Shown here: piece by piece, positions 1 through 64,000 of the stretch
Position numbering within the stretch: the first letter of the stretch is position 1
Layout of the letters: every line of letters begins with the position of its first letter
Source of the DNA: Cristatella mucedo
Lineage: Eukaryota; Bryozoa; Phylactolaemata; Cristatellidae
Direction of reading: 5' to 3'
DNA: 64,000 nucleotides
Assembly: GCA_009760855.2 (NCBI GenBank)
Contig: WPIO01000043.1
Location: 1,550,001 to 1,614,000, forward strand
Notes under the pieces: generated by a model
Database searches by the model: none
What the model was told of the DNA's origin: nothing
Seen by the model: the letters and a program-made list of their open reading frames with translations, nothing else
Made by a program: the position numbers and the translations under genes

Positions 1-865
1 TAACACATTTGATGTAGCGCCCTCAGAGAATTCAATATCTTTCTAGGCGCTTTCCATTTGCTGTAAAGGAAGCACGATCGAATGGTTAGTGGTAGCACGT
101 TCAATAAACGACAAAAGTAGCATGGTTAAGGGTGACATGCGAGTATGGTTAGTGTAGCATGCACAGTGTCAGCACGCATAAGCACACAAAGGACGAATCG
201 CAGGGACTCACTAAATGCTGTGATAAATATATGCGTTTTAGGTTTTTTTAAATGTGTACAAGTCAGAAGATGTCGTTATGCAAGACATGAGTGAGTTCCA
301 GGCTTGAGAAACATACAAAATAAAGGCACGATCTCCAAAGAATTTTCTGAGGTCTGTACGAGGTATGGGTAAACAGCTAGATTAAGAAAAGCAGGCGGTG
401 CGATGCTTATATGTAGTAGATCTGATAGGTATGCTGGGCCAGATAATGAAGTGAACGACCTAAAATTGAGCGACAAAACCTTGAAGTCGATCTGTTGGTG
501 TGATGTGGCAACTGTGACGCTCACGACAGACAAGCCTAGCGGCAGAGTTTTGCACCAGCTGTAAGCGCCTAAGTGCACAAGCCGGTAGTTCAGCAGGCAG
601 TGAGTTACAGAAGTCAAAGACGTAATTTCACAAATGCATGGACCAATTTAGATGTGGTATCCCTGTTTAAACAAACCCGAAGTCTAGCTATGCTATGTAG
701 CTGAAAGTAGGCAGACATCAATGTGGAGCTGGTATGGTCGTCTAATGAAAGGCCAGGGAACCTAGATTTTGTGCAGATTTAATTGGAGATCACTGATGGC
801 GTGACTGTCAAACCTGAACCATATCCGAAAGTCTGTCAGAGGTTCAGCTTGTTTGATTCAAACAG
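1..865 (-). mobile_element. LINE-A fragment (3' part of ORF2 and 3' UTR)
   Basis: Minus-strand copy of the CR1/L2-like LINE-A. The left edge is the element's 3' end (GCGCCCTCAGAGAATTCAAT on the plus strand). The rest matches the C-terminal part of ORF2 seen intact at 59 kb, up to the segment just after the reverse-transcriptase core. The frame is broken many times, so this is an old, 5'-truncated, non-coding copy. It may continue beyond the left edge of the window. Confidence 0.8.
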
Positions 866-905
866 TAAAAGTTGGCCCCCGTTTTTGTGCTTTTAAATGT
901 CACAG

Positions 906-1365
906 TTAAGAAACCATGTTGCGCAGGTCAATGGTTGTTCCGTCAGGCCTATGCTGGCTTAGCGACACGGTCTGATGGCTGCAATCCAGTTCCGTTGGAT
1001 TTAATCTGGATCGTTTCGATCCAGAGTCCTCTACTATTGAATTAAGTTGCCTGGATCCCACCACTGGCCTTGTGCGATCTTCTCCAGGGCTGCATCGTCG
1101 GCTCGTTACACATTCCAGTATTTTCGCTCTGCTGACATGCTTGCTAACTCGGCTGCCACCGATCCATTCGTGAGGGGGAGGCTGCTTAGTCAATTTCTTT
1201 CGAACCAATCGCAGACCGATATCGTAAGCCATTCTTATTCCTTCGTATGAGCAAAGCAGCGCCGCGACTTCCTTAAGCTCGACTTGAAATTTTTCGAGGT
1301 CCAATTTGCAATTCTTTATCTGCATCGATACTCCACCAACAGCCTCGAAAATTCTTTTGATGCAT
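906..1365 (-). CDS. Hypothetical minus-strand open frame, unrecognised
   Basis: An open frame read leftward from about 1365, with its first Met at 1325, gives 139 residues. It starts with a charged helical stretch (lysine/glutamate rich, KCKLDLEKFQVELKEV-like character) and ends with a Ser/Arg/Gln-rich segment. I recognise no domain. It lies about 1.6 kb downstream of the L1CAM-type exons on the same strand, so it could be a distal exon of that gene. The low-complexity C-terminus would suit a cytoplasmic tail, but no splice link can be shown. It could also be a chance ORF or an unknown transposon gene. Confidence 0.25.
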
Positions 1366-1782
1366 CAAAGTCGAAGCATCGGAGCGTTCTCTATGAGGAT
1401 GCTTCATTAAGACTGAGCATGTTCACTGCCGAAGAAATACGGTTTGAATTACAACAACAGCTTAACAAAATTTTCCTCGGAAAGTGCACGCCATTTAAGA
1501 TGCCTGGGTCGGAGGCAGATCTAACCAGGTTTCCTATCCACATTCATACATATACGCGGAAACTTAGCATTGCCAGAACTTCTTTTTTAACTAGTAAAAC
1601 TGAAGCCTTCCCAGTCAAATACTCGGCATATTTACGGAATGGCAAATCATTTTAATTTCATGGCTGAGCGGCTCACTTCTTAAATATTTACCCCGAGGTC
1701 GATAAGTCGGCAACTTTACTAATTGAAAAATTACATCTTTTCGTGCCAACACATAGACTCCGCGGGATATTTGAAGCAATAA

Positions 1783-1890
1783 GTAATAATAATAATAATA
1801 ATGCACTTGAAAAAGCACCCTCTGAGAACTCAATCTCTTTCCAGGCACTTTACATTTGCTGCAAAGGCAACTGCAATGAAGTTACCATCA
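1783..1890 (-). mobile_element. LINE-A 3' terminus with (AAT)n tail
   Basis: An (AAT)n tract at 1786-1801 is followed by GCACTTGAAAAAGCACCCTC and the rest of the LINE-A 3' terminal block (ACTCAATCTCTTTCCAGGCA). Only the last ~100 bp of the element is present, as expected for a severely 5'-truncated insertion. Confidence 0.8.
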
Positions 1891-2945
1891 TTTACTGTTT
1901 ATCATAGCAACGACATGGGCTACAAAGTATTGTCTCCGGCGTTCTATAAATTTCAGGACCTCAGCCTTTCACTTGGCTGGAAATAGGCAAGCGCTTTAAG
2001 CATAAGCTTTTAATTAAGTTACTGCGAATCGGACCAGGAAGTCAAATCCATTCACTTTAATGAAACAGATCCAGCAGCCTGGTCGTAGCGACACGAAGTT
2101 AGTTGGCCTGCATGGGCTCAAAAGTCACCGGATTGCATTCAAAATTTTCGAAGACCTTGAGATCATCGCAGAAGCAGGCATATTGAAATTGCGGTACCTA
2201 GATGAAAGAGCTCAGAGTAGACGCACACGTGAAGAGTACTCGTGAAAACGTTGAGTTCGCGAGAGAGACACGCCTTCCTCTTTATCGTGGTAAAGTGAAC
2301 CGCGTCCTTAAGCAGCTAAAAAGCAAGGCATAGGTTCTCGATTTGTTCGTTCCTGGCACCTGTATTAATAATATTAGTGATTTTATTAATGGAAAATCTT
2401 CATTTTTTCCAGTTTTTGAAAAGTATCGGTAAAATATGGAATAGCTAAAAAATAACGATATCGCGTACCTATTAGAAATATGAGTTTCCATAATTAACTG
2501 TCTTAAAGCAAACTGTCATTCACTCATATAGAGATTCAGTCCTCCTAAGATCTTACATGAACAACCTATGTTTAACATTATGAATCTGTTTTCAGACTAT
2601 ATTCAGATACACGAGTGTGTACGTTCAAGTGAAACATTAGCGAATGAAGATAGAAAGTTAGGTATAGCAGCTGGTGCCAGTGGCCGTGTTGCCTTTGCAC
2701 TTGTTTCAAGAAAAAAATCTTACGGCAAGGATGTCACGGTTGCAAGTAGGCAAGCAGCGGAGGCAGTGCATATGATATTACCACCATAGTTTTCTCAGTC
2801 TTGGCCAAGGCTATGGATCTTATAAGCAAATAGGCAGGCACATGGGTACATGGAGCACGTAGTGAGAGGCACAGAGGCTAATCCGGAAGCAGCGATCTGT
2901 GCCGCCTGCGCCTGGCAAAATGCCAACCGTCAGACAATGGTCATC
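1891..2945. other. No gene recognised
   Basis: AT-rich sequence with only short unconvincing open frames on both strands. The remaining exons of the L1CAM-type gene would be expected on the minus strand in this direction, but no further Ig-like exon could be recognised here. Confidence 0.5.
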
Positions 2946-2949
2946 TTAC

Positions 2950-3178
2950 TCTTCAAAAATACAGCTCAAATGAAGAAATGATCCAGAGGCTGCGGTTACG
3001 TCTGACGTTTTGTATAGCAGCCTAGTTCTATTGGGACGAATGTTCTCCGCCACGACGTCCAGGTTATACGCGCCTGCCATCACGGGGCTAGTCAGCAGAC
3101 TATCACTTATGTGACACACGTAACGCTGCTGCAGAAGACGCTCGTCAGTTTCTTTGACGTTCATTATATAGAGCGCAC
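2950..3178 (-). CDS. L1CAM/neuroglian-type exon: second half of Ig2 and start of Ig3
   Basis: Exon of 229 nt on the minus strand, between an acceptor ending TCTGTAG and a donor GTAAGA. It opens in phase 1, matching the preceding exon, and codes ALYIMNV (strand E), then a strand-F Cys in RYVCHI, strand G (AYNLDVV), an Asn-Arg linker, and the next domain's strand B (FLHLSCIF). The order and spacing match Ig2-Ig3 of L1CAM, neurofascin and neuroglian, cell-surface adhesion proteins of neurons and epithelia. It ends in phase 2; the exon completing Ig3 was not found. Family assignment rests on remembered features of L1-family Ig domains. Confidence 0.72.
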
Positions 3179-3336
3179 CTACAGAACGCGAGCATCACCA
3201 ATGAAACAAACAAATACCAATCGCTGCTCTAGGATCATGCTGGTAACAGCTACTGCAAGCACGCACAAGCGTCAGACGAGTTAAGGCTGCTGCACAGGAA
3301 GTAAAAGCTAGAGTTCCAAGGGAGTCATGCACTTAC

Positions 3337-3576
3337 CGGAGTCATCTATCGTAAAGCGACTATCCTCATCGTACGGAATACCTGTGAGTAAATGATCCGA
3401 ACGAGAAGCTGTCGGTTCGTAATAGCTCCACTGAAACTTCAAATCCAGACTCAACAAGGACGGATAGTACGATATCGGTCCAGAGGAATTGCACGGTAGC
3501 ACCGCTGAGCTACCCAAGTTGGCAGTAATAAGCGAACTTGGTTGGCTTAGGTCGGCAATTTGTGTCACATTGACTT
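3337..3576 (-). CDS. L1CAM/neuroglian-type exon: first half of Ig2
   Basis: Exon of exactly 240 nt, phase 1-1, with acceptor ATTATAG and donor GTAAGT. It codes the start of an Ig domain: strand-B Cys in SAVLPCNSSG and strand-C Trp in LKFQWSYY, ending with SRFTIDDS just before the intron. The reading frame joins cleanly to the exon at 2950-3178 (S-G-ALYIMNV) and to the upstream exon (ILFG-E-VNV). An intron inside Ig2 is consistent with split Ig domains in L1-family genes. A degenerate paralogue of the same 240-nt length lies at 53472-53711 on the plus strand. Confidence 0.75.
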
Positions 3577-3603
3577 CTATAATGTGAATCATAGAAATTT
3601 ATA

Positions 3604-3634
3604 CATATACATGTATATATATATATATATAATG
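3604..3634. repeat. (TA)n microsatellite
   Basis: Alternating TA tract within the intron between the Ig1 and Ig2 exons. Apart from this tract the intron (3577-3956) holds nothing recognisable. Confidence 0.9.
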
Positions 3635-3956
3635 CAATGCGAAGGTCACACGAAGTATTATCTGTACAGCCTGTGATAAAAAACTGAATGTAAAATAGGC
3701 CGACTGCAAACCAATGAAAAATTAACGCAATACCAAGAACTACCCGCTGTTTTCCTAGGATGATACTGGTAGACACGGTGAAAAATTCTGCCTATTTGCA
3801 TTCATCAGTTTCATACATAATGCATGTGAATGCATGATAAACAAGTCTAGTGTATGGACATCAATACATAAGGTCTACATAAAAAATTATGTGATACAAA
3901 TAGCTATAGTAGATGAAGATTAAGGCAAGTATATAACAATGAAAATTAAGCCGCAC

Positions 3957-4162
3957 CTCCAAAAAGGATCTTCACTGGAGTTGACACAGCTACACCGGCG
4001 GAGTTGTTGACAACACATTCGTAGGAACCTTCAAACCTTCTCGGCGCAAGCTGTATATCGGAGGGATCCAGACGAATTGCTGAGGAGCTTGATAGTCTAC
4101 TCGCTCGCCATTCTGGTGGTATTTGCCGAGGCTTCTCTGTCCTCCACCAAATAGACGTGGAC
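3957..4162 (-). CDS. L1CAM/neuroglian-type exon: second part of Ig1
   Basis: Exon of 206 nt on the minus strand, with an acceptor ending GCTATCAG and a donor GTGCGG, which is weaker than GTAAGT. It codes the strand-C Trp (SIWWRTE), a middle segment (AIRLDPSDIQLAP) and the strand-F Cys with the classic context RRFEGSYECVVNNSAGVAV, then strand G (TPVKILFG). This is close in style to Ig1 of neurofascin/L1CAM, where EGEYQC is followed by an aromatic/Asn-rich turn and a GTAL-type strand. The 3' phase (1) fits the next exon. The upstream exon with the strand-B Cys and a signal peptide was not found in 4163-6000. Confidence 0.7.
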
Positions 4163-5150
4163 CTGATAGCGGCCATAAACAAGAAACTAAATCAGAAGAT
4201 ATGTTAATCGCAAAGTAATCAAGTCCTATACAAATAAAATTAAATTTAGAAGATTTCTGCAATAGAGCAATCGTATAAATGTCAAGGTTTTTCTAAATGA
4301 ATTTTTCTTTAAGTGAAAGCATTTAAAAAAGTAAAGGACGCCATACTCTCTTAAATAAAAGTATATCAATCTTTAATCGAATTAGTTAAATAATTCTTGT
4401 TTATATTTTTATTCTTTATAGTCATAATTCAGTTCAAATCAAGCTGACTCTTCTTGTGTCTTAAGATGTTTAAAGCTGGTCAGCGACCTGGAACACCCCC
4501 TTTTCCTGCGCCTATCGACAGTCACAAATGACAAAATTATGTCTTCATTATTCCACTCAAGCAAGCGTCGACTTTTTGTCTAATGAGCACTATTTTGCGC
4601 TATAATCTTTTATTATTGGCGGTTCTAGCCTCCTCACACAAAAATCGTTTCTTGCCCTTACTACATAGAAATTGTGCAAGTCTTTACCCGAATGAAAATC
4701 CTTGCATTGCAACTGTCAGAGGACATTGGTTTCCGCACCACATTCCAGGTTTAAACTGTAAATAGCCTCAGTTTCATACGGTTTACTAGCACAACGAACC
4801 GAATGTCAGTCAAGGCACTGTGAAACTCATTGCAAAGCGATCACCAAGAGCTAATGACAAGCAGTGTGTCGTGCTGACGAGAATGCAATAGCATACATAT
4901 CTGTCCCATGCTTGGAAAAAAAATGCCAGATTGCACAAGAAAAAAATCTGCACTTCTGGTTCGTTGAACCTCTGCTTGGTAAAAGGCGTTGATTCATGCA
5001 CAGTGAAAGAGTGCCTTGAGTGTACGGGACAAAACTTGAGTTACCTAAAGTACAGGAAATAAAGTGAATAACATTTATGTATTTTTAGCTGCGGCTTAGA
5101 TGACTATAGGCAGATGCGACGTGTGCCAACAGAAGCAGGAATTTTATTCG
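4163..5150. other. No gene recognised (probable intron/upstream DNA)
   Basis: AT-rich, with scattered stop codons in all frames. It is probably intronic for the minus-strand Ig gene, but no exon with a signal peptide or strand-B Cys was identified. Confidence 0.45.
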
Positions 5151-6210
5151 AACTGGAGACCAGATCCACGACAGTGAGCCGACTGTAACATGTAGAGCTG
5201 GCAGTCAGAGAGCATTTCTTAAAAGTAAAGTAGGTCGGAAAGGCAGGCTACTACAAGCTAGAGAAGTGACCGGTCTTGATGGTCAGGCCAAAGAGTGAGA
5301 ATATCAAAAGCTGATGCGGTGCAAACCTGAGGCCGAGTGAAGCTCAGAAACTAAAGAGGCAGCGGCGCCTTTGCTGAGAACATACAAGATATCCCGAGCC
5401 TTGCAACATATTCAAACGATGCAGGCCTTGATAAATAAAAACAAGCGATTTCTATTAATCTAGATGAGAACATACTGCGTTTGAACGAGAGTAGCTGTCC
5501 CATTATTATCAACCAGGCCTTTGTTTTGCTATGCCATTCAGCTGAAAGTAATCTGCTTTGAAAAAAGAAGAAGCCAGTGTATATAGAATGATATAGCAGT
5601 ATGGAAAAGAACGCCCATAAGTCTGAAGCACGTCAATGGAGTGACACCATGTGACACAATCTTGAGAGTGAGCTTTTTCAGTTTAAGGATGACACTAGAC
5701 TTGCATGTACTTATTAGCTGAAGCTTGTTCCGTCAAGATTCAGAACGTTATTGACCAGGCAAGTGTGATTGCCTGCGATTCAGGCTGGAAAAGAGTTAAT
5801 TGACATGGCTCGTAGAGCAAGGCAGAGATCAATATCGATGGATAAATTGAGCGGGAGGCCATCGGCGGGGAAATCAAAGCCAGGGGTTCTTTTTGGTGAT
5901 AATATCGGCTAGAGGGATATATAATAAGGGAGAGTATAGGTAGTGAACGGAGTGAGCCTAATACCCCAAAGGACCCAAACATGTTACGGGCTACAATGAC
6001 TACGCCAGCCATTGACATTTGCACTATGAAGTCTCTCAATGAGGTAGGATCTAACCCAGTTAATCACTGTGCGAGGTATAACTTTGCATGTCAAGAGGCG
6101 GTCCGTAAGAAGCTGGAAGTCAATGGTGTCAATATCACTGAAAAATCTAGGCGAACTGGCAATGACGCCCCACCGTGACTAACGTAAAAGCGAGGAAGAG
6201 TCGTATCCGT
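5150..6210 (-). mobile_element. Highly decayed CR1-like LINE ORF2
   Basis: The stretch follows the same order of landmarks as the intact LINE-A reverse transcriptase (RT) read on the minus strand. Examples are the segment around 5890-5990 matching the LINE-A region just after the catalytic motif, and 6030-6170 matching the region coding the ISxRLGxxGxALxWFxSYL part. There are many indels and stops and no frame survives. It is either an old LINE-A or a related family. Confidence 0.55.
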
Positions 6211-6329
6211 GGAAGTCAAGCTTTAAGTCTCAATTGAAACTTGTCAGCAAGATCTGATAAAATGATACCTTAGTTTGGATGCTGGGCAATAACTAGATCG
6301 CTTGTGCATGGTAAAAGTAGACTGCAAGG

Positions 6330-7305
6330 TATAATATAATGTACTGTATCTCCGTCTGTAACTCCGCAAAGCTATAAAGACTATGTGGGTGTTACGCAGG
6401 AGAGTATTGTTTAGCACACTCACAGCCTAAGCGGCTTTCGGTATGAATTCGGTAGCCAACAGACTTCGCCTCACGCAACAAAGAGAAAGTGGAAAGCATA
6501 GCAGAGTCAGGAGAGCAGTTGAGGCAGTGAGTAGCATAGAAGCAGCAGTTCAGGATGGCTGGAAAGGATGTATCATAGTCGGCAGCAGGCGATTAGTTTT
6601 CGTTGCGTAAGAATTGTGGAAGCGAGTTCCACAATCTAGGACCTGCAGAGCTAAAGCTTCTGTCGCCAACAGTCTTTAAGCGGAGGAATTGAACAGCTAG
6701 TTTATTGTCCACAGAGAACCTGAGGGCGCAAACAGGCTGAAACTGGTGCAGCAGTTCAGCTAAGTACGGAAAAGCCAAGCCGTAGCGGGCCTTGTGGGTC
6801 AGAGTAAGAACTTTGCTCTGTATCCGTTGCTCAAGTGGATCCTAGCTCTTTTGGCAAAGGAGACACGTGCTCAAACCTCTGGGACTTGAAGACTAGCCTA
6901 GCAGCCATATTCAAAGTCAGCTGCAGTGGCATAGTTGCTTTCTTTGGTAGCCCAGCTAAAAGGGAATCACATTAATCAAGCCACGACAGAACTAAGGAGC
7001 TAGTTAAATGTTTTGCAAGCCACTGTGGAAGATAGCTCCTAATTTTGGATAGAGATCGGGCGTGATGGCTAGCTGTAAAAGCAGTCTTCTGAATGAAGCT
7101 TTGAAAATTGAGGCAGCTGTCGAAAACGACACCTAAATTTTGAGCACGTGGTGATGGTCGAACAATGGCACCACCTATTACAAGAGCAGAGCCTTTTAAT
7201 CCAGCCACACGCTTAGGGTGTCCTATGAGCAGCAGATCATGCCAATCGCGCCTTTGTTGACGAAGTGCCTCTTTGGAGGCCTTCAGGTCTACCAAGGTCG
7301 TGCAA
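6330..7305 (-). mobile_element. LINE-B fragment (3' half of ORF2 and 3' UTR)
   Basis: Minus-strand copy of a second CR1-like LINE. The 3' end (TATCTCCGTCTGTAACTCCG on the plus strand) is at about 6345. ORF2 remnants include the C-terminal motif RSFSSAGPRLWNSLPQFLRN (near 6600-6680) and, near 7080-7240, the segment following the RT core (LLIGHPKRVAGLKG and NLGVVFDSCLNFQSFI). The frame is interrupted. The copy is 5'-truncated near 7305. Paralogues lie at 11.3, 22.8, 30.2, 55-56 and 63.1 kb. Confidence 0.8.
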
Positions 7306-7554
7306 GCCTAACCTTCCTAGTGGAGCCCCGAGAAAGAGTTGCAGACTAGAAACTCAGATGAAAGGCAAGCTCGCTCAGGTAAAATAAAATGCCAGCTCTT
7401 TAAGCTAGGATCGCCGAGCATTGAATTGCTCATAACAACTAATAGCACGTGCTTTGTGAACTCAGCATAAGGAATTTATATTAGGATGAATTCTAGACTC
7501 CATACATCGCACAAGCGACGAAGTAATCATTATAAGATTAGTTGATTTAAAAGC

Positions 7555-7690
7555 CTCTTATAAACAGCGGAAGAGGAGGAGCTTTAACAGCCGCTTCCAT
7601 GCCGCTTGCTGTTGTCAATTAAGGATCGACCACTAGAGGACAAACTCATGACCTGGGTCGTAAAGAGCGAGCTACTTCGAACTCAGAGAT
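7555..7690 (-). mobile_element. Old SINE-2 relic
   Basis: Weak but collinear match to the minus-strand SINE-2 at 36.5 kb: a GCGGAAGAGGAGG-like end, a hairpin-like middle, and a degraded tRNA-like part (CATGACCTGGGTCGTAAAGA). Identity is low and the assignment tentative. Confidence 0.35.
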
Positions 7691-8550
7691 AAAACCCTGG
7701 CAATTGAGATAGGTGTAAAGAAAGTGAATTGTCACGGTAGTTTGTCATTAGGCGATCAAATGTACTGGCCTCTGAGCGAGGACTGCTGGCGCACTGCTTA
7801 CTCGTCGGGCCGATCCGCTTGACAAGTTAGGGTTATAGCTCGTAGCTTGGAAAAAACCGGCGAATAGCCAGCCTGTTCACTTGCGCCGGCCGATAGAATT
7901 CCTGGCGGGATCTTGAGCTCTGTAAAAAATAAACGCACTGTTTGGTCCGTGAGCAAACTAGAAAAAATCAACTAATGCGGTAGTCATCTTTCACATGCTG
8001 CATAGGTCGATTGCATTAACCGAAAGACAACGATCTAGCTATGTGTCGTGAATTCGGTAGCACGAGCGAGAGAAGTATTAATTATGTATCCTGCATTACC
8101 GCTATAAATGTGCATTGATTTATTTGTGACCCAAAAGGTCTGTATAGTTGAAATAATGAGGTGGCTCACTTGCTCAGAGTCCTGGCTGCTCAGTGCTCAG
8201 CAGTAAGCAAGGTGTAAGTCGCAAGGGCTCACCTGGCATTAAATAAATCAGGCAGCCAAGTTAGCCTAAATTTGCATCGTTTCATCGCTAGGTTAATCGA
8301 AGCATAACCACTCAGAACAGGTTCCATTGCTAACGACTTCATTTTTCTTGGACCTAAAGCACCCAAAGTCGGCAGTAATGCCTGTAGGTAGTTCCAAATA
8401 ACTCTTGACTCAAGGACCCGGCCTCAAGGCGGCATTTAGAAAAAATTGCCTATTCTCCTATCCTCGCCATTACGGTGTAATAGCTTCATTTAAAAAAATT
8501 AATGTAACGTACCAAAGTCAGTCAATCGAAAAGTCACAAATAATAATATA
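7691..8550. other. No gene recognised
   Basis: No convincing coding frame, RNA gene or repeat was seen in this ~860 bp stretch. Confidence 0.45.
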
Positions 8551-8551
8551 A

Positions 8552-9192
8552 ATAAAACATTTATTATGGCGCCCTAAGGGAACTCAATCACTTTATACTC
8601 CCTTTACACTTGCTGCAAAGGAATCATGACTGAATGGCTAATAGTAGCATGCTAAATGACAACAAGCATAAAATGTTTATAGGCAACATGAACAGGGTCA
8701 GCATGCAAATATGGTTAGCGGTAGCATGCTCAGTGTCAGCACACATAAGCACACAAAAAACGAATCACATGAATCCACTAAATGCTGGAATAAATAGATG
8801 CGTTTTTAGGTTTTTTAAATGTATTCAAGCCAAGGGGTTGTTATGACGCCAGTAGGAAGTGATTCATAAAGGATTTATAAAAATATAACTCATTTGTATA
8901 GCACCCTAAGAGAACTTAATCTCTATTCAGGGGCTTCACATATACCTCGGGGCTCGAGCCCACGACCTCAGCCAGACCTTGGTCGGGGCGAGCACCTTAA
9001 CCGCAGGCTTTGGGAGCACACGAACTAAATGCTTGGTCTACACAAGATTGGAGGTTCGTAAGAAGTACAGGTAAACAATTTTATTCCGAAAAGCAGATGT
9101 TACGATGATGGAGGAATAGACCTGATAGGTAGATAGGAGCCAAAGAATCAAGGGACTTAACAGTGAGCGATAGAACCTTGCAGTCGATGCGT
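8552..9192 (-). mobile_element. LINE-A 3' UTR/ORF2 end, interrupted by SINE-1
   Basis: Minus-strand LINE-A: 8560-8865 covers the 3' UTR, including the tandem GCAAATATGGTTAGCGGTAG and GTGTCAGCAC blocks. From about 9003 (GGCTTTGGGAGCACACGAAC) the element resumes with the ORF2 C-terminal region up to about 9190. The gap between holds a SINE-1. At about 9195 the match flips to the plus strand. Confidence 0.75.
8868..9003 (-). mobile_element. SINE-1 copy inserted in LINE-A
   Basis: Read on the minus strand, the right end is tRNA-like with a B-box-like GGGCTCGAGCC-type word. The left end is the tail TAGCACCCTAAGAGAACTTA, shared with LINE-A. It splits a LINE-A copy whose sequence resumes on each side, so it inserted after the LINE. 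Confidence 0.75.
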
Positions 9193-9194
9193 TG

Positions 9195-9445
9195 ATTGAT
9201 TGAGAGCCAAAGCAGGTCAGCCGACTTTCAGTTACACAATATTTCAGAAATTCAGGCTTCTATCGACAGTGTTATCGCGTCTAAATTGGTCCACGCATTT
9301 TTTACATCCCGTCTTGACTTCCGTAACTCACTGCTTGCTGGTCTACCGGCCTGTGCAATCAAGCACTTACAGCTGGTGCAATCTCTAATTCTAGGCTTGC
9401 CTGTCGTGAACGTCACAGTTACCTCATCACACCGCTTCTAAGTAA
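9195..9445 (+). mobile_element. LINE-A ORF2 fragment in inverted orientation
   Basis: Plus-strand LINE-A piece coding remnants such as LVHAFFTSRLDF and GLPACAIKHLQLVQ, the thumb region after the RT core. It abuts the minus-strand piece ending at about 9192, so the two make an inverted junction typical of twin-primed LINE insertion or a later rearrangement. Confidence 0.75.
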
Positions 9446-10080
9446 GTCTTCATCTTGGTTCTAATAAATTTAACTAGCTAACTCAGAACAAAAAAGAAAA
9501 TCGTCCAAAAAGCTCCTTTCTACAATGGCTAAATAGTAAGTCTAGAGACTATTTTCTAACTAGCCTTCGCTTGCTTCTATATCTTTGATAAAGTCTGTAG
9601 GCAGCTCAGATTTCCAGGAGTAAAAGAAAAATAGTAATCCTAATTGGCAAGAGTAATATAAATTGTATTTCTGATATTTGAATGTTAGGTTTTTCTCTGC
9701 GATTGGTCCTGGAGGTCTCCTCCTACAGTTAGGAAGCCTCCGCCTTAAGACACGAGGTCCGAGTTCAGATTGAATTAGCAGCCTGTTTACCAGTTGAAGG
9801 TAATTTTAAGTCTAGTATTTATTTGTTTCCACTCCTAAAAAATTTACGTAGGTAATCTCATATTTGTCATTGCATATGGATTGGAAGTGTCTTTGGTATG
9901 CACATGCAAATTCGCACACAGGTTAGGTGGTGAGCTAGAACCTCAGCGAGCTTAAAGAAAGTGCAAGCGAGGTGGGTGCTGTAGTAAGACAGCGCTTGAG
10001 GCATTTGGTACTTACTGCTGTAGTGGCACTCAACACCTTTGCAGTACCTTTCCTAACTCGAGGATATTTAAAATAGCAAT
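9446..10080. other. No gene recognised
   Basis: AT-rich DNA without convincing frames or repeats. Confidence 0.4.
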
Positions 10081-10082
10081 AA

Positions 10083-10245
10083 AATAATAGCAATATATTT
10101 GTATAACGCCATCAGAGAGCTGAATCTCTTTCTAGGCACTTTACAGATGCTGTATAGAAAGCACTGCCAAATGATTGGTGGTTACATCCAGAAGCAGCAC
10201 GCATAGTATAAGCACATGTACAAGAAGAACGAATCACAGGCCATG
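10083..10245 (-). mobile_element. LINE-A 3' end, internally deleted
   Basis: An ATAACGCCATCAGAGAGCTG-type terminal block is followed by remnants of the 3' UTR words (GCACGCATAGTATAAGCACA and CGAATCACAGG). Short, old copy on the minus strand. Confidence 0.6.
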
Positions 10246-11249
10246 CCAGAGAGCTTTAAAGATGCACCACCACATGGCTATCAGCCCCAGCTGTGCGTAC
10301 GAAGTAATTATTTTTCTTTTGAACCCAAATTTCTACCTCTTCCGTAGCCAGATTTGTTCAACACGTCAAAGAAGCATGAGTACAAGGGTTCTGTAGGTTC
10401 TCTGCAATTTAATATTGCACGCATATTAGGATATATTGCATCTTACCAATGAAAAGAGGCGAGTCTCTTTAAAAAGGTCTAAAATGACTGTCACAGCTGA
10501 GGCTTAGAGGAAGTGAGGCCGTCGGGAAAGATTACAAGCCCAGCAGTTAGATGAAGCCCAATCTGCACACTTTTTGATATCTTTCTTCTAGCTAAACGTC
10601 TTGAACTTCCGAGCAGAGGGCTCGCTGCTCTTGGAGGCTCTTTAATCTTAAGCCAAAATGCAATTAGTCGTCTTTTTTAAATATATTTACGCTCCAAGTG
10701 AAACAGACCCGGAGCCTTTTCAGACCACCTGTCTACTAAGAAATGCCGACAGGTTCGGCTGCTCACGCTTAAGTCCCTTCTAGGACTCGATTTCTTGACC
10801 TGGATCGCCAAGTGCGAACTATTTACCCAGGGCTAAACCCGAGGGTAAACCTGAGCTAATAGGTGCCTTCCTTCTTCTCACCTATCTTCTTCCTTTATGT
10901 TATAGAGGTAATCGGCAGCTTCCCGAGTATTTAGTTTAAATTACGTTTAGGTTTTCTTAGAATGAGATTAGGGTATTCCTAATACCAATTCACTGCTCGA
11001 CAAGATCAAGTCCGACGATGATAGCCAGCAATTATTTAATATCGTAAGGTTGGATCGCCGGTATTCAACAATTTGCAAGGATTTTCAAACAGTCCATTTA
11101 AAAAGAAATCGCTTGCACATTTCATGGCTGACCACTATTTTGAAGCCGATGGGAGATTCATAAAATGTATATGGTTTCATTAATTTAGAGCTTGTTGTAA
11201 TTAAAAATATAATTTGTGAAGCACCGCAAGAGAACTTAATAGCTATCCT

Positions 11250-11465
11250 GAGCTGCTACTTCCGCGCTACTCACCACCTCAGCTGCTCTCCTGACTCTGC
11301 TATGCTTCCCACTTTCTCTTTGTTGCGTGAGACGAAGTCTGTTGGCTACCGAATGCGTACCGAAAGCCGCTTAGGCTGTGAGTGCGCCATACAAAACTCT
11401 CCTGCGTAACGCTCACATGGTCTTCATGGCTCTGTGAAGTTACAGACGGAGATACACTTACATAT
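11250..11465 (+). mobile_element. LINE-B 3' end
   Basis: Plus-strand copy: CTCTTTGTTGCGTGAGACGA, then the GTTGGCTACCGAATGCGTAC and CTCCTGCGTAACGCTCACAT blocks, ending with GAGTTACAGACGGAGATA-type sequence. It is preceded at 11210-11245 by a minimal LINE-A-like tip (GCACCGCAAGAGAACTTAAT). Confidence 0.75.
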
Positions 11466-13780
11466 CCGGGTGCTTAACATTTACCACATGGCTCAGGTCT
11501 CCCCATTTGATGACCTCGGTCATCAAAGGTGAGCGCCTTGACCTCGGTCGTCGAATGACAGCACCTTTACCCCTGGAGCAAACCTGGGCGGCCTTATAAT
11601 TATATTTATACTTCGCAAAGCCCGGGCATGAGCGTAATGACCTACTATTCTAAGAGCTGGCTAGACTTACTAAAAAGCAAATTAATTCAAGGACTGGCAA
11701 TCCTTTGGCGACACGCTCATGAATTTCCCTCGACAGAATATTCGAGCTATTGGAAACGCTTCGGTGAAGTGTACAATTTTCGATCGAAATACGGATTTAA
11801 ATAAAAGTCAGCTCCAACGACTGGCATATTGGCAAGGGCTCAGCAGTTCAGATATTCTGGTGAGGAGTTTCCCAATGGCACGTCAAGCTTTTACTGCACC
11901 ATTTGTCCTAATTCGAAACTAAGAGGCGGAAAAATGAAGCAGGAGCTTCCCAGAAAACTTCCTCTTCTTCTGCTCCCTAATAATCCGGCTGATCTAAGCT
12001 AATAGCATCGGCTAGGCCGTCTGCTGCTACCGAGTCTCACAGGCGGACAATATGTAGCAGGTTTGTTTCTGACGACGACGAGCAGAGAAACATAAACGCT
12101 TAAAACAGTCCGGTCGCAGTAATAATGACAAGGCCTTTGCGTGGAACCCCAAGAGCACCTAGTCTGTATCAAAACACTGGAAAGTATGCATATGAGGGAA
12201 TCATTAGAAATGACAGGCGCGTTTTCTAACGCATCGAGGACAAAGGAAACAGCCAAAGCTGCTGCCTAAAAGAGGGCGTGGTGCTTTAGCTTCCAATAAA
12301 TGATCATCGAGTTAGGTGATGTTAAGGCGTCAATCTACCGGACGATTGATTCTTAGCTAGCTTATAAGCTGAAGGCACGGCCTCCAAAAAAGTGAAATTA
12401 GCTAGATTCCTGTTGTATAGAATCGTGTCAGGCCTGGCATCTTACGTTACAGTTAGTTCTACTTGTTCGGGGCTCTATTCTCACCGGATGGTAGGCCAAA
12501 GGTGTACAGCACAAACGAAAAAGATCAGCCTGAATCAACGGTAGACGAGTCTAGATTATACTGACGTCCGTTGGCTCATCAGTTTTGACAGGTTGCTGTT
12601 TCACAGTTGAACAGTTGTCAACGATGGCTAAGGGAATGTTTCACCGAGACTGGCTATTGCTAATTGGCGACGTCCCGGTAGAGAAGACCGTGATATCGAC
12701 CGCCAAGGCGCAAGAAAAGTGCAACAACTAATTATGAAGGCGAGACATCTCAGGAACAACACGAGTCAAACCTGACTCTTCAGTGTTGAGCATGCGTTTC
12801 GACGCCGAGACGGCTCGAGTCATCTTTCCGTTTTGCTGCGCTATAAACGGATGCCGAGCAGTATAAAAAGAACTTACCTCTCGCCATGCTTCCAACGACG
12901 AAGAGTGCCACTAGCCAATAGGTAGCTATTCGACCGCAACAATGCTCAGGCATTCCGATGAATTGCTGTGGAGCGCTAGACTGTTGATTTACAAATCCTC
13001 CGTCTCTAAAGTGGAAAAACTGTCAGCTAAGCTCATACAACGCGTATTACCCCGAAGGGTCAACATAGCGTTAAAAAACGTAAGGATACGGTTTATCGCA
13101 AAGCTACTAAGAAAGAAGTTCCGTCGGATACTCGACAGAAGTTTAGCCAACAGTCTTTGAGATCAGAGGTGCGATCGCAAAAGTTAAGAAAGAATAGATA
13201 TACTTTGCTATTATTCACATTCCCTTCTGATTAATTTTGCATTCAAGCTACACGAATCTCGGAAGGCGGAAAACCAATAATCTCAAAATTAATCTTGGGT
13301 TAAAATTGGGATACGATTATTGACAAGCATGGCCGGAGAGAAACTTGCATCTGCTAGGGGCTGTCACTAATTGCTCATGTACGCACTACCTAATGGCTAG
13401 CCTTGTAGCGATGTTTAATTATTATGCTCCCTATTAATGTCCTACAGGTGACTAATTGTTTTATTGCAGGAAAAATGCGTTCGTAGCTGCTTTATTCAGT
13501 TAACAAAGCAGAGCTGTTGGTGTGTAGCTCAATAACGCCACAAGCTCACTGCCGTGAACGAATCGCTACGCTTGCTCACCGTTGTACACGCGCGCGACGT
13601 GCCTAACAACGGCCAGCTGGGAGCCATGCGTGGGAGTCTCTCAATTCAGCGCTTGTGAGCTCGCTCAGTAGACATGCTCTGCTTGTCAATTTTGGCCCGG
13701 ACCCGCTGCCGAAGGGTTACATTTTATGAAGCTAAAGTTAAAGGCTAGCTAATTTGGCAGTTTCTCTTGTCATATTTGTT
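11466..13780. other. No gene recognised
   Basis: A 2.3 kb stretch with only short ORFs. One plus-strand ORF at 12942-13160 (72 aa, Arg/Lys/Leu rich) has no recognisable motif and I would not call it a gene. Confidence 0.4.
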
Positions 13781-13784
13781 GATG

Positions 13785-13905
13785 AGCCCTAAAGGCTATC
13801 GATACTGCTGGCAGCGAGCAACAAAGGTTCGTCCTCTGCAGGATTCAAATCCACGAACTGGGTCACGAAAAGCAAGCACCGCAAACCCTGAACCCAGCTG
13901 CGTAT
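13785..13905 (-). mobile_element. Old SINE-2 relic
   Basis: A B-box-like word on the minus strand (from GATTCAAATCC on plus) in the same arrangement as the SINE-2 at 36.5 kb, with a degraded body to its left. Tentative. Confidence 0.35.
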
Positions 13906-14099
13906 CTTAGCGAGATTATGAAAAAAATAATGAGCGCAAGCTAACGAAAGCTACTCACGAGAGCACTCGACGAGCTTGACGCTACGAAGGCGGCGTGCAA
14001 AATGACTCGAATGTGCTTGACAGTTTTATGGCGCTGCCGCGGGTTTGAGGAATTTTTTAGTCTATGATTCATTGAGGTTTATGGTTTTATGAGCTTGCG

Positions 14100-15091
14100 T
14101 TTTGATTGAGATGCAGTATTGTTGGCATCAACGATTTCAAGGAGAGTGCAGTGGGCTGACTCCCTTGATGGGGCTGATCCAAAGCAGCAAGTGGAAAGTG
14201 AGGCCCGTTCTCGACTATTGCGTGTTCAAGCAGTTCTCCACACGGCAAATGGAGCCGTGTGAAGGGATACAATTCGTGCGTGTAGACGAATGGCACCCAA
14301 CGTAAGCATCGTGGACCTGCGGGAGTCAGATTCGCGTAGACCCGTAATTGTGGAAGGACCAGGTGGCTGAGTTTCGTGTCTGTCTGTACTGCCTGACTTG
14401 CTTGGGTTTCAGCCCTGACTTTGCGCCAAAGATTGTGACTGCTGTTCTAAATAAAGTGCTTTCAATGGAAGAACGAGTCAGATCCGGCACTGATTCGCAT
14501 GTGGACAGTATTTTGGCTAGCGACGACATTGTCTCAAAGGGCCATGTAATCAAGCTATTCCGCGAATACGAACTTAAAGCAAAACCACTCAAGAAATTAG
14601 AGGTCGGTCGTGTCCTAGGCCTCCGTGTCAACAGTAGACGCAGCGAGTCCGTGTTGCGCCGAGATAATTCGCTAACCTCTGCATAGCCAGCGATGACGCG
14701 GCGAGAGCTATTTTACTTGGTGTGAGCAGCTCGGCGGTGATTTCCCAGTAGCCGGCTGGCTGCGACCCGCATGCAGCTACCTCGTACATATAGCCGCCAG
14801 CGATCGGGACCGAGACAGTGAGGTGCCCAGTGAGGTTCTGGAAGCTCCTGAGACATCTATCGCCGGGTTCAAGCTCCTGATCCGGTCACTGGTCCGTAGC
14901 AGGTGGCCAGTGTCATAACTGGAAAACTACGGTGCGATGCGAGCAGCGTCGCCTTTGGAACGTGCCTTGAGATCGACGGTAAAGTAGCTGAGGATGTCTC
15001 GCGGCTCCGGAAGCCAGATAACGATGACTCCCATGTGAGCAGTGTGGAGCTAGAAGCCGTCATCGAAGGCCTTAACGTTGCCATTGCTTAG
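14100..15091 (+). pseudogene. LTR-retrotransposon pol relic (reverse transcriptase and RNase H)
   Basis: Three plus-strand pieces in pol order. At 14150-14230 a fingers-like motif KWKVRPVLDY. At 14350-14650 the RT palm and thumb region: CLYCLTCLGFSPDFAPKI, then the active-site box as HVDSI where YVDDI-like sequence is expected, then GRVLGLRV. At 14903-15091 an RNase H-like domain with CDASS and a later conserved Glu segment (SSVELEAVIEGL). Stops and shifts separate the pieces, a block before 14350 is missing, and one catalytic Asp is replaced by Ser, so it is inactive. The style is that of pol genes of LTR elements known in invertebrates; the superfamily (BEL-like or gypsy-like) is not settled. 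No integrase is seen. Confidence 0.75.
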
Positions 15092-15324
15092 GGGACGTAG
15101 AAAGGCACAACTTGTTACTGATTCGACGGTTGACTGAAGTCGTCGACCGACGTGGATAAAGCCGTAAGGATACGCGGAATGGGAGAGGCGATAATTTGAT
15201 GACGACTGGGCCTACTCCGCGACATTTTGTCTGAAGATGACTGTAAGCCTAGAAGGTTGACTAGCTGACGCGTGTACTGAAAAAGTGATTGAATTTCACA
15301 ACTTGCCGTACTTGTGCCGCCGCT

Positions 15325-15530
15325 CATTAAGTCAGTTTATGGATAAATGGGTTTATGGTTGATTGAGAATTATAGTTTTAGGAGTTTCTGCTTTTATTGA
15401 GGGCGTGTCAAACTCTGCAGAGAACGGGGGCAGTGGGAACGTGAGGGCAGGAGAGGACGGACGTGAGCCGTCGCACTTCTAGTCCAAATACACAGTTGAT
15501 CTTGAACATTCGGCGTTTCCGTACCATCGC
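15325..15530 (+). mobile_element. Possible 3' non-coding end of the LTR element
   Basis: A T-rich stretch with repeated GTTTATGG-type words, then a purine-rich tract (GGGGGCAGTGGGAACGTGAG), then a segment including AAATACACA and CGTTTCCGTACC. A similar order of words recurs at 24600-24840, suggesting shared 3' ends of one element family. No paired terminal repeats were verified. Confidence 0.35.
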
Positions 15531-16085
15531 TTGATTACTGTCGGGGTGTGAAACTACACGGAAAAATCCATCCATTTTTACACCGTCTTTCGCCACAGGC
15601 TCTAAGCAAGGAGTCAAGGAAATCATGTGACATAACTTTTGAAGGACATCCTTAAAGATTGGCTATGCGAAAAACGTATGGGTCAGAAACTTGAAATGAT
15701 ATCAACGATACAATAAGTAATAATAAGCATATGACTTTGGGTAGCTCCTTAAAAAAAGAGTCTCTAGTCCCGTGCTTTAAAACCACTTTACAACTTTGCT
15801 CCCACTGCAAGGCAAGGAATAATCAATCATTTATCAAAGGCTATGTATCCTGCTTATGAAACCGAGCAAAGAAAAACAATTGTCTCGATCGGGCTAGAAT
15901 GCAGAATCGCACTGCAGGCTCACGGCCGCTGGTTATTAGTGGTCCGGCTAGTAACACTATCTCACTGGTGCACAAGCAAACGAAGCACACAGGAAAAGTA
16001 CAGGTCCACTGGGGCACTATACTACGGCGCGCCGCTGTTTCCCTTAGTCGCGACGCGCTCAGTTTACAAGCTAGCGCATAACCGC
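15531..16085. other. No gene recognised
   Basis: Short overlapping ORFs only; nothing recognised. Confidence 0.4.
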
Positions 16086-16089
16086 GTAT

Positions 16090-16765
16090 AACGATAATTC
16101 ACTCGGCCAGAGCCAAGGCGGCGTGGTGGAACGGGTAGGTTTTCAGCCTCTTTTCTTGTGCAGACAAGCCAGGGGACGGCAGTCAATCTCAGTCGGTAAT
16201 GGATTCCAAGCTTTGGGATGGTAGTAAGTGAAATCACGGCCTCTGAGGTATTTGAAGTTTGCCAAGGGCAAACGTTTTTGACCAGAGCTGACTGGAGATG
16301 ACCGATTGTTTGAAGGAAGATCTGAAGTGAAATTAATCCCGATTGGCAGGCCTCCGGAGCAGAATGATAAATGGATGAGCCAAAAATAGCTAAGACAGGA
16401 TCCAGACGTCGATGCGCTATTTGATAGACGGCAGTTGCAGACTGGTTAGCAGTCACGCACTGTGGAAGCTGAGGTACGTACGTACAGATAAGCGAAGCAG
16501 ATGAGATATGTTCCAACTCTTGGTGCCTTATTACGCAGGCCGGAAGACTTACAAGTACGCACTAAGTTACTGACGCCTAGTTGCAAAGTCGCAAATGCAT
16601 GGGCCAGGTTTACTTTGATGCTCTTATCTAAGCAAGCTCGAATTTTCGTAATGTTATATAAATTAAAATAGGCAGACGTAAATTTGAAGCTATTGGGCTC
16701 ATATACTGACAAGTTAATTTTAAGAGTCAGATTCCAGAGGCAGGCTGCAGGAGATACGCTGGTCT
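16090..16765 (-). mobile_element. Decayed CR1-like LINE ORF2
   Basis: The minus strand keeps a line of LINE-like landmarks: YFNLYNITKIRACLDKS and LAHAFATLQL near 16590-16680, then a C-terminal part toward 16100. These match the LINE-A segment FQLHNIAKIRACLDKDTTSK in order, but the surrounding sequence is too diverged to assign to LINE-A with certainty. Confidence 0.6.
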
Positions 16766-17499
16766 GGCAAAGAAGATTTTAAAAGTTGGGCTTTTATGTT
16801 TCTGATGAATTTATTAATTCAGCAGTGCTGACGCTGTGGATGGATTCGCTCAAAATTCTAATTAGAACTTACCAGCTAATTTTAAGTTTTTAATATAGGA
16901 GATTAAGTAATCTGCTAATACTCGTTTCAGATTATTACTTAGAGCGGCAGTTATTAGACTAAGTAGAAGTTTTGTACGTTCGGGTTTAGTGTCGACATCT
17001 CAATGACTGACCTGAAGATTCCTTCTTCTAAAGATACTGTGAAATAGGTTAAAGCTAATAACTGCTTTACTACGAGTTATGCTTAGTAACGGTAAATCTA
17101 TGCATCTCAAAAGGAGAAGAGTAAGAATGCGGTCTTTAGGGCTATTACTCTTCTTGGACTTCGTGATGAAGTTAGAGATCAAGGCAGGATTGACACGCTT
17201 TATGTGGAAATCGAGGGAAAGAGCACGGAAAGCAGAATGAAGACTCAGACGAGAAGGATGTCACTTTGGAGACAGACGCAGTTATTTCATCGATTTTGCC
17301 GAGAAAGATATCAGAAAAGTGAGCTGCTGATTAACCATAACGGTCGCTAACCAGACTTGGATGCAATTAAGAAGACGATTGATGTTCGGCATCTGTTTAT
17401 GGAATTTGCATCTGTTTTTCATGTTTTCTTGTATAGAAACTAGCATTGGCTGTGATAAATTTGTACGGACGACAATAATCATGAGGCAATAAAAATGCA

Positions 17500-17762
17500 T
17501 CTATTGAGGACAGTATTTAGTGGGTCCCTGTGACTCGTCCTTTATGTGCTTATGCATGCTTGCACTGTGCATGCTGCCACTAACTACACTTGCATGCTTG
17601 CCCTGTGCATGTCACCCATAACCATATTATTCATGTTGTCTATCAAGCATGATATTACTCACCATTCAATCGCATTTTCCTTTGCAGCAAATCTAAAACG
17701 CCTAGAAAGAGATTGAGTTCTCTGAGGGCGTTGTATCGTGTATTATTATTATTATTATTAAT
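17500..17762 (+). mobile_element. LINE-A 3' UTR with (ATT)n tail
   Basis: Plus-strand copy running from the end of ORF2 (AGGACAGTATTTAGTGGGTC) through the CATGCTGCCACTAACTACAC blocks to the terminal GCCTAGAAAGAGATTGAGTT and an (ATT)n tail at 17744-17761. 5'-truncated. Confidence 0.9.
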
Positions 17763-17764
17763 AG

Positions 17765-18890
17765 ATTGACAATAGGCATGAGTTTTTGAATCCTTTTAAA
17801 GACTGAACTTACTATTTCAAGTTATTTGAAAATCTGCAGTAAGCTACGGAGTATCTGAGCGAGGTTGCACGCTGTGCTTAGTCAGAGGAACAGCCTTGCC
17901 CAGAACATCGGCAAACGTCGAGCTGAAACATTCTACCGACGGGTGATTGATCAGACAGAATATTAAGTAGAAATTGGGATGAAGATTATTTTGAGAAGGC
18001 ATATATAAAAATGCTCGTCATGTTCCTGGATTCTTAGGCAACTTTGATTCCTAAGGAGAGAGAGAGAAACACTACAGAGCGATACAAATTTGCAATAGGG
18101 TCAGATGCCTAGAATTTTGCAGCCTTTGGAGTTTAATGGTATCTGAAGAATATGCGATCAAGAGAGTTCCCTTTGATATGAGCGGGACCAACGTAAGCGA
18201 CAGAGAAAATACATCAGCCAGGCAGCAAACATTGGAAAACAATGGTTTACTTGGGTTATCGTAGTGACTGCTAACGTCAACTAACATAAGGAGGGCGCTA
18301 TTTCTGTAAGGCGAGAACAAGATGAGATATGAAAATCGGAAGTAAAGCAAGCGTTGGAACCTGGAGGACGACAGATGACCCACTATCGGCACCTGGGGTT
18401 GGACTGCTTTGAAGGGATGTCTGAAATTGACTTGAAATTCAGCGAGAATGATAATTATTACTTGCAACTAGTTTCAACAGACCTCGGAGATCAATGAAAT
18501 AGAATCCTGTGGTGTTGGTTAGGTTCGGGTAGTTGGTGGATTTCAAAAAGGTCTCAGTCATGGCAAAAAATCTAAGAGCGCTATATAGAATCGTATTGCG
18601 GTATTACTTGGGCTTTATTGCATATCGATCGCGCGTTCCGTGAAATTACAGAGGGCTGCAGGACTATGAAAATAGTTGAAATAGTTCTCATCATTTCTGA
18701 AACGAGTTTGAAACGCCGGGTGGCTTAAAAGCGTTGCAGAAATGGAGTTTGCTGCTGCGGCAGTTATTGTTGTAGATGGATAGACGAATGAGGGGAAAGA
18801 AGAAACGGGAAGTAAGCCTTTAAGGAAGGCTTTTTGAGGTAGGGTATAGCAATGCAAGGTAAAGTAATGCGAATATTAGCTTATCGAACA
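17765..18890. other. No gene recognised
   Basis: No convincing coding signal. The 131-aa minus-strand ORF at 18072-18467 has no recognisable motif. Confidence 0.4.
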
Positions 18891-18894
18891 GCCT

Positions 18895-19035
18895 CATTTT
18901 AAAGAGCGGCAGAGGAGACGTAATTAAAAGACATCACCACCACTGGTTGCAGTGGCTGAGACAAGACTGCTCCATCTCTAAGACTCGAACGCATGACCTG
19001 GCTTGCGAAATGCAAGTACCGTACCTCTTTGGTAA
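18895..19035 (-). mobile_element. Old SINE-2 copy
   Basis: Collinear with the SINE-2 at 36.5 kb on the minus strand: a GCGGCAGAGGAGAC-type end, a CACCACCACTGGTTGCAGTG core and a degraded tRNA-like head (ACTCGAACGCATGACCTGGC, TACCTCTTTGGTAAGAC). Confidence 0.5.
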
Positions 19036-19039
19036 GACC

Positions 19040-22000
19040 TAAAGGCTGGTGGAAGTAAGAAATACACAGGGATAAGAGAGCGTAGATTTCATAAAGAGTC
19101 GTGTAGCAGAAGTCGGTGAAGCCGCTGCAACGACGCATAAACATTCCTTAAATAGAGACTGGCCCCGATCGTCTCGACAAACTCAAGCATGCGATGGACT
19201 GCTATTGTTATTTTGCTTTTGAGTGTATGTGCCACGCCCTAGGGGTTTGATTGATCGTCTTGTACTACTGAGTGCTTAAAGTAGAACCGACACCTATTTC
19301 TTGACGGCCTAATTAGATCCAGCACCATAACTTGTGGCACAGTTACCGAAAACAGCGGGATATCACGTGGGTCGTTGCCGAGTCGGCGCCCGTTAAGAGG
19401 AAAGTCGATCGCGTAAACGAAGATTACGTTAGTCTTTCCAAATGTCAGTTATCAGCATATTTTAAGTCTTTAGAAACAATTATTTGCTTCTCTTACGTCC
19501 TAAGTACAATATTTTTTTTGTTCTTTTTATCTCCTCTCCATGAAATAAGGAAGTAACCAATGGTGCATCAGCCACTCAGCGAGACCTTCGCCTATCCTTT
19601 GAGGTTGATCGGGATTATCTGCATATCCATGCAATTTAAATGAATACGACTCTGAAGTATCGTATTTATAACCATCTATCTTACTAACAAGATGATCGAT
19701 CAATAAAAATGGCCAAGATAGTCAAAAAGCTCATCGCCAATGCTGTCCGGTCAAGTATGCTAATGCTAATTGGCTAATGTTACCTGGTGTGCTGTTTCGG
19801 TCCCAGCAAGACAGAAAATTGCACAGCCTGATCTTCTGTCTTTCTCCCTTATAGATAAGGTATAATCCTATAATTCCTTATAGCGATAGCATTACGGTTA
19901 TCTTCCAAGCTAAATCGATCGCGAATCATTAACACCCTGCCTAAGTAATTTTTCTTATGAGGCGCATAAATCTGTTGCACACCATACACATTATTCTAAC
20001 TAGTCCCTGTTTACCACTGAAGTTCCATGCATTCTGCAGATAGAGATCATAAGGCCACCCATTAAAAGCCGACTTTTGATCATGAGAACCCAAATACCAC
20101 TCGTCCAGGCTTCCTTCGGCCATTAGTAATCAAGACACTTGAATGAGTGGCACTCCAGAAGCCAAGAGATTACTTCAGTTTAACAGACATTTCGAGAAAG
20201 TTGCAATCGGAATATGATCTTCTGAAAAATACTGATTAAAAAAGAATGGCCATGTTCATAACCATCTTTTGGCACTTAAAGGCAGTCCTAAAATTTCTAC
20301 TATGCTGGGCAGAGAAGCAAGTGTTGTTTGCAAATGAAGCTTAATTACTCAGGAGTGGGTAACCTGAAAATAGGCAGCTTAGCTGTCTCCGTGGGCTCCC
20401 TACGAGAAGGTAGATTGGTTTTTTTATTAGTGAGATCAAGTAATTTGTATGAGTCAGCACAGGGCTCATACTATGAACGTATATTAATTTTTGATCGATG
20501 AGATTTTCTGCAATTGCACGAGTCATGCCAATGGACATTCCTAAAAGCAATCAAAATCTGCTGAGCAAGCCAATGAGATAGCTCATAAGTTCAAGACTAC
20601 GCCAAGCTCCTAGCTAATTTATATATGGTTTTCAGTTACAGAAGAAGCAGCATTTCACGAGCTTTATTCGTATTGAACTTCGTACCTTGGATACGAAACC
20701 TCTTTGTTTGCATGTAAGTTCCTCAAACTAATTAAGCCCTTTTTGATGATCGAGCCTTCATATGCATCGTATACAAACTCTGGAAGTCTAGAAATAATGT
20801 CCGGCTTCTGTCACTACCAGCATTGACTTTGCATCACTTTGGTCTCAGCTAAAGACATATCTGTTCCGGTCAACTTCACCTGCGCCAAAATCAAATTCTC
20901 TTTTTATCTGCTTGGTTTTGTTAATTATGCATTATTCAATGCATTTTATTTTATAAACATGGTGTATCCCTAGCCAAAGACCTAAGATGTTTTTGCGTGC
21001 TTTTGCATGCTTTTCTGAGCACGATTCCGTGAGCAGGTCATTAATCCATGGTTATAGTCTCTTGACTTCAACAGCTCATTGCTCGAGATCGTTGTCTCTT
21101 AGGTAAATCACAAGAAACATGTTATTACTATTATTATTATCATTATTGCTATTAAAAGCTATAAGAGAAATAGTCCCATAGTCTCTGTCCTAATCATTTT
21201 CTGTATGATGCATATTGAAATTTTTCTTTTTGCTACCGGCAAAACTGTTATCTCCATTTATTTTTTCAAAAAAGCAATTCCCAGGCCAATTATTAAACTA
21301 GTGACCCCAGAACACGAGAATCCAAAGAACTCTTATCCAGGATCCCATCAACTCCATAAGAATAGCAGAAGATAACGAATATAATTAAAGAAAAGGCATC
21401 TCGGAAATCAGAAAAAAAGGATGACCAAGTTGATTCCAAAAGGTTAATCTACTTAAATGCAGAATTACTTAAAACATTCCCTTTTTCATTTCCGTTTATG
21501 ATGCCGGCATTTATCGGAGATGACGTGATCCTAACTATGCTAAAGAGCTGCGGATATTTTCCCCTTACATCAAGATAGTGTCCAACACTCTCACAAACAT
21601 TCCTCACCGTTAGCCTGCGATAATAGTCTGCTTTTCAAAGTCCTCATTAGGAGTCTCAACTTCAAGCATATGTTTGACAGTTTACAAGTGGCAAATAAGA
21701 AAGCATACCTGAAGATCTGACGCACTGGATATTGTTTCATTGAAGGGCTGAAAAATGACTAGATTTTGACCTATTAGTGGCGCAGATTATTTATTGTTTA
21801 GCTTTACCCGAGCGTCTTTTCAACAAATACCAAGTCCGTACAAGAAGATTTTTCTTCTACAGGACACTTGCTGTAGCCCGAACCCCAGTCTCATAACTTT
21901 GGAACCTTCGGCTGCAAGTTTTAAGTAAAAACGCTGGTATAACTGTTTAGCACTTGTACTAGATCGTAATATTTAACTAGAGTGATTAGCTTGCATAGCA

Positions 22001-22590
22001 CCCTAAAATAACCGCTTGCATCGAGGCATTAAAACACTCAATCGAGAAAGAATAGCTATCTGTGGTGCATGATTACCGAGGTATTGTGTTCAGACGAGAA
22101 TGCATTAGCAAGAACAACAAGAAGACACACCGCGGCTCTGTTCTAGTGAATAGTGCTGGTGAGTGACGTGTACTAAAACCGGCTATTAAGCCTTCGCTGC
22201 TGGCGATGCACATGGCTGCAAGGGTAGTACAAGAACGTCAGAGGTTTACGCATACGTCTACTTTGCTGATGAAGCTACGGTAGCTCCAGCTTGATCGACG
22301 GATACGTAGCCGAATTCTTACTGATTATTTCTAACCCACAATGACCTGGCTTCGCTCCTTCGTACTTTGCTGAGCTGCTGCCTGTACGAGTTTCAGCATC
22401 CCCTTACCTCCCAGGTGTGGGCAATAAATCGGTTACTCCCTTTTTTTACCCGAAGACTGCTGGCTGGCAGCAAAAGCGTCCGCTCTACCGATCCGAGGCT
22501 GTGAAACTCGCACTTACGTTTCGCACAGAGATACTCACTCCTGCTTCTAAATCGGGTGAACGCCGTACTGATTAATAAATACTAACTTAT
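19040..22590. other. 3.5 kb without recognised genes or repeats
   Basis: AT-rich DNA with short ORFs only. A short (ATT)n-like run at 21124-21153 could be the worn tail of a LINE-A insertion, but no adjoining element is legible. Confidence 0.45.
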
Positions 22591-22596
22591 TTGATA

Positions 22597-22765
22597 GTCT
22601 CATTTGAATGGCGACAGAAGAGCCTCATCAGGCCATCGCCGCGCGCTCGCAGTTGGGAATCAAAGATCGCACCAGCCGCAGGTTTTGAACCTGCGACCCG
22701 AGTCGCGAAGAGCGAGCGCCTTACCTCCTGGGCTATCACGGCTATCTGGGCTATCACTATCCAGT
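22597..22765 (-). mobile_element. SINE-2 copy (diverged)
   Basis: Starts with GGCGACAGAAGAGCCTCATC, the SINE-2 3' end in reverse, then a hairpin-prone middle and a tRNA-like head with a B-box-like word (from TTTTGAACCTGCGACCCG) and an A-box region near GCGCCTTACCTCCTGGGCTA. Confidence 0.7.
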
Positions 22766-22814
22766 CATCACGCGCTGCTACTTGCGTCCTCGGCCGGCTC
22801 GTCCTCGAGGCTCA

Positions 22815-22945
22815 CATGTGCTACTCAAGTTCTCTTTGCTTCGTGATGATAATAGAGTCAGTTAAGGAAATCTTTGCTGCGTAACACCCACTTGGCCTTC
22901 GTGAGTTCGTGGAGTAACGGATGGAGATTCACGCACATTTTCAGC
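22815..22945 (+). mobile_element. LINE-B 3' end, internally deleted
   Basis: Contains CTCTTTGCTTCGTGA, then directly TGCTGCGTAACACCCACTTG and GTGGAGTAACGGATGGAGAT, which in other LINE-B copies are separated by ~70 bp. Confidence 0.6.
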
Positions 22946-23039
22946 TAAGTGCGCAAAGCGCACGGAAGCAAATCTGACAAGTTACCGGGAGCGCCGTAAA
23001 GCTGGGTTGAACAGATTGTGTCACTAGCCAAGAGGTAAA

Positions 23040-23125
23040 TGATAACAATAATAATACGTTTGCATGGCACCCTTTGAGAACTCAATCTCTTTCTAGGAAC
23101 ATTACTTGTGCTGCACAGGAAGCAT
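23040..23125 (-). mobile_element. LINE-A 3' tip
   Basis: An AATAATA tail remnant then TTTGAGAACTCAATCTCTTT and the following ~40 bp of the LINE-A terminus. Confidence 0.7.
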
Positions 23126-24029
23126 TTCAGTGCAACGTCATTGCAGGCGGTGACAGCAGTTAAAAGACAGTTTCAGAAGTTTGGCGGCTAAGCGCCGAAG
23201 GGTCGAACACTCTCACAAAAGTTTAATTTCGTGCAAGAAACTGAGAGGCGACTGGACTGCGCCAGTGTTACATGGTGTGAAAGCACTCAGAAAGCGCACA
23301 TAATGATCCGCGAAAATCTGCGGAAAGCTTACGCGAATGTCTTCACCTTTGTCGTTGACCTCTGCCGTAGTAATTTTTCTTCCAGCTCACTTCGGCCTTT
23401 GGCGCAGTTACCCGGTAGCACGCCAAATGCCTCCCTCTCCACTGCCGCAGCCGGCTAGGCAATCCAGTCGCAATGCAGCAATTAAACTCACCGTAAACCA
23501 CTTGTAAAGCCATTTGCAGGACTGGGCTGGGTAAAAAAAGGATGGGTAAAAATGCTAACTGCAAGGAGAGCGCACAGGTGGGCTAGTGAAAGGGATTGAA
23601 GCGTATTGTAGGCGCAATGGAGGTTTTTGGAGTCGATTCTATTCTTTATAGAGATTCAGTGAAGTTCTTACAGGAATGATGCGATGCGACAGCCACGCCG
23701 TTGGCGTTTGACCAGCGGAGCAGGTGAGTTATGCACCGGCTGCTGAAATATATGAACACAGGCCGGGAATCCTTAATAGAAGGAATGGAAGCAATGTAAT
23801 CACTGATCTCTATAATAGGCAGGCCCTCCTGATAGGATTTCTGAGCTAGCAACCAGCTGCGACCATAATCCAATTGTAATAATATAATTGGCAATGATTT
23901 ATAAGAAAAAACTATCAGTAGTTTAAAATGATAATGCTAGGTGATTTACGGCTTTATTTTAGCCACATGTAGCTGCAGTACAAGCTGGAGCACCTGCAAG
24001 CACGCAGCCGCAACCACCCAGATGTGGAC
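23126..24029. other. No gene recognised
   Basis: Short unrelated ORFs on both strands; nothing recognised. Confidence 0.4.
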
Positions 24030-24870
24030 ATTTAATGGCCGCTACTGGTTACGTGCCTGTACCGGCTAGGGAGCCTGACCATAACATGGCTCACTGGCCT
24101 AAGCGTACACGTTTGAACTCTATTTATTACAACTTGATCAAAAATCAAAGCACCAGCAGGGTGCCTACAGACGGCTGGAACGAGGTCTTTCACTTGCTGC
24201 CGTTGATTTCATGGGCAAACCGGAAAGGCCGAGTCCATTATACTCGTAGGCGGTAGTAACGTGTGCGTAAGGTAGATTGGCTGTAATACTCTCGTTGAAG
24301 CTGGCCAATGTTTTTTGCAGCCGCTAAAAAGCGAAAGTAAGCTACTTGATTGAACAGGACACTTACGAGTGCTCTGGATAAGCATACTGCCGTCCATTCT
24401 ACCCTTGTACAGAGTCGTGAAGCTTCCTTCCAATTTACTAAAAAACTTCAAAAGATGCGCTGTGTAAAGTGCAGGCTTGAACGGCGTTTTAAAAAATTGA
24501 GGTTTGATGCAGATCTAATCAATTTCAAAGACGAGATTGACGGTGAACCAACGTTGAGTGTGAGATCATCATACTTGAATGCGAATCTTCTAGCCTCGTA
24601 TGGTTTTATTGTTTAGTGCGGGTTTATGGATTTATTGGTTTACGGGTTACATGGGATCATGGTTAAACGAGTTAATGTTTTTACAAGGTTGAGTCACAAC
24701 CGATACAGGAGCAGGTAGTGGGAAACAGAACGGAGGGGAGAGCGGCTGTGCGGCGTAGCGCTGCGAGCGTTGACAAAATACACACCGGCGTTGGAGCCCC
24801 GCCCCTCGGTGTCTGCATTTCGTCGTTTCTGTACCGGCGCGGGCTGGGTGCAGCTTACACACTTTGTCCA
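24030..24870 (+). mobile_element. Possible 3' part of an LTR element
   Basis: Two broken plus-strand open stretches (24035-24256 and 24350-24616, the second with Lys/Arg-rich KKLQKMRCVKCRLERRFKK) are followed by a T-rich GTTTATGG zone, a purine-rich zone (GGAGCAGGTAGTGGGAAACA) and a word string ending ATTTCGTCGTTTCTGTACC. The same order occurs at 15.33-15.53 kb after the pol relic, so this may be the 3' end of the same family. The protein stretches themselves are not recognised. Confidence 0.3.
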
Positions 24871-24894
24871 CTCATACCAATGCTAGTAGCAGTA

Positions 24895-26195
24895 GCGCAT
24901 TTGCTGGAGCGCACTCAGAGAACTCACACTCTTTCTAGGCGAATTGCGTTTGCAGCAAGAGAAGCCTGATCAAATGGTTAGCTGTAGCATTCTCAATGAT
25001 AACCGGCATAACGTGGTTAGGAGTGACATGCACAAAGTCAGCATGCAAATATGGTTAGTGGCTTCAGGAACAGTGCCAGCACGCATGAGCACACAAAGGA
25101 CGACTCACGTGGACCCACTATATGCTGTGATACGTGGATGCGTTTTTAGCTTCTTGTAAACGTAGTCAAGTCGGAAAATGTCGTGATGCCAGTCGGAAGT
25201 GAGCTCCAGGCTATGGAAGCATACTAATTAAAAGCACGACCTCCAAAAAACTCGAGGTCCGTCGGAGGTATGGCTAAACAATTCGAGTCAGAATAGCAGG
25301 TGGTACTATTCTTTGCCTGGTAGGGAAGTGGTTCTGACAGGTATGCTGGAGCCAGAGGATGAAGGGACCTAAAAGTGAGGCGACAGAACCTTAAAGTCGA
25401 AACGCCGCTTGATTGGGAGCCATTGCAGTTTGGCGAGAAATGGTGAGATGTGGCAATTGCAAAGTTCACGACAGACGAGCCTAGCTACAGAGTTTTTCAC
25501 TAGCTGTAAGTGCCTGAGTGCAGAGGCAACTAGTAGACTAGTAAGCAGTAAGTTACGGAAATCAAGATGAGGCGTCAAATGCATGGACCCATTTAGATGT
25601 GATATCCCTGTAAACAAGTCCGAGTTTTAGCAATGTCATGTAGCTGAAAGTAAGCAGACTTGATTGTGGAGCTGATGTGGTCGTCTAAAGAAAGGTCACT
25701 TTAGAACATGACACAGATTTCATGCAGATTTAACAGAAGATAAGCTGGCAGAGGCGATTGTGAGCGTTAGGTTTTCCAATTTCCGAACCACAGTTGGTTT
25801 CCCAATAAATAGTAAGATGGTTTTTATCATCACTGAGTTAATTTTAGTTTGCCGCCATCAATTTGCAGACATATTTAATAGATGCAGCATGGGAGTTGGG
25901 ATAATTTGAAGTGCTGGAGGGCTTGGAGAGATCAAAGCAAAAGTACAACTGAGTGCCATCTGCATAGAATAAAAGCTTAGGTTGTGCTTGGCCATCACAT
26001 TGGCAGGAGAGAGAGTTTTAACCGTGAAAGAACCAGACAAAACACTGATATCTTAGGTATTCCATACTTCAATTGTTCCTCGGATGATCGTTTTCCGTTC
26101 ACTTCAACACTACGGAGTTACCCACTGATATCGGACTTAAACCATTGAAGTGCAGTACTAGTGATGCCCAGGCGAGAAGAGAGGCGCTCAAGAAG
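24895..26195 (-). mobile_element. LINE-A fragment (3' UTR to mid RT)
   Basis: Long minus-strand copy. The 3' end is at about 24905 (GCGCACTCAGAGAACTCACA), the 3' UTR runs to 25200, and ORF2 remnants follow to about 26190, ending in the region that codes RLGxxGTALQWF in intact copies. Several frameshifts; no ORF longer than 90 codons remains. No tail or target duplication was identified. Confidence 0.85.
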
Positions 26196-27665
26196 CACTA
26201 CCGAGAGAATTTTCTGAAAACTTCGCAAGTCTGCTCTTCCTACTGCTGCAGAAGAAAAAACGTATGTTTGCTGTCATTGCATGCACATACTCTGGATGCA
26301 GCAATCCTGTCAATTAATATTTTGACATCACTTGCTCTAGCTACTTCGCGCTCAACTCCTTGGGTTTTCAGGAAGATTTCACCCTCTCTAAAATGCATTC
26401 TCAGTGTAACGGAAGACAGCTGTCACCAAGCCTAGATGCAGACCGCGCAGGTCGGCGATCGGTCTCGAAATCGCACTTCTCCCTTTGCATCTCCCAGTCC
26501 TCCAGGCAAATCCCTCAACCCCACAAATATTCTTTGAATGCCTCAGCCCTTTCTCGCAGCACAGCGTGCTGACTTCACACAGGAACGATTGCGGAGTGGC
26601 TCAGGCAGTCCACCGCAGATGGCTGCGTAGAGGGCCACTCCATCAGCAGGAACACAAACTACATTCTCATTCTCAATTGATTAATAAATGTCCTAAAAGA
26701 TGTTCATTCTTTTTATTGGAAACCGTAGCGTCCGTTATTGAGTTTCCATAACCCGAGACTCTCAACCGACTGATGATACCGAGTGACAAGAATTTATCAG
26801 GAAGCCAAAAAAAACAAGTCACTGCTCACAGCACGTGCTCTTTCCGATTCGATCCGATCCGATACGCGCTACGGTACGCTGCAAGTGTCCGTGCTGTTGC
26901 TGATAAGTTGATACAGTTCTTGCTCAGCGTACGCAAACAGAGGATGAAGAGATTAATATTTCTTAAAGCCCTAAATGAGGGTATTACAATTATTACACGC
27001 ATACATGTCGATAGGTGAAATAACCGTGTGCACAGGTCATGCTCATACACGGTATGTAGAGTGGCTTAGTTTGTAATAATTTACTCATTCACAAAATAAT
27101 ACGCATCACGAGCCATACACTACACAGCTGCTTATACTAACAAGTGGAATTGTAGCTTCAGAATACCACCAGAGGTAACGGCTTGTTGATTATCAGTTTC
27201 ATACTGACTAGCTTCAGAAACTTAGCTTCTTCCCGTGAAGTGACAGTACGTCTAAGACGGGAGATTCCTACCGACGTTCAAATCACGGGCTCAGTTCGTA
27301 CAATTCATCACTTGCCCAATTCTATCTGCGCCGTCTCGGATAGAGACGGCTAACAAGTGGTTGGTCAAACGCAGCCCCTTTGACCCCCTAGAGGCTTGCA
27401 GAGGTCCGTGGCAACGTCCGTGCAAGAGCCGAAGAGCCCGCTCACCAGATGTCGCCCCAGTTAGCTGTAGCCTTTACGGCAAGGTCGAAAAAGCAGCCTT
27501 ACCTCGAGATAGCCTGGGTTTCCAGCCGCCGGATGCGTTACTGTGACTGCCAAGTCGGTCTCGCAAGCGGAGAATTGTGCCGCCGAGGGGCTCCGAGAGA
27601 GCCGCCGGCGAGATATTACTGCCGGGTGCTGAGTGGATGCATACTGGAAGCAGCCCCCAGACACT
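26196..27665. other. No gene recognised
   Basis: Mixed-composition DNA with overlapping short ORFs. The GC content rises toward 27.4 kb. No domain was recognised. Confidence 0.4.
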
Positions 27666-27669
27666 GTAA

Positions 27670-28041
27670 CCACAGTCACAGCCATTTGCTTCGAAGCAAC
27701 GAAGCACTCATCGTCTGCCCAGCGATACTTTCGACTGCTATTGCCGACGAAAGAATTTCGCAGCTGTCGTTAATGACGATCCTTCGTACTCCTGTCATCC
27801 TGACGCAGGTTATCTCCACCTGCTGGACGACATTTATCCAAGTGGAGCGCAGCATCCGCACCAGTTTGGCAATGGTCGATGCTTGACAGATGCAGACATG
27901 CCTCTGCCTCAAACCGTTTGCTTGTGCAATGGGATGAGCAAGGCGCAGAAAACGGCAGTACGTCTGGCCAAGAGCCAAGAGGAGTTAAGAAAACTCAGGC
28001 ACACCGAAAACGCGACATGGCAACAGTTGCGAGTAGACTAG
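27670..28041 (+). other. Candidate coding segment with Cys-rich pattern, unrecognised
   Basis: Open for 123 codons without a Met start; a CCACAGTCACAG sequence just before could be a splice acceptor. The translation contains DCYCRRKNF, then DDPSYSCHPDAGYLHLLDDI, then FGNGRCL, then QTVCLCNG, then a charged helical end (AKSQEELRKLRHTEN). The spaced cysteines suggest a secreted or extracellular domain, but I recognise no family. No donor site was identified before the stop. It could be chance, because the other strand is also open here. Confidence 0.3.
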
Positions 28042-28105
28042 CGAAGCCTGAGCTCTCCTGAGCGGCCTGTTACATCCAATTCGCAAGAAGGCCTATCCCT
28101 AATGC

Positions 28106-28315
28106 CTAGGGCAAAGGCGTATCTTCTGATGGTGATGCCAAGCGGCAATCTTTGATGAGTTCTCTATGAATCTCGCCCAGCGGTTCGCCATACTTGATTT
28201 TTCCTTCGGCCGCTAACGCATCGAGGAGCTGGATTGAGAGTCTCGTATACATCTTTGTGGACCGCCTGTGGTGAACGCAGCCTTTTCTTTTCGCCAAGTT
28301 CTCTCACAGCTCAAA
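28106..28315 (-). other. Candidate minus-strand coding segment, unrecognised
   Basis: A minus-strand ORF of 63 codons from Met at 28297 (open a little further upstream) with a plausible amphipathic stretch (LSIQLLDALAAEGKIKYGE) and balanced composition. No domain recognised and no splice partners found. Confidence 0.2.
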
Positions 28316-28574
28316 GAAAGTTGTCAGGTGTGGCAATGACGTCATCGAAGAGCCGATCTTTGAGAGGCTGGCAGTGCAGCTCCATTTGGTTTGACTCTCG
28401 TATGAACTAATGCGAATCGCGAAACGCACGACGCAGGGATTAGCCGTCATGCCAGTGTGAGTCCGATCGTGGATGGATGCCTTGAATTTTCCATGCGAAA
28501 ATTTCTCAAACTCGACGACGGCTAAAAAAGTCACAGTAGAATGAACTAGTAGACGAGGCATGGTAAAATGAATT

Positions 28575-28820
<246 letters not shown>

Positions 28821-28959
28821 TACACGTGAATCTGGCAATAATAAGGCTTATTGAACTCTAGACATACGCTTTGCGCCATGTTCATTGTTGCTCCGGCTAA
28901 GATTGGCCAATCCTGAATTATTCTGAACAGACCTATTTCCGTCTTTGAATTCGGCAACC

Positions 28960-30205
28960 TAAGACCTGCTACATAAAACGATCGATGCAGCTTCGGCTAA
29001 AAGCTAGTTGCTCATCCGCGATCGGCACGGACGTACTCACTCGATAAGTTTTTCAGCCTAGATTTATTTGGGAGCATTGCTCATCAGAGTACCATCCGCC
29101 GGACCGACTGCGACCGACTGACCGTCCGACTGCGGCCCTCTGTCATCGTGCTCATCGTCGCTCACTGCTCAGAGCTGCCCTTAGCGCGGTCTCGAGCTTC
29201 GCTCTGCGGCACATTTGCACGGCTGAGGAGCGCGCCTCGACGCCTCAGCGTCGTCTAAGGAGCCAAGCTAGCCGCCGTCTAGCTTTCCTATTTCGTCGTA
29301 ACTCTCCTGAAATAACTCTCCTGAAAGCCATATAATCCATAGAATTTGCTATTGAGAATGCTAGTCGAGATGCAACGACGTTGATGAGTGCAGACAAAAT
29401 TTCATAATTCACGTTCAACAAGCTCTCTAATCTGAATAATGGCATCAGTACCAAGCTCAAGAATGATTTGAAGCGTCACGGTGAAGTGCGAGTGAACAAG
29501 AATGCCACAAACTTCTCGCAGTCTAAAAATTTCATTTGTTGCACCGAAAAAGACCGCTATATTTCGTATGAAATCTAGGGTCTCGTCTACAAGGAGTTAA
29601 TGATGTAGGAGTTGCCGTCGAATAGCCGTCAAATGATGCCGAAAGTGTGAACTTGTCTCTTCAAGAATATTGAATTTGTTGCTTTAAAAAGATGGATTTT
29701 CGAATGGAGTGGCGAAGCAAGACAGTTTCAAATGGGTCAAGTCCGAATTAACCCTCCCAGGAATTCTGGCCAGTGAACTAAAAGTCCCCAGACAATTTAA
29801 AACGCATATCTATACATTAAAAACATTCCTCCCCGCGCTAGAGAGCGGCCTCGGGTGACTTCTAGCGTGGTGTGGACCTTTACTTGATTTCTCCGTGATA
29901 CCTTTGGGTATTCCGCTGCTATCTTCGCTGTGACTAAGAATTTAAGAAGGTTTGAGAAGAAGGCGGAACAGCAAGTGCTCAATTGCGATCACGCTTACGG
30001 CCTCGAGGTTTCGTGATTAGTACACGATTTGTGTTGATGAAGTGCTTCCTAGCGGCAGACTGAATGAGGTTTACTCATGGACGCATGCTCAGAATACAGC
30101 CGATGTATGAAATTCGGCATAAAAGAATGTTTTTTAAATTAATATTCAAATTACCAAGTAAGATATAGAAATTGAAATGAATATGACATAAGGCAATTGT
30201 CACGT
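28960..30205. other. No gene recognised
   Basis: Contains a small CCGACTGCGACCGACTGACC-type internal duplication at 29098-29133. Otherwise no repeat or gene was recognised. Confidence 0.4.
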
Positions 30206-30209
30206 TGAT

Positions 30210-30335
30210 AATGTAATGTGTCTCCGTCTGTAACTCCACAAAGTCTTAAAGACCATGTGGGTGTCACGCAGGAGAGTTTTTTTTATAGCGCACTCACAGC
30301 CTAAGCGGCTTTCGGTACGCATTCGGTAGCCACTG
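30210..30335 (-). mobile_element. LINE-B 3' tip
   Basis: Minus-strand terminus: GTGTCTCCGTCTGTAACTCC, GGGTGTCACGCAGGAGAGTT, and CGGTACGCATTCGGTAGCCA, after which the match stops. Confidence 0.85.
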
Positions 30336-30339
30336 CAGT

Positions 30340-30935
30340 GTCCCATCAGCAGCTTCGGCTTTCTGACGCAGTGGTTCGAAGCGATAGCCGAGGTGCTGCC
30401 GATCGTCCACCGAGTGCGACCTTACGAACGCTCGCGGTCGAAGCTGTGTCAGTGCTCTTTAAGGAGCTGCATTATGCCATGTACATTGAACGTGCACCGC
30501 CTGTAGGAAAATTAAAAGACAGCTCCGATCTTTTAGCTCTCATCCTCGCTTCTTCGGTGAGCATCAAGTTCAAGGCTTGGGTATTGCCTACATCGAAGAC
30601 TGCATTTGTCCATTACTGCTGAAACGGCAGTACCATCGGCAAAAGCCATAGCATGGCTGATAATCATTATTCGCGACTAATTGATTGTGCAACATTACGC
30701 GATAAACAGTCAGTTGGTACTCCGGACTCGGCATGGGCAATTGTGCTGATTTGAGCTCCAGGCCATGGGCCACTCTTACGTATCTCCGACACTGTTTAAA
30801 GCCGGCTACCGTCCGCTGCAGTCAAATAGACTCGTCTACGTTATGGATAAAGAATTGCCATACAAAGGTGTGAGCGCTCGTAGTCGCATACTGTGTTTCT
30901 GCTAGTGTCAGCGTACCTGCACTGCATTGGTGCAG
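30340..30935. other. No gene recognised
   Basis: A 94-aa plus-strand ORF (30338-30622) has ordinary composition but no recognised motif. Not called as a gene. Confidence 0.35.
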
Positions 30936-30944
30936 AGCCCATAA

Positions 30945-31033
30945 ATCGAAAGCCGTGCTGCAGGGGAAAGATTGAAGGGGGGACGGGTGGCCACCGACGC
31001 GCTGGCAGCGGCTCTCTCAATGTCGAGTGGGAT
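30945..31033. repeat. GC-rich dispersed repeat, copy 1, left part
   Basis: Matches 47090-47150 (GGGACGGGTGGCCACCGACG here, GGGACGGGCTGCCATCAAAG there). The repeat is interrupted at 31033 by a LINE-A insertion and resumes near 32460. Confidence 0.6.
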
Positions 31034-32460
31034 TATAATAATAATAATAATAATATTGCACTTGATAAAGCGCCCTCAGAGAACTTAATCTCTTTCTAGG
31101 CGCTTTACATTTGCTGCAAAGTGATAAACAATAGAATAGTAAGTAAAATCATGCTTGAAAAACAAGCAAAATGAATAACATGGTTAGGGGTTACATGCAC
31201 TGGGTCAGCATGCAAATGTGGTTAGTGGCAGCATGAACAGTGTCAGCACGCATAAGCACATCGAGGACGAATCACAAGGACCCACTAAATGCTGTCCTAA
31301 ATAGGTATGTTTTTAAGTTTCTTTTAAATGTGGTCAGGTCAGGGGATGTTCTGATGCAGGTCGGGAGGGAGTTCCAGGCTGTGGGAGCATACGAGCTAAA
31401 TGCACGGTCTCCAAAGGATTTAAGGTTTGTACGAGGTATTTCTAGACTGTTGGATTCCGAAAAGCGAGTGGTACGATGCTTTGCCTGATGGGGTAGTATC
31501 TCTGAAAGATAGGCTGGAGCCATAGAATGAAGAGACCTAAAAGTGAGCGACAAAACCTTGAAGTCAATCCGTTGCTTGACTGGTAGCCAGTGCAGGTCGG
31601 CGAGAAGTGGAGTAATGTGGCAACTGCGACGCTCACGACAGACAAGCCTAGCTGCAGAGTTTTGCACCAGCTGCAATCGCCTGATCGCACATGCTGGTAG
31701 GCCAGTAAGCAGTGAGTTGCAGAAGTCGAGACGAGATGTCACGAATGCATGGACCAACTTGGACGTGGTATCCTTATCTAAACAAGCCCTAATTTTAGCA
31801 ATGTTATGAAGCTGAAAATAGGCTGATTTGACTGTGGAGCTGATGTGGTCGTCTAACGAGAGGTCGCTTTGGAATATGACACCTAGATTTCGAGCTGATG
31901 CAACTGGAGATATGCTGGCAGAGCCAATTTTGAAAGTCAGCCTTTCCAATTTCTGAATAACACTAGGTTTGCCCATAACTAGTAAGTTAGTTTTATCATC
32001 GTTTAGTTTTAGAAAAATTTGCTGCCATCCATGATCGGATGTCATCAATGCATGCAGCAAGTGAGTTGAGAGAATTTGAGGTGCTCGAAAGCTGGGAGGG
32101 ATCAAAGCAAAGGTACAACTGAGTGTCATCCGCATAGAAGTGAAAGCCTAGATTGTGCTTGGCAATCACATCAGCGAGAGGGAGAGTATAAACGGTGAAA
32201 AGGACCGGACCTAGCACAGAGCCCTGAGGTACTCCATATTTTAGAGGTACTTCAGATGATCTTTGTCCATTCACGTCAACACTCTGGAGTCTCCCACTGA
32301 GATAGGACCTGAACCACTGCAGAGCAGTGCCAGTGATGCCCAGGCGAGATGAGAGGCGCTCTAGAAGTACTTTGTGATCGATGGTATCAAAAGCTGCCGA
32401 AAGATCGAGCAAAACAAGAAGAGACACTCTACCCATGTCTGCATTCCTAAGTAGGTCGGT
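31033..32460 (-). mobile_element. LINE-A insertion (RT half of ORF2 to 3' tail)
   Basis: The (AAT)n tail is at 31035-31054, the 3' UTR to about 31270, then ORF2. The RT core is legible: LLVLLDLSAAFDTIDHKVL, YGVPQGSVLGPVLFTVY and FHFYADDTQLYLC, followed by the thumb and C-terminal region ending RTAFSGSL. A single extra A in an A-run at about 32012-32016 shifts the frame. 5'-truncated at about 32460, where the host GC-rich repeat resumes. Very similar to the copy at 59-61 kb, so recent. Confidence 0.92.
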
Positions 32461-32461
32461 T

Positions 32462-32905
32462 TTGGCGGTCTGGCTGTCCTGTTCCAGGCTAGGTAGGTAA
32501 TCACTAGTCGCTTTTTGACCGCACCTGCCTAAAAATGGCGGCACCATAGATCGCCCTCACTGGCGCTTCACATATGCCTCGAGGCTCGAGCCCACGACCT
32601 CAGTCAGACCTTGGTCGGGGCGAGCACCTTAACCGCTAGACCAATCACCGGCTAGTGGCGTACGCGGTGAGTGGTTCGGAGCTGGTGACAGCAGGCGATG
32701 CAGCTACGCCTGCTGCAGCAGCCGATGCCGCCGTCTGCCGCCGCCACCCACCACGGCAACGGGCGCTCACATACGCCGCCAATGGAGCCGCCCACCAGGA
32801 CCGGGAAACCATCAACCGCTACCACCGCCGCAGCCGCCCAATCCCTATGAATCCCGCCGGAGCCGCCGAACGGGTGAAGGTGAATGTAACTCATTTTTAA
32901 ACCGC
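32462..32905. repeat. GC-rich dispersed repeat, copy 1, right part (carries SINE-1)
   Basis: TGGCTGTCCTGTTCCAGGCT and GGCGATGCAGCTACGCCTGC match the second copy at 47.16-47.55 kb. Rich in GCC/CCG triplets. A SINE-1 lies inside at 32555-32650. The open frames here differ between the two copies, so I do not call a protein. Confidence 0.6.
32555..32650 (-). mobile_element. SINE-1 tRNA-like head
   Basis: On the minus strand it reads TGGTCTAGCGGTTAAGG (A-box region) then GTGGGCTCGAGCCTCGAG (B-box region), as in a tRNA-derived SINE. The LINE-like tail is largely missing: only GGCGCTTCACATATGCC-type sequence remains on the left. Confidence 0.75.
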
Positions 32906-34765
32906 AACCGACAAGGAAGCTTACCAATTCACCAATCTCTGCTAAGATGCAGCTAGGCGCACTGCAGCAGCCCACTGGGACAGATTATGTAAAATCTCAC
33001 TCCCCGTGGCACCCTTGTTTGGATGCAAATATGTTTTGAAGAAGTAGAAAATTAAGATTTCAAGGACTGAAATAATCAAAACATCAGTTATCCAATAGGA
33101 AATGGGCTGGGCGGTACGAACGTTGGTGGAGCTTCAAAAAACCTTCAAATTGAAGAAGCCGCCGCATGCACTCTGAGTATAAGAGCAATTGAGAGCAAAC
33201 AAACGAACAGAGAAATGCTGGGAATCAGCTTTATGCGATCGCACGTTATTCCGTGAACTTTTTTGCGAATGTGCAGATATTCAGATTACCATACGTTCAT
33301 GGTGTCCCTGATTTCTGATAAACGTGTGCTTCTATTCACTGAGGGTCTGGAGAGCTGAACGACTTTTAAATAATTACGACTTCTTCATCGCTAATAGAGG
33401 CTTTAGGATGTATACAAATATTATTAATTTGATTTACCCTAGCATTTATTACTCGGTTTTAATTTAGAGTGCAACTTTCAGTCGTGTAATGTATAAGACG
33501 CATACTAAATCATATGACTGCCATTTAAAGTTTACGGTAAATTTTACTGAGCACTGATCCTTCTACCTTAATGTACAATTAAGAACTTGGAGGTTTTCGC
33601 AGTTTCAAGCTATGCTATAATTTGGTGCGAATTTAAGACGATTTGACATATAGGTTTTGGAAAGTCTTCGAGCGGGTTTCGGATGCTTTTACCAGATGAT
33701 GATATCTTGGGGTAGATTTTGCGAATATTTAGGATTTTCCTAAGCAGCTACGTCTTTGATATTGGCCTTTTTTGGTTATTTCGCCTCACTGACGGCTAAC
33801 GTCATTCCGTGAAACAAGTGACGTCTTTTTAATCTAGTCCGGCTTCCATTTCTTTCACTATAACTCCGACGATTAGCCCATAGGAAAAAGTTACTGGAAA
33901 TGACAACTGCACTAACTAGGCGTTCATTGCTAGCGTAATAAAATCCTAGAATGTCTGACCCTCGTCCAATTTGGGGATAACTCTAGAAAATGCAGGGATG
34001 GTAAATAGCATTTGGCCGCCTCATCTATATAAAGTCCGGCTTTCATTTTTTCATTATAACCGTGCTAATACGGGCACAATAAATGCACTTTGATGATGCA
34101 GACAAAAAGACTTTAAATCGATGATTTACGCCATTTTTGAATAACTAGGAGGACGTCGTGTGAGCGTTGATTTGTTGTAGGCTTTCCGTTTTTCTAGTGG
34201 GTAGGTATCGCTACTATGCAACCGCGGATAATTAAGAGGTTCCCATTCTGCACAAGCGCCAGCAGCGTGGTCAGAGACTAGCGAATGATATCCATGCACA
34301 TGTGTAGGGTCAGCCACACAAAGCTACGCCCTACCATTTCAACAGAAACCTCAGCATTATACTTATCTGCATCCTTGCGTCTTCTCTCTTCTAAAACAAC
34401 AGAGATACGCTTGTAGTCATCACGCGGCCGCCGCTACAGATTGAGGTTAACGAGCAGCGTTTCAGCATTGTTGTAATTTACTGCAGTCGTACCACAGATT
34501 CGTCGCAGCCGCCAGGCTACTGCCCGTCGCTGTCACCAGAGTTGCAATTTTGATGAATTGCCTAATCAGTAGTTAAAGTTTCGTTGCCGTCGCTCGCTGC
34601 ACAGAACGCCAGCCGACGAGCAACACCACCAGTTCATTCTACTACGCACCGAGATGGGGGAAGGACAACTGCCGCCCGCCGCCGTCCATCCTAACCGGCG
34701 CTTCCGCTGTCTGCGGATCGGGAATGCTGCGCTCTGATTCGTGCGCGTTGTGGCTAACGGGTTCG
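32906..34765. other. No gene recognised
   Basis: AT-rich to 34.4 kb, then a GC-richer stretch at 34.5-34.75 kb. No coding frame is convincing. Confidence 0.4.
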
Positions 34766-34767
34766 AC

Positions 34768-37700
34768 GAGCTACCGCAATCCACCGCAAGCTACCGCAAT
34801 CAATCACAATCCATCGCAATCCACTCTAATTAGGCTAGCAACGACCGGACGTAAGCGTTGCCGAGCTCCAATTTTGCACTGATATTTGAGTAGTACACGT
34901 TCGAATTGATCTGTCCACCAAATTTCACGTCGCTGCGCGCACGCGAACTTAAGCATACGAGCTTTGACGCCGGACGCTTATACTCCAATCCACCACAATC
35001 TACCGCAATCCACCGCAATCCATTCTAGTTCCCATCAAATTCACCACGAATCAGCTGCGCACAGCTTCAAAAACTTTGGAATATTAAACTACGCTATACG
35101 TACAATGTACCCAGAAAATTTCGCGCGATTCCGCTCACGCGTTCTCATGAAGTCCACTGAAATAAGATTGCAGTCGCCTAGGTCAATACCGCAATCCACT
35201 GCATTCCAACAGGCAACGAAAGAAATCTTGATCGAAAAGCTCCTTTTTTGATTGCATAGGAAAGCATACTCTGCAAAAATTGCATTCAAAATTTTTCACT
35301 TACACTGACACGGCCGTTCACGTGCAATGCGCTGCAATCGACTGCAGTAGCCTGGGCTTATACCGCAATCCACTTCAATCCACCGAAGCCACCGCATAAA
35401 AATCGAAATACATTGTACCGAGCTCCAGCTTTTATTGCATATTCAAGTGCGCCATGTTGCGTGTACAACCAAGTAAACTAAAAGTAATTGTGCAACCTCG
35501 CACTGTGGCAATGGGCGGCATACGCCTGAAATGACCTGGAAAACTACCGAAACCCACTCTATTCCACTGCAAATCATCCTCAAATCGCCATTTCGAAGCT
35601 CTAATTGACATTTCATATAGGAATAGACTCAGTTCAAAGTGCATCCACAAAATTTCGCTCCATTGTGCACACGCTTTCTCATGCAATGAATTGCAATCGA
35701 CTGCAACGACCCGGTCCCATTTCACATTCCACCTCAATCCGCCGAAATCCGCTGCAATCCACCACGCAGCGACCAGAACGCGTACTCTAGAAACTCGAAT
35801 TATGATTGGACGCTGCTCTAATCTTTGTTTATTGAGTACTCGTAAATTAACTTCGTTGTAATTGCCTCGGCCATTCTGCAGCAATGCACTGCAAACGACT
35901 GCATCTGCCGGGCCAGTACGTCAATGTACCGCAACCCGCCGAAAATGACCACACTACGTACACTGTAAGCTCTCATAGTGATTGCATGTTGCTCTAATTT
36001 TTGGTTATTATTTAATCCAAAAATTTCACTAAAATCGCCTCCATCATTCGGCAGCAATGCACTACAATTGACTGCAATGGCCCCGGGCTAATACGGCAAT
36101 CTATAGCAATCTGATGCAAAATGCTCTGAAATCGGTTTCGCAATGCTCCAATTTTTAATGCATGTTAAAACAACACACTAGTTAAAGCCAACCATATTAT
36201 TTTAAGCCACACTGCGCTAGTACAATCTCGCGCAATACATGGCAATCTATGGCAACGGCTCGGCTCGAAGCAGCAATCCTCTACAATCCGTGGCAAGTTG
36301 ACACTAAATTGGCTGCAAGAAGTGCCGACTGTCATCGCATTTCACAGTTCTGTGTGCTAAAAGTGAAATCGTAGGACTTTCAAGCTATTTTGAACATTAA
36401 TCGCCAACAATGCAGGGCAATCGACACCAATGGCAGGGACCAATTCCGAAATCCGTGGCAAATCGACAAGAAATCGGCTGCACCAAGCTCAAATTCTCAT
36501 ACCATAAATAAATAAATAAGTAAATCCTAGCTGATTAAACAGCCTCTTTTTGTATAGCGACAGAAGAGCCTTTACGGCTATCGCCACCGCTTGTAGTGGT
36601 GATAAAGAATCGCCCACCACAGGAATTGAACCCGCGACCTCGGGGCCAAGGTGATGAAAGCAACCGCCTTACCTAGTGTGCCATCGCGGCTCACCAAAAC
36701 CCCGTAACATTTCACTGCGTGCTCACATACTTTCAACCCTTTCAACCATCTCTGACCGTTCAATCTTGGGCAATGCATGGCGCAATCGACGGCAATGGCA
36801 CGGGCAAATACGGCAATCTATTATAGACCACCGCAAATCACTGGAAAGTGACTGGGCCAGGTCGAATATATCTTACCTATCACAACTCACTGTGTTGAAA
36901 GTGCAATGAAATCCTTTCAACTAATCGTGAACGTACAATCGAGAGCAATGAACGGCTATCGACAGCAATTTCCTGGGCCATTACCCCAATTCCTGACAAA
37001 TTGAAAAGAAATTGGCAGCGAAGAAGCCTCAATTGTCATTACTTACAAAATTCCGCTGCGTCCAAAGTTAAACTGTGGAATTTTTAAGATGCCTTAAGTT
37101 AACTGTCAGAAATGCATGGCAATCAACAGCAATGGTAGGGGCCGATAGCGAAATCCGTCGAAAATTGACAAGATTGGCTGAATAAACTGCAACTCTCATT
37201 CCACGTAACATGTACCTGTGTGCGCGCATAATTTTCACCCACGTTTCGCGTTCAATCGACGGCAGCCCACGGCAATCAACGGCAATTGCTCGGGGAAATA
37301 CGCCAATCCATAACGGGCAGTTACAAATAGATCGACAGCTGCTAAGAGAAGCTCCAATTTTTCTTGCGTATTGTACTACACTGCATTAAAAGTGCAGCCG
37401 CATTATTTTATACAATCTATAAAGGCACAGTCGTGGGCAATGAACGGCAATTGAAGGCAATGGCCCGGTCTCTGCAACAATCTGGTTCAAATTTGGCCCG
37501 GTCTCTGCAACAATCTGATTCAAATTTGCCGGAAATTGGCTGTTTGAATTTTTAATTATCCTAGCACATAACGCTTGCTGTGGGCGCACATACTGTCCTT
37601 TTTCGCGTTCAACCTTGGGCAATCCATGGCAATTGACGGCAATTGATCAAGACAATGCAGCTATCTATTGTCAATTGTATATAATCAATTGTCTGTCATA

Positions 37701-38095
37701 ATTACAAACAAAGCTGTTGGGAAAGGATCAGATTTTTTGTGTGTAATAGTGTGCTGTATCAAAAGTGCAACCCCTATCAACCAATCTTGAACGTACATGC
37801 GAGGAAAATGCGCGGCAATCGACGGCAACGGCCTGGGAAAATACGGAAATCTATCCGTTGTAAGCGTAAGCACTCAACTCAAATCGTGAGACCAGGGGAA
37901 TGGGTCAAGCGATCGTACCTGGTGAGAGAGACTTTGTGGCAAGCAGAAAAAACATGTCACCGGCTCGCCACAGCACACTGTTACGCAAGAAAAATCTGGT
38001 CCTTTCCCAGCAGCTTTGTTTGTATTTATGACAGACGATCATAGATTGCTGTATTGTCTTAATCAATTGCCGTCAGTTGCCATGGATCAATTCAT
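34768..38095. repeat. Diverged tandem repeat rich in GCAATC words
   Basis: The landmark AGCTCCAATTTTT (with variants) recurs at about 34865, 35238, 35417, 35599, 35812, 35991, 36147, 36487, 37028, 37189, 37349 and 37538. Each is preceded by blocks such as GGCAATCGACGGCAATGGCC and CCGCAATCCACCGCAATCC. Spacings by hand are mostly 156-213 bp, commonly 160-180. Short ~10-bp CAATCCACCG subrepeats are visible at 34768-34830 and 34980-35020, and there is a ~36-bp direct duplication at 37461-37530. Non-coding, heavily diverged satellite or minisatellite ending ~0.6 kb before the micro-exon gene. Confidence 0.85.
36545..36700 (-). mobile_element. SINE-2 copy inserted in the tandem repeat
   Basis: The minus strand shows a tRNA-like head with an A-box region (GGCACACTAGGTAAGGCGG) and a perfect-looking B box GGTTCAATTCC, a body that can fold on itself (GGCGATAGCCGTAAAGGCTC), and the end CTTCTGTCGCTATAC. 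It interrupts the tandem array, whose units continue on both sides. Confidence 0.9.
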
Positions 38096-38707
38096 TATTA
38101 TAAAGACTGGTAGCTAGACAAGCGTTTGCTTTGAAAATTCTTAACTATACAGCTCACCAGCACAATTCTTCACAACGGCATTTATCTATTGTGGCAGCAC
38201 GTCGCAAAGCTTTTCAGCGGTCCGGATATGCTGCTTCAGTGCTACTCCCTTCCTCAGCGGCCATCCAGACTCAGAAATGAGTTTTTGACGAGCCCTCTCT
38301 CCCGTAATATGAAGTCTTCTTACTACTCCATACGCACCGGAAGCCGCAGGCTTTGGTTGTTCTATTTTAAACGGTCCTGCACAAACGCCATCCCGTCGTT
38401 GTGGCTTTGTGGTTTATTGGGTTTTCTGAGTCGAAGACGGGGATGCATTACTTTACAAAGTCTTGAAGCTAAAGCACATGAAAGTGGCTTTTAGAGAGTC
38501 AGCAAGCTTTAAGTAATAGGCTCACAAAGGCCCGGTAGTGTGGCTTCAACCCTGTTGTGGAGGACGACGATCGATCCTACCGCCCATGACCGAGGCAAGT
38601 CACCATATTGAAATTATGCAGTCGCGTAGCTGCTCTTAGGCGACGGCCTGGACCGAGCGGGCAGGATAACCCGACAACAGCGAACCGGTATAGCGCGCCG
38701 GCAACTG

Positions 38708-38787
38708 CTCGCAAGGACAATGGCTCGCAAAAACAAAGGCTCGCAACGACAATGGTTCGCAACGACAATGGCTCGCAACGTCATAAG
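38708..38787. repeat. 16-bp tandem repeat, five units
   Basis: Five units of CTCGCAACGACAATGG (with substitutions), immediately upstream of the leader exon. The 16-bp period is not a multiple of three, so the open frame across it is probably not protein coding. It may sit in the promoter or 5' UTR. Confidence 0.85.
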
Positions 38788-38845
38788 CGGAAAGAATAAA
38801 AGCCGGCTTCTATTTAGCAGTAAACGCCGATTTTACGGAGAGCGA

Positions 38846-38933
38846 ATGCAGATGAGATTTTTTAAGGTCTCAGCTATTGTGGTACTGGCGGCCGGCAGCC
38901 TAGCGGCTGCCGCTATTTGGCTTTATGGGCGCA
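38846..38933 (+). CDS. Micro-exon gene, exon 1 (hydrophobic leader)
   Basis: Codes MQMRFFK, then a ~20-residue hydrophobic run (VSAIVVLAAGSLAAAAIWLY) and GR, ending in phase 1 at a GTAAGT donor. A short basic start before a long hydrophobic core fits a signal peptide or signal anchor. I chose Met 38846 because the frame upstream crosses the 16-bp repeat; Met 38852 is equally possible. Confidence 0.65.
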
Positions 38934-41900
38934 GTAAGTTGCAACAATGCTGAAGTGCTACTCAATTGCAATATTCAGTTCGCAGCAGCTGCCGCATCCT
39001 AACTGCGAGATTATCTGTTTTGTTTTAGAAAAGAGAAATTTCAAGGATATCGGTAAGTATAAAGCTGAGGTTTCCTTTGAACTGATCGAGCGTAAATAAC
39101 AGCGGTTGACCTGGCACCAGCATACGTATATCGTTGGCTAGTGTTTAATTTCTTCACTGTTTCAGTTGACTCGCCCGTCGACGGCGACGCGTTTCCAGAG
39201 CCGTCGCCGTTACTAACTGGTTAGTACGCGCTCGTTTGGTATTATCCAGACTTTCAAAAACTGCGTTACATTGCGTCGAATCCATGTTTTTGGTCATGCT
39301 TTTAATGTTAAATCCGCTAGACAGAAATAAGCGATGTAGCTGGCCAGACCCTATGCAGCATTCTATTCGTTCCCGGCAAGCGTACCAAAATGCCGGAACG
39401 GTTATTCATACCTCAAATTTAGGAGTAATTATTTCACTTGCAGGAATGGAGAATTGAATTGAATGACAAGATGTGATTGCCTCAATAGTTGTTGTACACC
39501 TAGAGCTATTTATTGTTACGGCTTTTACTTTTGCAGCGATAAGAAGTTGTAGTTGTATCTTTGAATGCTATGCAGAGCGAAGACCACTTCCTAATTAAGT
39601 ATAGCTGTGCACAGTATTGCCAAAAATACGTCTCGATTTCGCGGATACTGTATATAAAGTGTATATTAAAGTGCATGGAATTGATAGGACATTGAAGTTT
39701 AGCTTAGCCATGATCTGCTTCTTTTTTTTGCAATAACTTTAATTATCTCTGGATCTTGTGGTCAGGTTCATTATTTGCAAGAAGCTATAGCACGAATCCT
39801 TAGCAACCTACGAAGCAGTTTGTAAAAGTATCTCTTTATCATTTCAGGTGACTTAGCCGTCGGCGACAACCATTTGCCGGACTTGACGTATCCGTCGACA
39901 AGTGGTTAGTGCACGCTCATCTGACCTTATCTTTTAACGCTATGCCGACAGAAGAGCACTTATTGGTTTATTACAGCAGAGCTAACATCTCCCGATATTC
40001 GTGACGATTTTACAGATACTGCTTATACAGCATATATACTAGTGCACAGACCTGATAAGTCACTGAAGTTTTGCTTTAATGACTCCGGAGCTTGTAGTCA
40101 GGTGCACTTTTAGCAGCAGGCTTTTGCATGAATCTCAGCAAGATGCGATGGCGTCCGTTTAAAAATTCCTCCGCTGTTTCAGTTCACTCGCTCGTTGAAG
40201 GCGGCACAATGCCGGCAGCGTCGCCGTCACGAAATAGTTAGTACGCGTTCGTTTGAAGCCAATCACACTCTAAAAAGCGGCATTCAATTGCATCGTGCTC
40301 AGGTTTTTCCGTGATGTTGATAACATTGAACGAACTATTCCCCCTTGACGAAGGTCCCGCAGCCATTGAGACCCTTCTCCCGACGTTTAATTATTTACAG
40401 ATGGCATATCAAAATGCTAAAACGTTCAGTGATACGTCCAATTTAGGAATGTTTCCACTTGCGAGGAAGATAAACTATATTGAACGAGAAAAAAGGATTG
40501 CCATAATAGCTATTGTAAGTCGACTGCAGTGTATTGCTACATCTTTGACTTTTGCGATGAGAGGTTTTAGTCGTGTCTTCAAATGCTGTGCCAAGCGAAG
40601 AGCACATCGTCGTTAATTGCAACTGAGCGCGATATCGCCGGATATACGTAAAGATGTTTAAGATACTGCTTGTAATGTGTGTGCAAGGGTGCACGGACAT
40701 GACTAGTCATTAAAGGTTTGCTTAGCTATAATGTGCTTCTTTTTAAGAGCATCTTTTGCAGAAGGCTCTAATAACACTAGAGCTTATGGTCAGGTTAATT
40801 GTTTGCAAGAAGCTATAGCAAAAATCCTCAGAAACCTACGAAGCAATTTGTATAAATATCTCTTTATCGTTTCAGTTGACTTACCCGTTGGTGGCAACCG
40901 TTTGCCGGCCTTGGCGTCGCCTTCAGGAAGTGGTTAGTACACGCTCGTCTGACCTTCTCTTTTAATGCTATGTCTGCAGAAGAGCCCTTGTTGGTTAATT
41001 ACAGCTGCGCATAGCATGACCTACATTCGTGACGATTTTACAGATACTGCTTATAAAGCGAACATGCTAGTGCACTGATGTTATTGGTCACTGAAGTTTT
41101 GCTTAGCCATGATCTGTTTTTTAAGAGCTTCTTTTACAGAAAGCTCTAGAACTTATAGTCAGGTGCACGTACAGCAATAGGTTATTGCGTGAGCCTTAAC
41201 AAGATGCGATGGTGTTTGTTTAATAATTCCTCCGTTGTTTCAGTTCACTCGCTCGTCGAAGGCGACACAGTGCCGGCGGCTCCGCCCTCACCAAGTGGTT
41301 AGTACGCGCTCGTTTGACATTAATCTAGCTCTCAAAAGCGGCGTTAACTTGCATCGTACTCAGGTGTTTCCTTCATGTTTATATCATTGACCGAAACTAT
41401 CGCTCTTGGCAGAAGTGCCGCAGTAAATTAGACCCTACTCTCGACGTTGAGCATTCATACATGGCATATTGAAATTCTAAAAGGTTCAGTCGTACGTCCA
41501 ATTTAGGAATAGTTTTTCGTCTTGGAAGGATGATTAATTATATTGAATGAGAAAAGGTAATTACCTTGATAGCTGTTGTAACTCGACATCAGTGTACTGC
41601 TACGGACGTTGGGGATGAAGAGCGCTTCCTAAGTAATTACAGGTGAGCGCGGTATCGCCGGATATACGCCGGATATACGTAGAGATGGTAAAGATACTCC
41701 TTGTAATATGTGTAATGGGGTGCGGAATTTTTAGGTGATTGAAGTTTGCTTAGCTATAATGGGCTTATTTTTAAGAGCATCTTTTGCAAGAGGCTCTAAT
41801 AATTTTTGAGTTTCGAGTCAGTTTCATTGTTAGCAAGAAGCTATGGCATGAATCCTCAGCATTCTACGAAGCAATTTGTATAAATATCTCTTTATCGTTT

Positions 41901-44900
41901 CAGTTGACTTACCCGTTGGTGGCAACCGTTTGCCGGCCTTGGCGTCGCCTTCAGGAAGTGGTTAGTACACGCTCGTCTGACCTTATCTTTTAATGTTATG
42001 CTTACAGATGAGCCCTTATTGGTTAATTACAGTTGAGCGTAGCATCACCGGATATTCAAGATGATTTTACAGATACTGCTTGTACAGCGAACATGCTAGT
42101 ACACTGATGTTATAGGTCACTGAAGTTTTGCTTGTCCATCATCTCTTTTTTAAGAGCCTCTTTTGCTGGAAGCTCTAGAGCTTATAGTCAGGTACACTTT
42201 TAGCAATAGGTTATTGCGTGAACCTCAGCAAGCTGTCATTGCGTTTGTTCAACGATTCCTCCGTTGTTTTAGTTCACTCGCTCGTCGAAGGCGACACAGT
42301 GCCGGCGAGTTCGCCGTCACCAAGTGGTTAGTACGCGCTCGTTTAAAATCTATGAAGCTCTCAAAAGCTGCACGATTTGCACCATAAAGTTTTCCCGTCG
42401 TGTTTTTAACATTGCGTAAACTCTCCCCCTTGGCGGAAATAAGTGCCGCAGTGAAGTAGACCCGAGAGCAAATCTTAGTTAAGTACAACTGCACATGGTG
42501 TCTCTGGATATACGTAATTTCGTCAAAGATACTGTTTATCATCTGTACGTAACGGTGCGCGGAATTGTTATGTTATTAAAGGTTCACTTAGCTACAATGT
42601 GCTAGAGCATCTTTTGCAAGAAACTCTAATAACTATTGGGGCTTGTGGTCAGGTTCATTGTTTGCAAGAAGCTATAGCAGTAATCCTCAGAAACCTACGA
42701 AACAGTGTTTATAAATATTTCTTTATCGTTTCAGTCGACTTACCCGTCGATGGCAACCGTTTGCTGGCCTTGGTTTCGCCTTTAAGAAGTGGTTAGTACA
42801 CGCTCGCCTGACCCTATCTTTTAATGCTATGCCTGCAGAAGAGCACTTATTTGTTAATTACAGTGGAGCATAGCCTCGCCGGATATTCGTGGTGATTTTA
42901 CAGATACTGCTTATAAAGCGGACATGCTAGTGCTCAGATGCTTTAGGTCACTGAAGTTTTGCTTAGTCATGATCTCTTTTTAAGAGCCTCTTTTAATGGA
43001 AGCTCTAGAGCTTATAGTCAGGTACACTTTTAGCAATAGGTTATTGTGTAAATCTCAGCAAAAAATATGACGGCGTTTGATTAAGAATTCCTCCATTGTT
43101 TCAGATCGCTCGTACGTCGAAGGCGACACAATGCCGGCAGTGTCGCCGTCACGAAATGGTTAGTACGTGCTCGCTTGAAGCCAATCAGGCTCTCAAAAGC
43201 GGCGTCAACTTGCATTTAACTCAGGTGTTTCCTTCATATTTATAACATTGAACAAACTTTCCCCCTTTGCGTTATACTCTTATAATGAGCATTCGTAGGT
43301 TGAAACGCTAAAACGTTCAGTCATGCGTCCAACTTAAAAATAATCTTTCCTCATGGAAGCACGATAAACTATATTGGATGACAAAATGTGATATCCTTAA
43401 TAGCTGTTGTAACTCGACTGCAGTGTATTTTTATGACTTTTGCAATGAGAAGTAGTAGTCGTATCTTTTAATGCCATACCAAGCGAAGAGCACTTCCTAA
43501 TTAATTGCAGCTGAGTCCGGTATCGCCAAATATACGTAACGATGCTAAAGATACTGCTTATAGTGTACGTGTAATTGTTCGCGGAATCGATAGGGCATTG
43601 AAGGTTTGCTTAGCTACATTGTGCTTCTTTTTAAGAGCATCTTTTGCAAGAAGCTGGTAACTCTGGAGCTTGTGGTCAGGTTCATTGTTTGCAAGAAGCT
43701 ATAGCATAAATCCTCAGCAACCTACGAAGCAATTTGTATAAATTTCTGTTTATCGTTTCAGTTGACTTACCCGTTGGTGGCAACCGTTTGTCGGCCTCGG
43801 CGTCGCCTTCAGGAAGTGGTTAGTACAAGCTCGTCGGACCTTATCTTTTAATGCTATGTCTACAGGAGAGCCTTTGTTGGTTAATTACAGCTGCGCTTAG
43901 CGTCACTTACATTCGTGGCGATTTTACAGATACTGCTTATAAAGCGAAGATGCTAGTGCACTGACGTTATAGGCCACTGAAGTTTTGCATAGCCATATTT
44001 TTAAAAACAACTTTTGCTGTAAGCTCCAGAGCTTATAGTCAGTTGCATGTTCAGCAATAGGTTATTGCGTGAACCTCAGCAAGCTGCGATGGCGTTTGCT
44101 TAAGAATCCCTCCGCTGTTTCAGTTCACTCGCTCGTCGAAGACGGCACAATGCCAGTGGCGTCGCCATCACGAAATGGTTAGTACGCGCTCGTTTGAAGC
44201 AAATCGGGCTCTCAAAAGCGGAGCTAACTTGCATCCAACTAAGGTGTTTCCTTCATATTTATAACATTAAACAAAATTTCCCCCTTGGCGAAAGTGCCGC
44301 AGCAAATTTGATCCTACTCTCGACGTTACCGTTTCCCGGCCTTGGCATCACCTTCAAAAAGTGGTTAGTACACGCTCGCCTGACCTTATCTTTTAATGCT
44401 ATGTCTGCAGAAGAGCCCTTGTTGGTTAATTACAGCTGCGCTTAGCATGACTTATATTCATGACGATTTTACAGATACTGCTTATAAAGCGAACATGCTA
44501 GTGAACTGATGTTATTAGTCACTGAAGTTGTTTAGCCATGATTTAAACATTTAAAAGGAACTTAAAAACACACCTATTTAGGACAGCATTTAGTGGGTCC
44601 CTGTGATTCGTCCTTCACGTGCTTATGCGTTCTGACACTGTGCATGCTGCCACTAACCACATTTGCATGCTGACCCTGTGCATGTCACCCCTAACCATGT
44701 TATTCATTTTGTTCGTTTTTCAAGCATGATTTTACTTACCATTTAATTGCATTTCCCTTTGCAGCAAATGTAAAGCGCCTAGAAAGAGATTAAGTACTCT
44801 GAGGGCGCTTTATCAATTACATTATTATTTTTTTTATTTATGATCTGTTTTTTAAGAGCCTCTTTTACTGGAAGCTCTAGAACTTATAGTCGGTTGCACG

Positions 44901-46900
44901 TTTAGCAATAGGTTATTGCGTGAGCCTTAACAAGCTGCGATGGTGTTTGTTTAATAATCCCTCCGTTGTTTCAGTTCACTCGCTCGTCGAAGGCGACACA
45001 ATGCCGGCGGCTCCGCCTTCACCAAGTGGTTAGTACGCGCTCGTTTGACATTAATCTAGCTCTCAAAAGCGCCAAAACTTGCATCGTACTCAGGTATTTC
45101 CTTCATGTTTATAACATTGACCGAAATTTTCCCTCTTGGCAGAAGTGCCACAGTAAATTAGACCCTACTCTCGACGTTGAGCATTCATACATGGCATATT
45201 GAAATTCTAAAACGTTCAGTCAGTCGTACTTCCAATTTAGGAATAATTTTTCCCTTGGAAGGATGACACATTATATTAAATGAGGAAATGTTATTGCCTT
45301 AATAGATGTTGTAACTCGACTGCAGTGTACTGCTACGGCTTTGACTTTTGCAATGAAGAGCACTTCTTAATTAATTACAGCTGAGAGTGCTGGAAGCTCT
45401 AGAGCTTATAGTCAGGTACACTTTTAGTAATAGGTTATTGCGTGAACCTCAGCAAGCTGTCATGGCGTTCGTTTAACGATTCCTCCGTTGTTTCAGTTCA
45501 CTCGCTCGTCGAAGGCGACACAGTGCCGGTGACTTCGCCGTCGCCAAGTGGTTAGTACGCGCTCGTTTGAAATCAATGAAGCTCTCAAAAGCTGCATGAT
45601 TTGCACCGTAAAGTTTTCCCGTCGTGTTTTTAACGTTGCGTTAACTCTTCTCCTTGGCGGAAATAAGTGCCGCAGTGAAGTAGACCCGAGAGCAAATCTT
45701 AGTTAACTACAACTGCACATGATGTCTCTGGATATACGTAATTTCGTCAAAGATACTGTTTATCATCTGTACGTAACGGTTCGCGGAATTGAGGAAGAAG
45801 CTCTAATAACTATTGGAGCTTGTGGTCAGGTTCATTGTTTGCAAGAAGCTATAGCAGTAATCGTCAGTAACCTACGAAGCAGTGTGTATAAATATTTCTT
45901 TATCGTTTCAGTCGACTTACCCGTCGATGGCAACCGTATGCTGGCCTTGGTTTCGCCTTTAAGAAGTGGTTAGTACACGCTCACCTGACCCTATCTTTTA
46001 ATGCTATGCCTGCAGAAGAGCACTTATTTGTTAATTACAGTGGAGCATAGCCTCGCCGGATATTCGTGGTGATTTTACAGATACTGCTTATAAAGCGGAC
46101 ATGCTAGTGCTCAGATGCTTTAGGTCACTGAAGTTTTGCTTAGTCATGATCTCTTTTTAAGAGCCTCTTTTAATGGAAGCTCTAGAGCTTATAGTCAGGT
46201 ACACTTTTAGCAATAGGTTATTGTGTAAATCTCAGCAAAAAATATGATGGCGTTTGATTAAGAATTCCTCCGTTGTTTCAGATCGCTCGTACGTCGAAGG
46301 CGACACAATGCCGGCAGTGTCGCCGTCACGAAATGGTTAGTACGTGCTCGCTTGAAGCCAATTAGGCTCTCAAAAGCGGCGTCAACTTGCATTTAACTCA
46401 GGTGTATCCTTCATATTTATAACATTGAACAAATTTCCCCCCTTTGCGTTATACTCGTATGTTGAGCATTCATAGATCAAAACGCTAAAACGTTCAGTCA
46501 TGCGTCCAACTTAAAAATAATCTTTCCTCATGGAAGCACGATAAACTATATTGGATGACAAAATGTGATATCCTTAATAGCTGTTGTAACTCGACTGCAG
46601 TGTATTTCTAATGCTTTGACTTTTGCGATGAGAAGTAGTAGTCGTATCTTTTAATGCCATGCCAAGCGAAGAGCACTTCCTAATTAATTGCAGCTGAGTC
46701 CGGTATCGCCGGATATACGTAAAGATTCTAAATATACTGCTTATAGTGCACGTGTAATGGTTCGCGGAATCGATAGGGCATTAAAGGTTTAGATAAAATC
46801 AATTCGCTCCGTAGCCCGGTTGTTGTTTGCTGAATATTAATCTGTAAATGTTTTAGCATTTTCCAACAATGCGTCCCAGAACCAATGCCCGCGAAGCTGA
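38846..46900 (+). CDS. Micro-exon gene: hydrophobic leader plus array of 54/57-nt phase-1 exons
   Basis: Spliced gene model covering exons listed separately. Leader exon, one 24-nt exon, then alternating B (54 nt) and A (57 nt) exons: nine B and six intact A. All internal exons begin and end in phase 1, so exon skipping keeps frame. With the candidate terminal exon the sum is 984 nt, 327 residues. The predicted product has an N-terminal hydrophobic segment (signal peptide or signal anchor), a basic RKKR stretch, then 15 repeats of an 18-19 residue Pro/Ser/Gly/acidic motif (V-D/H-x-x-V-x-G-D/N-x-x-P-x-x-x-S-P-S-like). It should be secreted or exposed at the surface. The architecture recalls flatworm micro-exon genes, but no homologue is recognised. 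Expression is not shown by sequence alone. Confidence 0.72.
39029..39052 (+). CDS. Micro-exon gene, exon 2 (24 nt)
   Basis: Bounded by TGTTTTAG and GTAAGTAT. Phase 1-1, coding KKRNFKDI when joined to exon 1. The junction creates R-K-K-R, a furin-type cleavage motif. Confidence 0.65.
39166..39219 (+). CDS. Repeat exon B1 (54 nt)
   Basis: Acceptor TGTTTCAG, donor GTTAGT. Codes VDSPVDGDAFPEPSPLLT. It is the most diverged B exon, but its downstream flank (GTACGCGCTCGTTTG) is of B type. Confidence 0.75.
39848..39904 (+). CDS. Repeat exon A1 (57 nt)
   Basis: Acceptor CATTTCAG, donor GTTAGT. Codes GDLAVGDNHLPDLTYPSTS, a diverged A motif. Confidence 0.75.
40183..40236 (+). CDS. Repeat exon B2 (54 nt)
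   Basis: Acceptor TGTTTCAG. Codes VHSLVEGGTMPAASPSRN. The last exon base is A rather than G, leaving A|GTTAGT, so the donor may be weaker. Confidence 0.72.
40876..40932 (+). CDS. Repeat exon A2 (57 nt)
   Basis: Acceptor CGTTTCAG, donor GTTAGT. Codes VDLPVGGNRLPALASPSGS, the consensus A motif. Confidence 0.78.
41244..41297 (+). CDS. Repeat exon B3 (54 nt)
   Basis: Acceptor TGTTTCAG, donor GTTAGT. Codes VHSLVEGDTVPAAPPSPS. Confidence 0.78.
41904..41960 (+). CDS. Repeat exon A3 (57 nt)
   Basis: Exon sequence identical to A2, with the same splice signals; codes the consensus A motif. Confidence 0.78.
42273..42326 (+). CDS. Repeat exon B4 (54 nt)
   Basis: Acceptor TGTTTTAG instead of TTTCAG, donor GTTAGT. 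Codes VHSLVEGDTVPASSPSPS. The following intron is ~200 bp shorter than in the B3 unit. Confidence 0.77.
42735..42791 (+). CDS. Repeat exon A4 (57 nt)
   Basis: Acceptor CGTTTCAG, donor GTTAGT. Codes VDLPVDGNRLLALVSPLRS, a variant that replaces the first Pro of the LPAL segment by Leu. Confidence 0.77.
43105..43158 (+). CDS. Repeat exon B5 (54 nt)
   Basis: Acceptor TGTTTCAG, donor GTTAGT. Codes DRSYVEGDTMPAVSPSRN; the start ATCGCTCGTACG differs from the other B exons and is shared only with B9. Confidence 0.77.
43762..43818 (+). CDS. Repeat exon A5 (57 nt)
   Basis: Acceptor CGTTTCAG, donor GTTAGT. Codes VDLPVGGNRLSASASPSGS. Confidence 0.77.
44124..44177 (+). CDS. Repeat exon B6 (54 nt)
   Basis: Acceptor TGTTTCAG, donor GTTAGT. 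Codes VHSLVEDGTMPVASPSRN. Confidence 0.77.
44328..44363 (+). pseudogene. Broken repeat exon A6 (acceptor and first 21 nt deleted)
   Basis: The B-type downstream intron runs only to CTCTCGACGTT and then joins directly to the last 36 nt of an A exon (ACCGTTTCCCGGCCTTGGCA...), which still has its GTTAGT donor. The acceptor and first 21 nt are gone, so this exon cannot be used as a normal repeat exon. Confidence 0.8.
44545..44836 (+). mobile_element. LINE-A 3' UTR insertion inside the micro-exon gene
   Basis: Plus-strand, 5'-truncated LINE-A from the last ORF2 codons (TTTAAAAGGAACTTAAAAAC) to the terminus GCCTAGAAAGAGATTAAGTA and a T-rich tail. It lies in an intron in the same orientation as the gene. 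ATGAT occurs on both sides of the insertion and once in unoccupied repeat units, consistent with a short target-site duplication. Confidence 0.88.
44975..45028 (+). CDS. Repeat exon B7 (54 nt)
   Basis: Acceptor TGTTTCAG, donor GTTAGT. Codes VHSLVEGDTMPAAPPSPS. The A exon expected after it is absent: near 45385 the intron jumps to sequence upstream of the next B. Confidence 0.77.
45497..45550 (+). CDS. Repeat exon B8 (54 nt)
   Basis: Acceptor TGTTTCAG, donor GTTAGT. Codes VHSLVEGDTVPVTSPSPS. Its flanks are closest to those of B4. Confidence 0.77.
45912..45968 (+). CDS. Repeat exon A7 (57 nt)
   Basis: Acceptor CGTTTCAG, donor GTTAGT. Codes VDLPVDGNRMLALVSPLRS, nearly identical to A4. Confidence 0.77.
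46282..46335 (+). CDS. Repeat exon B9 (54 nt)
   Basis: Acceptor TGTTTCAG, donor GTTAGT. Codes DRSYVEGDTMPAVSPSRN, identical in sequence to B5. Last array exon seen; the repeat flank ends near 46790. Confidence 0.77.
46857..46900 (+). CDS. Candidate terminal exon of the micro-exon gene
   Basis: Just beyond the array's end, AAATGTTTTAG provides an acceptor; reading on in phase 1 gives AFSNNASQNQCPRS and a TGA. It keeps frame with all upstream exons and adds one Cys and an N-A-S glycosylation sequon. No homologue supports it, and the true last exon may lie elsewhere. Confidence 0.3.
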
Positions 46901-47054
46901 GGGAAGATGACAGGGGTACTCGTAGCACGACTTCTGCTTCTAATCTGCACAAAGCTGTGCTACATTTAGGACGACAAGCCTGCACTCGTATTTTTTGTGA
47001 TGCATTGAGTGAGTTGACCTAAAAGCTGATCTGAAATATTGTAGAACACCTTAA

Positions 47055-47590
47055 GAGAAAAGAGGCTCCGCCGATCGACGAGACCAGCGGGAGACTGAAG
47101 GGACGGGCTGCCATCAAAGCACTGGCGGCGGCCCGTCTAGATTGGAGCTAGCAGGTTTGCGGCGGGGTGGCCGTCCTGTGCTGGGCTAGGTAAGTGACCG
47201 CTAGTCGTCCTGGGACGGCAAGACCACACATCGCCTGAGATCGTGGCTGTTAGCTGACGCCGGCTAAAATTTTTGGAGGGAAACCTCACCTTACCTCCAC
47301 GCCCACCGCAAGGTGCCAAACTGAACGGCTTCGCTTTTGTAGGCTGTCGACGGCGTACGAGGCGAGTGGTACGGCTATGGCGACCGTTGGCGATGCAGCT
47401 ACGCCCGCTGCAGCAGCCGACGCCGCCGTCTGCCACCGCCACCTACGACCGCCGCGGACGCCCTTATTTGCCGCCGACTGAGCCGCCCACCAGGACCAGG
47501 AAACAATCTAACAACCACCGCCGCGACCGCCCTTTAGATCCCGCTGGAGCCGCCTATTTTAACAGTTCGTTTCTCTTACGTTTCTAAGGG
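47055..47590. repeat. GC-rich dispersed repeat, copy 2 (without LINE-A)
   Basis: Second copy of the repeat at 30.95-32.9 kb, here uninterrupted at the LINE-A insertion point: GGGACGGGCTGCCATCAAAG, then GGTGGCCGTCCTGTGCTGGG, then GGCGATGCAGCTACGCCCGC. It is rich in GCC/CCG, and open frames on both strands are compositional. AATAAA at 47600 could serve as a polyadenylation signal for plus-strand transcripts such as the micro-exon gene. Confidence 0.6.
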
Positions 47591-48185
47591 AAATTTTTCA
47601 ATAAAAAGTTCTACAGTTTAAGCTCCAATGTTTACTACAGATATTGAAAACAAATTTATAAAATTTCTTTTGAATGTGGTACTGATTTATTTAATCAAAT
47701 GTGCGAAAAAGGATATTTGCTAAATTGATTGTGTTGCATCATCAAATACTATAGTTCTTTTTAGCCAAGTCTTCCGTTTGGGAATGCGTCGGCAAGAAAA
47801 AATCCAATTACAGAGAGCTAGCAGGTCAATTTGGACGATACAATAAAATTGTCAACTTTCTGGAAACTTCACGACAGTTCGAGAGAATCGCTTAAAAGAA
47901 AATTGATTTCGATGAACCTGCATGCAGGTGTACATCCAAGAAAGAGCCCGTGGAGAATAAGAGAACAAAAACGATTGCCAATTGTATGGGGTGATGAGGA
48001 GATAGTAATTAATCTGGCTACTGTCGGAATATAGATTATAGAACCGTCACTAGAAGCGGTTATATCTGACAATCAGTGTTGCCCGACGGATTCAACTTCA
48101 AGCCAACGAAAGTAATGTGATGAAGCTTTCACATCATGAAGAAAAGAGAAACAAGGTTATTACCGACATAAAGGAAAACTAGAGA
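47591..48185. other. No gene recognised
   Basis: AT-rich. Short ORFs on both strands at 47.83-48.07 kb overlap each other and show no motif. Confidence 0.4.
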
Positions 48186-48189
48186 GAGA

Positions 48190-50085
48190 GAGAAAGTTGA
48201 GCAGAGGCTTTCAAGAAAAACTTGGTAATCGATAATATGAAGAGCAGCCGAAAGATCGAGAAAAACAGGCAGAGACACTCCACCCATGTCTGCATTCCTA
48301 AGTAGGTCATAGTACACCCTAAAGAAATGCTGATTCTGGAGTGATTAACTCTAAAGTCAGACTGGAACTTACTAGCAGGGTTTGAAGTTTCAATGAATGA
48401 GTTCAGCTGGTCCGCCACGACTCGTTCCAGTGTCTTTGTTGGGAATGATCGAAGGGAAACTCGATGGTAGTTGCTCAAGTTCTCTTGGTCTAGTGTGACT
48501 TTCTTGAGAAGTGGCCTGACTGCAGCTTTTTTGAAATGTATTTGGATATGACCTGAGCAGCAGATCAATGCAACGTAATACTAGGACAGTGGGAATACAG
48601 TCCACAGGACTTGTTGCCTTCTGTGATTGGGATAGTAACCTGAGGATGGTGTCGCTAGTGACCTGCTTGAATGTTGGCATTGAGGTGCAGCTAGGCATCG
48701 AGGGACAGCAATCTAGTGGGAATGCTGCCATCGCTGGGTTGGACTCCCTGATCTTGTGTATCTTTTGGATAAAGAATTGAGAGAAGCAATCGGCTAGACC
48801 ATCACAAGGATCATCAGGTAAGGAGCTAATCTCAGAGCCGTTGAGGAGATAGTTGATCGTCAATATCAGCATTTTTAGATTGTGCATCTGGGATTCAAAA
48901 ATGTTTTTATAGACGCTAGACTTGGCCTTGGCCATGATCGATTGGTACGACCTACAGCAGTCCTCGTTTGCCTGTCGATGGAAAGTCAGTCCTGATCTTG
49001 TGTAAGCATTTTCAAGCTTGCGCTTAATAGACCTAGCTAGTTCAATGTCCGTGGTAAACCATAGGCCGTCTGGGCGAGAGCGAACTGTGCGCTTAGTCAG
49101 AGGTGCAAACTCGTCGAGCGTGTCAGCTAGTGTCGTGTTGTAGCTATCTACCAATGATGACGGATCGGAGGGAGGACTGAGCAGTAGAGGCGAAGCAGAT
49201 ATTCTCGCACGGACAGCATCGATGTCAAGGGTCTTGAGGTTTCGTGATTCGCAGGTTATTTTAGAGGAGGAGGTGGGCACACACTGTAGATTGACTGAGA
49301 TCTGCATGTGGTCAGATAAGCAGGATTTGGCAATAATTGGTGATGACAAAGTGCAGTTGTATGAGAAAATCTGGTCGTGTGACCGTTGATGCGAGTAGGG
49401 CAATGCACATGAGGCACAAGAGACAATGAGCCAGTCAGTCAATGCACGAAATTCAGTGCTGACGGCGTCAGATAAGTGATCGAATAGAACGTCGAAATAA
49501 CCCTAACGAGGAAGGGTCGATTTCTTGCACACAGAATCGAAATGAGATCGGAGAAATCTGAGATAGAGGAGAATTTGGTACCTGGTGATCGATAGACTAC
49601 TGCCACTATGGGTAGCTTGTTTTTGGGTGAGACCAAGACAATTGATTCAAAAGACTGCTTTGAGGGTACTGCAAATGGCTTGAAGTTGAATTTCGAGCGT
49701 ACGATGACAGCAACTCCACCTCCAGTTTTGATTAACCCAGGGTTATGAGAGAATGAGAAACTAGTCCGGGTAGCGTCTTTAATCGTCGGACAGTTTACCA
49801 ATTTTAGCCAAGTTTCAGTTAGGGCGAGCAGGTCGAGACCATTTTCACAATTAAGGTCGCTTATTACCAGAGGTTTATTGCACGTTGAGCTAGAATTCCA
49901 AAGGCAAGCGTTAAGTCGGGTCGATGGAGTTAATATGATCCTGATGACCACCAAGTTAGAGAGATTCACAGTGATGCATGTGGGGGAGCGTGCTGATCTG
50001 TTCGAGACAACGCTAGGAATACCAAGCGAACGGATACTCAGCTCGAAGTTCCCGCCCATTGAGCGGCATCTAAGCTGGCGGTTCC
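48190..50085 (-). mobile_element. LINE-A 5' portion: endonuclease and start of RT
   Basis: The only copy in the window that keeps the ORF2 N-terminus. Reading leftward, the apurinic-type endonuclease region shows ALTETWL, a GGGVAVIVRSKF segment, VVYRSPG and, further on, the catalytic-His-type motif SDH (in KSCLSDHMQISVNL). The linker follows (LARSIKRKLENAYTRSG), then the RT start near PLLKKVTLDQENLSNYHRVS and LPVFLDLSAAL. Several frameshifts, for example where the endonuclease DFN motif is expected. It is 3'-truncated at about 48190, unlike normal 5'-truncated LINEs, so the rest was lost after insertion. A short GA run sits at the truncation point. Confidence 0.88.
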
Positions 50086-50469
50086 GGCCACAGCGGCGGC
50101 TCCGGTGTGCTTTTCGTTTGTTAATGCACAGTTCACGAATCTTAGCAATAGCTTTAATATCTAGGAATGCATCTTATCTACGATGACAAAGCGATGATAG
50201 CTGCTGACGACCATAAGGCGGCCACTGGCGTGGGAGACCCAGCAGACCGAAGCGATTAGCGTTTAGCTATCCATAGGCACGTAATTTCTTACGAGCTACG
50301 GTCAAATAACAATCAGAATAACTTTAAGCATGTCTTACCTGTATTTTGTTTGTATGCGATGTTCGCAAGAGCTTCAATTTTTGGAAGAATGCCGCAACAA
50401 ACAGCGAACGCGAATGAGAGCGAAATTCGGTGGCTACATGAATGTTAGCGGGCCGGTTTCGTCAAACCA

Positions 50470-51000
50470 TTGTCTGAACCTTGGAGTTTGAAAGTAGGCA
50501 GTCTTGACTGTGGAGCTGATGTGGTAGTGCAATTAAAGGTAAATTTTGAAGAGGATATCTACAATTTGTGCTGACTTACTTGGATAGATGCTGGCAAAGC
50601 CGACTTTGGTTTTTCATTTTTTTTAATCCCACTTAGTTCACCCAAAATTGGTAGGTTTGTTTTATCATCATTCAATTTAAGAAAGTTTGCTACCATTCAT
50701 GTGCGGATGTTGCCAACACCTGCAACAAAGAAGTTTAGAGAATTAGACTGCAAGAGAGCTGGGAGTGATCAAAGCCGAGGTACAATTCAGTGTCACCTGA
50801 TAAAAGTGAAAGCCTAATTTGTGCTTCAAAATTGCATTAGCAAGAGGCAGAGTATAAACCGTGAAAAGAACCAGGATAATGCCCAGAGCCCTGATGTACC
50901 CAATTTTGCAGTGGTTCCTCTGGTGATATTTGAGGATTCACATCAGATAAATCATTCGACAAAATATACAGCCATCGCTCCGAGAATTTACTTCGGCATC
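50470..51000 (-). mobile_element. Diverged LINE-A RT fragment
   Basis: Collinear with the LINE-A stretch spanning the thumb to the RT catalytic region (GTGGAGCTGATGTGGTAGTG near 50510 to AGGCAGAGTATAAACCGTGA near 50850), with many differences and indels. Confidence 0.7.
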
Positions 51001-51084
51001 TTTAGAGAACGTAACTCCATGACAACGATAAGCATATCCAGTTGGTGCAACTTACCAAATTCGTCGACGACAGAGCGGTAGTCA

Positions 51085-52245
51085 GTTAAATGGCTGATGG
51101 CTGTGCTACGTGAAAGGTCAGCGTATTCCGCAAGAAAAAATAGTTGCATTAGTATTCTAGATCAAGACTCGATCTTGAAGAGTTATGCGTAATTGGTCCG
51201 GATGAGTTGTACTCTAGAACGGCTGTGCCGAACAATGCTGCGGTGGCTGCATTGAAACATGCCACCGCGTTAGAAATTTCAGAGGCGGTAACCTCTGAAA
51301 CGTAGCACGTCGGCTGTAACTTATACAGTTTAATAAGGTTCGACTACAAATACACGTTTGGGTGACCAACCAAAACATGCAAATAAGCCCCAGTTTTTGG
51401 TTGCTGAACCATGTATTCAAACCAAATGAACGTATTAACAGAGTTTAATCAACCCTTTAATAGAGTTTGGTCAACCATAGAGCAACTTGCATTCATCGCT
51501 GGCTTACTCCTCGCCAACTCTAACTCATAAAACTAAAATATGCGTGGTTGTGAACCCAAGAAAACAGTTCTTCATCATACTAAAACTACGATAGCACAGC
51601 ATGCATTGCAATTTTGAGGGACTCCCGTGTAAAATCTAAAGCAGATATCGATGCTGCATTGAGTGAACCAGCCTTTATCGCTCTGGATCTTACGTGATTT
51701 TATGTAGACAGTCTAGAACATGCCGCTGCTGTCATCGTCTCATTTATGTCATAATCTCATTGATCAATACACAGGGATTCCGGTGAAACAAGGTGGCTTA
51801 AATGTTGGCCTTGCAAATGTTGAGAGGCTAAAGTTGAGAAGTACCATAAACTCGAGTGGCACACGAGGTACCCCTGGCTTGTTTGCGTCAATGCACTAAC
51901 ATTTTCCACTGACGCATCAGCTTTAGTATTGCAGTACAATCAATAACCTTGATACCCGTAAGGGTAAACAAGCATTCACATAGTCACGCGATAATCAACG
52001 GCATCACTGGGTGGTAAGCTGTCAAGCAGATCTAGCTGGGAAACTCTGTCCAGGTGCATCACCCCTGACAAGTTTGTTATACGCACAAAATGATGTTGAT
52101 TTTGAAAAGTACGTAGGCAGATGTGTTGAGCTCCGTAATAGTCATTGACCTCAATACGTTTACACACACTAAAGTGGAACAGTCTGATCCGGCCATGCGG
52201 GTTTCTTAGTTCGCCTGAACAAAGCGATCCTTATATCCCCGTCAG
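51085..52245. other. No gene recognised
   Basis: No convincing coding frame or repeat was identified. Confidence 0.4.
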
Positions 52246-52249
52246 CAGA

Positions 52250-52705
52250 TCATGACGTCGAAGGGCTGCTGCCTTTGTCTGGCCCTTGGGCTGCTTCCTG
52301 GCACACGGGAAACCAATTAGCCCAACAATGGCTCAGCCAGCAGGAAATTTTGGTCGACACGCTATGACAAACGGCACGCAAGCAGATGTAAGCAGAAGTG
52401 TGGGAAACTTGCCTCGGCTTGACTCCGCGCCGGTGTATCGCTACAGTCTTTAACTGCCAGCCCCACAGCTGCTTGCTGCTTGCCAGCGACAGGAGGAAAC
52501 GAAAACAAAACAAACGGTGCGACAAAAAGGAAAGAATCAGAGCCGGTTTGGGGATACAAGATCTTGCTGTCTGAGAAGCCTGGTGTCCCCACTCACTGCC
52601 AGCCCTGTGCAATCTCTAAGGGCAGAGAAAGCAGCCTCTGGCGCTGGTGGCTGGGCGCAGCGTGCAGATGTGGCAGGCGGAGACACTTCAACATACGCCT
52701 GCCTG
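52250..52705. other. GC-rich stretch, no assigned gene
   Basis: Open frames on both strands (for example minus 52250-52612, 120 aa) but no recognisable domain. GC-richer than its neighbours and possibly another repeat. Confidence 0.35.
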
Positions 52706-52931
<226 letters not shown>

Positions 52932-53471
52932 TGAATTACTTGAATCTTGAAAAGCTACGCTCTGACAGGAATGGTGCGGCGCGGCTGCTATGAAATAACG
53001 ACAGACTAGGCATGCTGCTATGTTTGGCACCAGTTGCTGACGAGCAAGAGCCATTGGCCGAGAGTTGTAAACAAAAATAATCTGGATGCGATGTCACAAA
53101 CTACTGAGCTAGTTTGGCTATCGTATCCTCGTTTCAACAGGCCCTGATGTTCATATACTCCTTCTCCGAAAGTAGGCCAACTTGGCACTGGAGACATGTG
53201 CTCATCTGCCGCACCGCGGCGTAATTACGGGAAGACGCTACCGCAAAAGTGATGCAAGATGATGGGACCGGGACCAAAGAGCTTAGGGTGATGTATCTAG
53301 GACAAAAATGGACTTAACAAGCAAAGTTTATATTTGCGTTAAAATATTTGTAGAAGCCACTTAATACCAGGCGTTCCGGCAATTCAGGACAATAAAAGTT
53401 CTATTCAAGATAAACGTATAAAAACGTAAAGTGCAAAGTGGATAAGCGATAGCTAATGTGTTATCTTGCAG

Positions 53472-54725
53472 AGGTTATCACCACTCAGATTTTTAACGCG
53501 GTGACAAATTTCAATGCAGTCGCTGCAGCATTGGGCTGCATAGCCATTCGACCGCGAAACTCGTCTGGACCAAAATCGTATAGCACTTCCAGATCGTCTC
53601 CTGATCTGGAATACCACTGGTACTATTTTTTTCTCACGGAATACGCTGACCTTTCTAGCAGCACTGCCATCAGCCATTTAACTGACAACGGCTTTGTCGT
53701 CGATAATTTTGATAAGTTGGACGAAGTGGACCTGCTTATTGTTGGCGAGACGACGACGCTTTATCTAAAATACCAAAGTATATTCTCTTCTAGATGAATG
53801 CGATGAGAGTTCTTGAATTTTCAGATGTAGCCAAATTTTCTCGGCGGCCAATTTCACACCAGTGCAGCTGTATTCAGTAAGACTTTATGCAGTGACTAGT
53901 TTTCCTTAGATGTCCTCGACACGAGTTCCGCGCTCCCATCAGGCAGCCGTGGTACTTCTGCTGCTTTCTATTACTTGCGTTGCACTTCAGATGCTTTCAC
54001 AACGCTTTCTTAGTATGGCAATGAATTCCTTGTCATTCATGGCACCAAAGGTGAGCCTATTCTCCTTCCCCAGCACCGAAGGGGGATTTTAGGGGCTCGT
54101 GGGCTGTGCGCCGTGGCTGCACGTCGAAGAGCGAAGCCACCCACAAACGACGTTGCTGCGTTGTCGACCATCACGCTGCATCGTATCGTACGCCAGCAAT
54201 GCAAGCGAACGAGCGTACTTAGTGGCATAGTGGCTGTCGTGCGTGCTGCTCCGGAGCACGTGGTGATAAGAGAAGAGAGAAGAGAGTGGGTAGCGTGCGT
54301 ACAGGCCGACGCACAGGCAGAATGCGAATTTCGCAGCGAAGAACACGCCACGCGCCGGCGAGGCGCGCGTCCGATGGGCGGAAGAAACGTCGGCTGGGGC
54401 GGAACCACGTTCTGGCGATGACACGCCCACAATTTTATGTCTTCGTTAGCCCTACTCGTGCTTTTGACAACGTAACCTGGAACCGACCGATCGCTAAGAT
54501 CAACACCAGCGGTTCAACGATACGACTAGAAAAAGTGGGTGAGCCCCATAATGGAACATGGGAGTGCACTACAAGGGTTATCAGCGCCAAATGCTGTTAC
54601 AGTCCTTGAATATCCAAATATCGCTATCCGCTATCCATGCCGATGCCGTGGCAAGTCCTAACGATGAGGCGCGATTCACCTGTCGAACGAAGCTGGTGAA
54701 CGAAGCTGGCAAAGCGTTCCAATGA
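53472..54725 (+). pseudogene. L1CAM-type Ig pseudogene
   Basis: 53472-53711 is a 240-nt exon equivalent, preceded by TCTTGCAG and in the same phase as the 3337-3576 exon on the other strand. Shared residues include EV..TQI, ALG, NSSGP and DL...W.YY, but the strand-B Cys is Arg (IRPRNSSG) and the donor is ATAAGT instead of GTAAGT. Further on, after a TTCGTTAG acceptor, 54450-54612 codes a typical Ig end (VTWNRP, then IRLEKV, then NGTWECTT), after which the strand-G-like SAPNAVTVLEY lies in another frame, and 54660-54720 keeps ARFTCRTKLVNEAGKAF. Frame breaks, the lost Cys and the lost donor indicate a non-functional copy. A SINE-1 abuts its 3' side. Confidence 0.65.
53910..54049 (+). other. Leader-like open segment within the Ig pseudogene
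   Basis: ATG directly after TTTTCCTTAG opens MSSTRVPRSHQ followed by a hydrophobic core (AAVVLLLLSITCVALQML) and reaches GTGAGC, a usable donor. It looks like a signal-peptide exon. If real, it may mark the start of a separate Ig gene that includes the 54.45 kb exon. The intervening 54.05-54.42 kb is GC-rich and not recognised. Confidence 0.3.
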
Positions 54726-54730
54726 TTTTG

Positions 54731-54868
54731 GTTTGGTCTAGCGGGTAAGGTGCTCGCCCCGACCAAGGTCTGACTGAGGTCGTGGGCTCGAGCCCCGAGG
54801 CATATGTGCAGCGCCTGAATAGAGATTAAGTTCTCTTAGGGCACTATATAAATGAATTATATTTTATA
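54731..54868 (+). mobile_element. SINE-1, most complete copy
   Basis: Head TTGGTCTAGCGGGTAAGG (A-box region) and GGGCTCGAGCCCC (B-box region), joined by the GACCAAGGTCTGACTGAGGT anticodon-arm-like block. The tail CGCCTGAATAGAGATTAAGT and TCTCTTAGGGCACTATATAA matches the 3' end of LINE-A. No internal protein-coding frame. About 138 bp. Confidence 0.88.
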
Positions 54869-55014
54869 GTTGATTCAAGTTGATTTTATCGTCACTCAAT
54901 TACAAAATTAAAGTTGTTTTCATAGTTTCAAATTAATGCAAGCGTCCGTTTTGGGCTAAGTAGCTTATAAATGCAAAGTTCAACGAAACAAAACACCGCT
55001 CAGATTTACTGATA

Positions 55015-56290
55015 TAATGTAATGTAAAGTATCTCCGTCTGTAACTCAGCAAAGCTACGAAGACTATGTGGGCGTTACTCATAAGAGTTTTGTATAGCGA
55101 ACTCACAGCCTTTCGGTACGCATTCGGTAGCCAACAGACTTCATCTCACGCAACAAAAAGAAAGTTGGAAGCATAGTAGAATCAGGAGAGCGGTTGAGCT
55201 AGTGAGTAGCATGGAAGTAGCAGCTCAGGATTTCTGGAAAGGATGTGCCACAGTTAGCAGCAGTAGAGTAGTTGTCGTTGCGAAAGAACCTTGGAAGCAA
55301 GTTCCACGCTCTGGGCCTGCAGAGCTAAAGCCTCTGTCGCCAACGGTCTTTAAGCGCAGGAATGGAACAGCTAATTTATTGCCCATGCAGGACCTGAGGG
55401 CACGAGGAGGCTAAAACTGGTGCAGCAGTTCAGCAATGTATAGAGGAGCCAAGCCGTGGCGTGCCTTGTGGGTCAGCATAAGAACTTTGCTCTGTATCCG
55501 TTGATCAACCGGCAGCCATCCTAGCTATTTTGGCAAATAAGAGGCGTAGTCAAACCTCTAGACTTGAATACTAGCCTTGTAACCATATTCATAGCCAGCT
55601 GCAGTGGCCTAGTTGCATTTTTGGTAGCCCAGCGAAAGAGGAATTACAATAATCAAACCGAGACAGAACTACGGATCTGGTTATATCTTTTGCAAGCCAC
55701 TGTGCAAGACAGCTCCTAATCTTAGAAAGGCATCAGACGTGATGGCAAGCTGTAGAAGCAGTCTTCTGAATGAAGCTTTTAAAATTTAGGTAGTTGTTGA
55801 AAACGACACCTAAATTTCGATCAAGTGGTGATGGTCGCACAACAGCATCACCTATTAGAAGAGAAAATCTTTCTAATCCTACCAAGCGCTTAGGGTGTCC
55901 TATGAGCAGCCATTCAGTTTTATCGTCATTTAATTTCAAGAAGTTTTTCGACATCCAGGATCGAATGCCGGCAAGGCAAGGATTCAGTTTATCAGTTGCT
56001 GCAGCAGATTTCGACGGTTTTAATGACAAATACAGTGGAATATCATCAGCATACAAGTGATATTCTATTCCCTGGGCCTTAATCACTTTTCCCAGATGTT
56101 GAGTATAAATAGAGAACAGGACGGGACCGAGGACGGAGCCTTGAGAGACATCACGGGTGACTGGTCTCGTGGGTGAGACCTGACCCACACACGACATGGA
56201 TTTAACACAATCAGACAAGTACGATTCAAAGTCATTTTTCTGAGCTCGATGTACGACTTCCTTTGTAAAGAAGTCTTGCAAAATAATTGT
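55015..56290 (-). mobile_element. LINE-B fragment (RT core to 3' end)
   Basis: The longest LINE-B copy. The 3' end is near 55030 (AGTATCTCCGTCTGTAACTC). ORF2 fragment 55733-56281 (182 codons) keeps VSQGSVLGPVLFSIYTQHL, the catalytic box YHLYADDIPLYLSL, WMSKNFLKLNDDKTEWLLIG and NLGVVFNNYLNFKSFIQKTA. Downstream the frame is broken. 5'-truncated at about 56290. Confidence 0.88.
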
Positions 56291-56424
56291 ATTTACCGTG
56301 TTCGGTCATCTGTCAATCACCAAAACGTGTGATTGCATTTATAACTAGCTTATCTTCATGGGCAAACTTCCACAAACTTCGATTTATTTACTCATTTTTA
56401 GGGCGAAAGTCTGCTGCTATTCGT

Positions 56425-56932
56425 CTCTACTTTTGCAGCTCACTGCTGCTGGCCTGTGCAATCAGGTGCTTACAGCTTGTGCACAACTCTGCAGCTAGGC
56501 TTGTCTGTCGTGAGCGTCACAGCTGCCACATCTTATTACTTCTTGCCAACGTGCACTGGCTACCAGTCAAGCAAAGCATCGAGTTCAAGGTTCTGTCACT
56601 CGCTTTTAGGTCTTTCGTCCTTTGGCTCCTGCCTACCTATCAGATCTACTCTCCCCCCCCCCGCCAGGCTAAGCATCGTACCACCATCGTGCCAGCTTTC
56701 CGGAATATAAGTGCTTAACTATACCTCGTACAAACCTCAAATCCAATGGAGACTGCGCCTTTAGTTCGTGTGCTCCCAAAGCCTGGAACTCCATTCCGAC
56801 TGGCGTCACGACATCAGACTTGATCACATTTAAAAGAAACTAAAAGCTTTACCACAGCATTTAGTGGGCCCCTGTGATTCGACTTTTACGAGCTTATGGG
56901 TGCTGGTACTGTACATGCTGCCAGTGAGCCGT
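56425..56932 (+). mobile_element. LINE-A ORF2 C-terminal fragment, cut by SINE-2
   Basis: Plus-strand copy: CAIRCLQLVHNSAARLVCRERHSCH, then HWLPVKQSIEFKVLSLAFRS, then C-rich CCCCCCCCCC at 56652 and the ORF2 end. The 3' UTR starts near 56850 and stops at 56932, where a SINE-2 begins. The remaining 3' UTR is probably the piece at 57395-57600. Confidence 0.82.
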
Positions 56933-57115
56933 GATTTCACACTAGGTAAGGCAGTTGCTTTTCACAACCTCGTTCCCGAGGTTGTGGCTTCGAATCCTGC
57001 GATGGGCAATGCTTTATTGTCACTAAAAGCGTGGTAATAGTCGTAAAGGCACTTATGCTGTTATACAAAAGAGGCTTTTAAAATCAGCTATTATTTATTT
57101 TATTTAACCATGTGT
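56933..57115 (+). mobile_element. SINE-2 copy
   Basis: GAGCCGTGATTTCACACTAG (head, A-box region), GTGGCTTCGAATCCTGC (B-box region), body and end AGTCGTAAAGGCACTTATGC, then a TTATTTATTTTATTT tail. Located in LINE-A sequence. Confidence 0.85.
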
Positions 57116-57394
57116 TGAGATCGTAATAGAGATGCATACGCCAGCCTATGACAGTACCGTGCCCAGATGTAGACTGCCAGTACTAGGCTGAGGGGTCTTC
57201 CAGACCTTGACTGACCAATCGAGGCGCAGCGTTCCTGGTGATGGCGCTAGCAACGGCGCTGGCCAATCACAGCGCAGCGTTCCTTGGGCAGACGACAGGA
57301 AGCTCCGTTAACATTAACGTCTTGCGAGAGAGTTGTTGATTAAACGTTGTCGAGTTCGGCTGTGTTCCGAGTGCTCCAAGTCGTTTGCTGTTTA

Positions 57395-57600
57395 GCAATA
57401 CGCGCACACACATGCTCACAACAATTGGTTGTTCATAACAATTTTGCATGCTGACCCTTTCTATGACACCCCTAGTCATACTAAGCTTGATATCATTGAG
57501 TGTGTTACCACTAACCATTCGATCGTTCTTCCTTGGCAGCAAATTTGAAGTGCCTAGAAAAAGATTGAATTCTCTGAGGGGGCTATATCAAATGCATTAA
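57395..57600 (+). mobile_element. LINE-A 3' UTR
   Basis: Plus-strand 3' UTR from the GCATGCTGACCCTTTC block to GTGCCTAGAAAAAGATTGAA and the terminus. Between the SINE-2 and this piece lies ~280 bp that contains two near-copies of CCAATCxxxGCGCAGCGTTCC (57217 and 57262) of unknown origin. Confidence 0.75.
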
Positions 57601-57711
57601 TATCCATGTGCAGATCTCATCAATACATGCAGCAAGAGAGTTAGAGAGAATTCAACGTTCTTGAGGGCTTCGAGGGATCAAAGCTACAACTGAATGTGAC
57701 CTGCATAAGCC

Positions 57712-57934
57712 TATGATTCGTCCTTGTGCTTATGCATGCTGACACTGTTGCATACTGCCACTAACCAAACTTGCATGCTGACTCTGTGCATGTCACCCGT
57801 AACCGTGTTATTCATGTTGTTTACTAAATTTGATACCACTCTCAATTCGATCGTGTTTCCTTTACAGCAAATGTAAAGCACGTAGAAACGATTGAGTTCT
57901 TTGAGGGCACTTATCAATTGTATTATTATTATTA
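57712..57934 (+). mobile_element. LINE-A 3' UTR nested in an older LINE-A
   Basis: Plus-strand 3' UTR with (ATT)n tail at 57921-57932. The flanking minus-strand LINE-A reads GACCTGCATAAG before it and AAGTGAAAGCC after it; intact copies have the continuous GCATAGAAGTGAAAGCC, so the insertion point is at the A-G of this word. Confidence 0.88.
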
Positions 57935-58344
57935 GAAGTGAAAGCCAGGTTGTGCATGGCAATCATATTGGCGAGAAGGCGAGTATAAACCGTGAAGAGG
58001 CAGACCAAACTCTGAGCCCTGAGGTACCCCATACTTGAGTTGTTCCTCAGATGATTATTTTCCATTCACATCAATACTATGGAATCTCCCACTGTGATAT
58101 TAACTTAAGCCATGGTAGTGTAGTGCCAGGGATGCCCAGGACAGATTAATCCTGCTTGAGAAGGAATTGGCGATGGGTAGCATAAAAACAGTCAAAATAT
58201 CCAGCAAAACAAGCAGGGTAACTCTACCCGAGTCTGCATTACTAAAAAGGTCTTTTACACCTAAACCAAACTTATTAATTATGCAGGGTATCAGCTAATC
58301 CGTGTATCTCAATATAATAAACGTACAAACGAGGTCAGGTCAAT

Positions 58345-58384
58345 GGGAGAGAGAGCGAGAGAGGGAGGGAGGCAGGTAGGCAAG

Positions 58385-58461
<77 letters not shown>
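58345..58461. repeat. (GA)n microsatellite
   Basis: Interrupted GAGAGAG/GGGAGGGAGG stretch followed by a pure GA run of ~70 bp, inside an old LINE-A copy. Confidence 0.95.
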
Positions 58462-58462
<1 letters not shown>

Positions 58463-58947
58463 ATCGACTCAAGGTCAACAGAGGCAGGCTTTAAGGCAGT
58501 CCTCCAATAATGCTACATTACAGATGGCCTCAGATCTAATCTGTCTTACTGAAAAAGAAGCTAGAAAGCGATCTGCAAGATGGCTTAAAAGATCTTGATA
58601 AGGAGCTGACCTGGAAGAGGACAATGATATTGTTAACTGTCGACCTCAGCATTTTTGGATTAAATATCTTGATCCAACTACTTTCTGAAGCTCGAATAGT
58701 CTTAGCTATGATTGTCTGGTAAAAATCATGTGTCCAACGGCAGTCGATTGGGTCAATCCTCATCTTACATGCGCTTTTTACAGTTTTTGCTTGGTAGCCC
58801 TAGCTATTTAAACGTATTCTATAAGCCATAGGCCATCTTGGCAAGCAAGGACCTACAATCTTGGTAATCAGAGATAAAGTAATCAAGTATGTCAACTAGT
58901 GTCGCGCTGTAACATGCTGCCACAGGGGCAGAATGGTTATAGGATTG

Positions 58948-60972
58948 GGTAATAATAATAATAATAATTCACTTGATAAAGCGCCCTCAGAGAACTCAAT
59001 CTCTCTCTAGGCGCTTTACATTTGCTGTAAAGTGAAATGCAATTGAATGGTAAGTAAAATCATGCTTGAAAAACAAACGAGATGAATAATATGGTTAAGG
59101 GTGACATGCACAGGGTCAGCATGCAAATGTGGTTAGTGGCAGCATGCACAGTGTCAGCACGCATAAGCACATCAAGGACGAATCACAGGGACCCACTAAA
59201 TGCTGTCCTAAATAGGTGTGCTTTTAGGTTCCTCTTAAATATGGTCAGGTCAGGGTATGTTCTGACGCAAGTCGGGAGGGAGTTCCAGGCTTTGGGAGCA
59301 TATGAACTAAATGCACGGTCTCCAAAGGATTTAAGGTTTGTATGAGGTATTTCTAGACTGTTGGATTCCGAAAAGCAGGTGGTACGATGCTTGGCCTGAT
59401 GGGGTAGTATATCTGACAGATAGGCTGGAGCCATAGAATGAAGGGACCTAAAAGTGAGCGACAAAACCTTGAAGTCAATCCTTTGCTTGACTGGTAGCCA
59501 GTGCAGGTCGGCGAGAAGTGGAGTAATGTGGCAACTGCGACGCTCATGACAGACAAGCCTAGCTGCAGAGTTTTGCACCAGCTGCAATCGCCTGATCGCA
59601 CATGCTGGTAGGCCAGTTAGCAGTGAGTTGCAGAAGTCGAGACGGGATGTCACGAATGCATGGACCAACTTGGATGTGGTATCTTTATGTAAACAAGCCC
59701 GAATTTTAGCAATGTTATGAAGCTGAAAATAGGTGGATTTGACTGTGGAGCTGATATGGTCGTCTAACGAGAGGTCGCTTTGGAATATGACACCTAGATT
59801 TCGAGCTGATTTAACTGGAGATATGCTGGCAGAGCCAATTTTGAGAGTCAGCCTTTCCAATCTCTGAATCACACTGGGTTTGCCCATAACTAGTAAGTTA
59901 GTTTTATCATCGTTAAGTTTTAGAAAATTTGCTGCCATCCATGTGCGGATGTCATCAATGCATTCAGCTAGTGAGTTGAGAGAATTTGAGGTGCTCGAAG
60001 GCTGGGAGGGATCAAAGCAAAGGTACAACTGAAAGTCATCTGCATAGAAGTGAAAGCCTAGATTGTGCTTGGCAAATCACATCAGCAAGAGGCAGAGTAT
60101 AAACCGTGAAAAGAACCGGACCTAGCACGGAGCCCTGAGGTACTCCATATTTCAGAGGTACTTCACATGATCTTCGTCCATTCACGTCAATACTCTGGAG
60201 TCTCCCACTGAGATAGGACCAGAACCACTGCAGAGCAGTGCCAGTGATGCCCAGGCGAGATGAGAGGCGCTCTAGAAGAACTTTGTGATCGATGGTATCA
60301 AAAGCTGCCGAAAGATCGAGCAAAACAAGCAGAGACACTCTACCCATGTCTGCATTCCTAAGTAGGTCGTTGTATACCCGAAGCAATGCTGACTCTGTGG
60401 AGTGATTAGCTCTAAAGCCAGACTGGAACTTACTAGCAAGGTGTGAGGTTTCGAAATATGAGTTCAGCTGGTCTGCCACGACTCGTTGCAGTGTCTTTGA
60501 TAGGAATGGTAGCAGGGAGACTGGGCGGTAGTTGCTCAAGTTCTCATGGTCTAGTGTTGCTCTCTTGAGAAGAGGCCTGACTACAGCTTTTTTGAAAGGT
60601 GCTGGGACATGACCTGAGGCTAATGACATATTAATTATGTTAGTTATGCATGGCAGCAGCAGATCAATGCAACGTAGGAGCAGGACAGTGGGAATAGGGT
60701 CCAGAGGACTTGTTGTCTTCTTTGATTGAGATACGAACTTTAGGACTAGATCACTAGTGACCTGCTTAAATGCAGACATTGAGGTGCAGCCAGGAACCGA
60801 GGAACAGCATTCTAGTGGGGAGGTTGTCATCGCAGGGATGGATTCCCTGATCTTGTCTATCTTCTGCACAAAGAATCGAGAGAAGCGATCGGCTAGATCA
60901 TCATTAGGATCATCAGGTAAGGAGCTAATCTGGGAACGGTTGAGGAGATAGTTTATTGTCGACATCAGCAAA
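58948..60972 (-). mobile_element. Young LINE-A copy (RT and C-terminal part, 3' tail)
   Basis: The longest and best preserved LINE-A. (AAT)n tail at 58951-58968, 3' UTR to about 59180, then ORF2 in two overlapping open frames (59183-60028 and 60036-60971, 281 and 311 codons). RT motifs: PISNxRP-like NLSNYRPVSLLPFLSK, AFDTIDHKVLLERLSSRLG and YGVPQGSVLGPVLFTVY. One extra A in the run at about 60072-60074 breaks the frame just before the catalytic box. The C-terminal half holds LVHAFVTSRLDFCNSLLTG and ends RTAFSGSL. 5'-truncated at 60972; no endonuclease. Confidence 0.95.
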
Positions 60973-61513
60973 GATACTGATTGGGGAAAACATCGTCAGC
61001 GTCTTACGGTTTTTAGCTTGAAAACTCAGGTACTGCTAAACGAAATGGCCATTCTGCTTCATATTTGGTTTCCTTGTATTCAATAACCAGCACCAGTTGC
61101 CTGTACAGCGCTGCAGTGCTGTTCGGAGCCCATCAGCCATACCGCGGGACAGCTTTATTATAAACAGGCAAAGCGGTGAAGAGCAACACCCACATTTGGA
61201 GCCGCAAACTAGTGGATTTCACATGGCATCGTTCAGTGCAATGCATGACAGCCAGCAAGTGACCAAAGAGAAGAGACAGGAAGCATGAGCTCGAGGCGTT
61301 TCTATGGTATTTGTCGGTAGCACTTTGCAGCCAGGAGCGGCTGGCACCAGCCACCCCGGCAGCAGCAGCTGCCCCGGCAGTCACCGATTTGAGTGCTCGT
61401 GCCCCCAAGCCCCACCTTGAGCCGGTCGTGCCTCAAGTCTCTAAGGAGCACTTATTGGGCAAGCAGATAGTAGGCCTGCCGTCAGCTGCAGCTTCGGAAG
61501 CCTCACCACAAGC
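60973..61513. other. GC-rich flank, possible 3' UTR of the 61.5 kb gene
   Basis: From 61.1 kb the sequence becomes GC-rich, with Ala/Pro-rich open frames on both strands that I regard as compositional. If the 61514-62290 exon is real, this is its downstream (3' UTR) side. Confidence 0.35.
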
Positions 61514-62314
61514 TCAGCGCTTTCCGACACACAAGTTCAGCGCACTAGTTGCATCAGACTCATCCCCGTCATCTACTCGCTCATCATCGCGGAAGCCTGG
61601 CACAGCTCCACGATTCACCTCGCTGCCACTTCCGGCAGTACACTGCTCCGGGATGAGTTGACTGCTAACATTGCCACTTCCATCGCATAGCACGGTAAGC
61701 ATGCTGCAGCCACCGAAATCTGTCGGGGGCACGCCCCCAACGACGACGGCAGCTTCACCTTTGGCCTTGGCAGGCACAGAGGCAGGCTGAGTCGAGCCGA
61801 CGCTTACTGACACAGCCGAGGGGGTAGCTGCAGGGCAGCCGATTTCGGCTTCCTCCACACCATCCTGAACGCCTGTGCCAGACTTACTGGCCCAAGGAGC
61901 TGCTGCCGGCAGCTGTTTGCCAACTGCCTTCCACTGACAGCTCGGCTGCCGCTGAAGTGGCGGACGCAGCAGTTGCATCGGCAAGGCACCTCCTTGGGGC
62001 ACCCAGCATTCGGCGCTCGCAGAGCCGCTAACTAGTAGTGCGGCATCCAGCTTCCTTTTCTTGCTCATGTTGAGCGGCTCCTCTTGGGCCGAGTCGGCAG
62101 CAGCATCGTCAAGTGAGGCTGCCGGTGTCGGGGAAGGACGGCCAGTGGCAGCCTCTGCGTTAGGTGGCGACTCTGCAAGCTGGGAACGGTCCCTTTCCTC
62201 GAACCGAGCCGCGAGCAAAGACGTCGATGGACCGCGCTTGCGGCTCGGTTGGAACTTGTAGATGGTGAAGAAGAGGCGCAGCGGTCCTTGCTGGAGCAAG
62301 CGCATACAAGACAC
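61514..62314 (-). CDS. Possible nuclear regulator, terminal exon (266 codons)
   Basis: Continuous minus-strand frame of 266 codons ending TGA. A CTCCAG acceptor at 62291-62296 falls on a codon boundary before QGPLRLFFTIYKF, so the coding exon may start at 62290 and the upstream gene lies to the right. Features: basic stretch FQPSRKRGPST; an Ala/Asp/Ser region; EEPLNMSKKRKLD, which combines a PLNMS word resembling CtBP-binding PxDLS motifs with a nuclear-localisation-like KKRK; Ala/Gly/Val-rich low complexity; and an acidic end (DDERVDDGDESD) followed by ALNLCVGKR. No DNA-binding domain lies in this exon. Composition is GC-rich compared with the surroundings. Function inferred from motifs only. 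Confidence 0.5.
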   Translation of the reverse strand: MSCMRLLQQGPLRLFFTIYKFQPSRKRGPSTSLLAARFEERDRSQLAESPPNAEAATGRPSPTPAASLDDAAADSAQEEPLNMSKKRKLDAALLVSGSASAECWVPQGGALPMQLLRPPLQRQPSCQWKAVGKQLPAAAPWASKSGTGVQDGVEEAEIGCPAATPSAVSVSVGSTQPASVPAKAKGEAAVVVGGVPPTDFGGCSMLTVLCDGSGNVSSQLIPEQCTAGSGSEVNRGAVPGFRDDERVDDGDESDATSALNLCVGKR

Positions 62315-62560
62315 AGCTCAATTAGCAGCAATCTCAAGGAGCTCGCATTCTCAAGCGATCTCGAGCGATTTGCAATAGAGTCTGGCACTGCGGGTGGTGA
62401 TCTACCCCTGCCGTAACAGGTGTCACACAGGCCAAAACAAATGAGCAACTAAGAAAGGCCCAGCCTTTTGCATGAGATGCTTATTAAAAACAGCTAGTGT
62501 CATTGAAAGAATATTGCCAAGAAGTTTGCAAAATCAATAAGAGCGACCATAATCAACAAA

Positions 62561-63022
62561 ATGCATATACATAGAATGCACAAACACTCAAACGCAAAAG
62601 GTTTCACAAGGTCAACAGCTCCATTAAGCCGCCTGGTAGCCGATCAAGTTAATTTTCACCTAACAGCACTGACAACACAAGCATTCAGTGTTGCAGCATT
62701 TTCTTATATGAAAACCAAGGATATACAATCATATGTGGATACTCATTTCAATAAGAGGTGGAACCAAAATTGTTCTCTACAACTTTCAATACTTTCCGAG
62801 AGATTCACTTGGGCAGGTTTTTGCAGACTACCGAGTTATGCACTCTTACTTCTGCTTACGTGGACCGAAAAGCAGGCCGAGAGACAACGAGGTGTAATTG
62901 ACTCTGAGTGCCCCTACTGGTCCCACAGATATTCAATAGGCAAGAGATCGAGATATTGGAAAGGCAAACTAAAAACTCGGGCAAAGAGAGTATACCAAAA
63001 TAGTATCGTGTCGCCCCTTTAA
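62561..63022 (+). CDS. Hypothetical ORF, 153 codons
   Basis: Plus-strand ORF from ATG 62561 to TAA. Basic protein with His-rich start, a central hydrophobic run (LPSYALLLLLTW) and a Lys/Arg-rich C-terminus (RSRYWKGKLKTRAKRVYQ). No domain recognised and no splice or promoter evidence. It may be a chance ORF; its length is above what is expected by chance in this AT-rich DNA. Confidence 0.25.
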   Translation: MHIHRMHKHSNAKGFTRSTAPLSRLVADQVNFHLTALTTQAFSVAAFSYMKTKDIQSYVDTHFNKRWNQNCSLQLSILSERFTWAGFCRLPSYALLLLLTWTEKQAERQRGVIDSECPYWSHRYSIGKRSRYWKGKLKTRAKRVYQNSIVSPL

Positions 63023-63064
63023 GACTTGTAAGCTCTTATCCATTTGCCAAACTTAAGAAGATAG

Positions 63065-63400
63065 AACTAGAGAGCTAGTTAAATGAGGTAGCGAGTATAA
63101 TGGAAGTAGCAGCTGAGGAGCACTGGAAAGGATGAGCCATAGTTGGCAGCAGAAGAGTAGTTGTTGCTGCATAAGAATCATGGCAGCGAGTTTCACAGTC
63201 TAGGACCTGCTGAGCTAAAGCTTCTGTCGCCAGTGGTCTTTATGTGGAGAAATGAAACAGCTAATTTATTGTCCATGCAGAATCTGAGGGCACAAGGAGG
63301 CTAGAACTGGTGCAGCAGTTCAGCTATATATAGAGGAGCCAAGCCGTGGTGGGCCTTGTGAGCTAGCGATCCTATGATCAACCAGCAGCCACATTACATA
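63065..63400 (-). mobile_element. LINE-B fragment (end of ORF2)
   Basis: Minus-strand piece matching 6540-6800 and 55205-55480: ACAGTCTAGGACCTGCTGAG, GTCGCCAGTGGTCTTTATGT and CTGGTGCAGCAGTTCAGCTA. Both the 3' tip and the RT core are missing. Confidence 0.8.
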
Positions 63401-63610
63401 TGTTTATGGTATATTGCCATACCTATAATATTACAACATCGCAACTATTTAAGGCATTAACGACATCGCCACTAGCTAATAGCAATTCCCTATAGAGAAG
63501 AGACTCGTGGCTTGTGCCTTAATCAGAGGCTGGTGGCACCGAGTTAAGCAGCTCAGATCGCTTGTTGTCAAAGGCTGCTGCCGATCACAGCAATTCTATC
63601 TTACCGACTC
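63401..63610. other. No gene recognised
   Basis: Short AT-rich interval between LINE-B and SINE-2, nothing recognised. Confidence 0.4.
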
Positions 63611-63611
63611 C

Positions 63612-63805
63612 CTATTGGTGAGCCGTGATGGCCCACTAGGTAAGGCGTTTGCTTTCACGACCTCGGTCCCGAGGTCGTGGGTTTGATTCCTGAGGTGGGC
63701 GATCCTTTATCGCCACTGCAAGCCGTGGTGATAGCAGTAAAGGCTCTTCTGTCGCTATACAATAGAGGCTGTTTGTTGGGTTGGATTTATTTATTTTATT
63801 CAGTA
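63612..63805 (+). mobile_element. SINE-2, well-preserved copy
   Basis: Head GGTGAGCCGTGATGGCCCAC and TAGGTAAGGC (A-box region), GTCGTGGGTTTGATTCCTGA (B-box region), a body with self-complementary CGCCACTGCAAGCCGTGGTG, the end GTAAAGGCTCTTCTGTCGCT, and a TTTATTTATTTTATT tail. About 190 bp with tail. Confidence 0.9.
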
Positions 63806-64000
63806 TCAAATCAATTTCAAGATCCTCAATACACCAAACAGGTAACTTCACTCGCATCAGCCTTGCTATCTAAACTCCATGCTCTCTAGTTTTCTCTTGC
63901 ACTCTGCTTCCCAGCATCTAGCCAATTTGAAGTATAAACTTGAGAAACCCTAATGTTTTATTGGACCTATGGAACAAGACAAATTGAGACACACTATTAA

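Follow-up and report, generated by a model that had tools for sequence, protein, structure and literature searches.

On its + strand, the 64,000-nt stretch of Cristatella mucedo DNA analysed here (the window) carries a predicted gene, spanning 38846-46335, in which a leader exon and a 24-nt exon are followed by fifteen repeat exons of 54 or 57 nt (Table 1). On balance we favour the view that these exons make up the 5' part, and perhaps almost the whole, of a gene whose product is secreted or spans a membrane once and has a disordered stalk, the length of which could vary in frame. The leader exon would supply the signal peptide or signal anchor, and the repeat exons would encode up to 276 residues of an extended, disordered, Cys-free stalk or spacer. 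Since every repeat exon is of phase 1-1, stalk length would change, with the frame unshifted, whenever units are gained or lost in the DNA or exons are skipped in the RNA.

Table 1. Features of the predicted gene and its surroundings, in window positions
Feature	Position	Strand	Remarks
Possible TATA-like stretch (38795 onward, AATAAAAG) and short 5' UTR ahead of ATG	38795..38845	+	direct sequence reading
Leader exon	38846..38933	+	88 nt (29 codons + 1 nt); ATG at 38846; end phase 1
Leader exon donor	38934	+	GTAAGT
Exon 2	39029..39052	+	24 nt; encodes KKRNFKDI; donor GTAAGT
Repeat exon 1	39166..39219	+	type B, 54 nt
Repeat exon 2	39848..39904	+	type A, 57 nt
Repeat exon 3	40183..40236	+	type B
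Repeat exon 4	40876..40932	+	type A
Repeat exon 5	41244..41297	+	type B
Repeat exon 6	41904..41960	+	type A
Repeat exon 7	42273..42326	+	type B
Repeat exon 8	42735..42791	+	type A
Repeat exon 9	43105..43158	+	type B
Repeat exon 10	43762..43818	+	type A
Repeat exon 11	44124..44177	+	type B
Repeat exon 12	44975..45028	+	type B
Repeat exon 13	45497..45550	+	type B
Repeat exon 14	45912..45968	+	type A
Repeat exon 15	46282..46335	+	type B
Remnant sixteenth repeat exon	about 44328-44363	+	type A (family D6); left boundary approximate
LINE-like element, 3' end	44547..44838	+	dispersed; inserted between repeat exons 11 and 12
Youngest block duplication, partner 1	42164..43607	+	carries repeat exons 7-9
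Youngest block duplication, partner 2	45388..46790	+	carries repeat exons 13-15
Terminal exon, weak candidate	47343..47587	+	open in phase 1 up to a TAA; AATAAA at 47600; open frame 47258-47587
Leader, intron 1, exon 2 and intron 2, degraded copy in divergent orientation	34277..34567	-	

The leader, the 24-nt exon and all fifteen repeat exons lie where the original prediction had placed them. Every repeat exon (15/15) has a YAG acceptor (CAG in 14, TAG in one), the six-base donor GTTAGT, a length divisible by three, phase 1-1 and no stop codon, which bears out the clear splice sites, the symmetry and the open frame in each intact copy that had been claimed. Joined together, the 17 exons form a single open frame of 313 aa, and no lesion was found in any of them, leader included. 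Apart from the leader (88 nt), all are 24-57 nt long and multiples of three (16/17); with the phase symmetry, these lengths support the further claim that any subset of exons could be joined in frame. A pattern of acceptor, open phase-1 stretch of 45-66 nt and GTTAGT, run over both strands of the whole window, matched exactly the 15 repeat exons on the + strand and nothing on the - strand, as compared with a mean of 0.084 matches (maximum 2) in 500 first-order (Markov) resamplings of 38846-46900.

Were an intron retained, translation would meet a TAG stop one codon past the exon in all 15 repeat exons. Read in phase 1, GTTAGT gives Gly-TAG in 14 cases and Ser-TAG in one, whereas the constant exons 1 and 2 have GTAAGT donors; splicing would thus add a module, and intron retention would end the protein cleanly after the current one. 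That the locus exploits this to make a combinatorial, length-tunable surface or secreted protein, acting as a diversifying recognition or defence coat, we regard as doubtful; all 32,768 exon subsets would then be in frame, with an end possible at any module. The shared in-frame stop at every repeat donor is a concrete feature that is cheap to test.

Type B exons (54 nt, n=9) and type A exons (57 nt, n=6) alternate in the order B-A, and unit spacing is mostly 1017-1061 nt where deletion and insertion are absent. The two types differ from each other at 39% of sites and copies within one type at 17-19%; introns after A and introns after B have blocks in common (repeat families D5 and D9), and the repeat families are 60-97% identical to their own reference copies. 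Read from the sequence, the array has grown by duplication of a roughly 1-kb unit holding both exon types. Types A and B would have arisen when an ancestral exon was duplicated along with some of its intron, and the A-B pair would then have become the unit of about 1 kb that was multiplied, probably by unequal crossing-over. The youngest, three-exon block duplication, with partners 92.8% identical over 1450 columns, indicates that copy number changed again later. Repeat exons 4 and 6 are identical, their compared flanks being 12.5% different. Duplicated intron sequence extends to about 46790-46838, and no tandem repeat was reported inside 39166-46335. The remnant A exon has lost its acceptor and about its first 21 nt and retains the GTTAGT donor; a further A copy is apparently absent between repeat exons 12 and 13. 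The LINE-like insertion has 15 blastn matches elsewhere in the window, the best (92%) to 59240-58951. No relatives of the LINE protein and no matches to the TE-tail pattern were found in viral_contigs or genome_contigs, and no relative of the repeat peptide in viral_contigs.

We simulated neutral evolution along trees taken from the intron flanks. In 10,000 runs that started from copies chosen as intact, and with a count that leaves out the 44328 remnant and the A copy that seems absent between exon 12 and exon 13, all six A exons stayed intact in 2.5% of runs and all nine B exons in 0.04%. The neutral probability that all copies keep both frame and splice sites is about 1e-5 to 1e-4; in variants of 6,000 runs, dropping indels gave an A x B product of 7.7e-5, halving their rate gave 1.5e-5, scaling rates by 0.75 gave 7.5e-5, and omitting the edge copies gave 1.4e-4. 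Frame alone is weaker evidence (0.0023 in the base model, 0.016 at half the indel rate, 0.11 without indels), and GT/AG supplies much of the force of the simulation. Taken together, these results are evidence that selection has kept frame and splice sites jointly.

Residues present another picture. Between copies, pN/pS is 0.99 for B and 0.85 for A (bootstrap limits 0.41-2.5), or 0.86 and 1.16 without the edge copies, and variation is greatest at codon position 2; thus, residue identity is not visibly selected, and we saw no purifying selection on residues between copies. The original prediction had argued for selection on the protein and proposed comparing nonsynonymous with synonymous sites. 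Its argument holds for the retention of frame and splice sites and finds no support for residues, nonsynonymous sites being no more conserved than synonymous ones. Values near 1 are compatible with a spacer under little residue-level constraint, of which general composition and length, and not exact residues, are probably also kept by selection. Exons were further compared with their flanks. Six close pairs show 13 changes at 330 exon sites versus 142 at 1893 flank sites (P = 0.009), so that exons are about half as divergent; pair (4,10) was computed and kept out of this pooled count because exon 4 is reused. Across the A copies as a whole, however, tree lengths are about equal (exon 0.498, flank 0.460), and the case against exons being conserved no better than introns is a weak one. 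Intron distances from a 300-nt alignment were left unused because non-homologous sequence was mixed in for exons 1, 12 and 13.

The leader is strongly hydrophobic (hydropathy maximum 2.25 over 19 residues) and is predicted to be a signal peptide or, possibly, a signal anchor. In the repeat region (276 residues), P, S, T, G and A make up 51%, with Pro at 14.5% and Ser (16.7%) plus Thr (4.3%) at 21%; there is no Cys, Trp or Lys, and there are 4 aromatics. It is Ser/Pro/Val-rich and weakly acidic, and probably a disordered stalk. Mucin PTS domains have a threshold of about 40% S/T, and the 21% observed here falls short of this. Searched with Pfam, the 313-aa translation gave ESR1_C, which at 22.6 bits passes the cut-off of 22.3 and whose best stretch spans 17 residues, together with DUF5949, which stays below its own; we take both as composition matches.

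For the 3' end, one scan scored acceptors and phase-1 frames over 46340-60000, and its score cut-off excluded 47343-47587; another combined acceptor, stop and AATAAA over the whole window. Neither yielded a convincing terminal exon, only the weak 47343-47587, one of two + strand candidates of this kind in the window. Part of it, 47352-47554, is repeated at 32657-32867, and there the same frame has stops. Rfam at gathering threshold gave no match in the 64 kb, hammerhead ribozyme included; the downstream part of the gene may lie elsewhere. The locus could instead be a recently dead gene or a 5' fragment, once functional, that has lost its 3' half and whose repeats now drift. Such a history would explain pN/pS near 1, A exons as divergent as their flanks and the outcome of the terminal-exon scans. 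The leader copy on the other strand is degraded, with no match to the repeat exons after it (34567-34277), and a downstream Ig-like exon at 53471-53716 (+) is damaged and has lost its donor; thus, the neighbourhood holds dying genes. All 17 exons are nevertheless lesion-free, leader included, and the membership of Ig exons in the array gene is putative, and we consider death of the gene rather unlikely. Still less probable is that the array is the stalk of an immunoglobulin-superfamily protein, with leader, stalk and contactin-like Ig domains, in which 53471-53716 would be the now broken 3' portion, and the - strand leader copy together with Ig exons at 4110-3020 would be a mirror-image sister. 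Leader-then-Ig order does recur on both strands; judged by eye, 53471-53716 has a phase-1 start, its match to 3577-3335 (36.7%) has an E of 2.6e-9, and the joined - strand Ig stretch resembles contactins (Contactin-2, E 3.7e-6). But gaps of 7 kb and 30 kb, in part LINE sequence, separate the pieces, the exon at 4110-3958 has no significant + strand match, the + strand Ig exon carries damage, no Pfam Ig model reaches its cut-off, and a further inverted copy at 51295-51051 indicates that Ig pieces are scattered.

Two other explanations are very improbable. If the array were a Dscam-type mutually exclusive cluster, a docking site in intron 2 would pair with a conserved element at each donor. Indeed, the donor plus 20 nt ranks 3 of 694 windows for conservation in B copies, and with intron 2 it gives a mean duplex energy of -15.75 versus -13.14 (sd 1.84) for shuffles. 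However, 14/200 shuffles match the intron 2 pairing, which is not significant (intron 1: 156/200), stronger pairing occurs at two other places (near 41636 and 47351), the donor block in A copies ranks only 79 of 697, and exons that are multiples of three need no exclusivity. A non-coding tandem repeat whose units bear exon-like stretches by chance would have to keep frame and splice sites intact despite the 39% and 17-19% differences between and within types, against the neutral simulations, and just downstream of an open, phase-matched leader and exon 2. Tandem duplication copies any existing motif, so that 15 copies are not 15 independent events, and pN/pS near 1 would be expected of such a repeat.

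Stacks of small interchangeable exons, the design of our preferred stalk gene, are already known in a few other animal genes. Tandem exons of 81 bases were reportedly described by Davis in 1988. Hinge exons of IGHG3 are short, proline-rich and of phase 1-1, and the hinge is Cys-rich. By architecture the two arrays are alike, in that tandem multiplication has given IGHG3 alleles 2 to 5 hinge exons, which set hinge length at 32-77 aa (PMC8674132), but IGHG3 is an antibody gene with few copies, and the repeats here are Cys-free. In chicken BG, 21-nt exons that follow an Ig-V domain and a membrane segment encode coiled-coil heptads in the cytoplasm (PMC5938342), as against the 54/57-nt exons here. 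The original prediction had invoked flatworm micro-exon genes (MEGs). These resemble the array in having much of their coding sequence in short symmetric exons, mostly 3n, that follow a leader and can be skipped without loss of frame (PMC10526429, PMC4015677). The analogy is loose in that MEG exons span 6-81 bp in multiples of three, mostly 15 bp, whereas none of our 17 exons has 15 bp, and two published MEG post-signal hydrophobic/aromatic motif patterns, as coded here, have no match in the 313-aa translation.

The closest known architecture is that of SmPoMuc in Schistosoma mansoni rather than of classical MEGs, with the IgG3 hinge and chicken BG as parallels. SmPoMuc (PMC2576457) has a leader followed by ~1-kb tandem repeats that each add one short exon in frame, about 20 at most; the repeat domain lies directly after the signal peptide, and copy number varies. 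Its unit holds one 27-bp exon encoding a 9-aa repeat, units are >93% identical with imperfect GA microsatellites between, exons 3-15 follow downstream, and a downstream intron holds a hammerhead ribozyme. Both loci thus have units of ~1 kb (here mostly 1017-1061 nt) with short in-frame exons after a leader, and the SmPoMuc cluster includes a truncated, repeat-less gene to which our - strand leader copy is similar. The present array differs in its 54/57-nt exons, two per unit, its more diverged units and its lack of microsatellites inside. Among the literature matches listed, from a body that covers only a minority of subscription papers, no title or abstract opening describes the array.

In conclusion, if transcribed, the locus would be a further animal gene that lengthens its protein through stacked modules set apart by introns, with apparent selection on splice sites and frame and drift in the residues. 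It would then be a natural setting in which to test selection for spacer length and the growth of exon arrays through duplication.

The original prediction of a leader exon, a 24-nt exon and fifteen repeat exons of 54 or 57 nt was borne out in full: each internal exon begins and ends in phase 1 and contains no stop, and the joined exons form a single frame of 313 amino acids. A mechanical scan of the window returned exactly 15 repeat exons on the + strand and none on the - strand. Five hundred first-order resamplings of the region gave a mean of 0.084 and a maximum of 2 exons per resampling, a control that covers chance for a single exon, the making of copies by duplication being a separate question.

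Features of the array and its neighbours.
Feature	Position	Strand	Remark
Leader exon	38846-38933	+	
Exon 2, 24 nt	39029-39052	+	
Fifteen repeat exons	39166-46335	+	nine B (54 nt), six A (57 nt)
Ig-like exon	53471-53716	+	starts in phase 1; relative at 3577-3335
Three apparent phase-1 exons, immunoglobulin-superfamily gene	4110-3020	-	joined translation resembles contactins
LINE copy	31040-32556	-	
LINE copy	48179-50173	-	
LINE copy	58951-60995	-	

The intact exons follow the order B A B A B A B A B A B B B A B, and units of the direct-repeat families are mostly spaced 1017-1061 nt apart. Between exons 11 and 12 lie a remnant A exon (~44328-44363), its acceptor and first part gone, and the 3' terminus of a dispersed LINE-like element; between exons 12 and 13 one further A copy is apparently absent. 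Exons of type A and type B diverge at 39% of sites. The introns that follow A and those that follow B have blocks in common (families D5 and D9; across types, 61-75% relative to the reference copy), which suggests that the duplication separating the two kinds of unit is an older one. Judged by sequence, duplication of a three-exon block (42164-43607 versus 45388-46790, 92.8% over 1450 columns) is more recent than the A/B split. The most conserved 20-nt windows of the A-unit introns begin ~100 nt past the exon (TTTTACAGATACTGCTTATA at 41034, with equivalent places elsewhere), and B introns hold related blocks.

The open frame had been taken as a sign of selection on protein. Within types, however, pN/pS was 0.99 for B (summed over 36 pairs; bootstrap over codons 0.48-2.48) and 0.85 for A (15 pairs; 0.41-2.26), or 0.86 and 1.16, respectively, without the edge copies, and codon position 2 was the most variable; therefore, no conservation of residue identity between copies is visible. 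Conservation of exons relative to introns received divided support. Over six close pairs, exons were less changed than the flanking intron sequence (13 changes in 330 sites versus 142 in 1893, P = 0.009; a seventh computed pair was excluded from the pooled count because exon 4 was used twice), whereas the A exon tree on the flank topology (0.498) was no shorter than that of nearby flanks (0.460); the corresponding total lengths for B were 0.918 and 1.240. In a neutral simulation on the flank trees, where intact meant free of stops, frameshifts and GT/AG loss, the full set of six A copies stayed intact in 2.5% of 10,000 runs and that of nine B copies in 0.04%, the start from copies picked for being intact biasing the result towards selection. 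In variants of 6,000 runs the A x B product came to 7.7e-5 when indels were left out, 1.5e-5 when their rate was halved, 7.5e-5 when rates were multiplied by 0.75 and 1.4e-4 when the edge copies were dropped; at base settings, none of 6,000 runs kept all B copies intact. Frame alone was weaker (0.0023 at base, 0.11 ignoring indels). In our reading, frame and splice sites are maintained while residues drift.

The donor is GTTAGT in 15/15 repeat exons versus GTAAGT in exons 1 and 2. Under intron retention, phase 1 turns GTTAGT into a stop one codon beyond the exon (14 Gly-stop, 1 Ser-stop), and this common stop may be no more than a legacy of a single founder exon. Dscam-like docking was unsupported, as 14 of 200 intron 2 shuffles paired with the donor elements equally well. 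On the array strand, 38846 to 47599 contains six ATTAAA and no AATAAA, the first of which is at 47600. No strong terminal exon was found for the array gene; the leading candidate, 47343-47587 with AATAAA after it, coincides in part with a repeat that, in its second copy (32657-32867), has stops in the candidate's frame, and such structures number two on the + strand and three on the - strand of the window. The repeat (47352-47554 and 32657-32867) is ~210 bp long, GC-rich and 78% identical, and among the frames looked at none was open in both copies. A 16-bp tandem repeat (4.6 copies, 38707-38780) adjoins the possible promoter on the upstream side.

The predicted leader contains a core of strong hydrophobicity (2.25 over 19 residues) flanked on both sides by basic residues, and may act either as an anchor or as a signal peptide that is cleaved off. 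The repeat region, in which Pro/Ser/Thr/Gly/Ala account for 51% of residues, has four aromatics and no Cys, Trp, Lys or N-glycosylation sequon, and is most naturally read as a putative disordered, extended spacer. Classical mucin domains demand more Ser + Thr than the 21% present here.

Sequence at 34567-34277 (-) aligns with the leader, intron 1, exon 2 and intron 2 as a degraded copy in divergent orientation, 4.3 kb from the intact leader, with ATT in place of the ATG at 38852 and AT, not GT, at the exon 2 donor. Within the window, the repeat exons have no match beyond the array, and this copy lacks them. The Ig-like exon and its flanks occur as inverted copies, 75% identical: 53435-53787 (+), with ATAAGT at the position of the GTAAGT donor of 3577-3335, and 51331-50982 (-), with an internal stop. 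Another Ig-like coding stretch, 54030-54600 (+), seems by eye to be split by an unrelated insertion of ~330 bp. The joined translation of 4110-3020 matched Contactin-2 best in PDB (E 3.7e-6), with no single stretch passing alone and Pfam Ig models under cut-off. A leader-stalk-Ig protein family is thus far a possible interpretation. LINE pieces lie downstream of the array; we take the three tabulated copies to be L2/CR1-like, the last having an RVT_1 match under cut-off (59183-60076, E 3.6e-4). A presumably SINE-like element has a head common to 54735 (+) and 32642 (-) and a tail resembling dispersed LINE-like ends; ARAGORN reported no tRNA gene.

Among the published systems compared, no described gene matched the array gene. 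The proposed analogy to flatworm micro-exon genes holds for the short symmetric exons, but in schistosomes these are mostly 15 bp, and the published post-signal motifs of those genes are absent from the array translation (PMC10526429; PMC4015677). The nearest architecture found is that of the Schistosoma mansoni polymorphic mucin genes (SmPoMuc), which encode a signal peptide followed by up to ~20 tandem genomic repeats of ~1 kb, every repeat carrying a 27-bp exon, in a gene otherwise of 15 exons (PMC2576457). IGHG3 has two to five hinge exons, whose number sets hinge length (PMC8674132), and the chicken BG genes given as examples contain 27-37 heptad exons, each 21 nt long (PMC5938342); Patthy makes the case for why symmetric exons suit skipping, which a reviewer there doubts (PMC6335736). 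By analogy, the array would work like SmPoMuc. The exon array is real and looks selected for frame and splicing, and its design is of a known kind.
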